DNA from: an uncultured Spirochaeta sp.
Lineage (GTDB): Bacteria > Spirochaetota > Spirochaetia > DSM-27196 > Alkalispirochaetaceae
Assembly: GCA_913030605.1 (NCBI GenBank)
Contig: CAJWEZ010000003.1
Location: 52,138-116,137 of the forward strand
Reading direction: 5' to 3'
DNA length: 64,000 nucleotides
This document shows, piece after piece, positions 1-64,000 of this stretch. The notes under the pieces were generated by a model, which did no database searches, was not told where the DNA came from, and saw only the letters and a list, made by a program, of their open reading frames with translations. Both the position numbers and the translations under genes were made by a program. Positions within the stretch are counted from its first letter, which is position 1, and the number at the start of each line of letters is the position of its first letter.

Positions 1-64
1 GTCTAGCCACAGTTGCGATCACCTATCAAGTCAGCTACAGTAGGCGGGAGGTACCGGCACCCGG

Positions 65-1423
65 ATGAGAAGAAACACACTCAAAATTCTGCTGGCAATC
101 GGCGACTACCTCGTCATGTTCGTCAGCCTGGTGGCGGTCCTGTACGTTCGCTACCGCGGCTACCCCGGTCTGCGCATCGACCAGCACATCGGCCCGTTCG
201 CGATCGTCTTTGCCGTGTGGGTGCTGGTGTTCTACATTCTCGAACTCTACGACATCAACGCCCCGTTCAATCACCGCAACTTCCTGTACGCGATGCTCAC
301 CAATGTCGCCGTGGCGGGGCTGGGATTCTACCTCCTGGCCGACTTCGTGGACATTTCGCCGCGCCGCAACCTGGCTCTGGTGGCGGCCATGTTCGTGGTG
401 CTCTTCTACCTGTGGCGCTTCGTGTTCAACCGCCTGGTGGACACCGTGGGCTGGTACCGGAACGTGGCGGTTATCGGGTCCGATGAACACTCCCTGGCAC
501 TGGTGTCCCGAATCGAGATGGAACGACGCCAGGGCTTCCGCGTGGCGGTGATCGTGAGCGAGGAAGACCATCCGGTCCCCCAGTGGGTGATCGACCGCGG
601 CATTGCGGTGGTCCCCACCGTCGCCGAACTCAAGGAGCTCGTCAGGGACCGGCACATCCATACCGTGATTATCAGCGACGAATGGTACTACTCGATCTAC
701 AACGAACTGTATGACCTGATTCCCCACCGGCTGTACTTCTTCCAGCTCACGAACTTCTGGGAGCGGTTTGAGGAATCGATCCCGATCTACGCCACCCGGG
801 AGATCTGGTTCCTGGAGAACCTCAACCGGGGCCCCCACAAGGGGTACCACCTGGTCAAACGCGCGATGGACATCCTGACCGTCCTGCTGTTCCTGCCGGT
901 GTTCCTGCCGCTGGGTCTGCTGACGGCGATCGCCGTGCGGGTCTCGAGTCCGGGACCGGTGATCTTCTCCCAGACCCGCGTCGGGCGCAACGAGACCCCG
1001 TTTACGCTCTACAAGTTTCGATCGATGCGAACCGATGCGGAGAAGCACGGAGCCCAGTGGGCCACCGAAAACGATCCCCGCGTCACGCCGGTGGGGCGGT
1101 TCATCCGCGCCACCCGACTCGACGAAATCCCGCAGGTGATGAACGTGCTCCGCGGAGAGATGAGCTTTATCGGGCCACGCCCGGAACGGCCGGAGTTTGT
1201 CTCAACGTTGTCCAAGACGATTCCGCACTACCATCTGCGGCACCTGGTCAAACCGGGGCTCACCGGCTGGGCGCAGGTCAAATACCGGTACGGCGCCAGC
1301 GGAGAAGACGCCGCCACCAAGCTTACCTACGACCTGTACTATGTGAAGAACGTGTCGCTGGTCCTCGATATCAAGATCGTGTTGAAGACGATCATGACGG
1401 TCGTCGGCCGGCGGGGACGGTAG
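65..1423 (+). CDS. Exopolysaccharide polyprenyl glycosylphosphotransferase (bacterial sugar transferase family)
   Basis: 452 aa; N-terminal TM segments; C-terminal KRAMDILTVLLFLP...SSPGPVIFSQTRVGRN...FRSMRTDAE...TRLDEIPQVMNVLRGEMSFIGPRPERPEF...PGLTGWAQV typical of the family. Confidence 0.95.
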   Translation: MRRNTLKILLAIGDYLVMFVSLVAVLYVRYRGYPGLRIDQHIGPFAIVFAVWVLVFYILELYDINAPFNHRNFLYAMLTNVAVAGLGFYLLADFVDISPRRNLALVAAMFVVLFYLWRFVFNRLVDTVGWYRNVAVIGSDEHSLALVSRIEMERRQGFRVAVIVSEEDHPVPQWVIDRGIAVVPTVAELKELVRDRHIHTVIISDEWYYSIYNELYDLIPHRLYFFQLTNFWERFEESIPIYATREIWFLENLNRGPHKGYHLVKRAMDILTVLLFLPVFLPLGLLTAIAVRVSSPGPVIFSQTRVGRNETPFTLYKFRSMRTDAEKHGAQWATENDPRVTPVGRFIRATRLDEIPQVMNVLRGEMSFIGPRPERPEFVSTLSKTIPHYHLRHLVKPGLTGWAQVKYRYGASGEDAATKLTYDLYYVKNVSLVLDIKIVLKTIMTVVGRRGR

Positions 1424-1429
1424 CGCCGC

Positions 1430-2266
1430 ATGCAGTACCGGCTCCCGGAAGACCACCCCGAGTTCCGCATCGTCATCGTAACGCAGGAAGATCCCTTCTA
1501 CATCCCGGAGTTCTTCCGTGCCTTCTTCGCCCGCTACGCGGCACCGCCGGCGGACGAGACGCCCCGCATCCCGATCCGCGTTGCAGGGGTCATGATTCAG
1601 CGTCCCCTGGGAAACCGCACCGCAAAGGGCCTCGCGAAGCGAATCTGGCGCCTCTACGGGACGGGAGGGTTCGTCGTCATGGGCATTCGCTACGTGTGGC
1701 GGCGCCTGCTGCGCTCGCTGGGTCCGCTCGCGCCCACCGTCGCCGCCTACAGTCGCCGCGCCGGGGTCCCGCTGCTGGACTTCGCTCCCAACGACGCCAA
1801 CGGCGAACCATTTCTGGACTATCTCCGGCGCGAACGGATCGATCTGGTCGTGTCGGTGTCGGCGAGTCAGATCTTCAAGACGCCGGTACTGAACACGCCG
1901 CCGCTGGGATGCATCAACCTGCACAACGCACCCCTCCCCCGCTATCGGGGCATGCTGCCCAATTTCTGGCAGCTGTACCACGGCGAGACGCGGAGCGTGC
2001 TCACCATTCACCAGATGGTGGAGAACCTCGACCAGGGAGACATCCTGCGGCAGGCGGAAACACCGATCGACGACCGGATGAGCCTGGAACGGCTGATGAA
2101 AACGACAAAACGGCGCTCGGCCGCCGTACTGTGGGCAACGCTCGTGGAGATGACCAGGGACGGCGTAGAGACACGACCACTCCCGGCGGACGAGGGGAGC
2201 TACTTCACCTGGCCGACGCGCGAACAGGCCCGGGAACTCCGACGACGGGGTCGACGCCTCCTGTGA
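1430..2266 (+). CDS. Formyltransferase family protein (methionyl-tRNA formyltransferase-like fold)
   Basis: GCINLHNAPLPRYRGMLPNFWQLYHGE...TIHQMVENLDQGDILRQ motif. Confidence 0.85.
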   Translation: MQYRLPEDHPEFRIVIVTQEDPFYIPEFFRAFFARYAAPPADETPRIPIRVAGVMIQRPLGNRTAKGLAKRIWRLYGTGGFVVMGIRYVWRRLLRSLGPLAPTVAAYSRRAGVPLLDFAPNDANGEPFLDYLRRERIDLVVSVSASQIFKTPVLNTPPLGCINLHNAPLPRYRGMLPNFWQLYHGETRSVLTIHQMVENLDQGDILRQAETPIDDRMSLERLMKTTKRRSAAVLWATLVEMTRDGVETRPLPADEGSYFTWPTREQARELRRRGRRLL

Positions 2267-3180
2267 ACGGGTCGCAGTACCGTCCGGCGGTCATGTCGGT
2301 TGATGTGGAAGACTGGTTCCAGGTGGAGAACCTCCGGGCGGCCGTCTCGAGGGAATCCTGGGATACGCGGGAGCGACGGGTCGTCGCCAATACGCAGCGC
2401 CTGCTGTCCGTGTTCGACAGGACCGGAGTCACGGGCACGTTTTTCTGTCTCGGATGGGTGGCGGAACGGGAACCGTCGCTGATCCGCGACATCGTTTCCG
2501 CCGGCCACGAGATTGCCAGCCACGGCTACGCCCACCGTCTGATCTACGAGCAGCCGCTCGAAGAGTTCCGCCAGGATGTGGTGCGCGCCAAAGCGCTGCT
2601 TGAGGACATTTCCGGGCAGGAAGTGCTGGGGTACCGGGCGCCGAGCTTTTCCATAACCGCCGATTCGCTGGCGGTCCTGGCGGAAACGGGACACCGGTAT
2701 GACTCCAGCTGGTTTCCCGCGCAGGGCCACGATCGGTACGGCCGACTCGATCTGGCGGAGGAGGAACCGCGCGGGAACGGCGACGCGTCCACTGCGGACT
2801 CCTCGCGATCCGCGCTCGCGGTTCGTCCGGTTATGCGGCTGACCCCGACCCCCGCGATCCGCGAGCCGTTCTTTGAGCTTCCCATCACCACCCGGCGACT
2901 CGCCGGACGGGTTCTTCCCTGGGGCGGCGGCGGCTGGTTCCGCCTGATTCCGGCGGGTATGTTCCGACGCGGGTTTCTCCGGGCGGTGACGCGTTCCGGC
3001 GGCGGAGTGTTCTACCTCCATCCATGGGAGGTTGACCCCGATCAGCCCCGCGTTGAGGGTATCCGGCGCGACTACGCCTTCCGCCACTACGTCAATCTGA
3101 AGCGTACCGAGGATCGACTGGAGCGACTGTGCCGGACGGTGCCGTTCGCCCGCGCCGACCGCGTCCTAAAACTCCGGTAG
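2263..3180 (+). CDS. Polysaccharide deacetylase, DUF3473/XrtA-associated type
   Basis: SVDVEDWFQVENL...TFFCLGWVAER...EIASHGYAHRLIYEQ...GYRAPSFSIT...FYLHPWEVDPDQPR; start GTG 2263 or ATG 2293 inside the longer ORF 1057-3180. Confidence 0.85.
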   Translation: MNGSQYRPAVMSVDVEDWFQVENLRAAVSRESWDTRERRVVANTQRLLSVFDRTGVTGTFFCLGWVAEREPSLIRDIVSAGHEIASHGYAHRLIYEQPLEEFRQDVVRAKALLEDISGQEVLGYRAPSFSITADSLAVLAETGHRYDSSWFPAQGHDRYGRLDLAEEEPRGNGDASTADSSRSALAVRPVMRLTPTPAIREPFFELPITTRRLAGRVLPWGGGGWFRLIPAGMFRRGFLRAVTRSGGGVFYLHPWEVDPDQPRVEGIRRDYAFRHYVNLKRTEDRLERLCRTVPFARADRVLKLR

Positions 3181-3206
3181 GTACCGGCGGCGCAAACCCG
3201 GCCGGC

Positions 3207-4592
3207 TCAGACGCGACCGACACCGGCGTATGTAAACCCCTTCTCCCGGGCGCGCTCGGGGTCCAGGACGTTTCGGGCGTCGAAGATCAACCGACCGCTC
3301 ATCGCATCGGCGGCACGATCCATGTCCAGGTTGCGGAAGGCGTTCCACTCGGTGACGATAATCAGGGCGTCGGCGCCGGTGAGGGCGTCAAACTCGTCGC
3401 TGCAGTAGTGCAGTCGCGACGCCGCCGCTTCCGCGATCTGTTCCTGGAGGTCGGAGTTGAGGTTGTTGCCGAAGGGCCCCTCCCCCACAACGGCCGTCTT
3501 GAAGTTGTCCATCGCCTCGGGGTCGAAGGCACGCACCGTGGCCCCCTCGCGCAGCAGCTCCTGGACGATGTCGATCGCGGGACTCTCGCGGACGTCGTCG
3601 GTCTCCGCCTTGAACGCCAGGCCCAGGACGGCAACGGTCCTGCCGCTCACACTCCCGCCCATGAGACGCATCAGCTTCCCGGCGGTGATCACCTTCTGGT
3701 GATCGTTGGCCTCGATCACCGCTTTGATCACGCTCATATCCACCCCGTATTCGTCGCCGGTGGCGGCGACCGCCTTGGTGTCCTTGGGAAAGCAGCTCCC
3801 GCCGTAGCCGGGGCCGGGGTGCAGAAACTTGGGACTGATACGGCCGTCCATTCCCATGCTTTTGGCGATCTGGTGAATGTCGGCGCCGGCGGCCTCCGCG
3901 AGGTTCGCCATCTGGTTAATGAAGGTGATCTTGGTCGCCAGAAAGGCGTTGCTTGCGTACTTGATCAGCTCCGCGGTTTCCAGATTGCACCACACGAACG
4001 GCGTCTGAATCAGGTACAGGGCGCGATAGACATCTTCCATGTACTCCCGGGCCCGATCGTCCTCATAGCCGATCACGATCCGGTCGGGGTGGAAGAAGTC
4101 CTGAACGGCCTTGCCCTCCCGCAGAAACTCCGGGTTGCTGACCACGGAGAAATGCGTCCCCGGTGTCTTGCCGCTTGCCTCGGCGATGATGTTCTGCACG
4201 CGGCGGTTGGTGCCCACGGGGACCGTGCTCTTGGTCACGACGACCTTGTATCCGGTGAGGTTTGCCGCCACCTGCCGCGCCGCCGCTTCGATCTGCGAGA
4301 GATCGGCGTGGCCGTCGGCTTTGGGCGGAGTACCCACGGCAAAGAATACGATATCGGCGTCGGCGATGGCGGCGTCGCCGTCGGTGGTAAAGGAGAGCCT
4401 GCCGGACTCCAGGTCCCGCTGCAGGTACTCCTCCAGGCCGATCTCGTAGATCGTGGAACGACCGCCGTTGAGGGTGTCGACGATGTCCGTGCGAAGGTCG
4501 ACGCCGGTGACGGTGTTGCCGAAGTCCGCGAGGCCGACGGAACTCACGAGTCCGACGTAGCCGGTTCCGAGTACGGTGATGTTCTTTGCCAT
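3207..4592 (-). CDS. UDP-glucose/GDP-mannose dehydrogenase family protein (UDP-glucose 6-dehydrogenase)
   Basis: MAKNITVLGTGYVGLVSSVGLADFG...GGSCFPKDTKA...GLAFKAETDDVRESPAI. Confidence 0.95.
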   Translation of the reverse strand: MAKNITVLGTGYVGLVSSVGLADFGNTVTGVDLRTDIVDTLNGGRSTIYEIGLEEYLQRDLESGRLSFTTDGDAAIADADIVFFAVGTPPKADGHADLSQIEAAARQVAANLTGYKVVVTKSTVPVGTNRRVQNIIAEASGKTPGTHFSVVSNPEFLREGKAVQDFFHPDRIVIGYEDDRAREYMEDVYRALYLIQTPFVWCNLETAELIKYASNAFLATKITFINQMANLAEAAGADIHQIAKSMGMDGRISPKFLHPGPGYGGSCFPKDTKAVAATGDEYGVDMSVIKAVIEANDHQKVITAGKLMRLMGGSVSGRTVAVLGLAFKAETDDVRESPAIDIVQELLREGATVRAFDPEAMDNFKTAVVGEGPFGNNLNSDLQEQIAEAAASRLHYCSDEFDALTGADALIIVTEWNAFRNLDMDRAADAMSGRLIFDARNVLDPERAREKGFTYAGVGRV

Positions 4593-4619
4593 GGTATGTC
4601 CTCCGTAGTGTGTGTGCCC

Positions 4620-5621
4620 TCAGTCGCTGAGGGGCGTCTGTTGTCGGTACCAGTCCACGTAGGCCCGCAACCCGTCCTCGAGTTCGGTGCGCGGATCGTA
4701 TCCGAACGCCTCCCGGGCGCGGCTGATGTCCGCCCAGGTCTGGTTCACGTCACCGGGCTGCATCGGCTGACGATCGATCACGGCGGCTTTGCCCACCGCC
4801 GTTTCGAGTGCCGCGATCAGCTCACTGAGACTCACGGTACGCGATTCGCCGAGGTTGAAGACGCCGTAGGCACCGGGTTCCTGATCCCGGATCCAGGCGA
4901 GCGCCCCCACCACGCCGTCGACGGTGTCGGCGACGTACGTATAATCGCGGCGGGTCGAGCCGTCGCCGTAGACCGGGATCGGTCGCCCGTTGTCGATCAG
5001 CGAGGTGAACTTGGCGATCGCCAGATCCGGCCGCTGCCGCGGACCGTACACGGTGAAGAAACGCAGCGCCGCAATCCGCATGCCGTGGAGATGGCTGTAG
5101 GTGTGGCACAGGAGCTCGCCCGCCTTTTTCGTCGCGGCGTAGGGCGAGATCGGATGGTCCACCCACGCGTCCTCCCGGAACGGCACCTCGGATGTGTTGC
5201 CGTAGACCGACGAACTTGAGGCGAACAGCAGGTCACGAACGTCGCTGGCGACCATCGCCTCCAGCAGGTTCACGGTGCCGTCCACGTTGACTTCGGTGTA
5301 CCCGTGGGGATCCTCTATGCTCGGTCGAACCCCGGCCTTGGCGGCCAGGTGGACCACGGCATCGATCGACCGGCTGGCCTCGGCGGCGGTTCCAAATACG
5401 GTGGCCACGGCGTGACGATCGCGAAGGTCGGCTTCGAAGAACCGAAATGCGGTCGACCCGTTCAGGGTTTCCAGGTTGCGATCCTTGATCCGCCGGTCGT
5501 AGTAGGAATCGAAGTTGTCGATGCCGTACACCACGTGGCCGTCGTTCACCAGCCGCTCGGACAGATTGGAGCCGATAAACCCGGCGGCTCCGGTAACCAG
5601 AATGTTCATATGCCGGGTCAT
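4620..5621 (-). CDS. NAD-dependent epimerase (UDP-glucuronate 4-epimerase-like SDR)
   Basis: MNILVTGAAGFIGSNLSERLV...SSSSVYG...SPYAATKKAGELLCHTYSHLHG...FTVYGPRQRPDLAI. Confidence 0.9.
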   Translation of the reverse strand: MTRHMNILVTGAAGFIGSNLSERLVNDGHVVYGIDNFDSYYDRRIKDRNLETLNGSTAFRFFEADLRDRHAVATVFGTAAEASRSIDAVVHLAAKAGVRPSIEDPHGYTEVNVDGTVNLLEAMVASDVRDLLFASSSSVYGNTSEVPFREDAWVDHPISPYAATKKAGELLCHTYSHLHGMRIAALRFFTVYGPRQRPDLAIAKFTSLIDNGRPIPVYGDGSTRRDYTYVADTVDGVVGALAWIRDQEPGAYGVFNLGESRTVSLSELIAALETAVGKAAVIDRQPMQPGDVNQTWADISRAREAFGYDPRTELEDGLRAYVDWYRQQTPLSD

Positions 5622-5656
5622 GGTACCGTCCGGGGGACGGTGTTACAATCCCTTCC

Positions 5657-6958
5657 ATGCCCATCACGATCGACCGTGCCGCCGCGGTTGTGACCCGCAC
5701 CGGCGTGCTCACCGACCAGACGATTCAGATCAACGGGGGCCGGATCACAGCGATCCGGCCGGCGGATGCCGCCCCCCGCCCTGCCGACGGGACAACGGTC
5801 ATCGACGGCCGCGACCGTGCAGTCCTCGCGGGCTGGAAGAACGCCCACACCCACGCCGCGATGACGCTCCTGCGGGGCTACGGCGACGACATGCTCCTGC
5901 AGCCCTGGCTGCAGGAGCGGATCTGGCCCCTCGAAGCGCGACTGCGGCCGGAGGACCTGTACTGGGGCACCCGGTTGGCGGCGATCGAGATGATCCGCAG
6001 CGGTACGGTCTTCGCCAACGACATGTACTTCAATCTGCCGGAGGTGTGGCGGGCGTTCGAGGATTCCGGCATGCGTGCGGCGGTAGGGCTGGCGATGTTC
6101 GACTTTCACGACGCGGAGCAGCGACGGGCGATCATGGAGGACGTGGACCGGCTTCTGGACCGCTACGCCGGCTCCGACGGGCGGGTGTTCGCCACCGTGG
6201 CACCCCACAGCATCTACACGTGCAGCGGAGAACTCCTTCAGTGGGCCGCCCGGCGCGCCGAAGAGGCCGGCGTCGTGTTTCACATTCACATGTCGGAGAC
6301 GCGTCAGGAGGTCGAGGACTGCGAGACCGCCCACGGGATGCGCCCCTTTCACTGGCTCGATTCCCTGGGCGTGCTCGAGCGGGTCGGGGCGCGGTCCGTT
6401 GCGGCCCACGGGATCTGGCTCGACGATACCGAGCGGCGACTGGTGGCGGACGCGGGCATGACGGTAGTGCACAATCCGGCGAGCAACATGAAGCTCGCGT
6501 CCGGCGTTCTGGACTGGGCCGCCCTGCGCGATGCCGGCGTTCCGATGATGCTCGCCCCGGACGGGGTTGCGAGCAACAACAACCTGGACATGTACGACGA
6601 GATGAAGCTTGCCGCGCTCCTGCAGAAGGTTCACACCGGCGACCCGACGCGCCTGCCGGCGGCGGATGCCCTGGCCCTGGCGGCGGGGGAGCTGAGCGAT
6701 GCCTTCGCCACCAACGGTGTCGGTGGACACCTCGCCGAAGGTGTGCCGGCGGATGTGCAGATCGTCAGCCTCGCCGCACCCCAGATGGTGCCGTTGCACC
6801 ACCTGGACAGCAACCTGGTGTACGCCGCCAACGGGTCGGTCGTGGAGACCGTGATCGTCGACGGCGAGATCGTCATGCGCGACCGGCAGGTTGCCGACGA
6901 GGCGGAGGTGATCCGCCAGGCCCGCCGCTGTGCCCGCGAGCTGACGACGTCGGCGTAG
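5657..6958 (+). CDS. Amidohydrolase family protein (MTA/SAH deaminase-like)
   Basis: NAHTHAAMTLLRGYGDDMLLQPWLQERIWPLE...HIHMSETRQEVEDC...AHGIWLDD...VVHNPASNMKLASG...PDGVASNNNLDM. Confidence 0.9.
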   Translation: MPITIDRAAAVVTRTGVLTDQTIQINGGRITAIRPADAAPRPADGTTVIDGRDRAVLAGWKNAHTHAAMTLLRGYGDDMLLQPWLQERIWPLEARLRPEDLYWGTRLAAIEMIRSGTVFANDMYFNLPEVWRAFEDSGMRAAVGLAMFDFHDAEQRRAIMEDVDRLLDRYAGSDGRVFATVAPHSIYTCSGELLQWAARRAEEAGVVFHIHMSETRQEVEDCETAHGMRPFHWLDSLGVLERVGARSVAAHGIWLDDTERRLVADAGMTVVHNPASNMKLASGVLDWAALRDAGVPMMLAPDGVASNNNLDMYDEMKLAALLQKVHTGDPTRLPAADALALAAGELSDAFATNGVGGHLAEGVPADVQIVSLAAPQMVPLHHLDSNLVYAANGSVVETVIVDGEIVMRDRQVADEAEVIRQARRCARELTTSA

Positions 6959-7009
6959 CCACGGGCGCCGTGGACCGCCGCGCCCGGGGGTCGCAGCGCC
7001 GGGGGGCGG

Positions 7010-7996
7010 TTACTCCGGCGCGTTAAACGGCGCGAAGTAGGCCTCCCGACCGAGGAGCAGGCGCCGGGCGCGCCATTCCGGAACGGTAAAGGCGTAGGGC
7101 GATGTGGTGACAGTCACCGGGAACCGGCGCTGGTCGTCGGGAGGATAGAGACTGATCCCGACGGTGGACCCGTCGGTGCGTTCCACCGAGAGGGTGGCGA
7201 ACGCCTCACCCTGCACGTCGCCGTCCACGAACTCCTGCGCCCGCAGGGGGTCGAGCTCCTGGAAGAGGTTCTGAAACAGGCCGGGAGAAATCTCCTCCGC
7301 GGCCCCGTCCTCCGCCGCCGCGTCCGTTGCATCAGGCGCCGGGGCGAGCTCCCAGACCGGGTCGCCGTCGTCGACGGCGTCATCGCTGCTGCCGCCGCGG
7401 ACGCGCTGCACCGTACGCGTCTCCTGCGAGGGACTCTCGATGACGATCTGCACAACGGAATCCTCGGGAACCGAAGCCATGACGTGGTTGCGGATATCCG
7501 CGACATCCGACACAAACCGTCCGTCCAGGGAACGGGGCAACAGCACCACCTCGCGGCTGCGGTTGAGGCGACCGTAGACGGCGTCGCCGGCGGAGGCGGA
7601 GTCTCCCAGCTGGATCGCCAGCGGTTCGGTATCGCCGGCGAAGAACCGGATCTGTCGCTGCGTGTCGTCCTGCAGTCCGTAGTCCTTGTAGCTGCCGCGA
7701 CCGCTGATAATGTCCAGTTCGCCGAGCGCGGCAACCTGATCGATCAGTGACTGGATCGAATCCTGATTTGCCGGGTACGCCTGCTCTCCCACGACCCACG
7801 CGTCGCCGTCCTTCCGGATCTCGACCGATCCGTCCGGCGATTCCATGACGATCCGGTCGATCCCGTCACCCAGCTCCGGGACGGGAATCGTGTTCCGGCG
7901 CGAGGTGGTGGTTTCCTGGATGACGAATACCGCCACCAGGACCACCACCAGTCCCAGGTAGACAAGCGTTTTTCTCGGTATCGATGCGATGTTCAT
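7010..7996 (-). CDS. DUF4340 domain-containing protein
   Basis: Single TM N-terminus; DRIVMESPDGSVEIRKDGDAWVV; adjacent to GldG-type gene. Confidence 0.75.
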   Translation of the reverse strand: MNIASIPRKTLVYLGLVVVLVAVFVIQETTTSRRNTIPVPELGDGIDRIVMESPDGSVEIRKDGDAWVVGEQAYPANQDSIQSLIDQVAALGELDIISGRGSYKDYGLQDDTQRQIRFFAGDTEPLAIQLGDSASAGDAVYGRLNRSREVVLLPRSLDGRFVSDVADIRNHVMASVPEDSVVQIVIESPSQETRTVQRVRGGSSDDAVDDGDPVWELAPAPDATDAAAEDGAAEEISPGLFQNLFQELDPLRAQEFVDGDVQGEAFATLSVERTDGSTVGISLYPPDDQRRFPVTVTTSPYAFTVPEWRARRLLLGREAYFAPFNAPE

Positions 7997-10191
7997 GAGG
8001 CGTCCTCGGAAGTGTTGTCAAACATTGCCTGAATCCGGCGCGCGCGAGCACGGCGCCGGGACCATACGACCAGTCCCACGACAAGTACCAGGGCGGGTAC
8101 CAGGATCGTGTTGCCCCAGCGGGCAACCACGCGCGATGCGGGGTTCGCCACCGACAGACGCGCCACACCGAGCCCCTTGCTCCGGAGTTCCGCGATTCCC
8201 GGTGCGCCGTTGAGATAGTCCACGGCGTTCATCAGGAACGTGCCGTTGGGGGTGCGATTCTGGGGATCGAGCATTTGCGGCGTCGTGAGTGCCGATGTGC
8301 TCACGACGATGACCTTGGCCGGTTCCACCGAGGTGGCGCGGTAGCGGTCCGCTGCGATCGAGGTCGCTCCCGCCGTGGTCGACGTTCCGGCGGAGGGCGC
8401 GACATCGGATTGTGCTGCGCCGGTTTCACCGTCCCGCGGTCGGCTCGGGAGACCGAGATCCACCGGCTGATCAAAGGCGCTGGTGAAATCACCCGTCAGC
8501 AGCACCGCCACGTTGCGGGGCGCGGTGTCGCTGTCCTGCGGCGCACCGGAGATCCACGGCCCGACCTCGGAGGGGCTCGCGACCGCCCAGCTCTTCTGTG
8601 AGGTACTCAGCAGCGGAACGTAGTCCGGAACCACGTCCGGAAGGGTGAATCCGTCGGCGGATGAGCCCTCCCCGGAGGCGCCGTCCGACGCGGTGGTATC
8701 CGACCCGGCGGCAGCGTCCGTATCGGCGTACGGCAGGATTTCGGTGGCGTTGAGAACGATAACATCCTCGAGCCCGGCGGTCACGACGTTGTCGCGGTTG
8801 AATCCGTCACTCTGGATGATCGGCGCCTGGTAGAGCTGCTGCCGCGCACCGCTCTGTTGTCGGGCGATGTAGCTTTCCTCGTCCAGTACAACCTGGTCTG
8901 TGAAACGCACGCCCCAGGTCTGCAGGAGGCGCGAAAGGCCCGTATCGTTGAAGTCCCACGTGGGCTGCGCCCCCGCCGCCATCTGCTGGCGGGTGGGTAC
9001 GTTCTGCACGTGGCGGTCGACGAACATCATCACCGATCCCCCCCGCATGACGAACTGGTCGATGCGGTAGAGCGCCGCGTCACTGTACTGTTCCGTCGGC
9101 CCGTTGATCACGAGCGTGTCTATGTCGGCGGGAACGGAGTCGCTGTCCAGATTCACGTTGACCAGCTCGTAGGACTCACCCACCAGCTGGGCGAAGGGCG
9201 CCGCACCGCGCTGACCGTCGGCGGGGTCCTTTTCACCGGCGGTGGTGGAGTACGCGATCCGCGGATTGGCCGACACCAGCGACCGAAGGCCCTCGCGAAC
9301 GGAGTCTTCGATATCGGCGGGGTCTCCCAGCGAATAGCCGCCAAAGAGCCCGGAATAGATCTGCAACGGGATGCGTTCAACGCGATCCCCGAGGGTCAGA
9401 ACGATCTCGAGGAGCCCCTGATGCTGCGCCCCGTCCTGCGTCTGCCACCGCACCGGCTCCACGCCGTACTCCCGGGCGAACTGCCGGATCTCGGAGTCCG
9501 TGGCCGGTGTGTGAAACGCGAAATCGATGCGGCCGTAGTTGTCGGCGTTGACGCGCTCGTGAATCGCGGTCATCTGCGTCTGCAGTTCCTGAAAGCCCTG
9601 GATCTGCAGGTCCCCAAGCGTCGGCGACGCCAGAACGTCCATCGCGACCTGCTCCGATGTGCCGGAGAGCGCATCCACCTGCGTGATCGCTGAGCGCATC
9701 GCCGTGGTCAGGCGATACTCGAGACCGTCGGTCGAGGTGATCCGGTCCACCCGTTCCACCACGTTTCCGTACAGGACGACGGCACCGAGGTAGACGGCGC
9801 GGGAGGCGAACTGATCGGACTGGATCTCCTGGATCTCGACCTGCTGCAGGCCGTAGCGCTGGGCTTCCTGTTTCCCGGCGTCCGTGGTGGGGTCGATCAC
9901 CTCGTAGCTGAAGTACCGGCCTTCCGCGTTGTCGTACTCCCGCAGCATATCCATGAGGTACTGGCGAACACCGTTGTACGGTGCCGGGACCTCGGCGTTG
10001 TAGAACACCTTGATCCGCAGGGGGTCTTCAACCCGCGCCAGCGTCTCGCGACTCACCTGCGACAGGCTGTAGGCGTTGTTGTGCGTCAGGTCCAGACGGA
10101 GGTAGGCGTTGGTCCCCACCAGGTTCACCAGGACCAGAATCAGCACTCCGAGGAAAACGTTCAGTCGTGAATAGAAGCGTGTTGTCTGCAT
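7993..10191 (-). CDS. GldG family protein (ABC-type uncharacterized transport system)
   Basis: N-terminal TM, NAYSLSQVSRETLARVEDPLRIKVFYNAEVPAPYNGVRQYLMDMLREYDN; C-terminal TM; starts where DUF4340 gene overlaps. Confidence 0.85.
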   Translation of the reverse strand: MQTTRFYSRLNVFLGVLILVLVNLVGTNAYLRLDLTHNNAYSLSQVSRETLARVEDPLRIKVFYNAEVPAPYNGVRQYLMDMLREYDNAEGRYFSYEVIDPTTDAGKQEAQRYGLQQVEIQEIQSDQFASRAVYLGAVVLYGNVVERVDRITSTDGLEYRLTTAMRSAITQVDALSGTSEQVAMDVLASPTLGDLQIQGFQELQTQMTAIHERVNADNYGRIDFAFHTPATDSEIRQFAREYGVEPVRWQTQDGAQHQGLLEIVLTLGDRVERIPLQIYSGLFGGYSLGDPADIEDSVREGLRSLVSANPRIAYSTTAGEKDPADGQRGAAPFAQLVGESYELVNVNLDSDSVPADIDTLVINGPTEQYSDAALYRIDQFVMRGGSVMMFVDRHVQNVPTRQQMAAGAQPTWDFNDTGLSRLLQTWGVRFTDQVVLDEESYIARQQSGARQQLYQAPIIQSDGFNRDNVVTAGLEDVIVLNATEILPYADTDAAAGSDTTASDGASGEGSSADGFTLPDVVPDYVPLLSTSQKSWAVASPSEVGPWISGAPQDSDTAPRNVAVLLTGDFTSAFDQPVDLGLPSRPRDGETGAAQSDVAPSAGTSTTAGATSIAADRYRATSVEPAKVIVVSTSALTTPQMLDPQNRTPNGTFLMNAVDYLNGAPGIAELRSKGLGVARLSVANPASRVVARWGNTILVPALVLVVGLVVWSRRRARARRIQAMFDNTSEDAS

Positions 10192-10206
10192 TCAGGCGTT
10201 CCTTCC

Positions 10207-10947
10207 TCAGCGCAGTTGGTCGAGGCGCTGCCGCGCGAACATGAGGAACGCGACGGTCAGCGTCACCAGGTAGATCACCGACCGTGTATCGACCAGACCG
10301 CGGGAAAAGTTGGAGAAGTGGTATCCCACGCTCAGATACTCCACGACCGGCACGATCGCCGCCGGGAGCAGCACCAGAAAACTGTTGAGCAGCGACAGCC
10401 CCAGGGCGATGACCAGCCCGAGGATGAGCGCCACGGTCTCGTTGCGGGCGACGCTGGACGCGAACACCCCCACGGCACCGTAGGCGGCCGCCAGAAGCGC
10501 GGCGCCCAGATATCCGCCGATAACCGGTCCCGGGTCCAGCCGTCCGAATCCCGCCACGGTGACGGCGAAGATCACCGTCGGCAGCAGGAGAAACAGGCCG
10601 GTGACCCACACCGCCAGAAACTTGGCGATCACCACGTCGGTGTTGCGGACCGGAAGCGTGCTCAGCACCTCCCACGTGCCGCGACGGCGCTCCTCCGCCA
10701 CCAGACGCATCGCCAGCGCCGGCATCAGCAGCGCCAGCAGAACCGGGAGCGACCCGAAAAACTGCCGCATCTCGGCGCGGTCAAACAGGAAGAACACCGA
10801 AAAGAACAGCGTGGCGGTGACCGCCAGAAAGACGATGCCCACCACGTAGGCAACCGGTGTCTGAAAAAACGAAGAGAGCTCGCGACGGAACAGGGCCGCC
10901 GTCGCCCGTGTGCGCGTCGCGGTGGTGGCCTGCGGATCAGTCGGCAT
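10207..10947 (-). CDS. ABC transporter permease (GldF/ABC-2 type)
   Basis: LFRRELSSFFQTPVAYVVGIVFLAVTATLFF...EERRRGTWEVLSTLPVRNTDVVIAKFLA; start placed at ATG 10947. Confidence 0.9.
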   Translation of the reverse strand: MPTDPQATTATRTRATAALFRRELSSFFQTPVAYVVGIVFLAVTATLFFSVFFLFDRAEMRQFFGSLPVLLALLMPALAMRLVAEERRRGTWEVLSTLPVRNTDVVIAKFLAVWVTGLFLLLPTVIFAVTVAGFGRLDPGPVIGGYLGAALLAAAYGAVGVFASSVARNETVALILGLVIALGLSLLNSFLVLLPAAIVPVVEYLSVGYHFSNFSRGLVDTRSVIYLVTLTVAFLMFARQRLDQLR

Positions 10948-11878
10948 CCGCGTCTCCTTTCTCTGCAGTGATCGTGAGTTCCCGGAAAATGTCCTCCATG
11001 GAGGTTCGCTCCCGCGACATCTCGTAGATCGTGAACGCCCCGGAGGCGGCGCGACGGAAGATCTCCGGCCGAAGGTCCGTGTCGGTCTCGCCGGACACAA
11101 CAAACGAAGCAAGCCCGTCGCCGGCGGTTCCCGTGTCCACACTACGCACGCCGGACAGGTCGCGCAGGGCCGAGACAACCGCCGACGGTTCCGCGTCACC
11201 GGTGGTGAGATGGATGCGCTGCACGGTGGGGGCGAAGGAGTCGATCGATCCGTCGTAGCGGATCGTCCCGCGGTGAATCACGATCACGCGGGAACAGAGC
11301 GCCTCAACCTCCTGCATGATATGGGTGGACAGAATGACCGTCTTGGTTTCGGCGATCCGCCGGATGAGGCTGCGCACCTCTATGATCTGATTGGGGTCCA
11401 GGCCGCTGGTGGGCTCGTCGAGTACCAGCAGTTCCGGGTCGTGGAGCAAGGTGTGCGCCAGCCCAACGCGCTGTCGGTAGCCCTTGGAGAGCTCCCGAAT
11501 CGGCTTGTGGGCGTGGGATCCCAGGCCGACCTCCCGAATCACCTCCGGGACACGAACGTCGGGATCGAGTCCGTGAAGCCGCGCCTCGTAGGCCAGGTAG
11601 TCCCACGCAAGCATGTCGCCGTAGACCGGCGCGGATTCCGGCAGGTAGCCGATCCGCCGTTTGAGTTCCACGGCGTCCGGCGTGAACCGCTCACCGGCGA
11701 TCTCCACCGTTCCCGCTGTGGGCGACAGGTACCCGGTCATGATCCGCATGGTCGTCGTCTTGCCGGCGCCGTTCGGCCCAAGCAGTCCGACGATACCTCC
11801 GCGGGGGATCGAAAACGACACCCGGTCGAGCGCTTTCAGATCACCGTAGTCTTTTTCCACTGAATCGAAGTGAACCAT
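10937..11878 (-). CDS. ABC transporter ATP-binding protein (GldA-like)
   Basis: Walker A GPNGAGKTTT, signature LSKGYRQRVGLA, Walker B LLVLDEPTSGLDP. Confidence 0.95.
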   Translation of the reverse strand: MVHFDSVEKDYGDLKALDRVSFSIPRGGIVGLLGPNGAGKTTTMRIMTGYLSPTAGTVEIAGERFTPDAVELKRRIGYLPESAPVYGDMLAWDYLAYEARLHGLDPDVRVPEVIREVGLGSHAHKPIRELSKGYRQRVGLAHTLLHDPELLVLDEPTSGLDPNQIIEVRSLIRRIAETKTVILSTHIMQEVEALCSRVIVIHRGTIRYDGSIDSFAPTVQRIHLTTGDAEPSAVVSALRDLSGVRSVDTGTAGDGLASFVVSGETDTDLRPEIFRRAASGAFTIYEMSRERTSMEDIFRELTITAEKGDADAD

Positions 11879-12055
11879 CGATGCCTCGCGATCTGTTGTT
11901 TGCTGTAGGGGTATCCTGCGGGCATTACGTGGACCTTGCAAGAGGATTACAGATTTGTAATGGAATCATCGAAAACTCACCGTTGCCACACGGAAATCTC
12001 ACGCCCCGCGGTTTGGATGGTCTCCAGTTCGAATTCTTGACAAGGAGTATCCGCA

Positions 12056-13387
12056 ATGTACAAACCCCGTACGCTTGTTACAGCAGTGTTGATCCTGGCG
12101 GCGCTGGCACCGCTTGCCGTGTCGGCCTCGGGCCAGGCCGAGACCACCACCGACGGCCCCACCGAGATCCAGTTCTGGCACGCCTTCAGCGACGCGCCGC
12201 GTTCCGGATGGATCGAGGACCGCGCCGCCGAATGGAATGCCGCCAACCCCGACTTTCGCGTGGTCGTCGAACGCAAGGGTTCGTACCGCGAGACGCTGCA
12301 GGCGGCAGTCCTGGCCGCGCGCCAGGGCGACGCGCCGCATCTGGTGCAGCTCTTCGAGGTCGGCAGCCAGCTGGCGGTCGACTCCGGTATTTTCAAGCCC
12401 GTCGGAGAGGTTGGAGGCATTCCCGCCGACGACTACATCGAGCCGGTGCTCAACTACTACACGATCGACGACCAGATCTACTCGATCCCGTTCAACAGTT
12501 CGTCCCCGATTCTGTACTACAACAGGGACAAGATGGCGCAGGCGGGACTCGACCCCGACAGCCCGCCGGAGACGTTCAGCGAGGTGATCGCGATGCTGGA
12601 GCAGGCGCGCGACGCCGGCGTGGATGGCGCCCGGATCGGGTTCAATCTGCACTCGTGGTTCTTTGAGCAATGGATGGCCGAACAGAACGCACCGCTGGTG
12701 AACAACAGCAACGGTCGCGCCGCCCGCGCCACCGAGGTCAACCTGACCAGCGACGCCGCCTACACGATCGTCAACTGGATCGACGAACTGAACCGGCGCG
12801 GACTCTACACCTACACCGGCCGACTGGAGGACTGGAGCGGCAGCGACGCGATCTTCCAGCAGGGCGAGGCGATGTTTCACATCACGTCTACCGCGGATCT
12901 CGGCAACATCTCCAGTGCGGTTGAGGGCTCCTTCGAGCTCGGCACCGGGTTGCTTCCGATCCCCGACGGCGTGGAGCGCAACGGCGTGGTGATCGGCGGC
13001 GCCAGCGTGTGGCTCCTCGACGGTCACCCGACGCGGGAACTCGAGGCCGCCCGGGACTTCGTGCTCTTCATGACCAACACCGAAAACATGGTGAGCTGGC
13101 ACAAACTCACCGGCTACTATCCGGTGCGCAACTCCTCGGTGGACGCGCTGGAGGCTGAGGGATGGTTCGACGAGGACCCGAACGCCTACACCGCCTTTGA
13201 CCAGCTCCTGAACACGGTCCCCAATCCCGCCTCCGCCGGTGCCCTCATGGGGAGTTTCCTCGACACGCGCACGATCATCGAGGAGGCGATCCAGAAGGTG
13301 CTGCAGGGCACGGACGTCCAGGCGGCGATGGAAGAGGCCAAGGTACTCGCCGACGACCGGCTCCGGGAGTACAACGCCAACCTCTGA
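12056..13387 (+). CDS. Extracellular sugar-binding lipoprotein/solute-binding protein (UgpB-type)
   Basis: Signal peptide; IQFWHAFSDAPRSGWIEDRAAEWNAANPDFRVVVERKGSYRETLQA. Confidence 0.93.
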   Translation: MYKPRTLVTAVLILAALAPLAVSASGQAETTTDGPTEIQFWHAFSDAPRSGWIEDRAAEWNAANPDFRVVVERKGSYRETLQAAVLAARQGDAPHLVQLFEVGSQLAVDSGIFKPVGEVGGIPADDYIEPVLNYYTIDDQIYSIPFNSSSPILYYNRDKMAQAGLDPDSPPETFSEVIAMLEQARDAGVDGARIGFNLHSWFFEQWMAEQNAPLVNNSNGRAARATEVNLTSDAAYTIVNWIDELNRRGLYTYTGRLEDWSGSDAIFQQGEAMFHITSTADLGNISSAVEGSFELGTGLLPIPDGVERNGVVIGGASVWLLDGHPTRELEAARDFVLFMTNTENMVSWHKLTGYYPVRNSSVDALEAEGWFDEDPNAYTAFDQLLNTVPNPASAGALMGSFLDTRTIIEEAIQKVLQGTDVQAAMEEAKVLADDRLREYNANL

Positions 13388-13415
13388 CCCGACGACCCGA
13401 TCCATTTCGAATACG

Positions 13416-13441
13416 CACCCCTCCGCTCCGGCGGAGGGGTG
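13416..13441 (+). terminator. Intergenic hairpin between solute-binding protein and permease genes (terminator/attenuator)
   Basis: CACCCCTCCGC-tccg-GCGGAGGGGTG, perfect 11-bp stem followed by TTT. Confidence 0.6.
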
Positions 13442-13461
13442 TTTCTGCAGGGAGACAGCCA

Positions 13462-14391
13462 ATGACGTACCGACCCATTTTTCGCCACCCGATTGCAGCT
13501 GCAGTACTCCTGGTGCCGACCCTCGCCGTGTTGACGGCGTTTCTGTACTTCCCCGCAATCCAGTCGGTGGTGCTGAGCACGTATCGCAGCAACCTCCTGC
13601 TGGGTACGCGGGCCTTCGTGGGGCTGGAGAACTTTCGGGCGATCTTCTTCGGACCCCAGGCGCCGGCGTTCTGGCAGGCGAGCATCCAGACGATTCTGTT
13701 TGCGCTGCTTGTCACGGGCCCCGGCGTTGCCGTGAGCATGGTGCTCGCGACGCTCGCTGCACGCCCGATCACGGGCGGACGCTTCTACCGCATCATGCTC
13801 ATCTGGCCCTTCGCGCTCTCCCCGGCGATCGCCGGGACGATCTTTCTGTTCATGTTCAACCCGGAGGTCGGCGTGGTGAACCAGGTGCTGTCGGCCCTGT
13901 TCGGCATCAAACCGCGGTGGCTCGACGATCCGGCACTGGCGTTCGTTGTCGCCGTCTCCGCGGCGATCTGGAAGAACCTCGGCTACAACATCGTGTTCTA
14001 CCTGGCTGCGCTGCAGAACGTTCCGCCAAGCCTCTCTGAGGCGGCCGAGATCGACGGCGCCGGCGGGATCGCGCGGTTTTTCCGCATTACCGTCCCCATG
14101 CTGAGTCCTACGACGTTCTTTCTGGTCTTCACCAACCTGGCGTACAGCTTTTTCAACGTCTTCGGGCTCATCGACATTCTCACCGCCGGCGGGCCCGTCG
14201 GCGGCGGCATCGCCAACCGGACCGGCGTGACCACAACCCTCATCGTGAAGGTGTTCCGCGACGGTTTTGGCGGGAGCAGCAACATGGGACTGGCGGCGGC
14301 GCAGGGAGTCGTCCTGATGACGATCGCAGTACTCGTCACCGTCGGTCAGTTTCGCCTCGGCGGGCGATCCGTGCACTACGAGGGGGCGTAG
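13462..14391 (+). CDS. Sugar ABC transporter permease (UgpA-type)
   Basis: MalF-like permease; EAAEIDGAGGIARFFRITVPMLSPT motif. Confidence 0.95.
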   Translation: MTYRPIFRHPIAAAVLLVPTLAVLTAFLYFPAIQSVVLSTYRSNLLLGTRAFVGLENFRAIFFGPQAPAFWQASIQTILFALLVTGPGVAVSMVLATLAARPITGGRFYRIMLIWPFALSPAIAGTIFLFMFNPEVGVVNQVLSALFGIKPRWLDDPALAFVVAVSAAIWKNLGYNIVFYLAALQNVPPSLSEAAEIDGAGGIARFFRITVPMLSPTTFFLVFTNLAYSFFNVFGLIDILTAGGPVGGGIANRTGVTTTLIVKVFRDGFGGSSNMGLAAAQGVVLMTIAVLVTVGQFRLGGRSVHYEGA

Positions 14392-14392
14392 C

Positions 14393-15289
14393 ATGCGACA
14401 CCGGAAAGATCCTGTGTGGGTACACGTCGTACTGTCGCTGGCGGTCGTGGTGATCGCCGCCCCGGTGCTCTTCGCGCTCATCAAGGCCACGCAAAGCCGC
14501 GCCGACGTGCTCTCGCCGAGCCTTGTGCCGGGGACGGCGTTCCTGGAGAACCTCCGCATCGTCTGGCGGGACCAGCACCTTGGACGCTACATCGCCAACT
14601 CGCTGTGGATCGCCACCATGGTGACCGTCGGAAAAACGATCCTCTCGATTCTGGCGGCGATGGTGCTCGTGTACTTTCGGATACGCTTTAAGGGCATGCT
14701 CTTCGCGTTCGTCCTGTTCACGCTGCTGATGCCCACGGAGGTGCTGATCGTGGGGCTGTTCGACATGGTCTCGCTGAGTCCGCCGGATTCGGTCGGCGAG
14801 TTTCTGTCGTGGTTGCTCAATCCGCGGCGCGTCTTCCTCGAGCCGATTCCCTTCGGGTTCGGGTGGACCAACACCTACCGCTCCGTGGTGGTTCCGTTCA
14901 CGGCGAGCGCCACCGGCGTGTTCCTGTTCCGCCAGCACTTCCTCTCGATTCCCCGAGACCTGGGCGACGCCGCGCGGATCGATGGGGCCGGCCCGGGCAA
15001 CTTTCTGTTCCGCGTCCTGGTTCCGATGAGCGCCAACACGATCGGCGCACTGGCGGTGATCCAGTTTGTGTATGTGTGGGACCAGTACCTGTGGCCGCGC
15101 GTCATCATCCGCGACGACGCGCGACAGGTGGTACAGGTCGGTCTCAACCTGATCATCGGGGTGGGGGAAGGTGTGTACTGGGGACAGGTGATGGCCGGCG
15201 CCCTGGTGTCGATCGTCCCGCCGCTGGTGGTGTTCATCGCACTGCAGGAGCAGTTCATGCGAGGATTCGCGCTCACCTCCGACAAGTAG
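14393..15289 (+). CDS. Carbohydrate ABC transporter permease (UgpE-type)
   Basis: DAARIDGAGPGNFLFRVLVPMSANT motif; follows partner permease by 1 bp. Confidence 0.95.
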   Translation: MRHRKDPVWVHVVLSLAVVVIAAPVLFALIKATQSRADVLSPSLVPGTAFLENLRIVWRDQHLGRYIANSLWIATMVTVGKTILSILAAMVLVYFRIRFKGMLFAFVLFTLLMPTEVLIVGLFDMVSLSPPDSVGEFLSWLLNPRRVFLEPIPFGFGWTNTYRSVVVPFTASATGVFLFRQHFLSIPRDLGDAARIDGAGPGNFLFRVLVPMSANTIGALAVIQFVYVWDQYLWPRVIIRDDARQVVQVGLNLIIGVGEGVYWGQVMAGALVSIVPPLVVFIALQEQFMRGFALTSDK

Positions 15290-15375
15290 GCCGCGACGGG
15301 ACCGCGGGCCCGGAGGCGGGATCGGTGGCGGGGCCCGAAGGCGGGCCCGTAGCCACAACAGACCCGCCCGGTCCG

Positions 15376-16746
15376 CTACTTGTTGAAGTCTTCCAGATAC
15401 GCCTGCTGCGCCGAGGTGAGCGCGTCGTGGCTCACATCGAGCGCAGCGAGCTTCAACCGCGCCACGGCGCGATCGATCTCCGCGGGGACCGGAATGACCG
15501 CGGCAGGAAGCGGGGCCGACGTCCCGGAGGCGCCTTCCCCGGTCGCGGTCCCCGCGCCGGCGGCGCTTCCCCCGGCGGCGCGAACCACGTACTCCGCACT
15601 CAGTGCCTGGACGGCAAAACTGGTGTCCATGATTTCCGCCGGGTGTCCGTCGGCGGCGGAGATGTTCACGATCTTGCCGTCGGCGATCACGTTGATCCAG
15701 CGGCCGTCTGCCTGCCGGTAGCCCTGCAGGTTTTCCCGGACCTCCACCGTCTCGGCGGATTCCGCCTGCAGCGCGTCCAGGGCGATCTCATCGTAGAAGT
15801 GGCCGGCATTGGCCAGAATCGCCCCGTCTTTCATGACGGCAAAGTGGGCCGGGGTAATGACGTCCTTCACGCCGGTGGTGGTCACGAAAAAGTCGCCCTC
15901 GCCGGCGGCGGCGGCCATCGGCATTACACGGTATCCGTCCATCACCGCCTCCAGCGCCTTCACCTCGTCGACCTCACACACGATCACCTGGGCGCCCATG
16001 CCCGCGGCACGCTCGGCGATGCCGCGGCCGCACCAGCCGTAGCCGGCCACAACAACCGTCTTTCCGGTAACCACGAGGTTGGTGGTGCGCATGATCGCGT
16101 CCATCGTACTCTGGCCGGTGCCGTAGCGGTTGTCGAACATGTGCTTCATGAGGGCGTTGTTCACCGCGATCACCGGGAAATTCAGCTTTCCGGCTGCGGC
16201 GCGCGCCTGGTTCCGGAGGACACCGGCGGTCGTTTCCTCGCAGGCACCCATCACCTCACCGGCGTAGGCAGAGGCGCCCTCGTGCAGGTGGTGTACCAGG
16301 TCCCCGCCGTCGTCGATGACCACGTGGGGCGCCACCTGCAGCGCCGTGAGCTGGTGCTCCTCGAACTCCTTCCGGGTGGCGCCGCGCCACGCGTACACGT
16401 GCAGACCGCGGTCGGCGAGGGCCGCAACCACATCGTCCTTGGTGGAAAGCGGGTTGCTGCCGGTCACCGAAACCTGGGCGCCTCCCGCTGCCAGCACCAG
16501 CGCCAGGTAGGCGGTCTTCGCCTCCAGGTGCACGCTCACCGCCGCCCGGAGCCCCTCGAAGGGCCGTTCCCGGGAGAACCGCTCCTCGAGGCCGCGGAGA
16601 ATCGCCATGTTCCTCCGGACCCACTCGATCTTGCGGTTGCCCTCCGCCGCCAGCGACGGGTCCCGGACGATGTTCGCCGGCATCGATACGACGCCGGGGC
16701 GGGTGTCCGTGCCGCCGCCGCTGCCTGCGCCTCCGGCGGCCATCAC
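15376..16746 (-). CDS. ahcY: Adenosylhomocysteinase
   Basis: GLRAAVSVHLEAKTAYLALVLAAGGAQVSVTGSNPLSTKDDVVAAL...NRYGTGQSTMDAIMRTTNLVVTGKTVVVAGYGWCGRGIAERAAGMGAQVIVCEVD. Confidence 0.95.
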   Translation of the reverse strand: MMAAGGAGSGGGTDTRPGVVSMPANIVRDPSLAAEGNRKIEWVRRNMAILRGLEERFSRERPFEGLRAAVSVHLEAKTAYLALVLAAGGAQVSVTGSNPLSTKDDVVAALADRGLHVYAWRGATRKEFEEHQLTALQVAPHVVIDDGGDLVHHLHEGASAYAGEVMGACEETTAGVLRNQARAAAGKLNFPVIAVNNALMKHMFDNRYGTGQSTMDAIMRTTNLVVTGKTVVVAGYGWCGRGIAERAAGMGAQVIVCEVDEVKALEAVMDGYRVMPMAAAAGEGDFFVTTTGVKDVITPAHFAVMKDGAILANAGHFYDEIALDALQAESAETVEVRENLQGYRQADGRWINVIADGKIVNISAADGHPAEIMDTSFAVQALSAEYVVRAAGGSAAGAGTATGEGASGTSAPLPAAVIPVPAEIDRAVARLKLAALDVSHDALTSAQQAYLEDFNK

Positions 16747-17564
16747 ATCGCCTCCACGACCGCTTTGACCAGCCCCACGAACCTGTCGCGAACCATGCGA
16801 CCGGTCTCGATCACCTCGTCGTGGTTCAGAGGCTGGTCGAGAATGCCCGCGGCCATGTTGCTGATCGCGCTGATGCCGAGCACCTTCATGCCGGCATGGG
16901 CCGCCGTAATCACCTCGGGCACCGTGGACATGCCCACGGCGTCGGCGCCCAGCGTGCGCAGCATGCGGATCTCCGCCGGCGTCTCGAAGCTCGGACCGGG
17001 CATGTGGGCGTAGACCCCCTCACGGACGTCCACACCGGCGTCGGCGGCGACCTGCTTCGCCAGCGTCCTGAGCTCCGGCGTATAGGCGACGCTCATGTCG
17101 TTGAACCGCGGGCCGAGTTCCTCGATGTTGTGTCCGCGCAGGGGACTGTCGGTAAAGAACTTGATGTGGTCGGTGATCAGCATGAGATCCCCGGGGACAA
17201 AGCCGGTGTTCACCCCGCCGGCGGCGTTGGTCACGACCAGGGATTCGACCCCCAGAAGTTTCATCACGCGAACGGGGAAGACCACCTCGTCCATCGTGTA
17301 GCCCTCGTAGTAGTGAAACCGCCCCTGCATGATCACCACCTGCTTGCCGCCGAGTTCACCGAACACCAGACGGCCGGCGTGGCCCTCCACAGTGCTCACC
17401 GGGAACCCCGGAATGTCGGCGTAGTCGATCGCATCGGCCCCCGGGATCTGGTCTCCCAGCACGCCGAGGCCACTGCCGAGAATGAGCCCCACCGACGGTT
17501 TCACCGAGGTACGCTCCTGAATGTGTGCTACGGCCTTCCTGACCGCGTCCATGCGTGTGTCCAT
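16743..17564 (-). CDS. Purine-nucleoside phosphorylase
   Basis: SVGLILGSGLGVLGDQI...GHAGRLVFGELGGKQVVIMQGRFHYYEGY...LVVTNAAGGVN...GDLMLITDHIKFF...GVYAHMPGPSFETPAEIRMLRTLGADAVGMSTVPEVITAAHAGMKVLGIS; start set at ATG 17564. Confidence 0.95.
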   Translation of the reverse strand: MDTRMDAVRKAVAHIQERTSVKPSVGLILGSGLGVLGDQIPGADAIDYADIPGFPVSTVEGHAGRLVFGELGGKQVVIMQGRFHYYEGYTMDEVVFPVRVMKLLGVESLVVTNAAGGVNTGFVPGDLMLITDHIKFFTDSPLRGHNIEELGPRFNDMSVAYTPELRTLAKQVAADAGVDVREGVYAHMPGPSFETPAEIRMLRTLGADAVGMSTVPEVITAAHAGMKVLGISAISNMAAGILDQPLNHDEVIETGRMVRDRFVGLVKAVVEAM

Positions 17565-17608
17565 CACTGCCCTCCAGTTGATCGGGTCGTTGTCGGATAC
17601 GTTCCGAC

Positions 17609-17642
17609 AAAAAAAGACCGGGCGGCGCGAGGCCGTCCGGTC
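17609..17642 (-). terminator. Rho-independent terminator on the - strand, downstream of the BMP solute-binding gene
   Basis: - strand GACCGGACGGCCTCGCGCCGCCCGGTC followed by TTTTTTT. Confidence 0.75.
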
Positions 17643-17691
17643 GATCTGTTTCGCGGTGCGGTGCCGCGGGAGGCGGCACCTGCCCCCGGCG

Positions 17692-18753
17692 TCAGTCCAG
17701 GAGGTCCTGGATGTCGGCGCGGGTCTGGGCGATCTGAATCTCGCCGCTGAGAACGGCCTCACGGGCGGCGTCCACCGCGTCCTTGACTTCCTGCGGGATC
17801 ACATCGTCAAAGCTGTGATACGGCGCAATACCGGTGGCATCCTCGGCGAGACCGTAGGTGTGCGTGCCACCCTCAAAGGTACCGTTGGCAACGCTCTCGA
17901 GAACGACGTACACCGACTCGGGGATCTTCTTCACCGCACTGGTGATGACCGTGTCGGGGGCCACGTTGTTCTGGTCGACGTCGACGCCGATGGCGAGCAC
18001 GCCATTCTCACGGGCAGCCTGAATCGCACCGAGACCGGTGAGACCGGCGGCGTGGAAGATGATGTCCGCGCCCTGCTCGATCATGGCAACGGCAGCCTCG
18101 CGACCGCGGGCCTGGTCGGTGAAGTCACCGGCGGTGACCGACAGGACCTGCACGTCGGGGTTGGCGTACTTCACGCCCTGGATGAAGCCGACCTCGTAGC
18201 GCTCGACCGGCGGAATGAACATACCAAGCACGACACCGACGATCGGATCGGCGTTGAGTTTGGGGCTGGCGTCGGAGTACTGCGCCGTCATGTGACCGGC
18301 GAGAACACCGGCGAGGAAACCGCTCTGCTCTTCGCGGTACAGAATACCCTGGAAGTTCGGGATCTCCGGGTCACCGCCGATGTCGATACCACCAAAGAAG
18401 GTATCGGGGTTCATCTGCGCGGCTTCCTTGACCGCCTGCTCCATGAGAAACCCGACGGCAAACACGATGTCGGCGCCGTCCTCGGCGAGACCGGTCAGGT
18501 TCGGAATATAGTCGGTCTGCTGGTTGGACTCCACAACGCGGGCCTCGAAACCGAGGTCCTCGCCCATCTGCAGGCCCTGGTACGCGCCGTCGTTGAAGCT
18601 CTTGTCACCAAGACCACCGACGTCGGTCGCCATCGCCGCAACCATCTGGTCGCCACCCTGTTCCATGGCACCGGATTCCTCGCCCTGGCCACCGGCGAAC
18701 ACGAGCGCCGACGCAACCACGAGCAGCAGAAGAATACTCAAAGTCTGTTTCAT
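17692..18753 (-). CDS. BMP family ABC transporter substrate-binding protein (PnrA/TmpC-like nucleoside-binding)
   Basis: Signal peptide MKQTLSILLLLVVASALVFAGG; GGLGDKSFNDGAYQGLQ; DIVFAVGFLMEQAV; start at ATG 18753. Confidence 0.92.
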   Translation of the reverse strand: MKQTLSILLLLVVASALVFAGGQGEESGAMEQGGDQMVAAMATDVGGLGDKSFNDGAYQGLQMGEDLGFEARVVESNQQTDYIPNLTGLAEDGADIVFAVGFLMEQAVKEAAQMNPDTFFGGIDIGGDPEIPNFQGILYREEQSGFLAGVLAGHMTAQYSDASPKLNADPIVGVVLGMFIPPVERYEVGFIQGVKYANPDVQVLSVTAGDFTDQARGREAAVAMIEQGADIIFHAAGLTGLGAIQAARENGVLAIGVDVDQNNVAPDTVITSAVKKIPESVYVVLESVANGTFEGGTHTYGLAEDATGIAPYHSFDDVIPQEVKDAVDAAREAVLSGEIQIAQTRADIQDLLD

Positions 18754-18847
18754 TACATCCCTCCTTTTGGGATTTGGTTTTGAACCGGAGCGAATTATAC
18801 ACGTCCGGAATGCTTCACACAATTATCGCGGAGTCGGTCCGCGACCG

Positions 18848-19798
18848 TCAGTCCTCGCTCCGCTCGATCATGAAGTCGACACCGTCGGCCTTCGGCGGAC
18901 GACTGCGCCGTACCAGCCCGGCCACCGCAACGACCGTGAGGACGTACGGCAGGATGATAAAAAACTCCTCGGGAACGCGGGCGATCTCGAATACCTGGAA
19001 CCGCACCTGCAGGGCGTCGGCGAGACCGAAAAAGAGCGCAGCAATGAACGCTCCGATCGGATGCCAGCCGCCGGAAATCATCGCCGCCATGGCGATAAAT
19101 CCGCGCCCACCGGTCATGCCCTCGGTAAAGCTGACGTTGCTCTCGATGGAGAGATAGGCGCCGGCCATACCACCGACGAGGCCGCTCACCAGCACGCCGA
19201 AATAGCGCATCTTGTACACGGACACGCCGATCGTCTCCAGCGCCAGCGGATGCTCACCGGAAGCGCGGACGTGCAGCCCCAGCTTCGTTTTGCTGAGGAA
19301 CCATGTGAACACGCCGATGAGAATAAAACTGAAGTACACGATCGGCGTCTGGTTGAAGAACATCGGCCCGAGCACCGGAATCGATGACAGAACCGGGATC
19401 GCCCAGCGGTAGTCGCCGAGCCCCACCGGTACCGGGTTGGTCGTTCCCGGATGCCCCACGATCATGATCATGAGGTACGAGGTGATACCCAGGGCCAGGA
19501 CGTTGAGCACCGCCCCGCTCACCACGTGGTCCAGGTGCAAGCTCACCGTGGCGAAGGCGTGGATGAGGCTGAACAGTCCGCCGAAGAAGATCGCCGCGAG
19601 CAATCCGATCCAGGGGTTTCCGGTTGCGCCGGCGACGATCGCGGCGACGAAGGCACCCACGGTCATGATCCCTTCCATGGCGATGTTGACCACGCCGGAC
19701 CGCTCACAGACGACCGCACCAATCGCCGCCAGGGCGATTGGCGTGGCGTTGCGGATCATCGCGGACAGCAGGTTCACTATGAAGTCGTAATCAACCAT
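18848..19798 (-). CDS. ABC transporter permease (nucleoside/BMP system)
   Basis: MIRNATPIALAAIGAVVCERSGVVNIAMEGIMTVGAFVA; GRGFIAMAAMISGGWHPIGAF. Confidence 0.93.
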   Translation of the reverse strand: MVDYDFIVNLLSAMIRNATPIALAAIGAVVCERSGVVNIAMEGIMTVGAFVAAIVAGATGNPWIGLLAAIFFGGLFSLIHAFATVSLHLDHVVSGAVLNVLALGITSYLMIMIVGHPGTTNPVPVGLGDYRWAIPVLSSIPVLGPMFFNQTPIVYFSFILIGVFTWFLSKTKLGLHVRASGEHPLALETIGVSVYKMRYFGVLVSGLVGGMAGAYLSIESNVSFTEGMTGGRGFIAMAAMISGGWHPIGAFIAALFFGLADALQVRFQVFEIARVPEEFFIILPYVLTVVAVAGLVRRSRPPKADGVDFMIERSED

Positions 19799-19799
19799 G

Positions 19800-21113
19800 T
19801 CAGGCTCCCTCTTTCACGGCGTTGGCGGCGTCAGCTTCCCGATGGCGCTGCCGTTTCCGGCGCCAGTTTCCGATGGCTGTGTAGATGTACCGAGCCACGA
19901 CCAGGAACAGGATCGTCCCCTTCACGATTTCCACGATGGCGCTCGGCGTCTGGGTCGTGCGCGCCATGAACTGACCGCCGGCGTCCAGGACGCCCCACAG
20001 GAGGCCGGTAAAGACGACACCGATCGGATTCCCGCCGGCGAGCAGTGCCACCGAGATCCCGTTCCAGCCGTAGCCCGCCTGGAGGTTTTCAAAAAGACGG
20101 TGATCCAGTCCGTTTACCTGGTTGAAGCCGGCGAGGCCCGCCAGGAACCCCGCGATCAGCAGCGCCCGGAAGATGTTTTTGCCGACCGAGATACCCTGCG
20201 CCCGGGCGGCGTCCTTGTTTTCGCCGACCGCGCGGATCTCGAATCCCCAGCTCGTGTAGTAGAGAATGTAGTGGATCAGCAGGGCCACGACGATCGCGAT
20301 CAGGATACCGGTATGGACACGGTAGTTGGCCTGCGGCAAAAACTGCTGAAAGCGCGGCAGAAAGTTGTTCGGCAGGATCTCCCACGTCACGTAGGGGTGC
20401 GTGCTCGTTGCGGGATCGCCACCGTTGGCGCGAATGAACACCGGCGACAGGTAGCGCGCGGTGTGCGCAAGCATCATCGTTGTGATGACCTCGTGGGCAC
20501 CGGTACGCACCTTCAGCAGCGCCGGGATGATCGTCCACATGGCGCCGAAGAGTCCGGCGAAGATAAAGATCAGCGGAAGGCTGATAATCCCTGGAAGCGT
20601 GAAGTGGATACTGAGCCACGCCGCCGCCATGGCACCCATGTAGTACTGTCCCTCGGCACCGATGTTGAACAGCCCCGCCTTGAAGGCGAACGCCACCGAC
20701 AATGCGGTGAAAATGAGGGGTGCGGCGTTCAGAATCGATATGTGCCAGTTGCGCACCAGTCCACCGAAAAAGAGCGCGCCGTACGCCTCGATCGGGTTGT
20801 AGCCCGTCGCCAGCATCAGAATACCGCCGAGGACGATCGCGGTGACGACGCCCATGACCGGGACCGCCATCTTGCGGGCGCTGGACCGGAGCAACTCGCG
20901 GAGCGCCTCCCCGCCGTTGAGCAGTCGGTAGCGCCACAGGTACACCGCCAGTGCGGCGACGATCAGCCAGATACCCCAGAAATAGTACGTTTCGCCGCGG
21001 CTCATCGAGGCGCCCAGCCAGATCACCAGTCCGGCGGCTCCCAGGACGGCCGAAGCGATCGTCAGGATCGACGGGAGGCGCCCGGGTTCCGTGTGTTCGT
21101 GTGTCGAGCTCAT
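19800..21113 (-). CDS. ABC transporter permease (nucleoside/BMP system)
   Basis: FKAGLFNIGAEGQYYMGAMAAAWL; GWNGISVALLAGGNPIGVVFTGLLWG. Confidence 0.93.
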   Translation of the reverse strand: MSSTHEHTEPGRLPSILTIASAVLGAAGLVIWLGASMSRGETYYFWGIWLIVAALAVYLWRYRLLNGGEALRELLRSSARKMAVPVMGVVTAIVLGGILMLATGYNPIEAYGALFFGGLVRNWHISILNAAPLIFTALSVAFAFKAGLFNIGAEGQYYMGAMAAAWLSIHFTLPGIISLPLIFIFAGLFGAMWTIIPALLKVRTGAHEVITTMMLAHTARYLSPVFIRANGGDPATSTHPYVTWEILPNNFLPRFQQFLPQANYRVHTGILIAIVVALLIHYILYYTSWGFEIRAVGENKDAARAQGISVGKNIFRALLIAGFLAGLAGFNQVNGLDHRLFENLQAGYGWNGISVALLAGGNPIGVVFTGLLWGVLDAGGQFMARTTQTPSAIVEIVKGTILFLVVARYIYTAIGNWRRKRQRHREADAANAVKEGA

Positions 21114-22642
21114 GCGCTTTGCTCCTTCTTGCCACCGGTCATGTAGAACCCGACCTCGCGTTCATCGGTTTCGCTGGCGACGAACTCCTTCACAATCGCG
21201 CCCTCGTAGAGCACCAGGATCCGGTCGGCGAGACCGAAGATCTCCTCGAGTTCCAGCGAGATCAACAGAACTCCGACGTCCTGGTCGCGCATCGCCAGGA
21301 TCTGGGAATGGATGTACTCGATCGCCCCGACGTCAAGGCCGCGGGTGGGCTGGCTCACCAGGAGAAAGGACGGATTTCGGGTGAACTCGCGCGCCAGGAT
21401 CACCTTCTGCTGATTTCCACCGGAAAGATGACTCGCAGGTGCCAGCGGACCGGGGGTTCGGATATCGAAGTCTTTAATGAGGCGCGTGGCCTGCTCCTCC
21501 ATGGCGGAGTAGTTCAAGCGCATGCCGCCGCCGGAGGCGTTGGGGGCGCGGTCGTGGTATCCCATGGCAATATTCTCGGCCACGGTAAATGGCAGGACCA
21601 GGCCGTAGCGGTGACGGTCGGCGGGGACGTAGCTGATACGTCGGTGAATCCGCTCCTTGGTCGTGAGGTCCTTGATGTCCTCACCGAGGTGCTTCAGGGA
21701 GCCGCCGGCGACCGACCGAAGTCCCATGATCGCCTCCGCCAGCTCGCTCTGTCCGTTTCCGTCGACGCCGGCGATACCGACAACCTCGCCGGGGCGAACG
21801 TCGAGTGACAGACCGTCCACGACGGCGACCTCACGGTCGTCCAGCACGCGGAGATCGTCGATCTCAAAGACCGGTTCCTGCTTGGCCTGGTGGTCGCTCT
21901 TTTCGACCGTGAGAACTACGGCGCGACCGACCATCAGGTTGGCGAGGTCCTCCTTGGACACATCGGCGGTGCGCCGTTCGCCCTCGATCCGCCCGCGACG
22001 CAGAATGTACACCCGGTCGGAGATCGCCTTCACCTCTTCCAGCTTGTGGGTGATGATGATGATCGATACGCCGTTGTCGCGCAGTCCGCGGACAACCGCA
22101 AAGAACTCCTCGACTTCCTGCGGCGTCAGTACCGCCGTGGGTTCGTCCAGGATCAGGATCTTGGCCTGGCGATACAGCGCCTTGAGAATCTCAACGCGCT
22201 GCTGCAGGCCCACCGAGAGGTTCATGATCTTGGCATCGGGATCGATTCTGAGACCGTGACGTTCGCTCAGCTCTTTCACCTGCTGGCGCGCCGTCCGGTA
22301 GTCGATCTGGGGGCCCCGTCCGGGCTCCGATCCCAGGATAATGTTCTCGGTCACAGTGAGTGTATCCACCAGCATGAAGTGCTGGTGCACCATTCCCAGG
22401 CCCCGGTCGATCGCGTCGCGGGGCGACGAAAACTCGACCTCTTCTCCGTCAAGGACGATGGTGCCGGATGTGGGTTTATACAGGCCGTAGAGCACATTCA
22501 TGAGCGTGCTCTTCCCGGCTCCATTCTCACCGAGCAGGCAAAGGATTTCGCCCTGGTTCAGGGTGAGATTGATGTCGTCATTCGCCAGTACTTTGGGAAA
22601 CTGTTTGACGATGTGCCGGGTCTCGAGTATCGGTTGGGCCAT
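21110..22642 (-). CDS. ABC transporter ATP-binding protein with two nucleotide-binding domains (nucleoside/BMP system)
   Basis: GENGAGKSTLMNVLYGLYKPTSG...LSVGLQQRVEILKALYRQAKILILDEPTAVLTPQE; second NBD LSGGNQQKVILAREF. Confidence 0.95.
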   Translation of the reverse strand: MAQPILETRHIVKQFPKVLANDDINLTLNQGEILCLLGENGAGKSTLMNVLYGLYKPTSGTIVLDGEEVEFSSPRDAIDRGLGMVHQHFMLVDTLTVTENIILGSEPGRGPQIDYRTARQQVKELSERHGLRIDPDAKIMNLSVGLQQRVEILKALYRQAKILILDEPTAVLTPQEVEEFFAVVRGLRDNGVSIIIITHKLEEVKAISDRVYILRRGRIEGERRTADVSKEDLANLMVGRAVVLTVEKSDHQAKQEPVFEIDDLRVLDDREVAVVDGLSLDVRPGEVVGIAGVDGNGQSELAEAIMGLRSVAGGSLKHLGEDIKDLTTKERIHRRISYVPADRHRYGLVLPFTVAENIAMGYHDRAPNASGGGMRLNYSAMEEQATRLIKDFDIRTPGPLAPASHLSGGNQQKVILAREFTRNPSFLLVSQPTRGLDVGAIEYIHSQILAMRDQDVGVLLISLELEEIFGLADRILVLYEGAIVKEFVASETDEREVGFYMTGGKKEQSA

Positions 22643-22713
22643 AGCACCTCCTCAGGGACGACCATACTAACCCGAGGCAGGCACTTTTGTGCAGTGTTTT
22701 TTTGGCCCGGTGC

Positions 22714-23097
22714 CTACTCCACAACGATGAACGAGCCGTACATTCCCGCCTGCCGGTGTCCCGGGACACTGCAGTAGAACTCGAACTCGCCCGCCTGGTC
22801 GGCGACGAACTCGATCGTCTGGGACTGTCCGCGAGTGATCACGTCGGTGGCGGCGTCAAACTCGTCGAGCACCCAGTCGTGGCGGCCGCCGGTGTTCACG
22901 AAGGTGAGGCGGATCGTGTCACCGCGGTTCACCCGGATTTCCGACGGAACGAAGGACAGGCGGTCGTTCTCAACCGTGATCTCCTTGACCTGACCGCTCT
23001 GGCCGGTCACATCGATGACGTCCTGCGCCACGGCGGGCGCGACCGCGGCGCCCGCCAGGAGCACCGCAAATATGACCAACACACTCATCTTCTTCAT
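22714..23097 (-). CDS. Cupredoxin/plastocyanin-like domain protein, secreted
   Basis: Signal peptide MKKMSVLVIFAVLLAGAAVAPAVA; copper ligand motif FYCSVPGHRQAGMYGSFIV (C-x4-H-x4-M). Confidence 0.85.
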   Translation of the reverse strand: MKKMSVLVIFAVLLAGAAVAPAVAQDVIDVTGQSGQVKEITVENDRLSFVPSEIRVNRGDTIRLTFVNTGGRHDWVLDEFDAATDVITRGQSQTIEFVADQAGEFEFYCSVPGHRQAGMYGSFIVVE

Positions 23098-23129
23098 GCG
23101 CTGGAACATACCGCGGCGCGATCAAAACG

Positions 23130-24104
23130 TCAAAACGCGGAGACTGAAAGGTCTGAGAACCCGAAGGAGTACGTGTCCTGGAGTGTCCCGTCGCCGTCGT
23201 ACACCGCCAGCGAGAGCGTGAGCGACCCGGTGCCGACGTTCTCTTCGAGGTAGTTTTCCAGCGCCGCCTCATCCGCGAGCAGGTCCTCGGTCAGGTCGAG
23301 CGTCAGCTGCCCGTCGTAGGAGACCGTGGCGATCAGATTCCCCATGAGCGGGGTCCCGTTCACCGTGGTCGCCACCGTCATCGCCGCGCTGGCCCGTGCC
23401 GACACGGCGTAGGCAACCTCCACCCACCTCGGGGAGGTGCCGTCGCTGTTCCATCCCATGCGCGCGTCCACCGCCGCCGTCATCGCCGCCACCAGGTGCG
23501 CTTCCAGCGTGTCGGAAGGGCTGTCGATAACCATGAAAAGAGACCCGCCGGGCGCCGCCGCGACATTCTCGACCGGGTCAGCCGCCACCGACCGGGTCGT
23601 CCATGCGTTGATTCCGGCACTGGCGCGGCCGGTCACGGTCGTAGGCATATCGTTGGCATCCCAGGCCAGGGAGAGGCTCCCGTCGGCGGAGGCGGCATCG
23701 ACAAACAGATCACCGATCGCTTCGTCCACCAGCTGACCCGACGCCGAGAGCGTCGTCGGTGGTTCGGTCAGCTCGAACAGGTTCTCCGGTTCCAGCGTAA
23801 GCGTTGATGCCGCCGATGGTTCCCAACCCTCACCGGCCACTTCAAGGTAGTCAAACAGCATTCCCGCTCCGGTGGAGAACAGTTCCAGGGCCTCCGTTTT
23901 CGACGACACCAGCGTGTAGTCGGTCGACGGGAGTGTTCCAAAGTCTTCAACCGACGCCGGTGCCGCCGGAAGCGTCACCTAGTCCACCGGATCGACCTCC
24001 AGGCCGGGGTCCGACGCCACGGGAGTCGCATTGTCACAGGCGAACACCAGGATCGATACCAATACGACGGTCACCCCGCCGATACTGCTCCACACGTGTT
24101 TCAT
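23130..24104 (-). pseudogene. Lipoprotein gene interrupted by one in-frame TAG (23979-23981)
   Basis: - strand reads MKHVWSSIGGVTVVLVSILVFAC DNATPVASDPGLEVDPVD*VTLPAAPASVEDF... in one frame; lipobox before stop, 283-codon body after it. Confidence 0.7.
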
Positions 24105-24273
24105 GGAAAGACCTCCTGTGGAAGGGGGCAGGCCCTCTTTCAGTTTTGAAACTATGAAATTCAGTATATCCCACCAGCGGTGGACCTTGTATCGAAACCC
24201 CGGAATTTGTCGGCCAATCAACCGAATTCCGGGGCACCTTGTACCAAACCGGGCCCGCCCGTACTATCGGCCC

Positions 24274-25551
24274 ATGACGCGTCTGGTGTTTGACCTGATT
24301 GCAGCGCAGCCCGAAGGGAGCTCACCAGTGAGTGGCGGGGGAGAGTACGCGCGGCGCGTATTTGCTGCACTCGCCGAGCGGACCCGGGGCGGCGGGAGTG
24401 AGGGAGTTGCCGGCACGGTTTCGGTGGAGGCGGTTGCCCGTTCCGATCGCCCGCTCGACCCGTCGGTCGAGGACGTCGCCGCCGTCGCCGGCATCACGAT
24501 CCACCGGGTGGCGTCGGCCGGAGACGTCGGCGGACTCCTGGTGAGTCGTGGGGCGACGCGGTTCTTCAGCGCGCTTCCCCTGCGCTACGCCCGCGAAGGC
24601 GGCGGAAGTGGCGGTGGCGGTGGCGGTGGCGGATTCATCCCGCCGACGTGCGAGTTCGTCTATACGATCCACGGACTCCGGCCTCTCGAGCTTCCCGGGG
24701 ATACCGACCAGCTGCGGTATGCAACCCGCGGCGCGGACGTCCTTCGGCACCTGATTCCCCGTCTGACGCCGCGGGCGTACCACCGCCGACGCAGCGAGCA
24801 GTTTCGTGCACTTTTTTCGCTCGCAGAACGACAACGCGTGATCACGGTGAGCCGACACACGCGGGGGGCCCTCTTGGCTGCGTTTCCGGAGTTGTCCGAG
24901 CACCCGGTGGAGATGCTGTACTCACCGGCATCGCCACGGCTCCCGGATGTCGCGTCTGTGGAACCGTCGACTCCCGAGGGGCTCAGCAGCGGGGGCTACT
25001 ACCTGGTCATCACGGCGAACCGATGGGGAAAGAACGGGGCCCGTGCCGTGGATGCCCTGCGCGCGCTCTATCGCACCGGTCTGGTGGAGGTTCCGACGGT
25101 GCTGGTGGGTGCCGATACCCACGGCAAAACGGTGCCGTACATCCGCAGACTCCGGCGGTCGCCGGAGGCGGCACATTTCAGACTGTCCGGATACCTTTCG
25201 CGACCGAAGCTGGAAGCCCTGTACCGCCACGCCCGGGCGCTGGTGTTCCCGACCCTCAACGAGGGGTTCGGATACCCCCCGCTGGAGTGCATGGCCTGCG
25301 GCACGCCGGTGATCACTTCCGGTATCAACTCGATCCCGGAGCTCGTGGGCGACGCGGCGTTGCTGTGCAATCCGTGGTCGGTGTCGGAGATCGCATCCCG
25401 AATCCTGCAGATCGAACGGGAACCTGACACGGTCGCTCGCCTGCGTCGCGCGGGGCCCGTGCGCGCCGGAGAGGTCGCCGTCGAGCAGAAGCGCATGCTC
25501 GACCGGCTGGTTGAGATTCTGCTCGCGGAGTCCGCTCCAGGAACGCGCTGA
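24274..25551 (+). CDS. Glycosyltransferase family 1 (GT4-type)
   Basis: RFRLSGYLSRPKLEALYRHARALVFPTLNEGFGYPPLECMACGTPVITSGINSIPELVGDAALL; start at ATG 24274. Confidence 0.88.
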   Translation: MTRLVFDLIAAQPEGSSPVSGGGEYARRVFAALAERTRGGGSEGVAGTVSVEAVARSDRPLDPSVEDVAAVAGITIHRVASAGDVGGLLVSRGATRFFSALPLRYAREGGGSGGGGGGGGFIPPTCEFVYTIHGLRPLELPGDTDQLRYATRGADVLRHLIPRLTPRAYHRRRSEQFRALFSLAERQRVITVSRHTRGALLAAFPELSEHPVEMLYSPASPRLPDVASVEPSTPEGLSSGGYYLVITANRWGKNGARAVDALRALYRTGLVEVPTVLVGADTHGKTVPYIRRLRRSPEAAHFRLSGYLSRPKLEALYRHARALVFPTLNEGFGYPPLECMACGTPVITSGINSIPELVGDAALLCNPWSVSEIASRILQIEREPDTVARLRRAGPVRAGEVAVEQKRMLDRLVEILLAESAPGTR

Positions 25552-25615
25552 GTCAGCGACCGTCGAAGGTGCGCGACGTGTGACGGTCGCCGCCGGTAGC
25601 CGGCTGAGCCGCCGG

Positions 25616-26650
25616 TCAGGACGCCGAGGCCATCAGTTCGCGGAAGTACCCCACGGTTCGCGACAACCCCTCGTCCAGCATGACCGAGGGTTCCCACCCC
25701 AACTCCTGCTGCGCCAGCGAGATGTCCGGCTTGCGCTGCAGCGGGTCGTCCGCCGGCAGCGGCTTGAACACCAGTTGGCTGGAACTCCCGGTGAGTTCAA
25801 TCACCTTCTCCGCGAGTTCGCGAATCGTAAACTCCCCGGGGTTGCCGATGTTCACCGGACCGGTGAACCCCTCCCGCGAGTTCATCATCCGCACCATACC
25901 GTCGATCAGGTCGTCGACGTAGCAGAAACTCCGCGTCTGGCTCCCGTCGCCGTAGATCGTGATGTCCTCTCCCGCCAGCGCCTGCATGATGAAGTTGCTC
26001 ACCACACGGCCGTCGGAGGGGTGCATGCGCGGACCGTAGGTGTTGAAGATCCGGATCACTTTGATCCCCAGCTCGTGCTGCCGCCAGTAGTCGAAAAAGA
26101 GCGTCTCCGCGCAGCGCTTGCCCTCGTCGTAGCACGCCCGGGGGCCGATCGGGTTTACGTTGCCGCGGTAGTCCTCCGTCTGCGGGTGCACCGTCGGATC
26201 GCCGTACACCTCGCTGGTCGAGGCCTGCAGGATCGGGATGTGCAGCCGCTTGGCCAGCCCCAACATGTTCACCGCCCCCACCACGCTCGTCTTGGTCGTC
26301 TGCACCGGGTCGAACTGGTAGTGCACCGGGCTCGCGGGACACGCGAGGTTGTAGATCGCGTCGACCTCCACAAAGAGCGGAAACGTCACGTCATGGCGCA
26401 TGAACTCGAAGCGCGGGTTGTCCAGGAGGTGGTAGATGTTCTGCTTGCGCCCGGTGAACAGGTTGTCCACGCACAGCACCTCGTTGCCCTCCGCCAGGAG
26501 GCGGTCGCAGAGGTGGCTTCCCAGGAACCCGGCACCGCCGGTGACCAGGATGCGTTTGGGTTCTGTGGATTGTTCGATGATGGCCTTTCCTCCCTGCAAT
26601 GATTTGGATAGAGGCGTTGCTATCCGTCGATACCTGAGCCTGGATGACAA
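25616..26650 (-). CDS. UDP-glucuronate decarboxylase-like SDR (UXS family)
   Basis: [45 protein letters not shown]...[33 protein letters not shown]...[19 protein letters not shown]; exact start uncertain. Confidence 0.92.
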
Positions 26651-26681
26651 ACCCTACTGGAATGCACAGCCTGCACATCGT

Positions 26682-27458
26682 TCAATTTAGGCGAGTGCCT
26701 ACCCGAGCATCCACCAGCTTCGCCAGCTGCTTCAAAAAAACGGGAAAGATCCATGGAAAAAATCTCAAACCTAGAATCTGATATTTTATCTTCCATTCTT
26801 CGTACATTCTTCGCCATACTAGCTGCTTGGACAGTCCATCATTGCCGCAAATCGAGATCGTCAGACTGGCGACGGCGACGTTGCTTCGAGAACGATAGAG
26901 CTCTAGATTAAGTTTGTAGTCAGAAAGTATCTTGAGTTTTTCATCGTATTGTCGATCATCGAACACCGAAGCGGAATAGAAGGTTCCTTGATGGTGTGCG
27001 GTATTCCGTAACAGGAGTTGCCAGCCCCATATGGACTCATGCCGAGTTCCGTCACTGTATCTAATGTTTCCAATGAGAATTGCAGGATTCGACGACTGAT
27101 TGGCAATAGCCCGTCGAGTTTGCTCAAGAACTCGACCGTTTGCCAGCTTGTCATCACCACCCACAAAAAGCAAATACTCGCCGGTAGCACGCCGAATCCC
27201 TTCGTTCATCGCGGCGTATACACCCCTTCGGGGTACGGTGTGTGCTTGGACACTAAGTGATGATGATTCTGCCCAAGACAATAGAAGCTCACGCGTTCCA
27301 TCCACAGAGTAGCTATCCAAAGCGATGACCTCCAACTCTCTGAACGTTTGCATCTCAATCGACTGGATGGTTGCTTGGACAGTCGGAAAACAGTCTTTCG
27401 TTGGAACAATTATCGAAAAAAAAGGAGCCATCGTTTTCGCCTCTACATTACTGAACAC
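26682..27458 (-). CDS. Glycosyltransferase family 2
   Basis: FFSIIVPTKDCFPTVQATIQSIEMQTFRELEVIALDSYSVDGTRELL...YAAMNEGIRRATGEYLLFVGGDD. Confidence 0.9.
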   Translation of the reverse strand: MFSNVEAKTMAPFFSIIVPTKDCFPTVQATIQSIEMQTFRELEVIALDSYSVDGTRELLLSWAESSSLSVQAHTVPRRGVYAAMNEGIRRATGEYLLFVGGDDKLANGRVLEQTRRAIANQSSNPAILIGNIRYSDGTRHESIWGWQLLLRNTAHHQGTFYSASVFDDRQYDEKLKILSDYKLNLELYRSRSNVAVASLTISICGNDGLSKQLVWRRMYEEWKIKYQILGLRFFPWIFPVFLKQLAKLVDARVGTRLN

Positions 27459-28497
27459 TTGGAATCGTGCTCACCCTTTGAGGGCTTGCTCCAGGACTTC
27501 GGTTCCAGATGAGTGCACACAGAGACAGCCAATACACCCCAGCGCCCCACCCAATTCCACCAAGAATTCCGGAAAAAGTAAGTAGTGAAACGAAAACAGA
27601 AGCAGGCACTTTTGCCTTCCTGTAGGAGAACGAGACGAGATACAAAAAATATACAACTGGAATGAATCCATACTTCACCGTGAGCTGAACATAGTCACTG
27701 TGCGCTCTGGTCACGACTGCTAAGGAGTAGTCTTGCCACCCTCCACCAAACAACATGACCGAAGGATGTTTAGACAGAAACTCGATCGCTTGAATCATTG
27801 CCACCGATCTCTGCAAGTTGCTTTCGTCCAGAATCTGCACATAGTTGCCTCTACCTGACTCGAAAGGTATGACAGCGGCGTATAATCCGAGCACGGCAAA
27901 AACCGCAACCGACATTGTCGACACAAACAAGGAAACATAAAATGGATTTCTCGAATAGATATTTGAAATAAGCGCACTATTCCGCAGAAGCAACTCCACC
28001 AATACGGCGAGCATCAGATTACGAGAGTTTGTCCAATAAGCAAGGGAAATGGCCGCCATAATTCCGAGCCAAGATGATCTGGAAATCCATAGGACTATCG
28101 GCAATATGGCGAGCGCCACAATATTCCGATCCAAAAATCGCCCAAAGAACGACATTGTGGGCGGATCGTAGGCAAGTACGACAAACACCAGCGCGAAAAC
28201 GAGAATGGCCCTTGACACATAGTTCGAATTACCGAACCTAACAACCACCATTGGCATCAAGGCTGCGACTGAAATGAAACCCACAGGACTCAAAAGCAAC
28301 GTGTCGGAAACGACTCCATACAGTAGATAGACCGGCAAAGACACGATGAAGGCGTACACGAGCGCCTTGGAGAATCGAAAACGCGAGAGAGAAGCCCCCG
28401 AGGCTATTGTCACAATCGCCAGAAGAATCGAGAAAGGTCCAGAGTACGAAAAGACTGCGGCTGGCAGGTACAGCAATGCAAGAAGGTTCCCTACCAT
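27448..28497 (-). CDS. Multi-pass membrane protein, O-antigen polymerase (Wzy)-like
   Basis: Roughly 10 hydrophobic segments; VMLFGGGWQDYSLAVVTRAHSDYVQLTVKYGFIPVVYFLYL typical of polymerase C-terminus; start at ATG 28497. Confidence 0.7.
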   Translation of the reverse strand: MVGNLLALLYLPAAVFSYSGPFSILLAIVTIASGASLSRFRFSKALVYAFIVSLPVYLLYGVVSDTLLLSPVGFISVAALMPMVVVRFGNSNYVSRAILVFALVFVVLAYDPPTMSFFGRFLDRNIVALAILPIVLWISRSSWLGIMAAISLAYWTNSRNLMLAVLVELLLRNSALISNIYSRNPFYVSLFVSTMSVAVFAVLGLYAAVIPFESGRGNYVQILDESNLQRSVAMIQAIEFLSKHPSVMLFGGGWQDYSLAVVTRAHSDYVQLTVKYGFIPVVYFLYLVSFSYRKAKVPASVFVSLLTFSGILGGIGWGAGVYWLSLCALIWNRSPGASPQRVSTIPSVQ

Positions 28498-29684
28498 CGG
28501 CCTTTCCTGCGAGCGGAAATGTCTTCGAGCGTCTCGCTCACGTTCCGCTTGAATAGGTCCTTGAACGCCTCGATTGAGTGATTCGCTCGGACCCATTCCA
28601 TGCACGTCCGTCGACGAACATGAAATTCCTCGTCGGACAGATTCTGGGCGACATCAACAGCCTTCTCGACACTCGTTTCATTCAGAGATTCAATGCAAAT
28701 CGATACGTTTGGAACATTGATTCCAGAATACTGACTCACTATTGGTATCAACCCAGTCGCCATCAAGTTGACCACCGAACTTGGCTGACCCTCAGCACAT
28801 GAAGGATGAATTACGAATTTGCTGGAGCTTACTATTTCAATAAACTTATTCGATTTTATATCTACAAATCCATGGTAGTATATATTATCATTTTTAGATA
28901 CTATTTTTTCATAATAATCCCAAAAACTTTTTTCCTGGGCCACGGGACCACAAATATGCAATATAGCGTCCGTTCGAGAGGAAAACACGTCAATTAATAG
29001 GTCAAGACCTTTGTGAAGTGCTCCCGCGCTACCGAACCATACGAAACCAGAATCGTTAGCTCCTCCGCCGGACTCGTCAGAAAGAGAAATCGATTTCACT
29101 TCACGAATCGCAGGATGGCATGATACGTTTTGCAGCCTTATTCTGTCGGAAACAAAGTTTTCATAGCTTTCGCGAGTCACATCGTTACCAAGCAAAATCA
29201 TTCCGTCTGGAATCGAAGTTTGAAGCGGCCAGCAGAACTGAACTAGACGGCACGAATCTATCATCCAAATATTTGTTTTTGAGAATGCCTCGAGCAACCG
29301 GCCGATCGAGGCCGTATTCTGCCGTTCCGGTGCCATTCCGGTGCCATAGAACACCACGGCTTGATTAGCCCGCTTTGACGCTAGTGCCTGCTCCAACGCA
29401 GCACCGAATCCAATGATTAGATCATAATGCCTAAACGTTCCGGGATGTATGTGCTGAAAATGTATGACGTCTACGATATAGCCCAGTTCGTCAAGCACTT
29501 CGCAAATGGCCAACACTTCGTTGTAGTTCGTGTGTGCAGTGTAGGCTCGCCTCCGTCGCAACGGCCTTGCAATATATGACAAGAGAGCGCGTCGTTCGTG
29601 GCTACCCTTGAGCGGGTTCTTGGCCATTCGGTCTACATAGTTGCGTACCATTCGTTTGAGGAACACTGTGTTACGTCCTCTCAA
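28491..29684 (-). CDS. Glycosyltransferase
   Basis: FVWFGSAGALHKGLDLLIDVFSSRTDAILHICGPV...FVIHPSCAEGQPSSVVNLMATGLIPIVS. Confidence 0.8.
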   Translation of the reverse strand: MRGRNTVFLKRMVRNYVDRMAKNPLKGSHERRALLSYIARPLRRRRAYTAHTNYNEVLAICEVLDELGYIVDVIHFQHIHPGTFRHYDLIIGFGAALEQALASKRANQAVVFYGTGMAPERQNTASIGRLLEAFSKTNIWMIDSCRLVQFCWPLQTSIPDGMILLGNDVTRESYENFVSDRIRLQNVSCHPAIREVKSISLSDESGGGANDSGFVWFGSAGALHKGLDLLIDVFSSRTDAILHICGPVAQEKSFWDYYEKIVSKNDNIYYHGFVDIKSNKFIEIVSSSKFVIHPSCAEGQPSSVVNLMATGLIPIVSQYSGINVPNVSICIESLNETSVEKAVDVAQNLSDEEFHVRRRTCMEWVRANHSIEAFKDLFKRNVSETLEDISARRKGRW

Positions 29685-29757
29685 TTCGATCCATCAGCAA
29701 TCGCCTAAAACACCAAGCCGGCAGGCATCGAGACCACATTCTATGCGCAACGTATTA

Positions 29758-30693
29758 TCATTTACGGTAGGCGCCGAAAACGCCAACAATCGTAACCCAC
29801 ATTCTTCGAGCCATAGTCTTGAGCACCGAGAAATAGACCCTTCGACGAAAAATTCGCATGTCGTACTCCGAGTCAGGAACTGTGTACGGCACCGACATTT
29901 CCCAACTGGAACCGGACGCGATATCCAAGGACTCGCGGTGATGGTCGGATCGTTTTCGCCCCGGTGTGTGAACACCCTGCTCCCCAATATTGGTGACCAT
30001 GTTGAAAGAAGGAGCGACGGCGAGACGAGAATTTTTCCAACAATGAAAGACCCATTGAATGTCCCAAGTGTCCATCCGATCTTTTTTGATGCGATCGAAT
30101 TTTTGCTTCATGTGCATCGCGATCACCAAATTTGGCGATTGATATCTTATATCGCGAAATCTCAGTTTGTCATAGCTCTTCATATTCACGTCATATCCGT
30201 CCCACGCCCTTTTCCAAGTGGCCCATCCCCAAACGGGGTAGTGCTTAGAAAAGAAAGCTTGTGTCAACGTTCGCTGTGATTTGACAGGATATAGATTGGT
30301 TCCAACGATCATTCCTACGCGTTCATCAAACCTGAATCGGTCCAACATTTCATCTGCATAGTCGAAAAAACTCTGTTTTGGAACACAATCGTCTTCCAAA
30401 ATGACACCTGCATCTTCATGTTCAAACAGCCAGTCAATGGCGCTGCTAACCGCGTTCCTACATCCAAGATTGGCATCCAAGAAACGCGTCTTGACATCGC
30501 ACGGCCAATCTATTCGACCGATAACATGGTTTCTGATCACTTCGACGGTTTGTTTTTCTCCAGACACACCAGGCCTCGGCCCGTCAGACGCGATGTAGAG
30601 TTTGCTCGGTTGCGCTTTCCGAATCGCCTCGAAGACTTGCATGGTTTCCCTGTATCGGTTGAACACCAGTAACAACAACGGGTGCTTGGTCAT
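29758..30693 (-). CDS. Glycosyltransferase (GT-A-like, nucleotide-diphospho-sugar transferase)
   Basis: LLLVFNRYRETMQVFEAIRKAQPSKLYIASDGPR...VILEDDCVPKQSFFDYADEML...WGWATWKRAWDGYD. Confidence 0.8.
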   Translation of the reverse strand: MTKHPLLLLVFNRYRETMQVFEAIRKAQPSKLYIASDGPRPGVSGEKQTVEVIRNHVIGRIDWPCDVKTRFLDANLGCRNAVSSAIDWLFEHEDAGVILEDDCVPKQSFFDYADEMLDRFRFDERVGMIVGTNLYPVKSQRTLTQAFFSKHYPVWGWATWKRAWDGYDVNMKSYDKLRFRDIRYQSPNLVIAMHMKQKFDRIKKDRMDTWDIQWVFHCWKNSRLAVAPSFNMVTNIGEQGVHTPGRKRSDHHRESLDIASGSSWEMSVPYTVPDSEYDMRIFRRRVYFSVLKTMARRMWVTIVGVFGAYRK

Positions 30694-31706
30694 CTGGTAG
30701 GTTCTCCTACGGATGCCCGGTCACTACGGTGAGGTCTTCTGATGATCCGCGACGCCAGAATCCGGACAATACGAACAAAAATTTTAGCTATATGAAACCG
30801 TGAACACCCCATATTTCGGTACAATCTCCATAGTCGAAAATTATAGTAGTCGGATGATCGAAGAAATCTCAGTTTGTGAATGAACAACTCACTAATGAAG
30901 GCGCAGATCAGGCTCTTCTGATGCACTGAAGAGAAGTAAAGTCGAGCGAGATCGTATCGAAAGAAAAGGTAAGCGATGTCACTACTTACCGTTATCGATG
31001 AATCATGACTCCAGAACACTACAAGCGGCTTCGTCGTGACTGCGATGTGCGAATACTCGTTCGCTGTCTTGAGAAAGAGTAATAGGTCCGGACCAATCCC
31101 GTGTGCCCGAGAATCATCACTCAAAGAGTTTGGAATGTATGGTTCAAGGTTGCAGATGGCGTCGCTCTTGCGGAAAAGGGCACAAGCAGGAGAAACCGGC
31201 ATATTGGAGTTTGCCCGCAAAAGTGAATCCTGAATATAGGCTGAAGACGGAAACAGACCACCTTTCGCGGGTGTATATAGAATCGTCTTTTCGCCTGTGG
31301 CCGCAGACTGCAGTATGGCGGGACAATAGGCAAATCCAGCATTCTCATGGTGTGACAAAAGAGGAACTAGTTCTGTCAGAAACCCAGGCAAAAGAAAGTC
31401 ATCCGACCACAGAAATACGATGTACTCGCCCCGGCTCAACTCAAGACAACGGAGCCAGTTTCTTGTCGGGCCAAGGTTCGAGCTGTTCTCAAAGAGCCTA
31501 ACCCTCGGGTCCTTTTCGGCAAAACTTCTGACCACATCTCTCGTTCGGTCGCTGCTCGCGTTATCGCATACGACAACCTCGATATTCCTGTAGGTCTGCG
31601 CAACCGCTGACCCGACACACCGGCCTATCAGCTCTTCCCTGTTGAATACCGGAATGAGGATGCTTACAAGAGGTCGCTCAGTTGAGTCGTATCGTCTTTC
31701 TGTCAA
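30690..31706 (-). CDS. Glycosyltransferase family 2
   Basis: LVSILIPVFNREELIGRCVGSAVAQTYRNIEVVVCDNASSDRT...YIVFLWSDD. Confidence 0.9.
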   Translation of the reverse strand: MTERRYDSTERPLVSILIPVFNREELIGRCVGSAVAQTYRNIEVVVCDNASSDRTRDVVRSFAEKDPRVRLFENSSNLGPTRNWLRCLELSRGEYIVFLWSDDFLLPGFLTELVPLLSHHENAGFAYCPAILQSAATGEKTILYTPAKGGLFPSSAYIQDSLLRANSNMPVSPACALFRKSDAICNLEPYIPNSLSDDSRAHGIGPDLLLFLKTANEYSHIAVTTKPLVVFWSHDSSITVSSDIAYLFFRYDLARLYFSSVHQKSLICAFISELFIHKLRFLRSSDYYNFRLWRLYRNMGCSRFHIAKIFVRIVRILASRIIRRPHRSDRASVGEPTR

Positions 31707-32458
31707 TTTGGGCTTCTCCGTTTTCGGAAAATGGACAGACTCTTTATCGCCTGATAAGAAAATGAAGCAACGAGTCTTGTTTTCAACGAAAAACTCAAGG
31801 GGCGAATGATGATATCAAGGTACAGATACTCGACCCATGTACGGAAGTTCGGCCTGGATGACATACCCCTATTGTTCATGAACGTAACCGGAGTGTTGAC
31901 TATGAGGTGAGACGCTGGCAAGGAGTACATTTCGTTGAAAATGCAGTCAGAAATGACCTTAAAGTACGTTTTGTATCCGCCATGGCTCAACAAAAAAGAC
32001 CGCTGGATCAGGGTTCCTTGATGATAGAAATCGATCGATCGGCGTTCCTTGCTATACGAAACATGTCTTGTAACACAACTCGTAGGATGTGCGCCGAATT
32101 TGATCGCAAAATAGATAGTTTTTATATCTGAATCTAAATATGGAAGTATGTGTTCCCCAATACTTGGAGCAATCAGTATGTCTCCCGCATTCAGGAACAA
32201 CACCCATTTCCCTTTCGCAATTCTGATCCCTTTGTTCATGGCGTCATATACGCCACGATCTGGTTCCGAGATCCATCGGAAGTTGCGATCATCAAATCGT
32301 TCCAGAAATTCTATTGTGCCATCACAAGACGCACCGTCCACGATCACATGCTCTATTGCGTGTCGTACCGTCTGATTCCTAATACTTCGAATTGTCAGGC
32401 GCAGATCGGCGAGCTGGTTTTTTACTACTGTGACAATGGAGAGCTGGACGGGCCTCAA
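31703..32458 (-). CDS. Glycosyltransferase family 2
   Basis: LSIVTVVKNQLADLRLTIRSIRNQTVRHAIEHVIVDGASCDGTIEFLERF...YDAMNKGIRIAKGKWVLFLNAGD. Confidence 0.9.
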   Translation of the reverse strand: MRPVQLSIVTVVKNQLADLRLTIRSIRNQTVRHAIEHVIVDGASCDGTIEFLERFDDRNFRWISEPDRGVYDAMNKGIRIAKGKWVLFLNAGDILIAPSIGEHILPYLDSDIKTIYFAIKFGAHPTSCVTRHVSYSKERRSIDFYHQGTLIQRSFLLSHGGYKTYFKVISDCIFNEMYSLPASHLIVNTPVTFMNNRGMSSRPNFRTWVEYLYLDIIIRPLSFSLKTRLVASFSYQAIKSLSIFRKRRSPN

Positions 32459-32518
32459 GATGAGTTCCTATTGGGGAAGAGATTGGAAATATTGTGTGAG
32501 GACACGACATAGCACAAT

Positions 32519-33928
32519 CTAACTCGCTGTCGACGCATGCGAGTTTGCTAAGTCCGATAGTGCATCTCGTGTCATCCAAACAGCCGAAGGTAATAGGGAA
32601 ACACAAGTTGCAATGGCAACGCCGGCTACGCCCAGGTCGAAAAACCGGACGAACAAAATTGAAAGGGGAATATTCAGTATTGCGCCAACCGTCGCGGTAA
32701 CCAACTGTACACGAAGCCTCGAAATACCATTAACGTACGTCGCGAAAATGTTGTTCCAGATCATGATTCCGAACATCAAAACCATCGAAAAAGCAAGGGA
32801 CAGCGGACTTTCCACACTCTCGGTAAGCCACAAATCGAGAAACCTATACCTCAACACCGATATGGCCAATAGTCCGCCGACGGCGGCAAAAAAAAGCCTA
32901 ACGAGGTTCGATAGCCGCTGTTTGATCCAAAGCCAATCCCCTTTTGTGTGTGCCGCGGTAAACGCAGACCACAACGGAGCCAATAGCATACCAAACAGCA
33001 AGTGTACGGTGCTAAATAGTTTGTGATTTACTGCGTAGACCGTTACCGATCTAGGACCCAGAAGATGACTCACAATCAGATTGTCGGTCGTGAAAATCAC
33101 AATCGTGGCTAGTTGGATTACAAAAAACTGGCCGCCCAACGAAAAAAGCCGCTGCGCGGTCTGGTGATCGTAGTACCTGATTCGAGGACGAAGTTCTGAT
33201 CCTGTTGCCAGGAACCACAAAGTGGCGAAAAACAGTACTGACAACGAAGCTATCGCATATGCCCCGGTTATGAGAGGAAGCGCAACCTCTGTCTTCGAAA
33301 CAGACCAATAAAACAGAACCCCCGCAAAAACCCCCTGTGTAACCAGCTGGATCACTGCAGGCACAGCAGCCATCTGTCTTCCATAGGCGATTGCGTTGAC
33401 AACCGAAAGCGGAAGGAGAGAGCACAAAAAAGCCCAGAACAACAAGGCAGATAGCCGGACTTCGATACTTGGCAACTCTTTCGCGCCGATGACCCTATTC
33501 CAATCGGCGGAACGATCAAACAGAAGAATGAGCAGAAATGCGAACAGCATTAGCGCAACTAGTATGACGTAGGCTGTTGAGATGGCTCTGGATGCACGAT
33601 GCCGATCGCGGTTCTGAAAGGCTTGTGCCAGCTCGTTGCGAACGCCGTGCACAACCCCCACGTCCATCATCGACACCCACGATAACATTGAAAGGAGTAC
33701 CGACCAAATGCCGTATCGATAGTCGCCCAAAATCGCAAGACTCAGCCTGACAACAACAAATGACAGCAGGAAAGAAAGGAGACGAAGCGCCAGATTAAGG
33801 GAACCATGAACACGAACTACTTTAGTGAGGTCCGGCGTGTTCTCGTGTGTTACGGTTGTTCTGGCCGTCAAGCGACACACCTTTCCCTGTGCGGATCTAT
33901 TGTCACCACATACCAAAATGGCCGACAA
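32519..33928 (-). CDS. Polysaccharide flippase (Wzx/MATE-like oligosaccharide translocase)
   Basis: Multi-pass membrane protein; NLALRLLSFLLSFVVVRLSLAILGDYRYGIWSVLLSMLSWVSMMDVGVVHGVRNELAQAF; start uncertain. Confidence 0.82.
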   Translation of the reverse strand: MSAILVCGDNRSAQGKVCRLTARTTVTHENTPDLTKVVRVHGSLNLALRLLSFLLSFVVVRLSLAILGDYRYGIWSVLLSMLSWVSMMDVGVVHGVRNELAQAFQNRDRHRASRAISTAYVILVALMLFAFLLILLFDRSADWNRVIGAKELPSIEVRLSALLFWAFLCSLLPLSVVNAIAYGRQMAAVPAVIQLVTQGVFAGVLFYWSVSKTEVALPLITGAYAIASLSVLFFATLWFLATGSELRPRIRYYDHQTAQRLFSLGGQFFVIQLATIVIFTTDNLIVSHLLGPRSVTVYAVNHKLFSTVHLLFGMLLAPLWSAFTAAHTKGDWLWIKQRLSNLVRLFFAAVGGLLAISVLRYRFLDLWLTESVESPLSLAFSMVLMFGIMIWNNIFATYVNGISRLRVQLVTATVGAILNIPLSILFVRFFDLGVAGVAIATCVSLLPSAVWMTRDALSDLANSHASTAS

Positions 33929-34322
33929 GATTGGGCCAAAAAAATGGTTCTACCGAAAATCAAAAACGCAATAGTGATCGCTACGGATGTCCTTCGCTTT
34001 CGGGGGACAAAACCAGAATCCTTGCGTCGCAGAACGAACCGATCCTTCCCAGTATAGATTCGGCGCGACTTTTTGTTCGGTGTGATAGTACTCACGTCAC
34101 AATCAGCCTTGATGAGCAAAAAAGCATCGCTGATGAGCGGCGGAAAGGTAGGACGGTATTTCTCCATGGAGAGTGTTTACGAACCAAACCGAACGCTCCG
34201 GAGATCCACCATGCATGCTATCCACAAATGTATCGACCTTCTGCGAAACTGCGGAAGCCATACGGTTCGCGGTCTGAGGATTCCGCAAAACCTGAGCCAA
34301 ACGATCCAGATTGTTCTTTGTC

Positions 34323-35214
34323 CGATACACGAGAGGTGGCACAGATGCAGTCGGTGCGGGTGTACAAGCTGCGACGATCATGATCTCACAACAAGCATTG
34401 TTCGAAACCCACCGGCAATCCAGTCACGCAGTCGAACTCCGTGTTGTCGTGTGCCGGGTGGTCTGTCCCGTATTTGGACCAAGCCATGAATGGATTCCTT
34501 TGCTGGACCAATGTACCCGAGTTACGACGCGCGTGGCCGAAAAGGGCTGCCAAATTGCAGAGATCATGACTATCAAGGATGTCACGGAGACGATTTTGCT
34601 TGCCCAGCAGACGGTCAAGACTATCTGCAAACGATAACCGAAACGCCTCCTTGAGTCAATCAATCTGAACAGTATTATTAGTGCTGTTGATCGATGAGCG
34701 TGCCATCCATAATGGATATCGTCCGTTATTGCCGCGAGGCAATTGATTACGTCCGCGTCGACGCCGTCAATCGCTATAGTTGTGATCCGATACGGCGACA
34801 ACTCATTAACGGATTGCGCTGGCGACTCCTTTGGAATCACGAAAAGCTCAGCCGCTCAGACAAGCACCGTCGGGTGGACGAACTCGTTGAGGTCAACAAG
34901 AGACTATCGTTGGCGTATATCAAGAAGAAGCACCTGAACCACCTCTGGACGTTTACTGATCAGGTCGCTGCACGTTTTCGGCGGCATCACTGGTTCCACT
35001 AGGCGATCGACACAACTACATCGATGCACTCCATTACGTTCGGGGAGTATCTATCCGTTCCTGGAAAGGGCTTGTGCTGGCGCACACAAAATACCAGTTG
35101 ACCTCCGGCATGCTCGAAAGTATGAACAACATGATCAAGGTCATAAGGCGCGTCGCACACGATTTTCGGTATGATCATTACGTTTTCTTCGTATCCGTCA
35201 CGAATTCCCTATAA
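34323..35214 (+). pseudogene. Decayed transposase (ISL3-family-like), multiple frameshifts
   Basis: Fragments in different frames: RCSRCG zinc-finger-like; RVVCPVFGPSHEWIPLLDQCTRVTTRVAEKGCQIAEIMTIKDVTE; LINGLRWRLLWNHEKLS...AYIKKKHLNHLW; LTSGMLESMNNMIKVIRRVAHDFRYDHYVFFV. Confidence 0.65.
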
Positions 35215-35341
35215 TTCCGCGCCAAATTGACTGTTTTGGCTTATGCGGTCGAAGTGATTATTTGCCAACCCGATGTGCAGATTTCGTGCAGAAGTCGAAG
35301 TCTTTTCGAACCTCCTTCGATTTTGTGAGTTTTTTGAGCTA

Positions 35342-36369
35342 TTACACGCTTCGATACGTCGACAGCCAGCCCATGAGAGTTTTGACACCAACTTCCGGTT
35401 TCACACGTGGCACCCAAGACACGGCACCTTCAATCATGTCGTTCGAAGCAACAAACACCTTCTGGTCGCGTCGCCGCGCTTCAAGGTGTTCCGGCACTAG
35501 ATCCACGTGAAGCTCGGCGGACAATTGGTCCAACAATTCTTGAATAGAGAACGCGTTTTGTACTCCGCCGCCAACATTGTACACACCGCCGGCGACGGTA
35601 TCGATCCGCTCGGCCGCAGAAAAATAGAGCCTGACGACGTCTTCTGCATGAAGTAGATCGCGCACCTGCTTACCGTTTCCGGCCACGGTAAACCGATGAT
35701 TGGGGTCCTCTTTGGTGCGAAGGGCCTGCATCGTGAACCAACCGACCCAACCCTGGTCAAACGTCGGATACTGACCACCTCCATACATCGACGAGTGCCT
35801 GAAGACAACAGTCTTGAGGCCGTACATTCGGTGATAGTCGCGAACATACTGGTCGGCAGCACCTTTGGAACAACCGTAAGGCGTGCTGAAATCGAGCGGA
35901 AGTGTCTCAGGGAGTCCTTTGGGATAGTCGACGCATTCATAACGAGTCTCCAACTCGTTGTAGCGGAGATCCTCCAGATCGCCGTACACTTTGTTCGTGG
36001 ACGAATAGAGGATTGCAGCCTCTGGACAGTGTTTTCTCACTGCCTCAAGAACCGAAACCGTTCCCATTGCGTTGATTTCGAAGTCCTTGAACGGCTGTTC
36101 CACAGACGTTGTCATGGCAACCTGGCCGGCCAGGTGAAAAACGACATCTGGTTTGACCAGTTCCACCGCGCGGTCGATGTCATGTCGGCTACGAACATCC
36201 CCATGGAAGAACTCGAATTCTCCTTGTCCCCTGAGCCAAGCGAGGTTCTGGGTGGATCCCGCCCGGCTCAGATTGTCAAACACGTAGAGTTGTTCCCCGC
36301 GACGGAGTACTTCCGCCGAAAGATTCGACCCAACAAAACCGCATCCACCAGTCACCAGATACTTCAACT
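35342..36369 (-). CDS. NAD-dependent epimerase, CDP-paratose/tyvelose 2-epimerase-like (RfbE-like)
   Basis: LKYLVTGGCGFVGSNLSAEVLRRGEQLYVFDNLSRAGSTQNLAWLRGQG...STNKVYGD...TPYGCSKGAADQYVRDYHRMYGLKTVVFRHSSMYG; likely TTG start after AAAGGAA. Confidence 0.8.
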
Positions 36370-37269
36370 GCCATTCCTTTCGCCGTACGTCTTGAACACA
36401 AGCTCTCGCAGGCCCGTCTCCAGAGTGATCTCTGGTTCCCATCCGAGTCTTTCTGTTGTTGCCGAAACGTTGATGTCAGGCTCCATCAACTCACCAGCCC
36501 TGTACGGCACAGCCCCGAAACGGAGCTCAGGAAGGCCAGTACTACCGGTCACATCCGCCGCCAATCGCCGGAGTGTCTGCACAACCTCGCGGATAGTCGA
36601 GAGGCGGCCGGTGCCAACATCGAACTCAGAAAACCCAGACGACATCGGGCATTCAAGAACCGCGACATAGAGACTCGCTACATCGTTGACGTGGATGAAG
36701 TCACGTTTCTGTTCGCCGCTGGTAAGGGAGATTTCCTTGGCTCCACCAAATAGTTGATCAAGCACCCAGGGCAGAAATTTCTTGTTGTCATCGCCCGGCC
36801 CGTACATCTGCTCGAGTCGCAGGTTCACCGTTTTTTGGGGCCCGGTCTCGAACCGAAGCCATTCAACGAACTGCTTTTTCGATAACGCGTATCTATTGAG
36901 GGTCCGAGGCAGTGACGTATCGGTATTGACGAACTGTGGCACCCCCGCGTCCCGCGCCGATTCGAATAGCTGGAGACCAAATGACACGTTCGTCTCCAGC
37001 ATATCCAGGGCTGTCTCGCCCTGCCGCCCGTAGCTACAGGCAGTATGGACAACAGCATCCGTAGACACTCCTGAGAATGCCTCAGCCACAGACGTCTTGT
37101 CGATATCAATGATTCGAACACGTCCAATTTCTCGCTCAATCCGAGATGTGTCCGAGTTGCTCCTCTTGAGAATGGTCACTGCGTACTCTCGCGCAAGTAG
37201 CGTCTTGAGGAGATGACTCCCAAGAAATCCCGTCGCACCTGAGAGAACTATGTGCTTAGGTCTGTCCAT
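36364..37269 (-). CDS. NAD-dependent epimerase/dehydratase, CDP-abequose/CDP-paratose synthase-like (RfbJ/RfbS-like)
   Basis: KHIVLSGATGFLGSHLLKTLLAREYAVTILKRSNSDTSRI...RYALSKKQFVEWLRF; context within CDP-dideoxyhexose cluster. Confidence 0.7.
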   Translation of the reverse strand: MDRPKHIVLSGATGFLGSHLLKTLLAREYAVTILKRSNSDTSRIEREIGRVRIIDIDKTSVAEAFSGVSTDAVVHTACSYGRQGETALDMLETNVSFGLQLFESARDAGVPQFVNTDTSLPRTLNRYALSKKQFVEWLRFETGPQKTVNLRLEQMYGPGDDNKKFLPWVLDQLFGGAKEISLTSGEQKRDFIHVNDVASLYVAVLECPMSSGFSEFDVGTGRLSTIREVVQTLRRLAADVTGSTGLPELRFGAVPYRAGELMEPDINVSATTERLGWEPEITLETGLRELVFKTYGERNGS

Positions 37270-38335
37270 ATTCCCGAATTGCTGCGGCGATTGGCTCCCG
37301 CGACGGTGCACCAACGAGACTCCGATAGCCCTCTACGGTAACCTGACTGGCTCGAGAGACACTCCATTTGGGTATCCAATTAAGGTTTGCTTTCGCTTTC
37401 GAAATATCAAGCTTGAGGAAACGGGCCTCGTGAGGCCCCGAAGGATTACCTCGATGGACTTTCAGTCCAGCGCAGGACACTTCGAATATCGCGGCGAGAT
37501 CACCCACAGAAATACAGTCCTCGTCCCTCGGACCAAAATTCCACTCCTCGCCATACTCCGGTGAATCATAGAGTCGTTCTGCTACGACCAGGTATCCGGA
37601 CAACGGTTCCAGCACGTGTTGCCAGGGCCGGATCGCGTGTGGATTGCGTATCGTCGCCGGTTGGTTGGTCGTCCAAGCGCGGATGAGATCGGGAACAATT
37701 CGATCGGTCGCCCAGTCACCACCGCCGATCACATTTCCCGCCCTTGCGGACGCCACCGAAACGTGGTGCGAGTTCCCATACTGCTCCGCATTGAAGAACG
37801 AGCTGCGATAGGCAGCTACAACCAGCTCGGCAGCGGCCTTGCTATTGGAGTACGGATCGTATCCGCCGAGCCTGTCGTTCTCGCGATAACCCCAATGCCA
37901 TTCACGATTCTCGTAGACCTTGTCGGTGGTCACCACGACCACACTCCGAACGCTTTCCGCATGACGTACGGCTTCGAGAAGATTGACCGTACCCATAACG
38001 TTGGTTTCGTAGGTGAGGCGAGGTTGTTTGTAGGAATCCCGAACGAGCGGCTGCGCCGCCAGATGAAACACGACTTCGGGCTGGAACTCTATCAACGACG
38101 TCAACAGTGTGTCGTAGTCACGAATGTCCCCGATGACTGAGTCCATTCCGGCAGCCACGTCAGCCTGGACGAACAGGCTTGGGTCGGTCGGTGGATTCAA
38201 CGCGTATCCACGGACAACGGCTCCCATTTCCTGGAGCCAAACCGACAGCCAACCCCCTTTGAAACCGGTATGTCCGGTGAGAAAAACTCGACGCCCTTTC
38301 CAGAACGAGGGATCGGGATTCACCACGTTTTCCAT
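37256..38335 (-). CDS. rfbG: CDP-glucose 4,6-dehydratase
   Basis: FWKGRRVFLTGHTGFKGGWLSVWLQEMGAVVRGYALNPPTDPSLF...VTTDKVYENREWHWGYRENDRLGGYDPYSNSKAAAELV; start at ATG 38335. Confidence 0.93.
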   Translation of the reverse strand: MENVVNPDPSFWKGRRVFLTGHTGFKGGWLSVWLQEMGAVVRGYALNPPTDPSLFVQADVAAGMDSVIGDIRDYDTLLTSLIEFQPEVVFHLAAQPLVRDSYKQPRLTYETNVMGTVNLLEAVRHAESVRSVVVVTTDKVYENREWHWGYRENDRLGGYDPYSNSKAAAELVVAAYRSSFFNAEQYGNSHHVSVASARAGNVIGGGDWATDRIVPDLIRAWTTNQPATIRNPHAIRPWQHVLEPLSGYLVVAERLYDSPEYGEEWNFGPRDEDCISVGDLAAIFEVSCAGLKVHRGNPSGPHEARFLKLDISKAKANLNWIPKWSVSRASQVTVEGYRSLVGAPSREPIAAAIREYGQT

Positions 38336-39090
38336 GGCGCATCTCCCGTCTCCCAACGATTCTCGAGTTCCAGTTTGTCTCGGAGGGTATCCATCGGCTT
38401 CCAGTATCCGGTGTGTTTGTATGCGGAAAACTGACCATCCTTGGCCAGGCGTTCCAGGGGATCGCGTTCCCAAACCGTAGTGTCGCCATCTATGTATTCG
38501 AGGACATCGGGTTCGAGTACGAAGAATCCGCCGTTGATCCACGATCCGTCGCCTTTCGGCTTCTCCTGGAACCCCGAAATGTCGCCGTCCGTTTCGATGT
38601 TGAGTGCTCCGAATCGGCCGGACGGTTGAACCGCCGTGACTGTGGCGAGTTTGCCGTGGCTCCGATGGTGAGACAGGAGTTCGGCAATATCTACGCTTCC
38701 AACTCCGTCACCGTATGTCAGCATAAACGTTTCGCCATCGATGTACTCGGCAACTCGCTTGACGCGCCCGCCGGTCATCGTATTGTCCCCGGTGTCCACC
38801 AGGGTCACACGCCAGGGCTCAGCGTTTTTGTTATGGACGTCCATGGTATTGTGCTCCATATCGAACGTCACATCAGCCATGTGCAGGAAGTAGTTGGCGA
38901 AGTACTCCTTGATTACGTAGCCTTTGTACCCGAGACATATCACGAAATCGTTGAACCCGAAGTGGGAATAGATCTTCATGATATGCCACAGAATTGGCTT
39001 CCCACCGATTTCGACCATCGGTTTCGGCTTCAGGACAGTTTCCTCACTTAACCTGGTGCCAAACCCTCCCGCAAGAATCACCACTTTCAT
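38320..39090 (-). CDS. rfbF: Glucose-1-phosphate cytidylyltransferase
   Basis: MKVVILAGGFGTRLSEETVLKPKPMVEIGGKPILWHIMKIYSHFGFNDFVICLGYKGYVIKEYF; start at ATG 39090. Confidence 0.95.
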   Translation of the reverse strand: MKVVILAGGFGTRLSEETVLKPKPMVEIGGKPILWHIMKIYSHFGFNDFVICLGYKGYVIKEYFANYFLHMADVTFDMEHNTMDVHNKNAEPWRVTLVDTGDNTMTGGRVKRVAEYIDGETFMLTYGDGVGSVDIAELLSHHRSHGKLATVTAVQPSGRFGALNIETDGDISGFQEKPKGDGSWINGGFFVLEPDVLEYIDGDTTVWERDPLERLAKDGQFSAYKHTGYWKPMDTLRDKLELENRWETGDAPWKTW

Positions 39091-40433
39091 TCGGCACCTC
39101 CGGTCTTCTCCGCAATGAACCGATCGATCACGTCGAGCGCGTATTCGATCTTCTCGGTCGTCAATCCCGGATAGGTTCCAAGGAAAAAGGTGTTGTTCAT
39201 CACGAACTCGGTATTCGGAAGGTCGCCCACCACCCGACGATCGATGTCGAGATAGGCGGGCTGTTTGAGGAGATTCCCGGCGAACACGTTCCGTGTTTCC
39301 ACGTGGTGGGTCGCCAGGTAGTCGGTGAGTTCGGTGCGCGTGAACGGCGCTTCGTCCTTTACCGAAACCGGAAATGCGAACCACGACGGATCCGCCTTTT
39401 CGGACGCGTACGGGAGCACGAAATGGTCCGTCCATTTCTCGAAGCCTTGTTTCCAGCGCTCGAAGTTCGTTTTTCGAGCGTCTATGAAATCCGGGAGCTT
39501 CTTCATCTGCTCTACACCGATCGCAGCCTGCATGTCGGTCACCTTGAGGTTGTATCCAATGTGGGAGTACACGTATTTGTGATCGTAGCCGTACGGCAGT
39601 TGCCCGTATTGGCCGGAGAAGCGCTTGCCACAGGTGTTGTTCTCTCCGCCCTTGCAGTAGCAGTCCCGCCCCCAATCGCGAAAGGAGGTCGCCGCTCGCG
39701 AAATCATCGGATCATCGGTAAAGACCATGCCACCCTCACCGATCGTAATGTGGTGGGCGGGATAGAAGGAGCACGTTGCGACATGCCCGAACGAACCGAC
39801 GTGCTCGCCGTTGTACCGCGAGCCAAGCGCGTCACAACAGTCTTCGATCAGCCAAAGGTCGTGTTCCTTGACCAGTTCGGCGATCGCCTCGAGATCGTAG
39901 GGGTTACCGAGTGTATGAGCCAGGAAAATGGCGCGCGTCTTTGGTCCGATCGCCTTGCGAATCTCATCCACGGACGCGTTGTAGGTACCAAGTTCGACGT
40001 CGACAAATACAGGCACCATTCCGTTCTGAATGATCGGATTCACCGTAGTGGGGAATCCAGCCGCGACTGCGATGACTTCATCGCCCGGTTTGAGTCGTTT
40101 TTCGCCAATAAGCGGTGAGGTCAGGGCGCTGAGGGCGAGGAGGTTCGCCGACGACCCGGAATTGGTGAGGATTGCGTAGTCGGCATCGACAAAGTCAGCG
40201 AACTCGAGTTCGAACTCCTCGGTAAAGCGACCTCCGGTGAGCCAGAAGTCGAGGGAGGCATCGACCAGGCGTTCGATCTCGCGATGATCGAACACGCGGC
40301 CCGCGTATCGAACCTCGTCTTTTGCCGGTGTGAACAATTGATTGGCGAACTTGGCCTGGTAGAACTCCTGAACAAGTCCGAATATCTCTTTCCGTATCGT
40401 CTGCTCGTCCCGAGGCGTCTTGTCAGTACTCAA
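39087..40433 (-). CDS. rfbH: CDP-4-dehydro-6-deoxyglucose 3-dehydratase (E1), PLP/[2Fe-2S]
   Basis: TLGNPYDLEAIAELVKEHDLWLIEDCCDALGS...CSFYPAHHITIGEGGMVF (His at the usual PLP-Lys position)...DWGRDCYCKGGENNTCGKRF (Cys ligands). Confidence 0.95.
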   Translation of the reverse strand: MSTDKTPRDEQTIRKEIFGLVQEFYQAKFANQLFTPAKDEVRYAGRVFDHREIERLVDASLDFWLTGGRFTEEFELEFADFVDADYAILTNSGSSANLLALSALTSPLIGEKRLKPGDEVIAVAAGFPTTVNPIIQNGMVPVFVDVELGTYNASVDEIRKAIGPKTRAIFLAHTLGNPYDLEAIAELVKEHDLWLIEDCCDALGSRYNGEHVGSFGHVATCSFYPAHHITIGEGGMVFTDDPMISRAATSFRDWGRDCYCKGGENNTCGKRFSGQYGQLPYGYDHKYVYSHIGYNLKVTDMQAAIGVEQMKKLPDFIDARKTNFERWKQGFEKWTDHFVLPYASEKADPSWFAFPVSVKDEAPFTRTELTDYLATHHVETRNVFAGNLLKQPAYLDIDRRVVGDLPNTEFVMNNTFFLGTYPGLTTEKIEYALDVIDRFIAEKTGGAE

Positions 40434-40436
40434 AGG

Positions 40437-41174
40437 CTACTCCCATTCGTCTATGTGTATGAATTGTTCATCCACTCCGTGGTCGGTCTTCAATTTCGAA
40501 GAAAACGTTGCAAGCATGCCCGGAGGTCCGGACAGCAGATAATGCGGTGACGGGAAATTCGCGACATCCGCCACGACTGAATCCAGATCCAGCGGCCCGG
40601 AATCGGTAATGATCCCGTTGTCTTCTGCGCCATCCGTTTCACACCACACACGCTGTGTGAACGTCTCAGTCGTGCGCGTCCGCGACAACAGATCGTCAAA
40701 CGACAGTCGTTCCGGCGATCTGACCGCGTAGGCCAAGTGCACGTGTCGGCCGAATCCGTTTTCGAGTCCCTGCTCCAGGTAAGAAACATACGGGGAAATC
40801 CCCGTGCCGCCCGCGACTAGCACCGCGGTTTCGCCTTCGGGGAGCAGTTGTTCGATGATAAAGTCTCCGTACGGGAGTTTCAGCCAGTACTCACCACCCT
40901 CGACAAGCTCGTCCCGCATTCGGGTGGTGTAGGCGCCCTTCACGCTGTAGATGATCGACAGCGTGTTGGTCTTTGGCGCGGAACAAATCGAGAACACCCT
41001 GGACTCAGGCCAGTACGCCTGGGTCGGGTCAAAGTCCTCAAGCGTGAGATGGAGAAACTGCCCCGGCTTGAACCGGGTGTACTTCCGTTCCACCGCGAAA
41101 TCCAGCTTGAAGACGTCGTCTGCAAATCGGGTGATTTTTGTCAGCGGGGCTTTGATCTTGGTCGGTGTTGGCAA
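40437..41174 (-). CDS. FAD-binding ferredoxin reductase-type oxidoreductase; candidate CDP-6-deoxy-3,4-glucoseen reductase partner without the 2Fe-2S domain
   Basis: FKPGQFLHLTLEDFDPTQAYWPESRVFSICSAP...LKLPYGDF...VLVAGGTGISPYVSYLEQ...HYLLSGPPGML; next to rfbH. Confidence 0.8.
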   Translation of the reverse strand: MPTPTKIKAPLTKITRFADDVFKLDFAVERKYTRFKPGQFLHLTLEDFDPTQAYWPESRVFSICSAPKTNTLSIIYSVKGAYTTRMRDELVEGGEYWLKLPYGDFIIEQLLPEGETAVLVAGGTGISPYVSYLEQGLENGFGRHVHLAYAVRSPERLSFDDLLSRTRTTETFTQRVWCETDGAEDNGIITDSGPLDLDSVVADVANFPSPHYLLSGPPGMLATFSSKLKTDHGVDEQFIHIDEWE

Positions 41175-41278
41175 CTGGTTACCCTTCTTGTGCGGCGGCG
41201 AACTGTGCGGATGATCGTGCGGGATGCTGTGTTTTGCACATCGAAACCGGTTTCGCGGTGGGACACACTATTCGCCGA

Positions 41279-42028
41279 TCACTCCCAACTGTAGTCCCCA
41301 GCAACCCAGCCGTCTTCTTCCCGGAAAAACTCCACGTAGGCCGCGTACTCGTCACCAGACTCCGGTAGGCGATCGTCGTATCCGATGTCCTCCAGCTGCG
41401 TTCGAATACCGTTGTACCAGGGTTCGGGGTCGACAAAGCGCACGCGAAACTCAACCGCGAATACGTCGCCGAGAAACGTGGATTCAGGTCCGTCGGTTCC
41501 AACAACCTCAGCAATTTCGTAGTTGCCGATACGAAAGCCGTCTCGGGAACCGGAAACCCAGTCGTGCGAGACGTTCCGCTCCACGAAGGTGGACCCGGCA
41601 TCGGTGAGATCGAATATCTCGACATCGACGGATACCTCTTCGGTATCTCCCATGAAGCCTACGTGTCTGGAATACTGCAACTCGTCCGTCATGCGATTGA
41701 GAAAACCAATCTCAGCGAGCTGTCTGAGGACCTCGAGGGTCTGAAGCATGGGTTCAGACAACTCGTCCAGCACCACCAGGCGAAAATGGTCGCGCGCTGT
41801 CTGTCGAATCGCCCCTGTGTCGAACGACCCGGTCGTGCGCGCGATTTCCAGGTACGCCGGTCTTGAAGCACCCCAATCCTCGTGAAGGATCGCAGCCATT
41901 TCGGCGCCGGACAAGTCCGGTGCCTGAGCGTAAAGGGGGAGTGCCGTAGCGACAACCATGAAGGCGAATGCCCAGACTGCCACTTCTGATGGGAAAGCTG
42001 ATGTGTGTTTTCGCATATCTACGTGCAT
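41279..42028 (-). CDS. Hypothetical secreted protein
   Basis: ORF with signal-peptide-like N-terminus (AFAFMVVATALPLYAQA); no recognised domain. Confidence 0.55.
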   Translation of the reverse strand: MHVDMRKHTSAFPSEVAVWAFAFMVVATALPLYAQAPDLSGAEMAAILHEDWGASRPAYLEIARTTGSFDTGAIRQTARDHFRLVVLDELSEPMLQTLEVLRQLAEIGFLNRMTDELQYSRHVGFMGDTEEVSVDVEIFDLTDAGSTFVERNVSHDWVSGSRDGFRIGNYEIAEVVGTDGPESTFLGDVFAVEFRVRFVDPEPWYNGIRTQLEDIGYDDRLPESGDEYAAYVEFFREEDGWVAGDYSWE

Positions 42029-42034
42029 CCAGTA

Positions 42035-42676
42035 CTAGTATGTGCCAAGAACCAAATCGTGAAGGCGCACGGCTGAATCCGGTTCCTCCGCAATCGCCAA
42101 GGCCCCGTTTTGTTGCTCCGAGATAACCAGCAGGCGACCGTGTCCGTCGGAAAGCGATTCACGTGACTGGGCAGCGTCGCGTGCGCCGGTTTGAGGTACG
42201 GAATCCGGAACCACCTGCCGAAACCCCAGCCCCTCCTTCTCCGCACACCACTCCAGAAGGAACGCCAGATCGCTCTCCCCGACAAGGACGATCTCCTCGA
42301 CCCCCGCCTGCTTCTGCTCGTGGCAAAACGCCCGCAATCGCTCCTTGTACCGCACCACGTGCCCGATCGTGCGGCGCAGGTACAGGTAGCTGCGCTTGCC
42401 GATCTGATCGATACCCTCCGGCGTCACCAGGTAGTGGACGTTGTTGTGATTGATGCGACGCATCATCACGAATCCCTTGTCGATGAGCCGCTTGAGGATT
42501 GCGTTGGTGAGTCCCACCGACATCCCCAGTGCCTGGGCGATGGAACGCTGCGAGACCTGCGCCGGTGCCGAACCGTCCCGGGGTTGCGCCCGGTGCACGT
42601 GAGAGAGCACCTCCAGTTCCCGTTCGTCGTCGGTGTGCGTGAGATCGTCGGACTGTGGATCGCTGGCGTAGAGCAT
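42035..42676 (-). CDS. Winged helix-turn-helix transcriptional regulator (MarR/EPS-associated-like)
   Basis: VSQRSIAQALGMSVGLTNAILKRLIDKGFVMMRRINHNNVHYLVTPEGI; start approximate. Confidence 0.75.
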   Translation of the reverse strand: MLYASDPQSDDLTHTDDERELEVLSHVHRAQPRDGSAPAQVSQRSIAQALGMSVGLTNAILKRLIDKGFVMMRRINHNNVHYLVTPEGIDQIGKRSYLYLRRTIGHVVRYKERLRAFCHEQKQAGVEEIVLVGESDLAFLLEWCAEKEGLGFRQVVPDSVPQTGARDAAQSRESLSDGHGRLLVISEQQNGALAIAEEPDSAVRLHDLVLGTY

Positions 42677-42938
42677 AGGGCGTACCGGGGCCAGTGGCGT
42701 GGGGGCGCCGTGGAGCGGTGCCTGCGGGTCACCGGTACCGGCCGAAACGCGGTCACGGGCGGGCGGGGATCCGCGCATCGGCGCGCAAGCCCGCCATACC
42801 TATACAGGCGTTGTGTTCACGCAGTGAACACCTCGATGATGATTGCAGAACAGTATATCGCGGTGACGCGGTTGTTCAAGGGCTGAACGCCGGGAATCGG
42901 GGAATTCTTCGCGATGTAAACGATTTCCAGACATCCAG

Positions 42939-43004
42939 AGACTGTCGAGGTTTCAAATGCAGTCTATTGCGGTTCCGAACGTAGTCTACCGAGGTTACGA
43001 ACAG
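42939..43004. repeat. Three tandem imperfect 22-bp repeats
   Basis: AGACTGTCGAGGTTTCAAATGC / AGTCTATTGCGGTTCCGAACGT / AGTCTACCGAGGTTACGAACAG. Confidence 0.7.
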
Positions 43005-43030
43005 ATACTACGTTCGTGACCTTCGTAGAC
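42984..43030. promoter_or_regulatory. 19-bp-arm inverted repeat (operator-like) upstream of HU-like gene
   Basis: GTCTACCGAGGTTACGAAC-agatactac-GTTCGTGACCTTCGTAGAC; 17/19 complementary. Confidence 0.65.
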
Positions 43031-43163
43031 GAGGAATGCGACGGAAAATGGTATACATCTGTTTCGGGAATTATATTTTTGTTGCAATATTGATAATTAC
43101 GATATAAAAAGAGATTACCATGCGCGTTGCGCAATATGGCAATTACAAAAAGGAGGTGCACGT

Positions 43164-43865
43164 ATGGCTATACGCATCGCACTCTTCCGCAACCCCTTCA
43201 CCCGTGGCCCGAGTCTCATCCCCCGGGTCGTCCACCGAAACACGGTCACCTTTGACCAGCTCCTGGAGCGAATGGCGTCGGACACGGCGCTGGAGACAAC
43301 CGATCTCCGGGCGGCGTTGACCCGGCTGCTGGAGGCGCTCGTGGAGTTCCTGATCTCCGGCGCCAAGGTACATACGCCGTTCGGCACGTTCGCGGCGTAC
43401 GTGTCGGGAACCAGCACGGAGAACGGGGACCGTCCCGATATCTCCCGCAAGGGGGTCACGATCCGGTTTGCTGCGGATAGAGACCTTACCAACCGGGTCC
43501 GCGAGAACATCGAAATCCAGGTGGAGGAGCGCATGCCGGACCGCGTCCCGGTGATCGAGCTTCTCTCCTGTGTGGACAACCCCGAGTGCGGCGGAGAGTT
43601 CCACGCCGGCGAGATCGTGAGTATCACCGGTGCACGTCTGGCCTTCGACATCGAACAGGAGGACGAAGGGGTGTTTCTGGTCAGCGAGGACGCCGAAGAG
43701 GAGTACCGAGCAACCGTCTACAGCCGCCACGGCACGAGGATCATCGACTGCAAGATCCCGGATGCCCCCGCCGGTACGTATGGAGTGGAAGTCCGCTCTC
43801 GGATGGGAAGAGAGACCCTCAGCAACGGCACGTACGCCAATACAATTACCGTCGCCGAGGGCTAA
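43164..43865 (+). CDS. HU-like DNA-binding domain protein with C-terminal Ig-like/DUF4469-type domain
   Basis: MAIRIALFRNPFTRGPSLIPRVVHRNTVTFDQLLERMA...LEALVEFLISGAKVHTPFGTFAAYVSG; C-terminal PAGTYGVEVRSRMGRETLSNGTYANTITV; RBS AAAGGAGG. Confidence 0.8.
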   Translation: MAIRIALFRNPFTRGPSLIPRVVHRNTVTFDQLLERMASDTALETTDLRAALTRLLEALVEFLISGAKVHTPFGTFAAYVSGTSTENGDRPDISRKGVTIRFAADRDLTNRVRENIEIQVEERMPDRVPVIELLSCVDNPECGGEFHAGEIVSITGARLAFDIEQEDEGVFLVSEDAEEEYRATVYSRHGTRIIDCKIPDAPAGTYGVEVRSRMGRETLSNGTYANTITVAEG

Positions 43866-43880
43866 TGGAAATGTGAGGAC

Positions 43881-43904
43881 GGCGGCGGCCGACAGGCCGC
43901 CGCC
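43881..43904. other. Strong GC hairpin downstream of the HU-like gene
   Basis: GGCGGCGGCC-gaca-GGCCGCCGCC. Confidence 0.6.
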
Positions 43905-43931
43905 CCCTCTTCCGCTGCAAGTATACACCCA

Positions 43932-43960
43932 CCGGGGTCTCTCATGGGACCCCGGTTTTT
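43932..43960 (+). terminator. Rho-independent terminator
   Basis: CCGGGGTC-tctcatg-GGACCCCGG-TTTTT. Confidence 0.8.
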
Positions 43961-43970
43961 CGGCTCGGTA

Positions 43971-44726
43971 TCACGGGTTGGCATTCACGACGGCGTCGAT
44001 GGCGTCGACGATCTCACGGATCTGTCCCAGGAGTCGGTCGGTTTCGTCTACTTTGAGATCTGCCCGGCCCTGACCGACTCGATCGGCGGCATGCGCGATT
44101 CTGTTTCGTCGGTTCGTGATCGCGTCGAGCTCCGATTCCGTTGTTCCTTTCGAAACCCCGCGCTGGGTATCGACTTTTCGCGACCATTGGTTGATTCCGA
44201 TCATACCCAAAACCATGCCGACCTTGTTCGGTGCAGTGCTGGCCTGTTCGCGAACGGCCTCTTCAACAACAGGCCTGATACCCCATCGTCGACGAGTGTA
44301 CGTATTCTCAATCTCGATCCACTGACCAACAGTCAATGCGATCTCCTTCAATCGCTTCGGCGGACTGTTCGAGTTGAGGGCTGCACCAATGCATTCCATA
44401 ACCTTGTCCGCAAGATAGGTCTCAAAGGCTGCACATGCGGCCACAATTGCCTGTCGAAGAAGCGGTCGCGTGTCGACGAAATCCTGTTTCGACAGACTGT
44501 TGGAGTTCTTGAACAAGAGAAAAACGCGCTCGTTCTCAATACAGTCGAGATGGGCGCGATCCGCAGCCCGAATTCGCAACGCGTCGCCAACGCGCTGCCG
44601 TAGCTCGCTTCGCATGGCTCGAACACGGCTATTCGGAAAAGCTCCGGCGATACGCATCAGAGTTTCCGCATCAGCCTCAGATTCGCGAAACGCTTCGATT
44701 GGACTCAATCTCGGAGTTCTTGCCAT
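43971..44726 (-). CDS. HEPN domain protein (RiboL-PSP/MAE_28990-like), putative RNase
   Basis: ELDAITNRRNRIAHAADRVGQGRADLKVDETDRLLGQIREIVDAIDAVV: R-x4-H motif RNRIAH in a C-terminal helix typical of HEPN; AACAAFETYLADKVME. Confidence 0.7.
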   Translation of the reverse strand: MARTPRLSPIEAFRESEADAETLMRIAGAFPNSRVRAMRSELRQRVGDALRIRAADRAHLDCIENERVFLLFKNSNSLSKQDFVDTRPLLRQAIVAACAAFETYLADKVMECIGAALNSNSPPKRLKEIALTVGQWIEIENTYTRRRWGIRPVVEEAVREQASTAPNKVGMVLGMIGINQWSRKVDTQRGVSKGTTESELDAITNRRNRIAHAADRVGQGRADLKVDETDRLLGQIREIVDAIDAVVNANP

Positions 44727-44827
44727 GGTGCATGTCCTTTCCGTCGATGGGTGTGTCGCCAAAACCGGAGACAAAATGGTATCGAACGTGTATAATCTGA
44801 TTACATTTTACATAAACAGGTTTTTCA

Positions 44828-46624
44828 ATGAAACAACACACATCTATTGCTTCGTTCATCTCCGTGCTTCTCACCATGTCGCTGTTGTTCGGCTGCGCAA
44901 TGGGTTCATCCGGAGGCACATCTTCAGATAATGGCTCCAGCAGCACCAGCAGCGCGTTCACGATAGACATTGCCGGCGCCCAGGCGCTGGCGCTCGGAGC
45001 GTCACCGGACGCCACCGCGAACCTGGTCGATGCCCGGAGCGTGGACGCGTCGTCGGTAACCAACGACGCGCTTTTGAAGGTGATGGTCGATGGAACGATC
45101 GAGAACGCCCTGACAACCGAGAACGGTAGTTCCACGCCGCCGATTCAGTTTCTCGCCGTGGACCCCGACGGCAACATCTACGTGTCTTTCGAGAGTCGTT
45201 TTGCCGACAGTCGGATCGGTTTGTTCTACCTTGACGTTGCAAGCGGCGTCCTGACCGCGATAAACGCGGAAGGGTTTGGCAGCGACAGTTGGAACGTCGT
45301 GAAGAACTGGTACTGGGACAATAGCCTGAGCAGAACCAAGCCCATCGTGTTCGGCCCCGACAGCTCGGCGTACTTTGTCCTGAACGAGTATACCGGGAGC
45401 TGGGGTATGGACCGCGTGTTTCGCTGGACCCCGGGGTCGAGTGATGTGGCACGGCCGCAGACTCCGGGTATCGACGGCATGGAGATCAGCCGGGTCCAGG
45501 TGGATTCCAGCGGTCGAATGTACGCGTACGGTCAGTTGAACGGACTGAACTACGCGCAGTTCCTGCAGGTATTCGACCCCAGTGCAACCCGTGGTGCCTA
45601 CGCGTTCTATAGTGACACCAACCAGGGCTGGGTCCGTGGCTACACCGTCTTCGGCGATCGGGTCTACATCAACGGCTGGGGCCTGTACGGCGGAATCGAC
45701 GGCATCGCCGAAGCCTCCACGTCCGTGGTGAACGACGCCGTGGAGATCACGCCACGAGCGCTCTACGCGTCGGATGCCAACGATTGGTTCAACCCTGTCT
45801 ACAACACCCGCATCCAGGGTGGCGAAGAAATTCACGAGGGGCTGTTCACCTACGATTCGGGACAGGGCGCTTACGTATGGGCCGACTACTGGAAGGACGC
45901 GAGTGGTAACCTCGAGGGGGACCGGGTCCGTGCGTACGTGTCGCGGTTCTTTGTGGAAGACGTCGCGCTGCGCGACGGATACTCCTGGAACGGCGAGATC
46001 GCCGGCACCACCGACGTGAGCGCCGAGACATTTACCTACAGCGCACTGAACTCGAATCCCGATTCGATGCAGTGGCTGCGCGACCACATCGGCCAGGCGG
46101 CGGATGCAACGCAGCCCGCGACGCTGTTCAAAGACTGGCGAACCGCCAACGGCTTCGACTGGCTGAACTTCAGCAACGTCATGGACATGCTGGTGATCGA
46201 CCAGGAACTCTGGGGCATCTACGACGACGGTCAGGGCAACCCCACCGCCCTGTTGCGCCTGGTGGACCGGAACCGGGCCCGGGCCCTAACGGCGGTCAAG
46301 ACACGGTCCGCCGTCGGCACCGACGTGCGGTCGGACATGTTTCAGGTGAGTCAGGGACGCATCTACTACCGCTACAAGGGTGAACGGCCGGGAACGCACC
46401 GCATCGCGTCCATCGATACCGCCGGGACGGTACGCGACATTACCGCCAACGTCACCGATATTCAGTACATGACGATCTACGACTACTCCATCGGCCCCGA
46501 GACGATCTACTTCACCGGCTTTGACGGTATCGACACGATCGCAGGCGCGATTGACCTGACCGACCTGTCGTATCGCCGCCTCTCCAGCGACAGACTGCTG
46601 TCCGGCATCGAGGTGATTCGGTAG
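44828..46624 (+). CDS. Hypothetical lipoprotein
   Basis: 598 aa; LSLLFGC lipobox; Ser/Gly-rich linker; no recognised catalytic motif. Confidence 0.7.
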   Translation: MKQHTSIASFISVLLTMSLLFGCAMGSSGGTSSDNGSSSTSSAFTIDIAGAQALALGASPDATANLVDARSVDASSVTNDALLKVMVDGTIENALTTENGSSTPPIQFLAVDPDGNIYVSFESRFADSRIGLFYLDVASGVLTAINAEGFGSDSWNVVKNWYWDNSLSRTKPIVFGPDSSAYFVLNEYTGSWGMDRVFRWTPGSSDVARPQTPGIDGMEISRVQVDSSGRMYAYGQLNGLNYAQFLQVFDPSATRGAYAFYSDTNQGWVRGYTVFGDRVYINGWGLYGGIDGIAEASTSVVNDAVEITPRALYASDANDWFNPVYNTRIQGGEEIHEGLFTYDSGQGAYVWADYWKDASGNLEGDRVRAYVSRFFVEDVALRDGYSWNGEIAGTTDVSAETFTYSALNSNPDSMQWLRDHIGQAADATQPATLFKDWRTANGFDWLNFSNVMDMLVIDQELWGIYDDGQGNPTALLRLVDRNRARALTAVKTRSAVGTDVRSDMFQVSQGRIYYRYKGERPGTHRIASIDTAGTVRDITANVTDIQYMTIYDYSIGPETIYFTGFDGIDTIAGAIDLTDLSYRRLSSDRLLSGIEVIR

Positions 46625-46633
46625 AACCGCACG

Positions 46634-46789
46634 CGAAATTGTGTGCCACCCGGGGCGTACAACCTGCCAGCCGGGTGTTTGGCGGTAGCACCGCGGCCGG
46701 CTCCGCTCCGGTGGGGAGACGGGCCTGCCGTTGTGCGGGCCCGGCCCGCACCGCAGCCGCTCCGTTGAACCGGATGGGTCGACCTTCCC
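46634..46789. repeat. Intergenic repeat copy R1 (blocks C-D-E)
   Basis: gaaattgtgtgccacccggggcgtacaacctgccag...ccgctccggtggggagacgggcc...gctccgttgaaccggatgggtcgaccttccc. Confidence 0.75.
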
Positions 46790-46810
46790 GTCCCGCCTAC
46801 CGTCTACCGC

Positions 46811-48025
46811 CTACCCCCTGTACGCCACGATCTCCCGAATGACCGCTTCCGCCTCCCGGGAACGGTCGAGACCCACGGTCAGCGAGAAGCTCGCGCGATC
46901 GTCACGCCAGCGATAGACCGCAATCGGTATCACCTCCGGCGCCCGGCTGGGATCGCTGACGCGCGTTCCCCACATGACCACACGCTCCACCGGGAGGCCG
47001 AGCTGGAGCGTATCGCGAGACTGAACGAAGCGGGGGTCCTCGTCGGCGGCGGGGCGGTACTGCCCGTCGTGAATGGACACCACCAGTGCGCCGCGCTGGT
47101 CGGGGGCGCGGTAGAACAGCTCGACGGAGCGCACTAGGGCACCGTCGACCGCGTTCTCGACCACATATCGCCCGTCGGCGGTGAGCGGATCGTCGGCTCC
47201 CGCGATCAGTATCTCCCGCGGGGCGCTCGCGTCGAATCCGACCTCCCGCGAGAGCTGATCGTCGTCCACATCGAATCGGGGTTTCCGGACGGCGGCCGCC
47301 GCGGCGGTCATCGTGTGCCGTTCGTCGGTGGTGGGAGCTCGCCGGGTGAGCTGCGGCTCCGCGGCGGCACCCTCACCGGGAGTGAGGAACCAAAACTCCT
47401 CGCCCTCATCGAGCTGCCGCTTAAGCGCCCCGACACGGTGGTGCGCCTCGATGTACGCCAACCGGTCTCTGTCGGAGCCGTCCCAGTTGCCGATGCCCCC
47501 GGACCCCTGCGGCGTCCAGTAGCGGATCATGTACTCCGCCTCGGTCAGGTCGAGGTCCTGTTGAAACACGAGCGTCTGCTCGTCGGTGTTCCACCGGTAA
47601 TCGTACCCCTCTATCGCCAGCCTGCCGTCGAGAACGACGAGGAGATCCTCCACCGCGCCTCCCGCAGACCCGAGAACGAACCGGTGCGGCCGGCCGGTTC
47701 GCCCTTCCACGTGAAGAATCGGTTCGTCGGTGGGCTGCGGCTCGGACAGGCGAAGCTCGGTTGTGTCGGCGTCGTACTCCCACTCGTTTGCGGGGATCTC
47801 CCACCGCCTGGAACGGTCGGTGCCGTCGATCACGATGATTCGCTCGATGAGATCGAACGTCTGGACGGTGAAGAACCGACCGTCCTGATCCGGCCCGAGA
47901 TTGACCGACAGTGCGTCGAGTCCCCGCGCGTCGATGGAACTCGTGACGCACGATACGACCACGCTTCCGACGGCAACGATGAACATCACCACAAATGGAA
48001 CGGTCCCCTTCAGTGTTCGCTTCAC
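46811..48025 (-). CDS. Hypothetical lipoprotein
   Basis: MKRTLKGTVPFVVMFIVAVGSVVVSCVTSS lipobox; 404 aa ORF. Confidence 0.7.
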   Translation of the reverse strand: MKRTLKGTVPFVVMFIVAVGSVVVSCVTSSIDARGLDALSVNLGPDQDGRFFTVQTFDLIERIIVIDGTDRSRRWEIPANEWEYDADTTELRLSEPQPTDEPILHVEGRTGRPHRFVLGSAGGAVEDLLVVLDGRLAIEGYDYRWNTDEQTLVFQQDLDLTEAEYMIRYWTPQGSGGIGNWDGSDRDRLAYIEAHHRVGALKRQLDEGEEFWFLTPGEGAAAEPQLTRRAPTTDERHTMTAAAAAVRKPRFDVDDDQLSREVGFDASAPREILIAGADDPLTADGRYVVENAVDGALVRSVELFYRAPDQRGALVVSIHDGQYRPAADEDPRFVQSRDTLQLGLPVERVVMWGTRVSDPSRAPEVIPIAVYRWRDDRASFSLTVGLDRSREAEAVIREIVAYRG

Positions 48026-48122
48026 GATCGATCCTCCTCTCAGGATGTCACGCCGGAGCGTACACCGCGGGAGGGCTCACCGATATCGGCCAAAGGAACG
48101 AATCGTGGACCGCGAGAAGAAT

Positions 48123-48803
48123 TCATACTTTCCGCCGGTCGTGGGAGCGGAGGATGTGGGCGACCTCGGTCCGGTTGCGGGCCCCGGTCTTGCGAAAAAT
48201 GCTCGCGATGTGGCTCTTGACCGTGGAGATCGAGACGAACAGCCGCTCGCCGATCTCCCTGTTGGTCTTACCCGCCGCCAGGAGGAGCGCCACCTCCCGT
48301 TCGCGCTCCGAGAGACCGAGCGACACGGTCCAGGAATCCGACGCACCGGCGATGCCGGACGACGAACGCCGTCGGAGTCGGTAGCGGTGGCGGGTCGCGA
48401 TCACGATTGCGGTCGCCGTCAGGATCGCGGCCAGGACCAATGCCGCTGCGACGCTCGCGTCGACGATCGCCTCTATCGTTTGAATCAGCGCCCCACCGAT
48501 GACCGCGAGGGCGAATACACCCACCGGCGCAAACGCGACCGCGAACACAGCGCGCCGCCCTCCCGCAGAGAGGCGGTGTCGTGTCAGTGTCAGGATGCCG
48601 ACGAGGGCAAAGTACGCCAGGCACGAGGCGGAATAGACCTCCAGCGCGTCGAGGAGCAGGTAGAGCCGCATGCCGAAATAAGCCGGGAACGCCATCATCC
48701 CGGCACGTCCGTTGGCAATCCAGAGCGCCAACAGAATCAGCGCCGCTATGGCGACGCCCCATCGTTCCCGTGTGCCGGTCGAGATACCGTCCGCCGCTCC
48801 CAT
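48123..48803 (-). CDS. LuxR-family transcriptional regulator with N-terminal membrane domain
   Basis: C-terminal LSEREREVALLLAAGKTNREIGERLFVSISTVKSHIASIFRKTGARNRTEVAHIL; N-terminal TM segments; start at ATG 48803. Confidence 0.88.
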   Translation of the reverse strand: MGAADGISTGTRERWGVAIAALILLALWIANGRAGMMAFPAYFGMRLYLLLDALEVYSASCLAYFALVGILTLTRHRLSAGGRRAVFAVAFAPVGVFALAVIGGALIQTIEAIVDASVAAALVLAAILTATAIVIATRHRYRLRRRSSSGIAGASDSWTVSLGLSEREREVALLLAAGKTNREIGERLFVSISTVKSHIASIFRKTGARNRTEVAHILRSHDRRKV

Positions 48804-48867
48804 ATATCGAGTATAGTCCCGGTCGCGGAGATGCGGACAGGGCACGGGTCGCGCGTGGGCACCACGG

Positions 48868-49020
48868 GGTGCCTGTAGCATGTTGTTCACCCTTCGCGGC
48901 ACACCTTTTCCAGGCGCTGCAGGCAGCGCGGCGGCCGCAGCGCCGGTTGGCGTCCGCGAAACCGGTGGTGCAGGGTGCGGTCTGCGGCGGCCCGTTCCGT
49001 TGAACGGGATGAGTAGACGG
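48868..49020. repeat. Intergenic repeat copy R2 (blocks A-B-E)
   Basis: gcctgtagcatgttgttcacccttcgcggcacacctttt...ggtggtgcagggtgcggtctgcgg...gttccgttgaacgggatgagtagac. Confidence 0.75.
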
Positions 49021-49046
49021 CATCTGTCCTCCCCGCTCCGCTGCGA

Positions 49047-50450
49047 CTACGACTTCGGTTTGACTCCACCCTTCCGTCCGAGGCGGAACCCGACCCTGTA
49101 GAGGTCAGGCATGTCTATTCGCCCGTCACGACGGGTCTCAATGAGGCCCAGACGCTCCAGGTCACTTCGGACTCCGTCCCAGCCACGGTCGGCGTGTTGA
49201 GCGGGAAGAGCCTCAGGAGAGATCTGATCGGGTCCTTCGGGAAACGTTCGTCGCCAGCGATCGACGATATCGTCCCACGGCGAGGGAACATTCATCCCTT
49301 CCAACGCGGTGAGAAGGTTCACGACCCACGGGTACTCTTCGGCCAGTTCAAACACGCGATTCTCCGAGGCCTTCTGGATGCCGCGTTTGATGCTTTCGTA
49401 GTGCAACGCGACGTCGTGGTCCGGATATCGTTCCTCGGAGTCCTCGGCACCCTGACGAATGGCAGACAGAAAAGACCGCGGGGTGGTCCTGCCCCGCCCG
49501 TCGGCGAGGTGTCCCACCGCCCACGTGTACGGCACGCCTCTGCGTCTGTCCCGGCCCATCCACGGACCGGCCAGTTTCCTGAACGCGGCCCGTTGCGCAT
49601 CGCTGTCCCGTTTCATTTCATCTGCCGGCGCCCAGACGCCGTTGCGCTCGCGGGTTTCGCACAAGGCCCTGAGATTCTTTCCATGTTCCCCTGGCGCGTT
49701 TACCAATCGTTGCCACAGCAGTCCATGAAGATCGTGTCGAGCCCATGTCAGTTCCGCCTGAAGCGCGCGAAGCTTGGACGCATCCGGAAAATTAAAAACC
49801 TCGCGCTCTGCTTGATCCTCCCTGAGAAAGACCTTGGCATGCAGTTTCGGAAATGTTTTTGTCCAAAGAACCGCGCGCAGCAGACCGCGGACGATGGAGT
49901 CCATATCGTTCCAGTTGGTGCTGGTACGGTCCAACGCATCAAACACAATGAGTCCGGGTCGAGTTCGACGCGATTCCATGATTCGCGAGACCTGTTCCGG
50001 ATTCGCCTTGATCCAGGAAACCGAATCGGCCCAAGAGGCTGTCGGGATTTCTTCCTCCGTTTGACGCGCCACCCATCGAAGCACGACTGCGCGCCACAGA
50101 TCAAACGGGTCCCCTCTCCCATCGAGAAACCGCGCGAATACATCGGGACTGGGGTATGAGTGTATGTCAGACCGTGTTCCAAACCCGACGTGTACGTCGA
50201 CTCCGTCGATTTCCGGCACGGCGGTTCCGACGAATGACCGAAGGTCGGGCGACTGAAGCGCCGATGTCCAGAACGATTTTCCCACGCCCCGGGCACCGAT
50301 CACGATACTTGAATCGAGCCGCAACGCCTTGAGATGCGCGATTGGTACGTACAGTGTTCCATTGGCGGGGGTGTCGCCGGCGTTTGTCGATTCGAGCGGC
50401 GCGGAAAGAATGGCCCTGCGGACTTCCCTGGCGGACAATGATTCGCTCAT
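49047..50450 (-). CDS. P-loop ATPase (AAA/STAND-like), third gene of coupled operon
   Basis: Walker A GARGVGKS, Walker B LIVFDALDR, RTTPRSFLSAIR motif, C-terminal winged-helix-like RSDLERLGLIETRRDGRIDMPDLYRVGF. Confidence 0.75.
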   Translation of the reverse strand: MSESLSAREVRRAILSAPLESTNAGDTPANGTLYVPIAHLKALRLDSSIVIGARGVGKSFWTSALQSPDLRSFVGTAVPEIDGVDVHVGFGTRSDIHSYPSPDVFARFLDGRGDPFDLWRAVVLRWVARQTEEEIPTASWADSVSWIKANPEQVSRIMESRRTRPGLIVFDALDRTSTNWNDMDSIVRGLLRAVLWTKTFPKLHAKVFLREDQAEREVFNFPDASKLRALQAELTWARHDLHGLLWQRLVNAPGEHGKNLRALCETRERNGVWAPADEMKRDSDAQRAAFRKLAGPWMGRDRRRGVPYTWAVGHLADGRGRTTPRSFLSAIRQGAEDSEERYPDHDVALHYESIKRGIQKASENRVFELAEEYPWVVNLLTALEGMNVPSPWDDIVDRWRRTFPEGPDQISPEALPAQHADRGWDGVRSDLERLGLIETRRDGRIDMPDLYRVGFRLGRKGGVKPKS

Positions 50451-51748
50451 GGTTTCGCGTCATCCATTCCGATCGTCACTGCGACACCGTCCAACAAAGG
50501 TCCGAACACCGCCATCACTTGCTGAGCGTCGATGTCGGCGAAACGTCCTTCCAACGACCGGATCGCCGAAAACGACCGGTGCCAGCGAACGGCCCACGGG
50601 GCGTGGGGAGCTGTCTCGTCATGCTCCTCGAAGTGCCAGTAGTCCGCCGTCACGCTGCCCGGCGGCACATCGTCGTAGAGTCCTTGCGCGAACAGCTCGT
50701 AGGAACGCTCGCGAAGACCTGCGAGATAATCCGCAGTCTCGATCTCCGGCACCAGGGCTGCGACAACCTGGAGTCGGTCACGTATTTTGTTCGCGGCATC
50801 GGTTCTCTGCCAATTGGAAAAAAGCATGTTGTACCCGTTCCACGTTTGATGCCCTTCAATTGCAAACATGAGCACCAGTCGTGCACCGAGGGCGGTGACA
50901 CATCCCGACGAGATTTCGTCTATGCCCGATCGGGAATCGATGAGAACGACGTCGGGCTTCACGGTGTCTTCAAGCTGTCCCACGAGCCGCCGAAGCCGAC
51001 CATCCCACAATTGACGTCCCCCGGCAGGATCGTCCACTGACATCCACACGCGCCCGAGTTTTGAGAGGTATTCTCCGGGATCCCGGCCGTGGGCCGGTGC
51101 GACGTAGATCTCACCGTCGTGAGACAGAGGGCTGGCCGATACCATCGCTTCAAGAACGGTTGAGCCGTTACCCACGAGATCTTCCACCAGCCAATCAGTT
51201 ATGCCGTACTGCGGTTGTCGGTCTTCCGGCAGGAGTTCCGACGACAGTCCAGGAGACTCAAGATCGAGGTCGAGTACGAGAACCCTCAGTCCGGCCTGTG
51301 CCAGGTGCCAGGCGGTAATCGCGAGAGCGGTCGACCGGCCGACACCGCCCTTGATCGAGTAAAACACGATGCGGGGAGGATCGTTTGCCATGTCATGAAT
51401 GGACTGCCAGGTGGAATCGGTGGCCAGCCGGTCGACCACGATGCCGTTCGGGACGTTGTGCAACGGAAACTGGGCCGCACCGAGACAGACCGAATCGCGA
51501 TCTGACTCGTACAGGAGACTGGAAGACGTGGCATAGCCGTGTGGCCCCAGCTGATCCATGACTGCATCTGCAACGTTTTGAACTGCCAACTTGAGTTCCG
51601 GGCGATCAGCGATCGCGCTGGGCACAACGAAACGAACACGACCGGTCAAGTCACGGTTGACCAAGACCCAATCCAATTGCTGGATCGTGTCGGCGTGCGA
51701 TGAGAACACCTTTTCCACGATCGGGAGAACGTTATCGAATGTCGTCAT
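50447..51748 (-). CDS. KGGVGR-motif variant AAA ATPase (ParA/MinD-like)
   Basis: IVFYSIKGGVGRSTALAITAWHLAQAGLRVLVLDLDLESPGLSS; DVVLIDSRSGIDEIS; ATGA overlaps with both neighbours. Confidence 0.85.
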   Translation of the reverse strand: MTTFDNVLPIVEKVFSSHADTIQQLDWVLVNRDLTGRVRFVVPSAIADRPELKLAVQNVADAVMDQLGPHGYATSSSLLYESDRDSVCLGAAQFPLHNVPNGIVVDRLATDSTWQSIHDMANDPPRIVFYSIKGGVGRSTALAITAWHLAQAGLRVLVLDLDLESPGLSSELLPEDRQPQYGITDWLVEDLVGNGSTVLEAMVSASPLSHDGEIYVAPAHGRDPGEYLSKLGRVWMSVDDPAGGRQLWDGRLRRLVGQLEDTVKPDVVLIDSRSGIDEISSGCVTALGARLVLMFAIEGHQTWNGYNMLFSNWQRTDAANKIRDRLQVVAALVPEIETADYLAGLRERSYELFAQGLYDDVPPGSVTADYWHFEEHDETAPHAPWAVRWHRSFSAIRSLEGRFADIDAQQVMAVFGPLLDGVAVTIGMDDAKP

Positions 51749-52161
51749 ACCAGCCCCTCCAGTTGAGCTTGTTGTATGAGCCCGTGAACTTCACGGGCGC
51801 CGGCGCGATGAGGATTTACCCGGGCGAGGTCGAACTGGTCCTGTCGGGAATACCGTTGTGACACGTTCCAGTTGTCGAACGGTGCCGGGGTTGACAACGG
51901 GTATCGGCTACCCGCCGGACGCCCCTGTCTGTATGTCTCATACCGGTACCAGATGCGATCGATGTGTCGTTGATCTGCGACGTCCTGTGGCCGATCATTT
52001 TGGGAATCGTACCTCATCCCAAATTCGACCATAAGCTTCTTGAGACCGCACTCCGCCGATAAACCGTAGAGATGGTCTGCGTTCGCCAGCCGTCCTGCGG
52101 AATGAAGGGCCTCCGCGTCGGTCAAGTGTCGTTCGTGCGCATCAAGAAAGTCGGTGTTCAC
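51745..52161 (-). CDS. Small HEPN-like protein, first gene of coupled operon
   Basis: ERHLTDAEALHSAGRLANADHLYGLSAECGLKKLMVEFGM resembles HEPN N-terminal helices; ATGA overlap with next gene. Confidence 0.6.
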   Translation of the reverse strand: MNTDFLDAHERHLTDAEALHSAGRLANADHLYGLSAECGLKKLMVEFGMRYDSQNDRPQDVADQRHIDRIWYRYETYRQGRPAGSRYPLSTPAPFDNWNVSQRYSRQDQFDLARVNPHRAGAREVHGLIQQAQLEGLV

Positions 52162-52262
52162 CTGGAGAACTCTATCACAACGCCGAAAAAACGTGTGCCA
52201 TGATCGAAAGGTGCACAGTCCCAGCTGCCGCCGAGAGCCCGCGCACCCAACGCCGAGACGTC

Positions 52263-52363
52263 AGAATTGTGTGCCGCTCAGGATGAGCACCTTGTCAGGG
52301 GCGCGTTTTTGTCGCCGGCAGCGACGGGCCCCGCTCCGGTGAACCGGATGGGTCGACCTTCCC
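52263..52363. repeat. Intergenic repeat copy R3 (blocks C-E)
   Basis: agaattgtgtgccgctcaggatgagcaccttgtcagggg...ccccgctccggtgaaccggatgggtcgaccttccct. Confidence 0.7.
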
Positions 52364-52424
52364 TCTGCACTCCCCGAGCCCCCCGGTCCTTGACGTGTCC
52401 CGGGCGTGGTGCGTACGCTATCCA

Positions 52425-52498
52425 CAGAACAGGGGTGCCGAAAGGCTGAGATCATACCCGTAGAACCTGAACTGGGTAATGCCAGCGGAGGGATTCGA
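52425..52498 (+). ncRNA. TPP riboswitch (THI element)
   Basis: cagaacaggggtgccgaaaggctgagatcatacccgtagaacctgaactgggtaatgccagcggaggga matches the conserved THI-box; followed by thiamine-type transport genes. Confidence 0.93.
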
Positions 52499-52567
52499 TG
52501 ATCCATTTCTTGTGCGCGTGTGACGCGGTGCAGGGCACCCCGGATTTTTCCGTGAAGGGGGTGCGCC

Positions 52568-52870
52568 ATGAACGCACGAACACGCAACGTTTCGATACAG
52601 GTCCTTCCACTCATTCCCGACGCGATTCCCGTGGTCGATAAGGCGATCCGCGTGATCCAGGACAGCGGTGTGCGCTACGAGGTGGGTCCGATGGAAACCA
52701 CTCTGGAGGGCGAAGACCTCGATGAGCTGCTCACCGTTGCCCGGCGCGCCCACGAGGCGTGCTTTGACGGCGCCGACACGGTGGTGACGGTGATCAAGAT
52801 CGCCGACTCGGTGAACGGCACGTCGATCGAGGGCAAGACGGCGAAGTACCGCGGCGGCGCGGCGGGATGA
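52568..52870 (+). CDS. Thiamine-binding protein (MTH1187/YkoF-like)
   Basis: SIQVLPLIPDAIPVVDKAIRVIQDSGVRYEVGPMETTLEGEDLDELLTVARRAHEACF. Confidence 0.88.
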   Translation: MNARTRNVSIQVLPLIPDAIPVVDKAIRVIQDSGVRYEVGPMETTLEGEDLDELLTVARRAHEACFDGADTVVTVIKIADSVNGTSIEGKTAKYRGGAAG

Positions 52871-53652
52871 ACGCCCGCACGGTGGTACCGCCGGCCGCGG
52901 TGATCGTGGGTGCGGTGGTGGCGTGGCACGTGGTGGTGATCGCCAGCGGCCTGCCACCGTTTATCCTGCCGTCGCCGGTGGGGGTGGTGCGCTCGGGGGT
53001 GGAGACGTGGAACGTCCTGGGCCCGGCGATCGTGACCACGCTCTCCGAGACGCTCCTGGGGCTCGCGATTTCGGTCACCCTGGGGGTGGCGTTTGCCGGT
53101 GCCATGGACCTGGTGCCGCTGGTGCGGCGGGCGCTCTACCCGCTCCTGGTCGCCTCGCAGACGGTGCAGATCCTGGCGATCGCGCCGCTATTGGTGATCT
53201 GGTTCGGCTTTGGCCTCACCCCAAACATCATCGTGGTGGTGCTGTTCACCTTCTTTCCCATGACGGTGGCCACCGTGGATGGGCTGACCTCGACCGACCC
53301 CGACTACATTCGCCTGCTGCGCTCGATGGGGGCCTCCCGTGCCCGGATCTGGCGCACGGTGCGCCTGCCGGCGGCGCTGCCCTCGTTCTTCAGCGGCCTG
53401 CGGTTGTCGGTGACCTACAGCGTGGTGGCGGCCACGGTGGGCGAATGGGTGGGCGGCTCCGGCGGGCTGGGGCTGTACATGCTGCGCTCCAAGAACGCGC
53501 TGGAGACGGACCAGGTCTTTGTGGCGATGGTGATCACCACCCTGTTGAGTATTGGTCTGTTTCTCTGTGTCTTCCTCTGCGAACGCCTGGCGCTGCCGTG
53601 GTACTACACCGCGCAGCGCCGCGAGCAGTGGGACGAGCAGGGAATCTACTGA
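52867..53652 (+). CDS. ABC transporter permease (thiamine-precursor type)
   Basis: EMV-like GASRARIWRTVRLPAALPSFFSGLRLSVTYSVVAATVGEWVGG. Confidence 0.92.
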   Translation: MNARTVVPPAAVIVGAVVAWHVVVIASGLPPFILPSPVGVVRSGVETWNVLGPAIVTTLSETLLGLAISVTLGVAFAGAMDLVPLVRRALYPLLVASQTVQILAIAPLLVIWFGFGLTPNIIVVVLFTFFPMTVATVDGLTSTDPDYIRLLRSMGASRARIWRTVRLPAALPSFFSGLRLSVTYSVVAATVGEWVGGSGGLGLYMLRSKNALETDQVFVAMVITTLLSIGLFLCVFLCERLALPWYYTAQRREQWDEQGIY

Positions 53653-53676
53653 CAAATCGAACCCGAGGAGGATGCG

Positions 53677-54702
53677 ATGGTCCGTATGTTTGTGTTCCGT
53701 GTGTTTGTGATGGTGTGTGCGCTTGCGGCGCCGGTGGTGTACGCCGGTGGCGCGGCTGAGTCCGACGCGGCGGGAGCCGGGGATGCCGGGGCGCCGGTGC
53801 AGCAGGTGACGTGTATGCTCGACTGGGTGCCCAACGTGAACCACGTGGGGATCTTTGTGGCGCAGGACCGCGGCTTCTTTGCCGATGAGGGCCTGGCGGT
53901 CGATATCATCCAGCCGGGGGAGGTGGCGGCCAACGCGGCGGTCGCCAGCGGTCGGGCTGATTTCGGTGTGGGCTTTCAGGAGAACCTGACGCTCCTGCGC
54001 GCGGACGATGTCCCCCTGGTGTCGATCGCGGCGATGCTGCAGACGAACACCTCGGGGTTTGCGGTCCGCGCGGGTGAGGGTGTGGAGACGCCGGCGGACT
54101 TTGCGGGACTGACCTACGGCACGTTTCAGTCGCCGTTTGAGGAGCCCACGCTGACCTCGCTGGTGGAGGCCGCCGGCGGCGACGCCTCCGGTATCGAGTA
54201 CGTGCCGGCGGGGTCGGAGTTGCTGGCGATGCTGCAGCAGGAGCGCGCGGACATCGTGTGGATCTACTACGGCACGCAGGGGTTTCAGGCCGAGCGTGTG
54301 GGGATCGATATCGACTACTTTCCACTGAACGAGTACCCCGACGCGGTTCCCGACTACTACACGCCGGTGATCATCGCGAGCGAGTCGATGCTCGCCGACA
54401 ACCCGGAGCTCACGCGGGCGTTCCTGGCGGCGCTGAGCCGCGGGCACCGCTATGTGGTGGACCACCCGCAGGAGTCGGCGCGCATTCTCGCGGAGGCGGT
54501 GCCGGAACTGAACGCGGAGCAACTGGGCAAGAGCGTTCCCTGGCTCGCGCAGCGCATGGTGATGGATGCGCCGGAGTGGGGCTACCAGGAGGTGTCGGTC
54601 TGGCGCGAGTACGCGGCGTGGATGCGCGATGTGGGCGTGCTGGAGGGCGAGTTTGACCCGTCCTCGGCGATGACCAACGCCTTTCTCCCGGGGCAGCAGT
54701 GA
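53677..54702 (+). CDS. ABC transporter substrate-binding protein (NMT1/THI5-like)
   Basis: VTCMLDWVPNVNHVGIFVAQDRGFFADEGLAVDIIQPGE. Confidence 0.93.
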   Translation: MVRMFVFRVFVMVCALAAPVVYAGGAAESDAAGAGDAGAPVQQVTCMLDWVPNVNHVGIFVAQDRGFFADEGLAVDIIQPGEVAANAAVASGRADFGVGFQENLTLLRADDVPLVSIAAMLQTNTSGFAVRAGEGVETPADFAGLTYGTFQSPFEEPTLTSLVEAAGGDASGIEYVPAGSELLAMLQQERADIVWIYYGTQGFQAERVGIDIDYFPLNEYPDAVPDYYTPVIIASESMLADNPELTRAFLAALSRGHRYVVDHPQESARILAEAVPELNAEQLGKSVPWLAQRMVMDAPEWGYQEVSVWREYAAWMRDVGVLEGEFDPSSAMTNAFLPGQQ

Positions 54703-55541
54703 CTGCCACGACGACGCGGGACCCTGAGGCGACCCCGCGCCTGGCGGTGGATCGCGTGTCGATGACGTTTCACGGTGAGGCGGGGGCTGTTGAGGCCCTC
54801 GCCGATGTCTCCTTTGACGTACACCGCGAGGAGATCGTCACGGTGATCGGGCCGAGCGGGAGCGGGAAGAGCACGCTCTTTAACGTGATCACCGGGCTGA
54901 TCGAGCCGCAGGCGGGGGCGATCCGCATCGACGGCCGGGAACTCGCCGACCGCACCGGTGCGGTGGCGTACATGCCGCAGCGCGACCTGCTCCTGCCGTG
55001 GCGGACGGTGCTGGACAACGTGGTGCTGCCGCTGGAGATCCAGGGGGCCGGCGGGACGCGGGCGCGAGCACGAGGTCGAGCGAAGGCGCCGGCGCGGGAG
55101 CGGGCGCGCGAACAGGCGCGGGAGCGAGCGCGGGAGCTCATGCCACGCTTCGGCCTCGAAGGGTTCGAGAACCACTACCCGGCGGTACTCTCCGGCGGCA
55201 TGCGCCAGCGCGCGGCGTTCCTGCGCACGGTGATGAGCGGTCGTGAGACGCTGCTTCTGGACGAACCGTTCGGCGCGCTGGACGCACTGACCCGCCGGCG
55301 GCTGCAGGACTGGCTCCTGGAACTCCAGCGCGAACTGGAGCGCACGATCCTCTTCATCACCCACGATGTGGAGGAGGCGGTGTACCTCGGCGACCGCGTG
55401 GTCGTACTGAGCCCGCGCCCGGGGCGGGTGCAGACCACGATGCCGGTGGACCTCCCGCGCCCCCGCCATCAGCAGATGATCGGGGACCCGGCCTTCGGCC
55501 GCCACGTGGCAACGCTCCTGGAGGAGCTCGGGGTCAGGTAG
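54699..55541 (+). CDS. ABC transporter ATP-binding protein (thiamine-precursor type)
   Basis: GPSGSGKSTLFNVITGLIEP...LSGGMRQRAAFLRTVMSGRETLLLDEPFGALDALTR. Confidence 0.95.
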   Translation: MTATTTRDPEATPRLAVDRVSMTFHGEAGAVEALADVSFDVHREEIVTVIGPSGSGKSTLFNVITGLIEPQAGAIRIDGRELADRTGAVAYMPQRDLLLPWRTVLDNVVLPLEIQGAGGTRARARGRAKAPARERAREQARERARELMPRFGLEGFENHYPAVLSGGMRQRAAFLRTVMSGRETLLLDEPFGALDALTRRRLQDWLLELQRELERTILFITHDVEEAVYLGDRVVVLSPRPGRVQTTMPVDLPRPRHQQMIGDPAFGRHVATLLEELGVR

Positions 55542-55577
55542 CGGGAGCGAGCGCCGGCGGCGCTGGTCGGGGCTGTG

Positions 55578-55860
55578 GCGCCCCGCGCGGCCACTGGCCG
55601 CCAGTCCCACGGGTCGCCTGTAGCACGTTGTTCACCCTTCGCGGCACACCTTTTTCCTCGCCGCGCGCGACTCGGGCGGCCGCGGGCGAGCGCCGCGGGT
55701 AGCCGCTGCGCCGGTTGGCGGCTGCGACACTGGTGGTGCAGTGCGCGGTCTGCGGGGCCGCGGGCGCCGCGTCATCGGTGGCGAGATTGTGTGCCACCCA
55801 AGGTGAACAACTTGCCAGCGGGCGCCGTTTTTTGGCGGCGCCGGCGTGTTGACCGGGCTG
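55578..55860. repeat. Intergenic repeat copy R4 (blocks A-B-C plus hairpin)
   Basis: First ~190 bp nearly identical to R5 (56533 onward); contains inverted blocks A (gtagcacgttgttcacccttcgcggcacacc) and C (gtgtgccacccaaggtgaacaacttgcc). Confidence 0.85.
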
Positions 55861-55869
55861 GAGGGCGTG

Positions 55870-55883
55870 ATTACAGTAATTAC
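55870..55883. promoter_or_regulatory. Operator-like AT palindrome before mazE-like gene
   Basis: GATTACAGTAATTACATG: palindromic GTAATTAC directly upstream of ATG. Confidence 0.4.
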
Positions 55884-56138
55884 ATGAAGACGAAGGTGAT
55901 TCGGATCGGCAACTCCCGCGGCGTCCGAATTCCGGCGGCGGTTCTTCAGGCGTACGACATTCACGAGGGGGACGAGTTGGAACTTGATCGGCGCAGGGAG
56001 GGCATCCTGCTGTCGGTCGTCAATCGACCGTCGGTTCTCAGCTATGAGGAATCCTATCGCCAGATGGCGGCCGAGGCCGCGGAACACGCGGAGTGGTCGG
56101 CGTGGGACACGGTGGCTGGAGACGGCGTTGATGATTGA
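55884..56138 (+). CDS. AbrB/MazE-family antitoxin
   Basis: MKTKVIRIGNSRGVRIPAAVLQAYDIHEGDELELDRRREGILL. Confidence 0.92.
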   Translation: MKTKVIRIGNSRGVRIPAAVLQAYDIHEGDELELDRRREGILLSVVNRPSVLSYEESYRQMAAEAAEHAEWSAWDTVAGDGVDD

Positions 56139-56475
56139 GCGCTACGGTGTGTACTGGGTGAACCTGGATCCGGTGATTGGCCGCGAGATGGCAAAGCGGC
56201 GACCGGCGGTTGTCGTCAGCGACGACGCGATGAACCGCGTGCTGGGAACCGTTGTTGTCTGTCCCCTGACTTCATCGCGTCATCCGGCGTGGCCAAGTCG
56301 GGTCGCGTGTTCCGTCGGCGATATCGATGGCGAGATCGCGGTGGACCAGATTCGAACGGTGTCCCGTCGCCGCATCGGCGACTGTCTCGGCACGATCGAT
56401 GAGAGTGCGGCGGCGACGATCCGCCACGTGATCACCGAGATGTACGGGATCCTGGCGACGTCGGTGGAGGAGTAG
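56131..56475 (+). CDS. MazF-family endoribonuclease toxin
   Basis: RYGVYWVNLDPVIGREMAKRRPAVVVSDDAMN...VVVCPLTSS...DGEIAVDQIRTVSRRRI; overlaps antitoxin stop. Confidence 0.93.
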   Translation: MIERYGVYWVNLDPVIGREMAKRRPAVVVSDDAMNRVLGTVVVCPLTSSRHPAWPSRVACSVGDIDGEIAVDQIRTVSRRRIGDCLGTIDESAAATIRHVITEMYGILATSVEE

Positions 56476-56532
56476 GGCCCGGGGCTGCTGCGGCGCCCTC
56501 GCTGGCGCGGCGCCCTCGCTGCTGCAGGCTGC

Positions 56533-56760
56533 GGCGCCCCGCCCGGCCACTCGCCGCCAGTCCCACGGGTCGCCTGTAGCACGTTGTTCACCCTTCGCGG
56601 CACACCTTTTTCGTCGCCGCGCGCGACACGGGCGGCCGCGGGTGGCCGCTGCTCCGGTTGGCGGCCGGGACACAGGTGGTGCAGTGCGCGGTCTGCGGGG
56701 TCGGGCCGGGTTATCGATGGGCGAAATTGTGTGCCGCCCAAGATGGTCAACGTGCTAGGG
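56533..56760. repeat. Intergenic repeat copy R5 (blocks A-B-C)
   Basis: Near-identical to R4; ccagtcccacgggtcgcctgtagcacgttgttcacccttcgcggcacaccttttt shared. Confidence 0.85.
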
Positions 56761-56826
56761 GACAATTGTGGGAGCGGTCGCCCACTGGGAGCTGCTGGTT
56801 CACAGGTGCTCCGGCTCTCCGGACGG

Positions 56827-56925
56827 GCCGCCTGGCCCCGCTCCGGTGGGGAGACGGGCCCGCTGTTGTGCCGGGCCGGGTGCTTTGGAGGCGGGCGCGG
56901 CGGTCTGTGAGCTCGCCCCGGCCCG
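56827..56925. repeat. Intergenic repeat copy R5b (block D)
   Basis: ccgcctggccccgctccggtggggagacgggcccgctgttgtg...gggtgctttggaggcgg...tgagctcgccccggcccg, near-identical to 57684-57782. Confidence 0.85.
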
Positions 56926-56936
56926 GTTCCCGAAGA

Positions 56937-57191
56937 TTACTCCGTTGGGTCCGGCCAGGCTCTGGTGATGGCCGCGGCGAAGGCGCGGAACACACTCAGT
57001 TGCTCGGTGCACAGGCGGTACACGATCGCCCAATCCATCTCTTGATACTCATGAACCGCGATGTTTCGAAACCCCACGGCACGGGACAGACCGGTTGCAA
57101 GATCCCTGGCCAGCACTCCATGCGACGACAGGATGGCGAACGTCTCCGCCATGGTGGTCGGCGCCTCCCAACTTTGCGTCGAGCAGGTCAT
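56937..57191 (-). CDS. HepT-like (DUF86) HEPN toxin, apparently N-terminally truncated
   Basis: PTTMAETFAILSSHGVLARDLATGLSRAVGFRNIAVHEYQEMDWAIVYRL: RX4HXY motif present, N-terminal ~50-60 residues absent. Confidence 0.8.
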   Translation of the reverse strand: MTCSTQSWEAPTTMAETFAILSSHGVLARDLATGLSRAVGFRNIAVHEYQEMDWAIVYRLCTEQLSVFRAFAAAITRAWPDPTE

Positions 57192-57631
57192 TGTCCGGCA
57201 ATGAGTCTCTCCCGTCCCCGCGCGCGGATCATGCGTACGTTGGGCAGCATGTCTTCCACGAAATCCAGCATTCGAATGATGAGTTCCGCCCGTACGGTTG
57301 GATCGCGCTGAAGGACAACCCGTCCGCTCGTGAGGATCTGCTTCAGGAACACGCCCCGCGCCGCAGACAGGTCACGGACCTGCACTTCTCGGCCGATCAG
57401 CCGGCCCGCCTCCAGGCTGACCGCGAGCAGTGTGTCATGCGGCACGGGCGTTCGGGCATCCACGGCGAGGGCCAGATCGATGTCGCTGTCGGCGTGGAGC
57501 GTGCCGGTAACCGCGGAGCCGTAGAGAATGCCGAGTTGCAGGTCCCGGTGGCCCTTGAGGACCTGAACGAGCTGGTCGACGATCGCGTCGAGGTCGCGGG
57601 ATGGGTCCGGGACGGAGGATCCGTGTGCCAT
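57188..57631 (-). CDS. MntA-type minimal nucleotidyltransferase antitoxin
   Basis: LQLGILYGSAVTGTLHADSDIDLALAV: GSX10DXD motif; C-terminal RAELIIRMLDFVEDMLPNVRMIRARGRE; ATGA overlap with HepT-like gene. Confidence 0.9.
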   Translation of the reverse strand: MAHGSSVPDPSRDLDAIVDQLVQVLKGHRDLQLGILYGSAVTGTLHADSDIDLALAVDARTPVPHDTLLAVSLEAGRLIGREVQVRDLSAARGVFLKQILTSGRVVLQRDPTVRAELIIRMLDFVEDMLPNVRMIRARGRERLIAGQ

Positions 57632-57663
57632 GCGATTTCTTCCCTGTGTTGAGGGTACTGGAA

Positions 57664-57822
57664 AGATGAACTCGTTGCCACTAGCCGCCTGGCCCCGCTC
57701 CGGTGGGGAGACGGGCCCGCTGTTGTGCGGGGCCGGGTGCTTTGGAGGCGGACGCCGCGGTCCGTGAGCTCGCCCCGGCCCGCACCCAAGGCGCTCCGTT
57801 GAACCGGATGGGTCGATCTTTT
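57664..57822. repeat. Intergenic repeat copy R6 (blocks C-D-E)
   Basis: gatgaactcgttgccactagccgcctggccccgctccggtggggagacgggccc...gctccgttgaaccggatgggtcgat. Confidence 0.85.
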
Positions 57823-57838
57823 CCTTGACATCGGTGTA

Positions 57839-57861
57839 GTTACCACATACCATTACCACAT
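57839..57861. promoter_or_regulatory. Operator-like direct repeat before vapB-like gene
   Basis: gTTACCACATaccaTTACCACATgg, two copies of TTACCACAT overlapping the start codon. Confidence 0.45.
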
Positions 57862-58135
57862 GGCAATTGCGAAGCAGCGGACGAGTTTCGCGCTGGACGG
57901 GGAGACGATTCGGTTGCTGCAGGCGCTGGCGAACCGGTGGCAGGTGTCGCAGGCGGAGGTTGTGCGTCGGGCGGTGCGCCTGGCGTCGGAGGCGGACCGG
58001 TCCGATGCCGAGGGGCTCATTGCGCGGCTGGACGATTACCGCGCCGCGGGTCGGCTGACGGCGGAGGAGGCGGAGGCGTATCTGGGCGCCGTCGCCGAGG
58101 GTCGCGCGTCGTGGGACCGGGGGCCGGGCTCGTGA
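57860..58135 (+). CDS. Ribbon-helix-helix antitoxin
   Basis: KQRTSFALDGETIRLLQALANRWQVSQAEVVRRAVRLASE. Confidence 0.85.
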   Translation: MAIAKQRTSFALDGETIRLLQALANRWQVSQAEVVRRAVRLASEADRSDAEGLIARLDDYRAAGRLTAEEAEAYLGAVAEGRASWDRGPGS

Positions 58136-58518
58136 TTCTCCTGGATACGAACGTGCTCATCCGTATGCTGGTCGCAGACACGGTGGCTGCAGACCGGGTC
58201 TCGGCGTGGATCGGCGACGGGACCGATCTGTGCACCTCCACGGTCTGCTGGTACGAGTTTCTCAGCGGGCCGGTGGATGAGGAGGGCGTGGCGCTGGTTT
58301 CGACGGCCCTTGCCGACCGGGTGATTCCCTTCACCGCCGATCAGGCGCAGGAGGCCGCCCGGCTGTGGAACGCCGCCGGCCGGATGCAACGGATGCGTAT
58401 CGATGCGATGGTGGCGGCGGCGGCGATCGTCTCCGGCGCGAGTCTGGCAACTGCGAACCGCGATGATTTCCTGCCCTTTGTGGACGCGGGACTGCGGCTG
58501 ATCGAGGAGTCGGTCTGA
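58132..58518 (+). CDS. PIN-domain toxin (VapC-like)
   Basis: GTG start; MILLDTNVLIRMLVADT...STVCWYEFLSGP...RMRIDAMVAAAAIVSGASLATANRDDFLPF acidic residues. Confidence 0.9.
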   Translation: MILLDTNVLIRMLVADTVAADRVSAWIGDGTDLCTSTVCWYEFLSGPVDEEGVALVSTALADRVIPFTADQAQEAARLWNAAGRMQRMRIDAMVAAAAIVSGASLATANRDDFLPFVDAGLRLIEESV

Positions 58519-58571
58519 CCGCGGGATGAGCGGGCCGGATGGCGCCGGTTGAGCCGCTGGTCGGGCGGTCG

Positions 58572-59060
58572 TCAGATGACCGAGATGCCCTTCATGCTCA
58601 CGTCCACGGCGAAGGGGCCGATGTCGGTGGTGAACGGCATGCCGATGATCGGGGCGTGGTTGGGCCAGTGAATGCGGTGGTTCTTGCCCTGCACCACGAT
58701 GGGCGGGGAGATGTCGAGGTCGATCCCGTCCTGGCTCAGCGGTCCGGTGGCGTTGCCGGCAATCACGTTGGTGAGTTCACCGACGAGCTCGTTGACCATG
58801 CGCTCCCGCGCCTTGGGGTCGTCGCGGTCGAGCTCGATGCCGCTGCGGTCGAGGAGTTTGGTCGCCAGGAGCGCCGGCAGGCGGATCACGACCACGCCGG
58901 TGTGGGTCCCGAGAAAGCTGATTACTCCGGAGACCTCCCAGCGATGGTGGCCGAATGCGTCGACGAGATGGGGTGTGCCGGGGCGCGCTTCCAGACGGAA
59001 GGTGTGCTTGAACACGTTGATTGTGGCGACCAGGAATGGATTGACGATTATCGCGCGCAT
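58572..59060 (-). CDS. CheX-like chemotaxis phosphatase domain protein
   Basis: MRAIIVNPFLVATINVFKHTFRLEARPGTPHLVD...ERMVNELVGELTNVIAGNA. Confidence 0.85.
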   Translation of the reverse strand: MRAIIVNPFLVATINVFKHTFRLEARPGTPHLVDAFGHHRWEVSGVISFLGTHTGVVVIRLPALLATKLLDRSGIELDRDDPKARERMVNELVGELTNVIAGNATGPLSQDGIDLDISPPIVVQGKNHRIHWPNHAPIIGMPFTTDIGPFAVDVSMKGISVI

Positions 59061-59194
59061 CTATGGTTCTCGTGTTGCGTCCGCGTCGGAGCCGAGGCGG
59101 CGCCGCGCCCTTCGATGATACGACCAATCGGTCGTGACCACAAGGAAATGTGCTCGCGCCGGCGGCCCGGGGCCGGACGGCAGTCTGCGGCGCC

Positions 59195-61162
59195 CTACCC
59201 CTCCGAAAGCATTGCCAGTACCGCCTCCACCGCCGCGGCCACGTCCTGCGAGTCGGTGTCGATCGTGAGATCCGGTGCCTCGGGGTCTTCGAACGGTTCG
59301 TGAACCCCGGTGAAACCGGCGATCTCCCCGGCGTCGGCCCTGGCATAGAGGCCCTTGGGATCGCGGCGCCGCGCTTCGGCGAGGCTTACCTGTACGTGGA
59401 TCTCGCGGAACCCTCCCTCGGGAAAGAGGGCGCGGACGAGCGCGCGATCCTCGCGGTAGGGGCTCACGAAGGTGCACAGGACGATGAGTCCGGCGTCGTG
59501 GAGGAGGCGCGCGACCTGCCCCACGCGGCGGATGTTCTCCCGGCGGTCGGCGCGGGAGAAGCCGAGGTCGGCACTCAGCCCGTGGCGCAGGTTGTCGCCG
59601 TCGAGGCGGGTGACCTGGCGGCCTGCGTCGAAGAGGCGCTTCTCCACCTCCCGGGCGATGGTGCTCTTGCCGGCGCCGGAGAGGCCGGTGAACCACAGAA
59701 CAACGGGTCGGTGGCCGTTGCGCGCGATCCGGTCCTCAAGGCCCACGAGGCCGGGGTCGCGGGTGATGTTGCGGGAGACCGGCTGCGCCGGGGTTCCTGA
59801 GCCGGACATAGCGTCGGCTGTATCGCTCGCCCCCGCCAGGCGGCGTTCGCGTTCGTCGCGCCGCAGTGCCTCCATCGTGCCCTGGCTGGCGTGACGGATC
59901 ATGCCGGCCCCCACGGTGCGAAAGTCGTGGGGGTCGATGATCACGAAGCCGCCGGTATCGCGATTGCGGTCGTAGGCGTCGAAGAAAAGCGGATTGGCGG
60001 TGGTGATCTTGACCCGCCCGATCTCGTTGAGGGCGAGGGAGGCGGCGTCGCTGCGGTGCAGCGTGTTCACGTCCAGCCGGTAGACGATCTCGTCGATGGT
60101 GGCGCGGGTCGTGCGCGTGGTGTGCTGCAGGATGTACTGCCGCCGGGTGTCCAGCTCGTGGCGGTCGTCCATCCACGCCAGGGTGGCGTCGAACTCGCTC
60201 TGCACCTCCGGGACGTTGCGTGAGCGCACGATCATGTCGCCGCGGCTGATGTCGATCTCGTCGTCGAGGGTGAGGACGACGCTCTGCCCCTCCCACGCTT
60301 CCTCCGGCGTGTCGTCGTGAATGTGGATCCCCCGGACACAGCTGGTGCGGCGGCTGGGGAGCACGGTGATCTCCTCGCCCACCCTGATCGTGCCGCTGGC
60401 GATGCGCCCGGCAAAGCCGCGGAAGTCCTGGTGCGGCCGTACCACGTACTGCACGGGAAAGCGGAAGTCCACCAGGTTGCGGTCGGCGGCGATCGTGACG
60501 TTCTCGAGTTCGTGCAGGAGCGTGGCGCCGTCGTACCACGGCATGTTGGTGCTGGGGTCCACGACGTTGTCGCCCATGAGTGCCGAGACGGGAATGAAGG
60601 TGAGGTCGTGGATGTTGAGCTTGCGGGCAAACTCGCGGTACTCGTGGATGATCTCCTCGTAGCGCGCCTGGGACCAGTCCATCAGGTCCATCTTGTTGAC
60701 ACAGACCACCACGTGGGGGATGCCCAGGAGGCTCGCGATGATCCCGTGGCGTCGGCTCTGCGTGAGCACGCCGTTGCGCGCGTCGATGAGGATGATCGCG
60801 AGGTCCGCGGTGGAGGCGCCGGTGACCATGTTGCGCGTGTACTGCTCGTGGCCGGGGGTGTCGGCGATGATGAACTTGCGCGTGGGGGTGGAGAAGTAGC
60901 GGTAGGCCACGTCGATCGTGATCCCCTGCTCGCGCTCGCTGCGGAGGCCGTCGGTGAGGAGCGCCAGGTTCACGTTCTCCTCGCCCCGGAGTTTGCTGGT
61001 GGTTTCCAGCTGCTCCATCTGGTCCTGGAAGATCTGCTTGGAGTCGAAGAGCAGGCGCCCGATGAGGGTACTCTTGCCGTCGTCGACTGAACCGGCGGTG
61101 GTGAAGCGCAGGAGGTCGCGTTCCCTGACGATCGTTGCGGGCTCGGCGTGCGTCGGTGCCAT
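59195..61162 (-). CDS. cysNC: Bifunctional sulfate adenylyltransferase large subunit / adenylylsulfate kinase (CysN-CysC)
   Basis: TTAGSVDDGKSTLIGRLLFDSKQIFQDQMEQLE...DTPGHEQYTRNMVTGASTADLAIILIDA; C-terminal VVLWFTGLSGAGKSTIAREVEKRLFDAGRQVTRLDGDNLRHGLSADLGFS. Confidence 0.97.
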   Translation of the reverse strand: MAPTHAEPATIVRERDLLRFTTAGSVDDGKSTLIGRLLFDSKQIFQDQMEQLETTSKLRGEENVNLALLTDGLRSEREQGITIDVAYRYFSTPTRKFIIADTPGHEQYTRNMVTGASTADLAIILIDARNGVLTQSRRHGIIASLLGIPHVVVCVNKMDLMDWSQARYEEIIHEYREFARKLNIHDLTFIPVSALMGDNVVDPSTNMPWYDGATLLHELENVTIAADRNLVDFRFPVQYVVRPHQDFRGFAGRIASGTIRVGEEITVLPSRRTSCVRGIHIHDDTPEEAWEGQSVVLTLDDEIDISRGDMIVRSRNVPEVQSEFDATLAWMDDRHELDTRRQYILQHTTRTTRATIDEIVYRLDVNTLHRSDAASLALNEIGRVKITTANPLFFDAYDRNRDTGGFVIIDPHDFRTVGAGMIRHASQGTMEALRRDERERRLAGASDTADAMSGSGTPAQPVSRNITRDPGLVGLEDRIARNGHRPVVLWFTGLSGAGKSTIAREVEKRLFDAGRQVTRLDGDNLRHGLSADLGFSRADRRENIRRVGQVARLLHDAGLIVLCTFVSPYREDRALVRALFPEGGFREIHVQVSLAEARRRDPKGLYARADAGEIAGFTGVHEPFEDPEAPDLTIDTDSQDVAAAVEAVLAMLSEG

Positions 61163-62142
61163 CAGAAATACCCCTGTTTCTTGCGGTCTTCCATCGCAGC
61201 TTCGCTGCGTTTGTCGTCGGCACGACCGCCGCGCTCGGTGACACGGGTGGCGGCCACTTCGTTTACGATATCCGAGAGTTCCGCGGCGGTGCTTTCGGTG
61301 GCACCGGTGCAGGTCATGTCACCGATCGTGCGAAAGCGCACCGGAATGCGCTCCGGCGTCTCGCCCGGGAGGAGGCGGTTGTGCGGGCCCAGGGCCAGGA
61401 TCACGCCGTCGCGACGGACGACCTCCCGCTCGTGGGTGTAGTAGAGCGACGGGATGGGGATCTTCTCGCGCTCGATGTACTGCCACACGTCGAGCTCGGT
61501 CCAGTTGGATATCGGGAACGCGCGCAGGTGCTCGCCGGGACGGTGGAGCCCGTTGAAGAGGTTCCACAGCTCGGGGCGCTGGTTCTTGGGGTCCCACTGG
61601 CCGAAGCGATCGCGAAAGCTGAAGAATCGCTCCTTGGCGCGCGCCTTTTCTTCGTCGCGGCGGGCACCGCCCATGGCGCAGTCAAAGGAGAACTCGCCGA
61701 TCGCGTCCAGCAGGGTGGTTGTCTGCAGCCCGTTGCGGCTGGGGTTGATGCCCTCTTCCTCCCGGACGCGGCCCGAGTCTATGGAGGCCTGCACCGTGCG
61801 GACGATGAGCGTGGCGGCGATTTCCTTCATCCACCAGTCGCGGTACTCGAGCGTTTCGTCGAAGTTGTGGCCCGTGTCGATGTGCATGAGCGGGAAGGGA
61901 ATCTTCCCCGGCGAGAACGCCTTGCGCGCCAGCCAGCTCATGACGATCGAGTCCTTGCCGCCGGAGAAAAGCATCACCGGTCGCTCGAACTGCGCCGCCA
62001 CCTCCCGCAGGACGTAGATCGCCTCGGATTCCAGCTGGTCGAGGGTGGAAAGATGGTAGTGGTCGGGGACGTGGGGAGCGTGCACGTCGTGGGGAGTGTG
62101 GGTGCCGCGCGGGGCCACCGATGGATCTGTGTTGTACGCCAT
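61162..62142 (-). CDS. cysD: Sulfate adenylyltransferase subunit 2
   Basis: STLDQLESEAIYVLREVAAQFERPVMLFSGGKDSIVMSWLARKAF...FPLMHIDTGHNFDETLEYRDWW. Confidence 0.97.
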   Translation of the reverse strand: MAYNTDPSVAPRGTHTPHDVHAPHVPDHYHLSTLDQLESEAIYVLREVAAQFERPVMLFSGGKDSIVMSWLARKAFSPGKIPFPLMHIDTGHNFDETLEYRDWWMKEIAATLIVRTVQASIDSGRVREEEGINPSRNGLQTTTLLDAIGEFSFDCAMGGARRDEEKARAKERFFSFRDRFGQWDPKNQRPELWNLFNGLHRPGEHLRAFPISNWTELDVWQYIEREKIPIPSLYYTHEREVVRRDGVILALGPHNRLLPGETPERIPVRFRTIGDMTCTGATESTAAELSDIVNEVAATRVTERGGRADDKRSEAAMEDRKKQGYF

Positions 62143-62189
62143 GGGCGCGTCTCCTTTTCAGTCGTGTGTGTCGGCGTTGCCTCGCACGC

Positions 62190-63158
62190 CTACCGCCGAC
62201 GTACCAGGAACCAGGGGTTGTGAAGGTCCGTTTTGTTGTAGCGCAGCGGGCCCGCGGTGCTGTCGGGACGCTCCGTGGTGCCGCCGGGGGCGCGGTCCCA
62301 GACCAGCACCTGACAGCCGGCTGCGCGGGCGATCGCGTCACCGGCGGCGGTGTCCCACTCCATCGTGGGGCCGAAGCGGGGGTACTCGTCGGCGCTGCCC
62401 TCGGCGACCCGGCAGATCTTGAGCGAACTCCCGGCGGTAGCCACCTCGAGCGTCGGGTGTTCCACCCGGCGCGCCTCGATGTAGGCTGTCGTGGCCGGAC
62501 TCAGGTGCGACCGGCTGGCGACGATCGTGTAGGGCCGGTCGGCGAACTCCGCCACCGACGGCAGCGGCGTGCCGTGTTTTTCGATCTCGCGGAACGTGGG
62601 GCCGCCGACGGCCCCACGCTCGCCCTCGCCGCCGCCCGCGCGATACGACCACGCGCCGCGGCCGGTCACGCCGACGTAGAGCCGCCCGGTGGCGGGGGCG
62701 AGAACCACACCGGCGATGGGGATAGCAGGGAGCGCGCCGGGAGCTCGGGCGGCGTCGGGAGTGCCGGGGGCGTCGCCGGACGGCGGCTCCCCCTCCGTCC
62801 GGGCCATGAGCGCGATGTTCACCGTGAACTCGTCGTTTCGGCTGACGAACTCCTTCGTTCCGTCCAGCGGGTCCACCAGCCAGTACCGGCCCCACGACTG
62901 CCGCACGGCCACCGCAACATCGGCGCCCTCCTCGCTCAGGATCGGGATCTCGGGGGTCCGCGCCGAAAGCGTCGCGTGGATTGCGGCGTGGGCGCGGGTA
63001 TCGGCCTCGGTCAGCGGGGACCGATCGGCCTTCTCGGCGACGGAGAAGTCGCGCGCGTAGACCTCCATGATGGCGGTGCCGGCGCGAACCGCAGCGTCGA
63101 TCGCCGCATCCAGTTCCGCGGCCCGGGGCGCCGCGCGCTGCGCGCTCGAATCAGCCAT
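62190..63158 (-). CDS. cysQ: 3'(2'),5'-bisphosphate nucleotidase
   Basis: ADRSPLTEADTRAHAAIHATL...ILSEEG...WLVDPLDGTKEFVSRNDEFTVNIALM...GSSLKICRVAEGSADEYPRFGPTMEWDTAAGDAI; start at ATG 63158. Confidence 0.93.
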   Translation of the reverse strand: MADSSAQRAAPRAAELDAAIDAAVRAGTAIMEVYARDFSVAEKADRSPLTEADTRAHAAIHATLSARTPEIPILSEEGADVAVAVRQSWGRYWLVDPLDGTKEFVSRNDEFTVNIALMARTEGEPPSGDAPGTPDAARAPGALPAIPIAGVVLAPATGRLYVGVTGRGAWSYRAGGGEGERGAVGGPTFREIEKHGTPLPSVAEFADRPYTIVASRSHLSPATTAYIEARRVEHPTLEVATAGSSLKICRVAEGSADEYPRFGPTMEWDTAAGDAIARAAGCQVLVWDRAPGGTTERPDSTAGPLRYNKTDLHNPWFLVRRR

Positions 63159-63990
63159 GCGACCCACGGGTGGAGGCGGCGGGAAACGAGAAGCGCGGGA
63201 GCCGTCCACGCCGGGCGGTGCCGGGCCCGCCGGCGTCACCGGGGCCGTCTGCCCCGCCGGCGCCGTCCACCCCACCAAAGCCCGCCGTGTGAATACCGCA
63301 CTCCTGCTTGCGACCACCGAAACGCGAGGCGCGCGGGTCGGTCTCGCCGGGGGCGACGGGGCGGCTGAGCTGCGCGTCGCCGACGGTGAGGTAGCCCTGT
63401 TCGGCGAGCGGGTGCCGCGGCAGGTCGTGCTTGCGGAAGTAACGCTCCACGTCGTCGTCGCTCCAGTCGAGAATGGGGTGGATCTTGCACATGCGCCCCT
63501 GTCGCTGCACGCGCGGAAGGCCCGCGCGGTGCTCTGTCTGCGCGCGACGCACCCCGGCGAGCCACGCCGTAGCGCGAAGATCCCGCAGGGCGCGGTCCAG
63601 CGGTTCGACCTTTCGCAGGTGGTGGTAGCGGTCCAGCGCCTGCGGATCCTCCTCCTCCCACAGCCGGCCGTGGAGCGCCTCCATGCGCGCGGGCGACACC
63701 GTGGACTGGTACACATGCAGGTTGAGGTTGAACTCCCGGGCGAGACGGTCGGCGTAGCGGTACGTCTCCGGAGGCAGGTAGCCCGTGTCGATCCAGACCA
63801 CCGGCGTTGCCGGCGCGATCCGCGAGACCATGTGGAGCAGGACCGCCGACTGGATCCCGAAGCTCGTGGTCACTACCACCCGCGAGCCGAAGCGCGACAC
63901 GGCGGCGTGAATCACCGCCTGCGCCGGACTGTCGGCGTACCGTCGCGCGAATCTCCGCGTCGACATCGTGCACATCCGAAGCCACGTCAT
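63151..63990 (-). CDS. cysH: Phosphoadenylyl/adenylyl-sulfate reductase
   Basis: VVVTTSFGIQSAVLLHMVSRIAPATPVVWIDTGYLPPETYRYAD...KIHPILDWSDDDVERYFRKHDLPRHPL...ECGIHT; start close to window edge, may extend. Confidence 0.9.
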   Translation of the reverse strand: MTWLRMCTMSTRRFARRYADSPAQAVIHAAVSRFGSRVVVTTSFGIQSAVLLHMVSRIAPATPVVWIDTGYLPPETYRYADRLAREFNLNLHVYQSTVSPARMEALHGRLWEEEDPQALDRYHHLRKVEPLDRALRDLRATAWLAGVRRAQTEHRAGLPRVQRQGRMCKIHPILDWSDDDVERYFRKHDLPRHPLAEQGYLTVGDAQLSRPVAPGETDPRASRFGGRKQECGIHTAGFGGVDGAGGADGPGDAGGPGTARRGRLPRFSFPAASTRGSHG

Positions 63991-64000
63991 GCCTCCGGTG

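Follow-up and report, generated by a model that had tools for sequence, protein, structure and literature searches.

A PDC-M28-type operon of an uncultured Spirochaeta encoding a predicted HEPN-like protein and two P-loop ATPases, a candidate anti-invader module

What would a small helical protein do when it is encoded together with two P-loop ATPases, in genes that overlap at both of their junctions? This question is raised by a locus in the 64,000-nucleotide stretch of an uncultured Spirochaeta sp. analyzed here (contig CAJWEZ010000003.1), which we refer to as the window. We address it through the identity of the three genes, named A, B, and C in order of translation, their conserved residues and predicted folds, and the company that their relatives keep.

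Operon layout and catalog identity

The genes and their junctions are as follows.

51745..52161, minus strand: gene A, 138 aa, GTG start; PDC-M28A, predicted HEPN-like helical protein
51745..51748, minus strand: stop-start overlap ATGA of A and B, read from the sequence
50447..51748, minus strand: gene B, 433 aa; PDC-M28B, ParA/MinD-type ATPase with a KGGVGR[ST] P-loop
50447..50450, minus strand: stop-start overlap ATGA of B and C, read from the sequence
49047..50450, minus strand: gene C, 467 aa; PDC-M28C, ORC/Cdc6-STAND-like ATPase with a C-terminal winged-helix-like region

The first-pass annotation of this DNA had described three minus-strand reading frames joined by ATGA at both junctions, and these were recovered at exactly the same coordinates. 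It had also called their co-expression obligate, an inference from the stop-start overlaps. When scanned with PADLOC, A matched PDLC04558 (PDC-M28A; E value of 9e-55), B matched PDLC04559 (PDC-M28B; 4e-171), and C matched PDLC04561 (PDC-M28C; 5e-195), each over nearly the full length. Since homologous triplets in the same order were found elsewhere as well, we regard all three as real genes. In PADLOC-DB 2.0, PDC-M28 is defined by the subunits A, B, and C, all of which are present here. Because the three proteins match the profiles of one PADLOC candidate, the set is already catalogued, and its earlier portrayal as an undescribed, unnamed system had to be abandoned; the accompanying suggestion of a conflict system was right in kind.

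The PDC entries originate in a survey of the "guilt-by-embedding" type, and most of them lack validation (PMC10855318; PMC12988326); the names "PDC-M28," "KGGVGR," and "Sll1717" appeared in none of the papers searched. The window operon has the same composition as the catalogued candidate, and no difference between the two was detected. What the present analysis adds to the entry is the fusion of B with C, a variant absent from the sources consulted, and an AbiV-type site in A.

Predicted folds and conserved residues of the three proteins

The AlphaFold (AF2) model of A is all-helical (pLDDT, 93.6; pTM, 0.88). Its ten best matches in the PDB, obtained with Foldseek, are mostly HEPN proteins, including ST0689, TM0613, 4nqf, sacsin, and AF_0298; 2q00, which has been listed as HEPN-T (PMC3710099), is also among the best matches. 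Since the best E value was 0.13, with none below 0.1, and TM-scores ranged from 0.37 to 0.56, we assign a HEPN-like fold to A with moderate confidence. In Pfam, no family matched the window's A, whereas PF05168 HEPN and AbiV were each matched by 4 of 20 members, at best E values of 0.0016 to 0.0017; a clear sequence-profile match to AbiV/AF0298-type HEPN was thus not obtained for A, being weak in the relatives and missing for the window's own protein. Profiles of A and C gave chance-like matches only when compared with the sequences of solved structures.

The conserved residues of A are R11, E37-x3-K41, H66, W98, and R103-Y104. The Ex3K motif (E37-x3-K41) and R103 are found in 33 of 33 members and H66 in 30 of 33. 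The classical Rx4-6H RNase motif is not conserved, as a histidine occurs 5 to 7 positions after R103 in only 2 of the 33. An alternative active site has been proposed for HEPN proteins of the AbiV and AF0298 type, which keep the arginine, have lost the classical histidine, and carry a second histidine in an insert between helices 2 and 3; many HEPN families also have an Ex3[KR] motif whose acidic position falls within helix 2 (Anantharaman et al. 2013; PMC3710099). In the model of A, E37 and K41 lie within the helix formed by residues 25 to 46, and H66 lies just ahead of the helix formed by residues 67 to 79, a placement that fits this description. By its sequence, A keeps the AbiV/AF0298-type constellation of Ex3[KR], a histidine between helices 2 and 3, and the arginine. 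The likeness to these families (PF18728 and PF05168) thus consists of the Ex3K motif in helix 2, the interhelical histidine, an arginine without its classical histidine, and the weak profile matches of the relatives, whereas A differs in sitting in an operon with two ATPases and in being remote in overall sequence. The earlier designation of the small protein as HEPN-like is upheld by its modeled fold and the family evidence, with the classical RNase motif absent; an RNase activity of A is a prediction.

Protein B consists of an N-terminal domain of about 120 residues followed by a ParA/MinD-type ATPase. It scored 193.2 bits against NCBIfam NF047398, which describes KGGVGR-motif ATPases and has a cut-off of 90, confirming the assignment that had been made from the sequence. 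Residues K133, R138, D160, D162, E164, D271, and R273 are invariant among the aligned members, and the motifs DxDLExPG and DxRxG are kept. Of these, K133 is the signature lysine, and R138 is an arginine that occupies the place of the Walker lysine in every aligned member. The invariance of R138 argues for a working variant of B and not for decay; the arginine P-loop could mean that B lacks ATPase activity. A different KGGVGR architecture was observed in another genome (L077; G027 contig C197), where the ATPase has a repeat-rich, TPR-like C-terminal region and adjoins a nitrilase-like gene.

Protein C carries a Walker A motif (GxRGxGKS) and a Walker B motif (FDALDR). The best PDB matches of its AF2 model (pLDDT, 88.6) are ORC1/Cdc6 and the BREX ATPase BrxC (Foldseek E values of 4.5e-6 to 1.6e-4), and its Pfam matches, to AAA_16 and NACHT, are weak. 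Against NF047389, the Sll1717-family P-loop ATPases, it scored 62.6 bits, below the cut-off of 75, so that C is related to this family but is not a member by the cut-off. The region from residue 392 to 454 appears winged-helix-like in the predicted secondary structure. These observations agree with the first-pass reading of C as a second P-loop ATPase with a winged-helix-like C-terminal segment. Although C shares its predicted fold with BrxC and ORC/Cdc6, its identity to them is 11 to 14%, and its size and partners differ; unlike BREX, the operon has no methylase or phosphatase gene.

Distribution, mobility, and possible working of the module

The order A-B-C is found again, with similarly short junctions, in 28 related loci from several phyla. 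The gap between A and B is at most 10 nucleotides in 27 of 28 loci (overlapping in 19), and that between B and C is at most 10 nucleotides in 25 of 27 (overlapping in 21), with start codons picked by rule wherever annotation was absent. Homologues were found in one Rhodospirillales, one Peptococcaceae, and one Sulfuricurvum genome; on plasmids of alpha-, beta-, and gammaproteobacteria, Streptomyces, and Calothrix; and in IMG/VR contigs. Many of the cassettes are plasmid-borne or located in viral contigs, and some lie on chromosomal contigs. Wherever all three genes could be read, whether on a plasmid, in a genome, or in a viral contig, their order is the same. Two loci on Streptomyces plasmids (L025 and L026) had a homologue of C but no match to A or B. 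The closest relatives found belong to other phyla and are roughly 45 to 63% identical, C being the best conserved subunit (61 to 63%). Among 393 genomes of the phylum, the C profile matched in 6: the window's own at full length, one cut by a contig end, and the rest weakly; both genus-mates in this sample lacked C. No C homologue was found in isolated phage genomes, and no close copy of the three relatives searched was found in E. coli genomes.

The pairwise distance matrices of the three proteins are correlated (r of 0.87, 0.85, and 0.79; 0 of 2,000 permutations), which shows co-inheritance and not function. In five contigs of the viral collection (L057, L059, L060, L061, and L065), a single open reading frame spans both B and C, giving fusion proteins of 774 to 945 aa as read, one of them cut by the contig end. 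An A-like frame lies directly upstream of the fusion in four of the five, the fifth being cut at the contig end, and these upstream frames are recovered by a profile of A from which the fused loci had been left out, with E values of 6e-6, 1e-4, 8e-4, and 3e-3. The fusions are the best evidence for B and C acting as one unit.

The operon is a horizontally mobile unit, and in its relatives it has repeatedly been placed in defense loci and prophages. In the window, GC3 of the three genes is 0.62 to 0.67 versus mostly 0.80 to 0.88 in the flanking genes, and their leave-one-out codon scores are -0.09 to 0.08, with flanking genes mostly at 0.25 to 0.40; judged by these measures, the codon usage of the operon is foreign. 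Relatives lie within three BREX-2 loci, on plasmids of Thiodictyon, Sphaerotilus, and Streptomyces, the last with the cassette between pglW and pglX. Type I restriction subunits are encoded near the cassette in two further loci (L007 and L042), and on five plasmids tyrosine integrases adjoin it or lie within about 1 kb. In one locus (L036), the cassette occupies the early region of a lambdoid prophage, and its flanks match phage HK225 in parts; the region holds replication genes of the O-like and P-like types together with CII, NinB, and Q, and the cassette lies on the opposite strand, between the O/P-like and the NinB/Q-like genes. A phage terminase is encoded near another (L056). In the window itself, the scanned flanks held no other recognized defense system, the immediate neighbors are not defense genes, and PglZ had no match in the genome; hence, there is no defense island at this operon. 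A role as a BREX accessory only was rejected, since the genome lacks PglZ and most related loci are not in BREX.

We propose, with about an even chance of being right, that this PDC-M28 operon is a mobile anti-invader module of three subunits, in which sensing falls to C, gating to B, and the effector role to A. This is the most likely reading, and its roles are inferred from the analogy with STAND and AbiV systems. Protein C, with its winged-helix-like tail, would assemble upon recognizing either an invading nucleic acid or the state of its replication. Protein B would bind nucleotide and form one functional unit with C, a coupling indicated by the gene fusions, and would relay or gate the signal. 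The B-C unit would hold A in check and then release it, and A, through its alternative site (E37/K41, H66, and R103), would serve as a small effector or RNA-binding output leading to an abortive or growth-arrest response, the putative source of an anti-phage effect. A broader and rather doubtful generalization is that PDC-M28 forms a distinct abortive defense class, in which an ORC/STAND ATPase and a ParA-like ATPase with an arginine P-loop, fused to each other in some cases, jointly serve as sensor and gate and set free an AbiV-type HEPN effector with a nonclassical active site.

Other explanations were weighed against this proposal. The operon might be a toxin-antitoxin module selected for self-maintenance, with A as a HEPN toxin, the ParA-like B as its antitoxin, and C as an accessory. 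A pair of a MAE_18760-family HEPN and ParA/Soj was proposed as a toxin-antitoxin in 2013 (Anantharaman et al. 2013; PMC3710099), and in both cases a HEPN-like gene adjoins a ParA-like ATPase gene; the PDC-M28 operon differs by having a third gene, also for an ATPase, and an alternative rather than classical HEPN motif. The frequency of the cassettes on plasmids and in viral contigs would suit self-maintenance, as would the toxin-antitoxin modules 4 to 6 kb from the operon in the window. Nevertheless, C does not look dispensable, given that no other subunit is as well conserved among the closest relatives and that five loci have it fused to B, and embedding within BREX-2 operons fits defense better. 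Moreover, the members of A matched no HEPN family other than PF05168 and AbiV. The Pfam model tried for MAE_18760, PF18737, is that of MAE_28990 and says nothing about membership of A in the former. We consider a toxin-antitoxin module unlikely. BREX is thought to block replication of invading DNA, and an effect of this kind could be exerted by B and C themselves, with A as a noncatalytic HEPN, that is, a structural or RNA/protein-binding adaptor. The missing Rx4-6H motif of A and the resemblance of C to ORC/Cdc6 and BrxC, proteins acting on DNA, would be compatible with this, but the strong conservation of the alternative constellation (Ex3K, the upstream histidine, and the arginine) has no obvious need in a pure adaptor, and we find this explanation similarly improbable. 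Partition of a plasmid or prophage by the ParA-like B with C as its DNA-binding partner is very improbable: B is a ParA/MinD relative and several cassettes are plasmid-borne, but C is an ATPase and not a ParB-type adaptor, and cassettes are also found on chromosomal contigs, in the early region of a lambdoid prophage, and within BREX-2 operons.

For the proposed sensor-gate-effector module, the alignments point to testable residues in the HEPN-like A and to two ATPases acting as one unit, and the lambdoid prophage version (L036) lends itself to tests in a laboratory host. Study of PDC-M28 would reveal if alternative-site HEPN proteins have RNase activity, as predicted in 2013, and the reason for the family-wide change of the Walker lysine to arginine in B.

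Repeats and neighboring genes in the window

The first-pass annotation had placed the operon beside repeats and toxin-antitoxin modules. Both are real, and the modules are set apart from the operon. The features concerned are listed below.

48997..49018, plus strand: 22-bp direct repeat, just downstream of C
52336..52357, plus strand: 22-bp direct repeat, upstream of A
55884-56475: MazE/MazF toxin-antitoxin module
56937-57631: HepT-like/nucleotidyltransferase pair

Divergent from the operon, at 52420-55541, is a riboswitch-controlled thiamine-precursor transport operon, in which a TPP riboswitch is followed by genes for a thiamine-binding protein, an ABC permease, an NMT1/THI5-like binding protein, and an ABC-type ATPase. 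Because it lies in between, the toxin-antitoxin modules are neighbors at 4 to 5 kb and not parts of the A-B-C operon. The HepT-like frame covers profile positions 48 to 120 only and may be truncated or mis-started.

Five copies of the 22-bp motif are present in the 4.07-Mb genome, four of them in one orientation at 46.7 to 57.8 kb in the window; shuffles of the window contained none. The copies bracketing the operon may be a mark of how it came in. Splitting of a single repeat unit by the operon was also considered; the motif is present on both flanks. No target duplication was demonstrated, nor could an empty site be shown in the genus-mates, where the neighboring transporter has no close counterpart. 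Composite dispersed repeats with segments of 40 to 150 bp were also observed in several intergenic regions between 46600 and 57830.

The genome encodes an integron-type integrase (G000 contig C42:11404-12330; L081/L085; 381.7 bits, cut-off of 265), with few attC-like candidates nearby, possibly an integron with few or no cassettes. An origin of the operon as an integron cassette was rejected, as a simple scan found no attC-like sites around it and the repeats of the window are absent near the C42 integrase. Elsewhere in the window, a segment of about 12 kb (26650-39087) has a GC content of 0.44 to 0.57 versus a window mean of 0.61, with open reading frames mostly on the minus strand; it has the appearance of an acquired island and might be a polysaccharide cluster.

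What the first reader, a model, noticed from the sequence alone, without database searches (positions are those of the whole stretch)
55578..57822. Toxin-antitoxin modules bounded by near-identical direct repeats (cassette-like array)
mazEF (55884-56475) lies between R4 and R5, which are almost identical over roughly 170-190 bp in the same orientation. The MntA/HepT pair (56937-57631) lies between R5b and R6, near-identical over about 98 bp, also in the same orientation. VapBC follows R6 directly. This repeat-module-repeat-module-repeat layout is what a gene-cassette array or a repeat-driven insertion/exchange site would produce. No integrase or transposase is visible nearby, so the mobilising machinery, if any, acts in trans.
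Basis: partly seen in the sequence, partly recalled or inferred. Interest (0 to 1): 0.85.

Follow-up and report, generated by a model that had tools for sequence, protein, structure and literature searches.

The report
Repeat-bounded toxin-antitoxin island, not an integron
In an uncultured spirochaete, six related copies of a private palindromic repeat sit between neighbouring defence, toxin-antitoxin and vitamin-transport modules; they look like the joints of a cassette array but are clearly not the sites used by the real integron that the same genome carries elsewhere.

Summary
Six related sites (S1-S6, all on the + strand) occupy six successive boundaries between transcription units at 46,636-57,820. 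They flank a lipoprotein/LuxR pair, a complete PDC-M28 candidate defence operon, a riboswitch-controlled thiamine-transport operon, mazEF, hepT-mntA and vapBC. They are mosaics of shared blocks around a long palindrome. Outside this stretch only one solo arm was found in the 4.07-Mb genome. The arm is absent from 394 other phylum genomes and 85,488 GTDB species. The integron reading was tested directly. The genome has a true integron integrase (contig C42) and a true toxin-antitoxin cassette array with canonical attCs (contig C53). Covariance models built from those attCs, or from relatives' attCs, find the real arrays with strong scores and find nothing at the window repeats. No RAYT transposase was found, and no dif-like site lies in the repeats. 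Best reading: a lineage-specific, MITE-like palindromic repeat inside a defence island, with modules gained and lost mainly by homologous recombination between copies. Two nested cases (mazEF, hepT-mntA) look like one-crossover integrations. The recombining machinery is not shown; no empty site could be compared.

The parts
46636..46790 (+). Site S1: R arm + T hairpin + short S + E block, uninterrupted (resembles an unoccupied site)
46811..48858 (-). Module 1: 404-aa protein of unknown family plus a LuxR-type regulator (identified by eye from the translation)
48862..49018 (+). Site S2: L arm + M + E (no R arm)
49047..52161 (-). Module 2: complete PDC-M28 A/B/C candidate anti-phage defence operon
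   Evidence: 647, 568 and 183 bits
52265..52363 (+). Site S3: R arm + T hairpin + E block
52420..55541 (+). Module 3: TPP riboswitch (52420-52510) and thiamine-binding/ABC transport operon
   Evidence: ThiY absent from 6/6 genus mates
55551..55860 (+).
   Evidence: fold z -3.2
55884..56475 (+). Module 4: mazEF, promoter-like site directly after the repeat (55849-55877)
56507..56925 (+).
   Evidence: fold z -2.7
56937..57631 (-). Module 5: hepT-mntA; HepT lacks its N-terminal ~60 residues
57684..57820 (+).
57860..58518 (+). Module 6: RHH antitoxin/PIN toxin (VapBC-like), promoter-like site at 57825-57853; no repeat follows it

Best explanation
A chromosomal defence/toxin-antitoxin island in an uncultured Spirochaetaceae bacterium whose module joints are copies of a lineage-specific, non-autonomous palindromic repeat (MITE-like: inverted arms CTGTAGCACGTTGTTCACC-N6-GGCACACC facing GTGTGCC-N6-GGTGAACAACTTGCCAG, plus the attached blocks A, T, S and E). 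Shown: the sites, their mosaic make-up, their confinement to the island, the self-contained modules between them, and that they do not score as attC sites. Inferred: modules entered and can leave by homologous (RecA-type) crossover between repeat copies. A circle or fragment carrying module plus one repeat recombines with a resident repeat and leaves the module between two direct copies; mazEF between two A-L-M-R copies and hepT-mntA between two S copies are the two clearest cases, and S1 resembles an unoccupied site. The repeats themselves were probably spread by a transposase that is no longer recognisable here.
For: Six sites in one orientation at six successive unit boundaries and none at the neighbouring boundaries. 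Own-genome searches find only these sites and one solo arm on C63. Exact shared tracts of 60 nt (S4/S5) and 45 nt (S5/S6) are long enough, by general knowledge, for RecA recombination. Palindromes fold better than shuffles, z -3.2 and -2.7. The 99-bp S block is 96% identical on both sides of hepT-mntA with abrupt ends, while S1 carries R-T-S-E without a gap. Modules carry their own promoter-like sites or riboswitch. ThiY is absent from all genus mates. attC, RAYT and dif readings were tested and failed.
Against: No sister strain with an empty or differently filled site is held, so gain and loss of modules is inferred. No target-site duplication could be seen by eye around the palindromes, and no transposase was found near the C63 arm. 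Repeat divergence (S4/S5 82-88%) means at least that event is old. Simple independent spread of repeats next to genes would look similar.
Confidence: 0.5

Rival explanations
1. The repeats are MITE-like elements that inserted next to genes in a tolerant genomic island and have nothing to do with how the modules arrived.
For: Palindromic, about 190-205 nt, GC-rich, non-coding, intergenic; a solo arm elsewhere at C63; mosaic internal deletions as in decayed elements.
Against: No target-site duplication; similarity extends outside the palindrome on both sides (A, S, E blocks); direct duplication of the 99-bp S block, which lies outside the palindrome, around hepT-mntA; one orientation only; almost no copies elsewhere.
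Confidence: 0.25
2. A dedicated, undescribed site-specific cassette system (not IntI) recognises the arm motif GTTCACC-N6-GGCACAC and moves modules in trans.
For: Two short inverted boxes separated by six unpaired bases on each arm, conserved in S2, S4, S5 and C63; modules self-contained and in either orientation; unique to this lineage.
Against: No candidate recombinase next to the array; the only Pfam phage-integrase hits in the genome are a XerC/D-like pair, the IntI and one edge fragment in probable contaminant DNA; R arms drift and lose pairs rather than co-vary (by eye).
Confidence: 0.12
3. It is a degenerate integron array (CALIN) served in trans by the IntI on contig C42.
For: A true IntI is present (TIGR02249, 385 bits against a cut-off of 265); a GTTGAAC box ends S1, S2 and S6; cassette-like layout.
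Against: Two attC covariance models that recover the genome's own C53 array and four relatives' arrays give no hit at any of the six sites at E up to 10; the whole-genome search lists C53 almost alone; no BLAST similarity to C53 attCs.
Confidence: 0.04
4. The repeats are structured regulatory or insulating elements kept between transcription units.
For: Every copy lies between transcription units; stable folds.
Against: No Rfam match, no excess of terminator-like sites and none at the repeats, pairing not conserved between S4 and S5, absent from the rest of the genome.
Confidence: 0.07

Closest known systems
Chromosomal integrons of spirochaetes (Treponema, PMC3607928; Spirochaetes-type attC, PMC8352920)
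   Same: Array of accessory modules, many toxin-antitoxin, separated by palindromic repeats in one orientation; IntI is in the genome.
   Different: The repeats do not score as attC with models that find the real arrays; modules are multi-gene operons with their own promoters in both orientations; the genome's true array is on contig C53.
TIMEs and TIME-COMP composites (PMC4133298)
   Same: Short non-autonomous palindromic elements; direct or inverted pairs bracket gene modules and can mobilise them.
   Different: No 5-bp target duplication seen; similarity extends past the inverted arms; no donor transposase found.
dif (pdif) modules of Acinetobacter (PMC6449649, PMC12907356)
   Same: Adaptive or toxin-antitoxin modules bracketed by short recombination sites, recombinase in trans.
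   Different: No dif-like 28-mer in the repeats (best 16 of 28 against 20 of 28 elsewhere in the window).
REP/REPIN elements with RAYT
   Same: Palindromic intergenic repeats.
   Different: No Y1 transposase in the genome; unit far longer; not scattered genome-wide.

Membership tests
Integron cassette array / CALIN | attC sites between cassettes (R''-L''...L'-R' with the AAC/GTT core) | tested here: not met
   Models R1 and R2 recover C53 and the relatives' attCs but nothing at S1-S6
Integron cassette array / CALIN | IntI-type integrase available in the genome | tested here: met
   C42:10948-12336, TIGR02249 385 bits; its contig carries no repeats like these
Integron cassette array / CALIN | One or a few promoterless ORFs per cassette in the attC direction | tested here: not met
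   Multi-gene operons on both strands with promoter-like sites and a TPP riboswitch; a soft criterion, since toxin-antitoxin cassettes often carry promoters
MITE | Terminal inverted repeats | tested here: met
   Arms pair in S4 and S5; z -3.2 and -2.7
MITE | Target-site duplication | tested here: not met
   None seen by eye in the flanks of S4 and S5; ends are blurred by shared A/T/S/E blocks
MITE | Autonomous relative with matching ends | tested here: inconclusive
   Arm pattern occurs only here and as one solo arm on C63; the draft genome may miss it
REPIN/RAYT | RAYT (Y1_Tnp) transposase in the genome | tested here: not met
   PF01797: no match
dif module | 28-bp XerC/XerD site at both ends | tested here: not met
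   Best 16 of 28 in the sites
Variable cassette site | Empty or differently filled sites in sister strains | not testable with these tools
   No close strain held; relatives' cysD-cysNC loci share none of the modules

The most novel reading that the evidence does not exclude
A non-integron cassette system: a spirochaete lineage captures whole defence, toxin-antitoxin and metabolic operons between copies of a private palindromic site through an unknown trans-acting recombinase, side by side with a true integron in the same genome.
Probability: 0.12. Interest if true: 0.8.

Novelty: new variant of a known kind. Interest (0 to 1): 0.45.

Why it matters
How defence islands add and drop modules without visible mobile elements is an open question. 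Here the joints between modules are visible as a private repeat family, in a genome whose real integron gives a built-in control. If strains with other fillings are found, repeat-driven module exchange becomes directly testable. It also warns against calling every repeat-bounded toxin-antitoxin array an integron.

Tried and rejected
Own hand-made attC scanner: too unspecific, replaced by covariance models. First model run with filters off: not informative, because the same setting missed a known 77-nt attC; repeated with default filters. By eye the S1 end boxes (GTACAAC...GTTGAAC) and the L/R arms looked attC-like; rejected by the models and because the inner triplet of the arms is ACC/GGT. 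Empty-site search through ThiY, CheX and CysNC in relatives: only distant neighbourhoods, no usable site. Pattern scan of viral contigs failed twice. Plasmid collection: no match. ORFs inside the repeats: no family except the MazE that one of them overlaps. Rfam at loose threshold: only the TPP riboswitch.

Full report
Check of the observation. The window is contig C3:52138-116137 of a 4.07-Mb draft genome in 100 contigs. CysNC relatives place it in the Spirochaetaceae; the nearest is 74% identical. S4/S5 (R4/R5) are 88% identical over 146 nt without gaps and 82% over 272 nt with gaps, with a 60-nt exact block. S5/S6 (R5b/R6) are 96% identical over 99 nt. A self-comparison of the whole window shows that every significant repeat pair belongs to this one family and lies between 46.6 and 57.8 kb.

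Anatomy. Six sites, all in + orientation, are built from shared blocks in a fixed order A-L-M-R-T-S-E, each site lacking some blocks: S1 = R-T-S-E, S2 = L-M-E, S3 = R-T-E, S4 = A-L-M-R-T, S5 = A-L-M-R-spacer-S, S6 = S-E. L and R are inverted arms; S4 and S5 fold into long hairpins better than shuffles (z -3.2 and -2.7). The E block occurs three times with at most one mismatch against 0.00 expected. All six sites lie at successive boundaries between transcription units; the boundaries just outside (44775-44827, 58519-58571, 59061-59194) have none.

What lies between them. A 404-aa protein of unknown family plus a LuxR-type gene; a complete PDC-M28 A/B/C candidate defence operon; a TPP riboswitch and thiamine-binding/ABC transport operon; mazEF; hepT-mntA; a VapBC-like pair. 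HepT has lost its N-terminal half. Promoter-like sites stand directly after S4 and S6, before mazEF and vapBC. ThiY has no match in any of six genus mates or the one family mate, and one 41% match in the order, so at least that operon is accessory.

Distribution. Own-genome searches find only these sites plus one solo arm on C63. The arm pattern is absent from 394 other genomes of the phylum and from 85,488 GTDB species; the longest site has no match in 119 relatives or in plasmids.

The integron test. The genome encodes a genuine integron integrase on C42 (TIGR02249, 385 bits against a cut-off of 265). Sixteen of 61 genomes searched, the window's own among them, have one over the cut-off. Four relatives' loci (G004, G006, G008, G050) hold unmistakable attC arrays. 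Model R1, built from 20 of those attCs, finds held-out sites, including a cassette array on contig C53 of the window's own genome. C53 carries VapBC-like, HigBA, BrnT/CopG-antitoxin, MntA-HepT and HigA-like genes between attCs. Model R2, built from seven C53 attCs, recovers the relatives' arrays at E down to 4e-20 and lists C53 almost alone in the whole genome. Neither model hits any of the six window sites at E up to 10. The only R2 hit in the window is at 14424-14514, 12.4 bits, E 1.3. So the integrase that could act in trans exists, but its sites are elsewhere and look different.

Other machinery. No Y1/RAYT transposase. Pfam phage-integrase hits are a XerC/XerD-like pair on C67, the IntI, and an edge fragment on C35 beside dsbC- and hom-like genes that is probably contaminant DNA. 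No dif-like 28-mer lies in the repeats. No structured RNA family other than the riboswitch. No transposase-like ORF lies inside the repeats.

How it most likely works. hepT-mntA splits what S1 shows as a continuous S-E region and leaves a 99-bp S copy on both sides; mazEF lies between two A-L-M-R copies. Both are what a single crossover between a resident repeat and a molecule carrying module plus repeat would leave. Exact shared tracts of 45-60 nt are enough for RecA by general knowledge. I therefore favour repeat-mediated homologous recombination in a defence island, using a MITE-like repeat of extinct or unseen origin (0.5). Plain spread of repeats without a role in module gain (0.25) and a dedicated unknown recombinase (0.12) remain open. 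Gain and loss of modules is inferred; no empty site could be compared because the nearest held genomes are too distant.

Limits. The genome is a draft and the assembly of the array was not checked with reads. Absence of target-site duplications was judged by eye. Two viral-collection scans failed. The pattern scans of other genomes need an exact arm, so diverged relatives of the repeat could be missed.

Noticed in passing
L095 (contig C53:1-12000 of the same genome): A genuine integron cassette array with about ten attC sites and mostly toxin-antitoxin cassettes (VapBC-like, HigBA, BrnT/CopG antitoxin, MntA-HepT, HigA-like); two HigBA cassettes are 91% identical over 886 bp.
   Followed up: partly
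L019 (contig C42:10948-12336): Integron integrase with a long N-terminal extension ahead of the usual IntI domain, followed by an AAA_21 ATPase gene; no attC array on this contig.
   Followed up: partly
L058, L061, L063, L070 (G006, G004, G008, G050): IntI plus attC arrays in four relatives from the same genus, order and class; a 2013 paper (PMC3607928) held Treponema to be the only integron-bearing spirochaetes.
   Followed up: partly
window 49047-52161: Complete PDC-M28 A/B/C candidate phage-defence operon whose middle protein matches the KGGVGR-motif AAA ATPase model.
   Followed up: no
window 56937-57191: HepT lacks about 60 N-terminal residues but keeps the RNIAVH catalytic motif; MntA keeps its GSX10DXD motif.
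   Followed up: partly
window 52420-55541: TPP riboswitch plus thiamine-binding and ABC transport operon lying between repeat sites, absent from genus mates.
   Followed up: partly
window 26700-35400: Block of glycosyltransferase-like genes with low G+C at third positions, likely horizontally acquired.
   Followed up: no
L018 (contig C35:1-1754): xerD fragment, dsbC-like and homoserine dehydrogenase order typical of Gammaproteobacteria; probably contaminant DNA in the draft genome.
   Followed up: no
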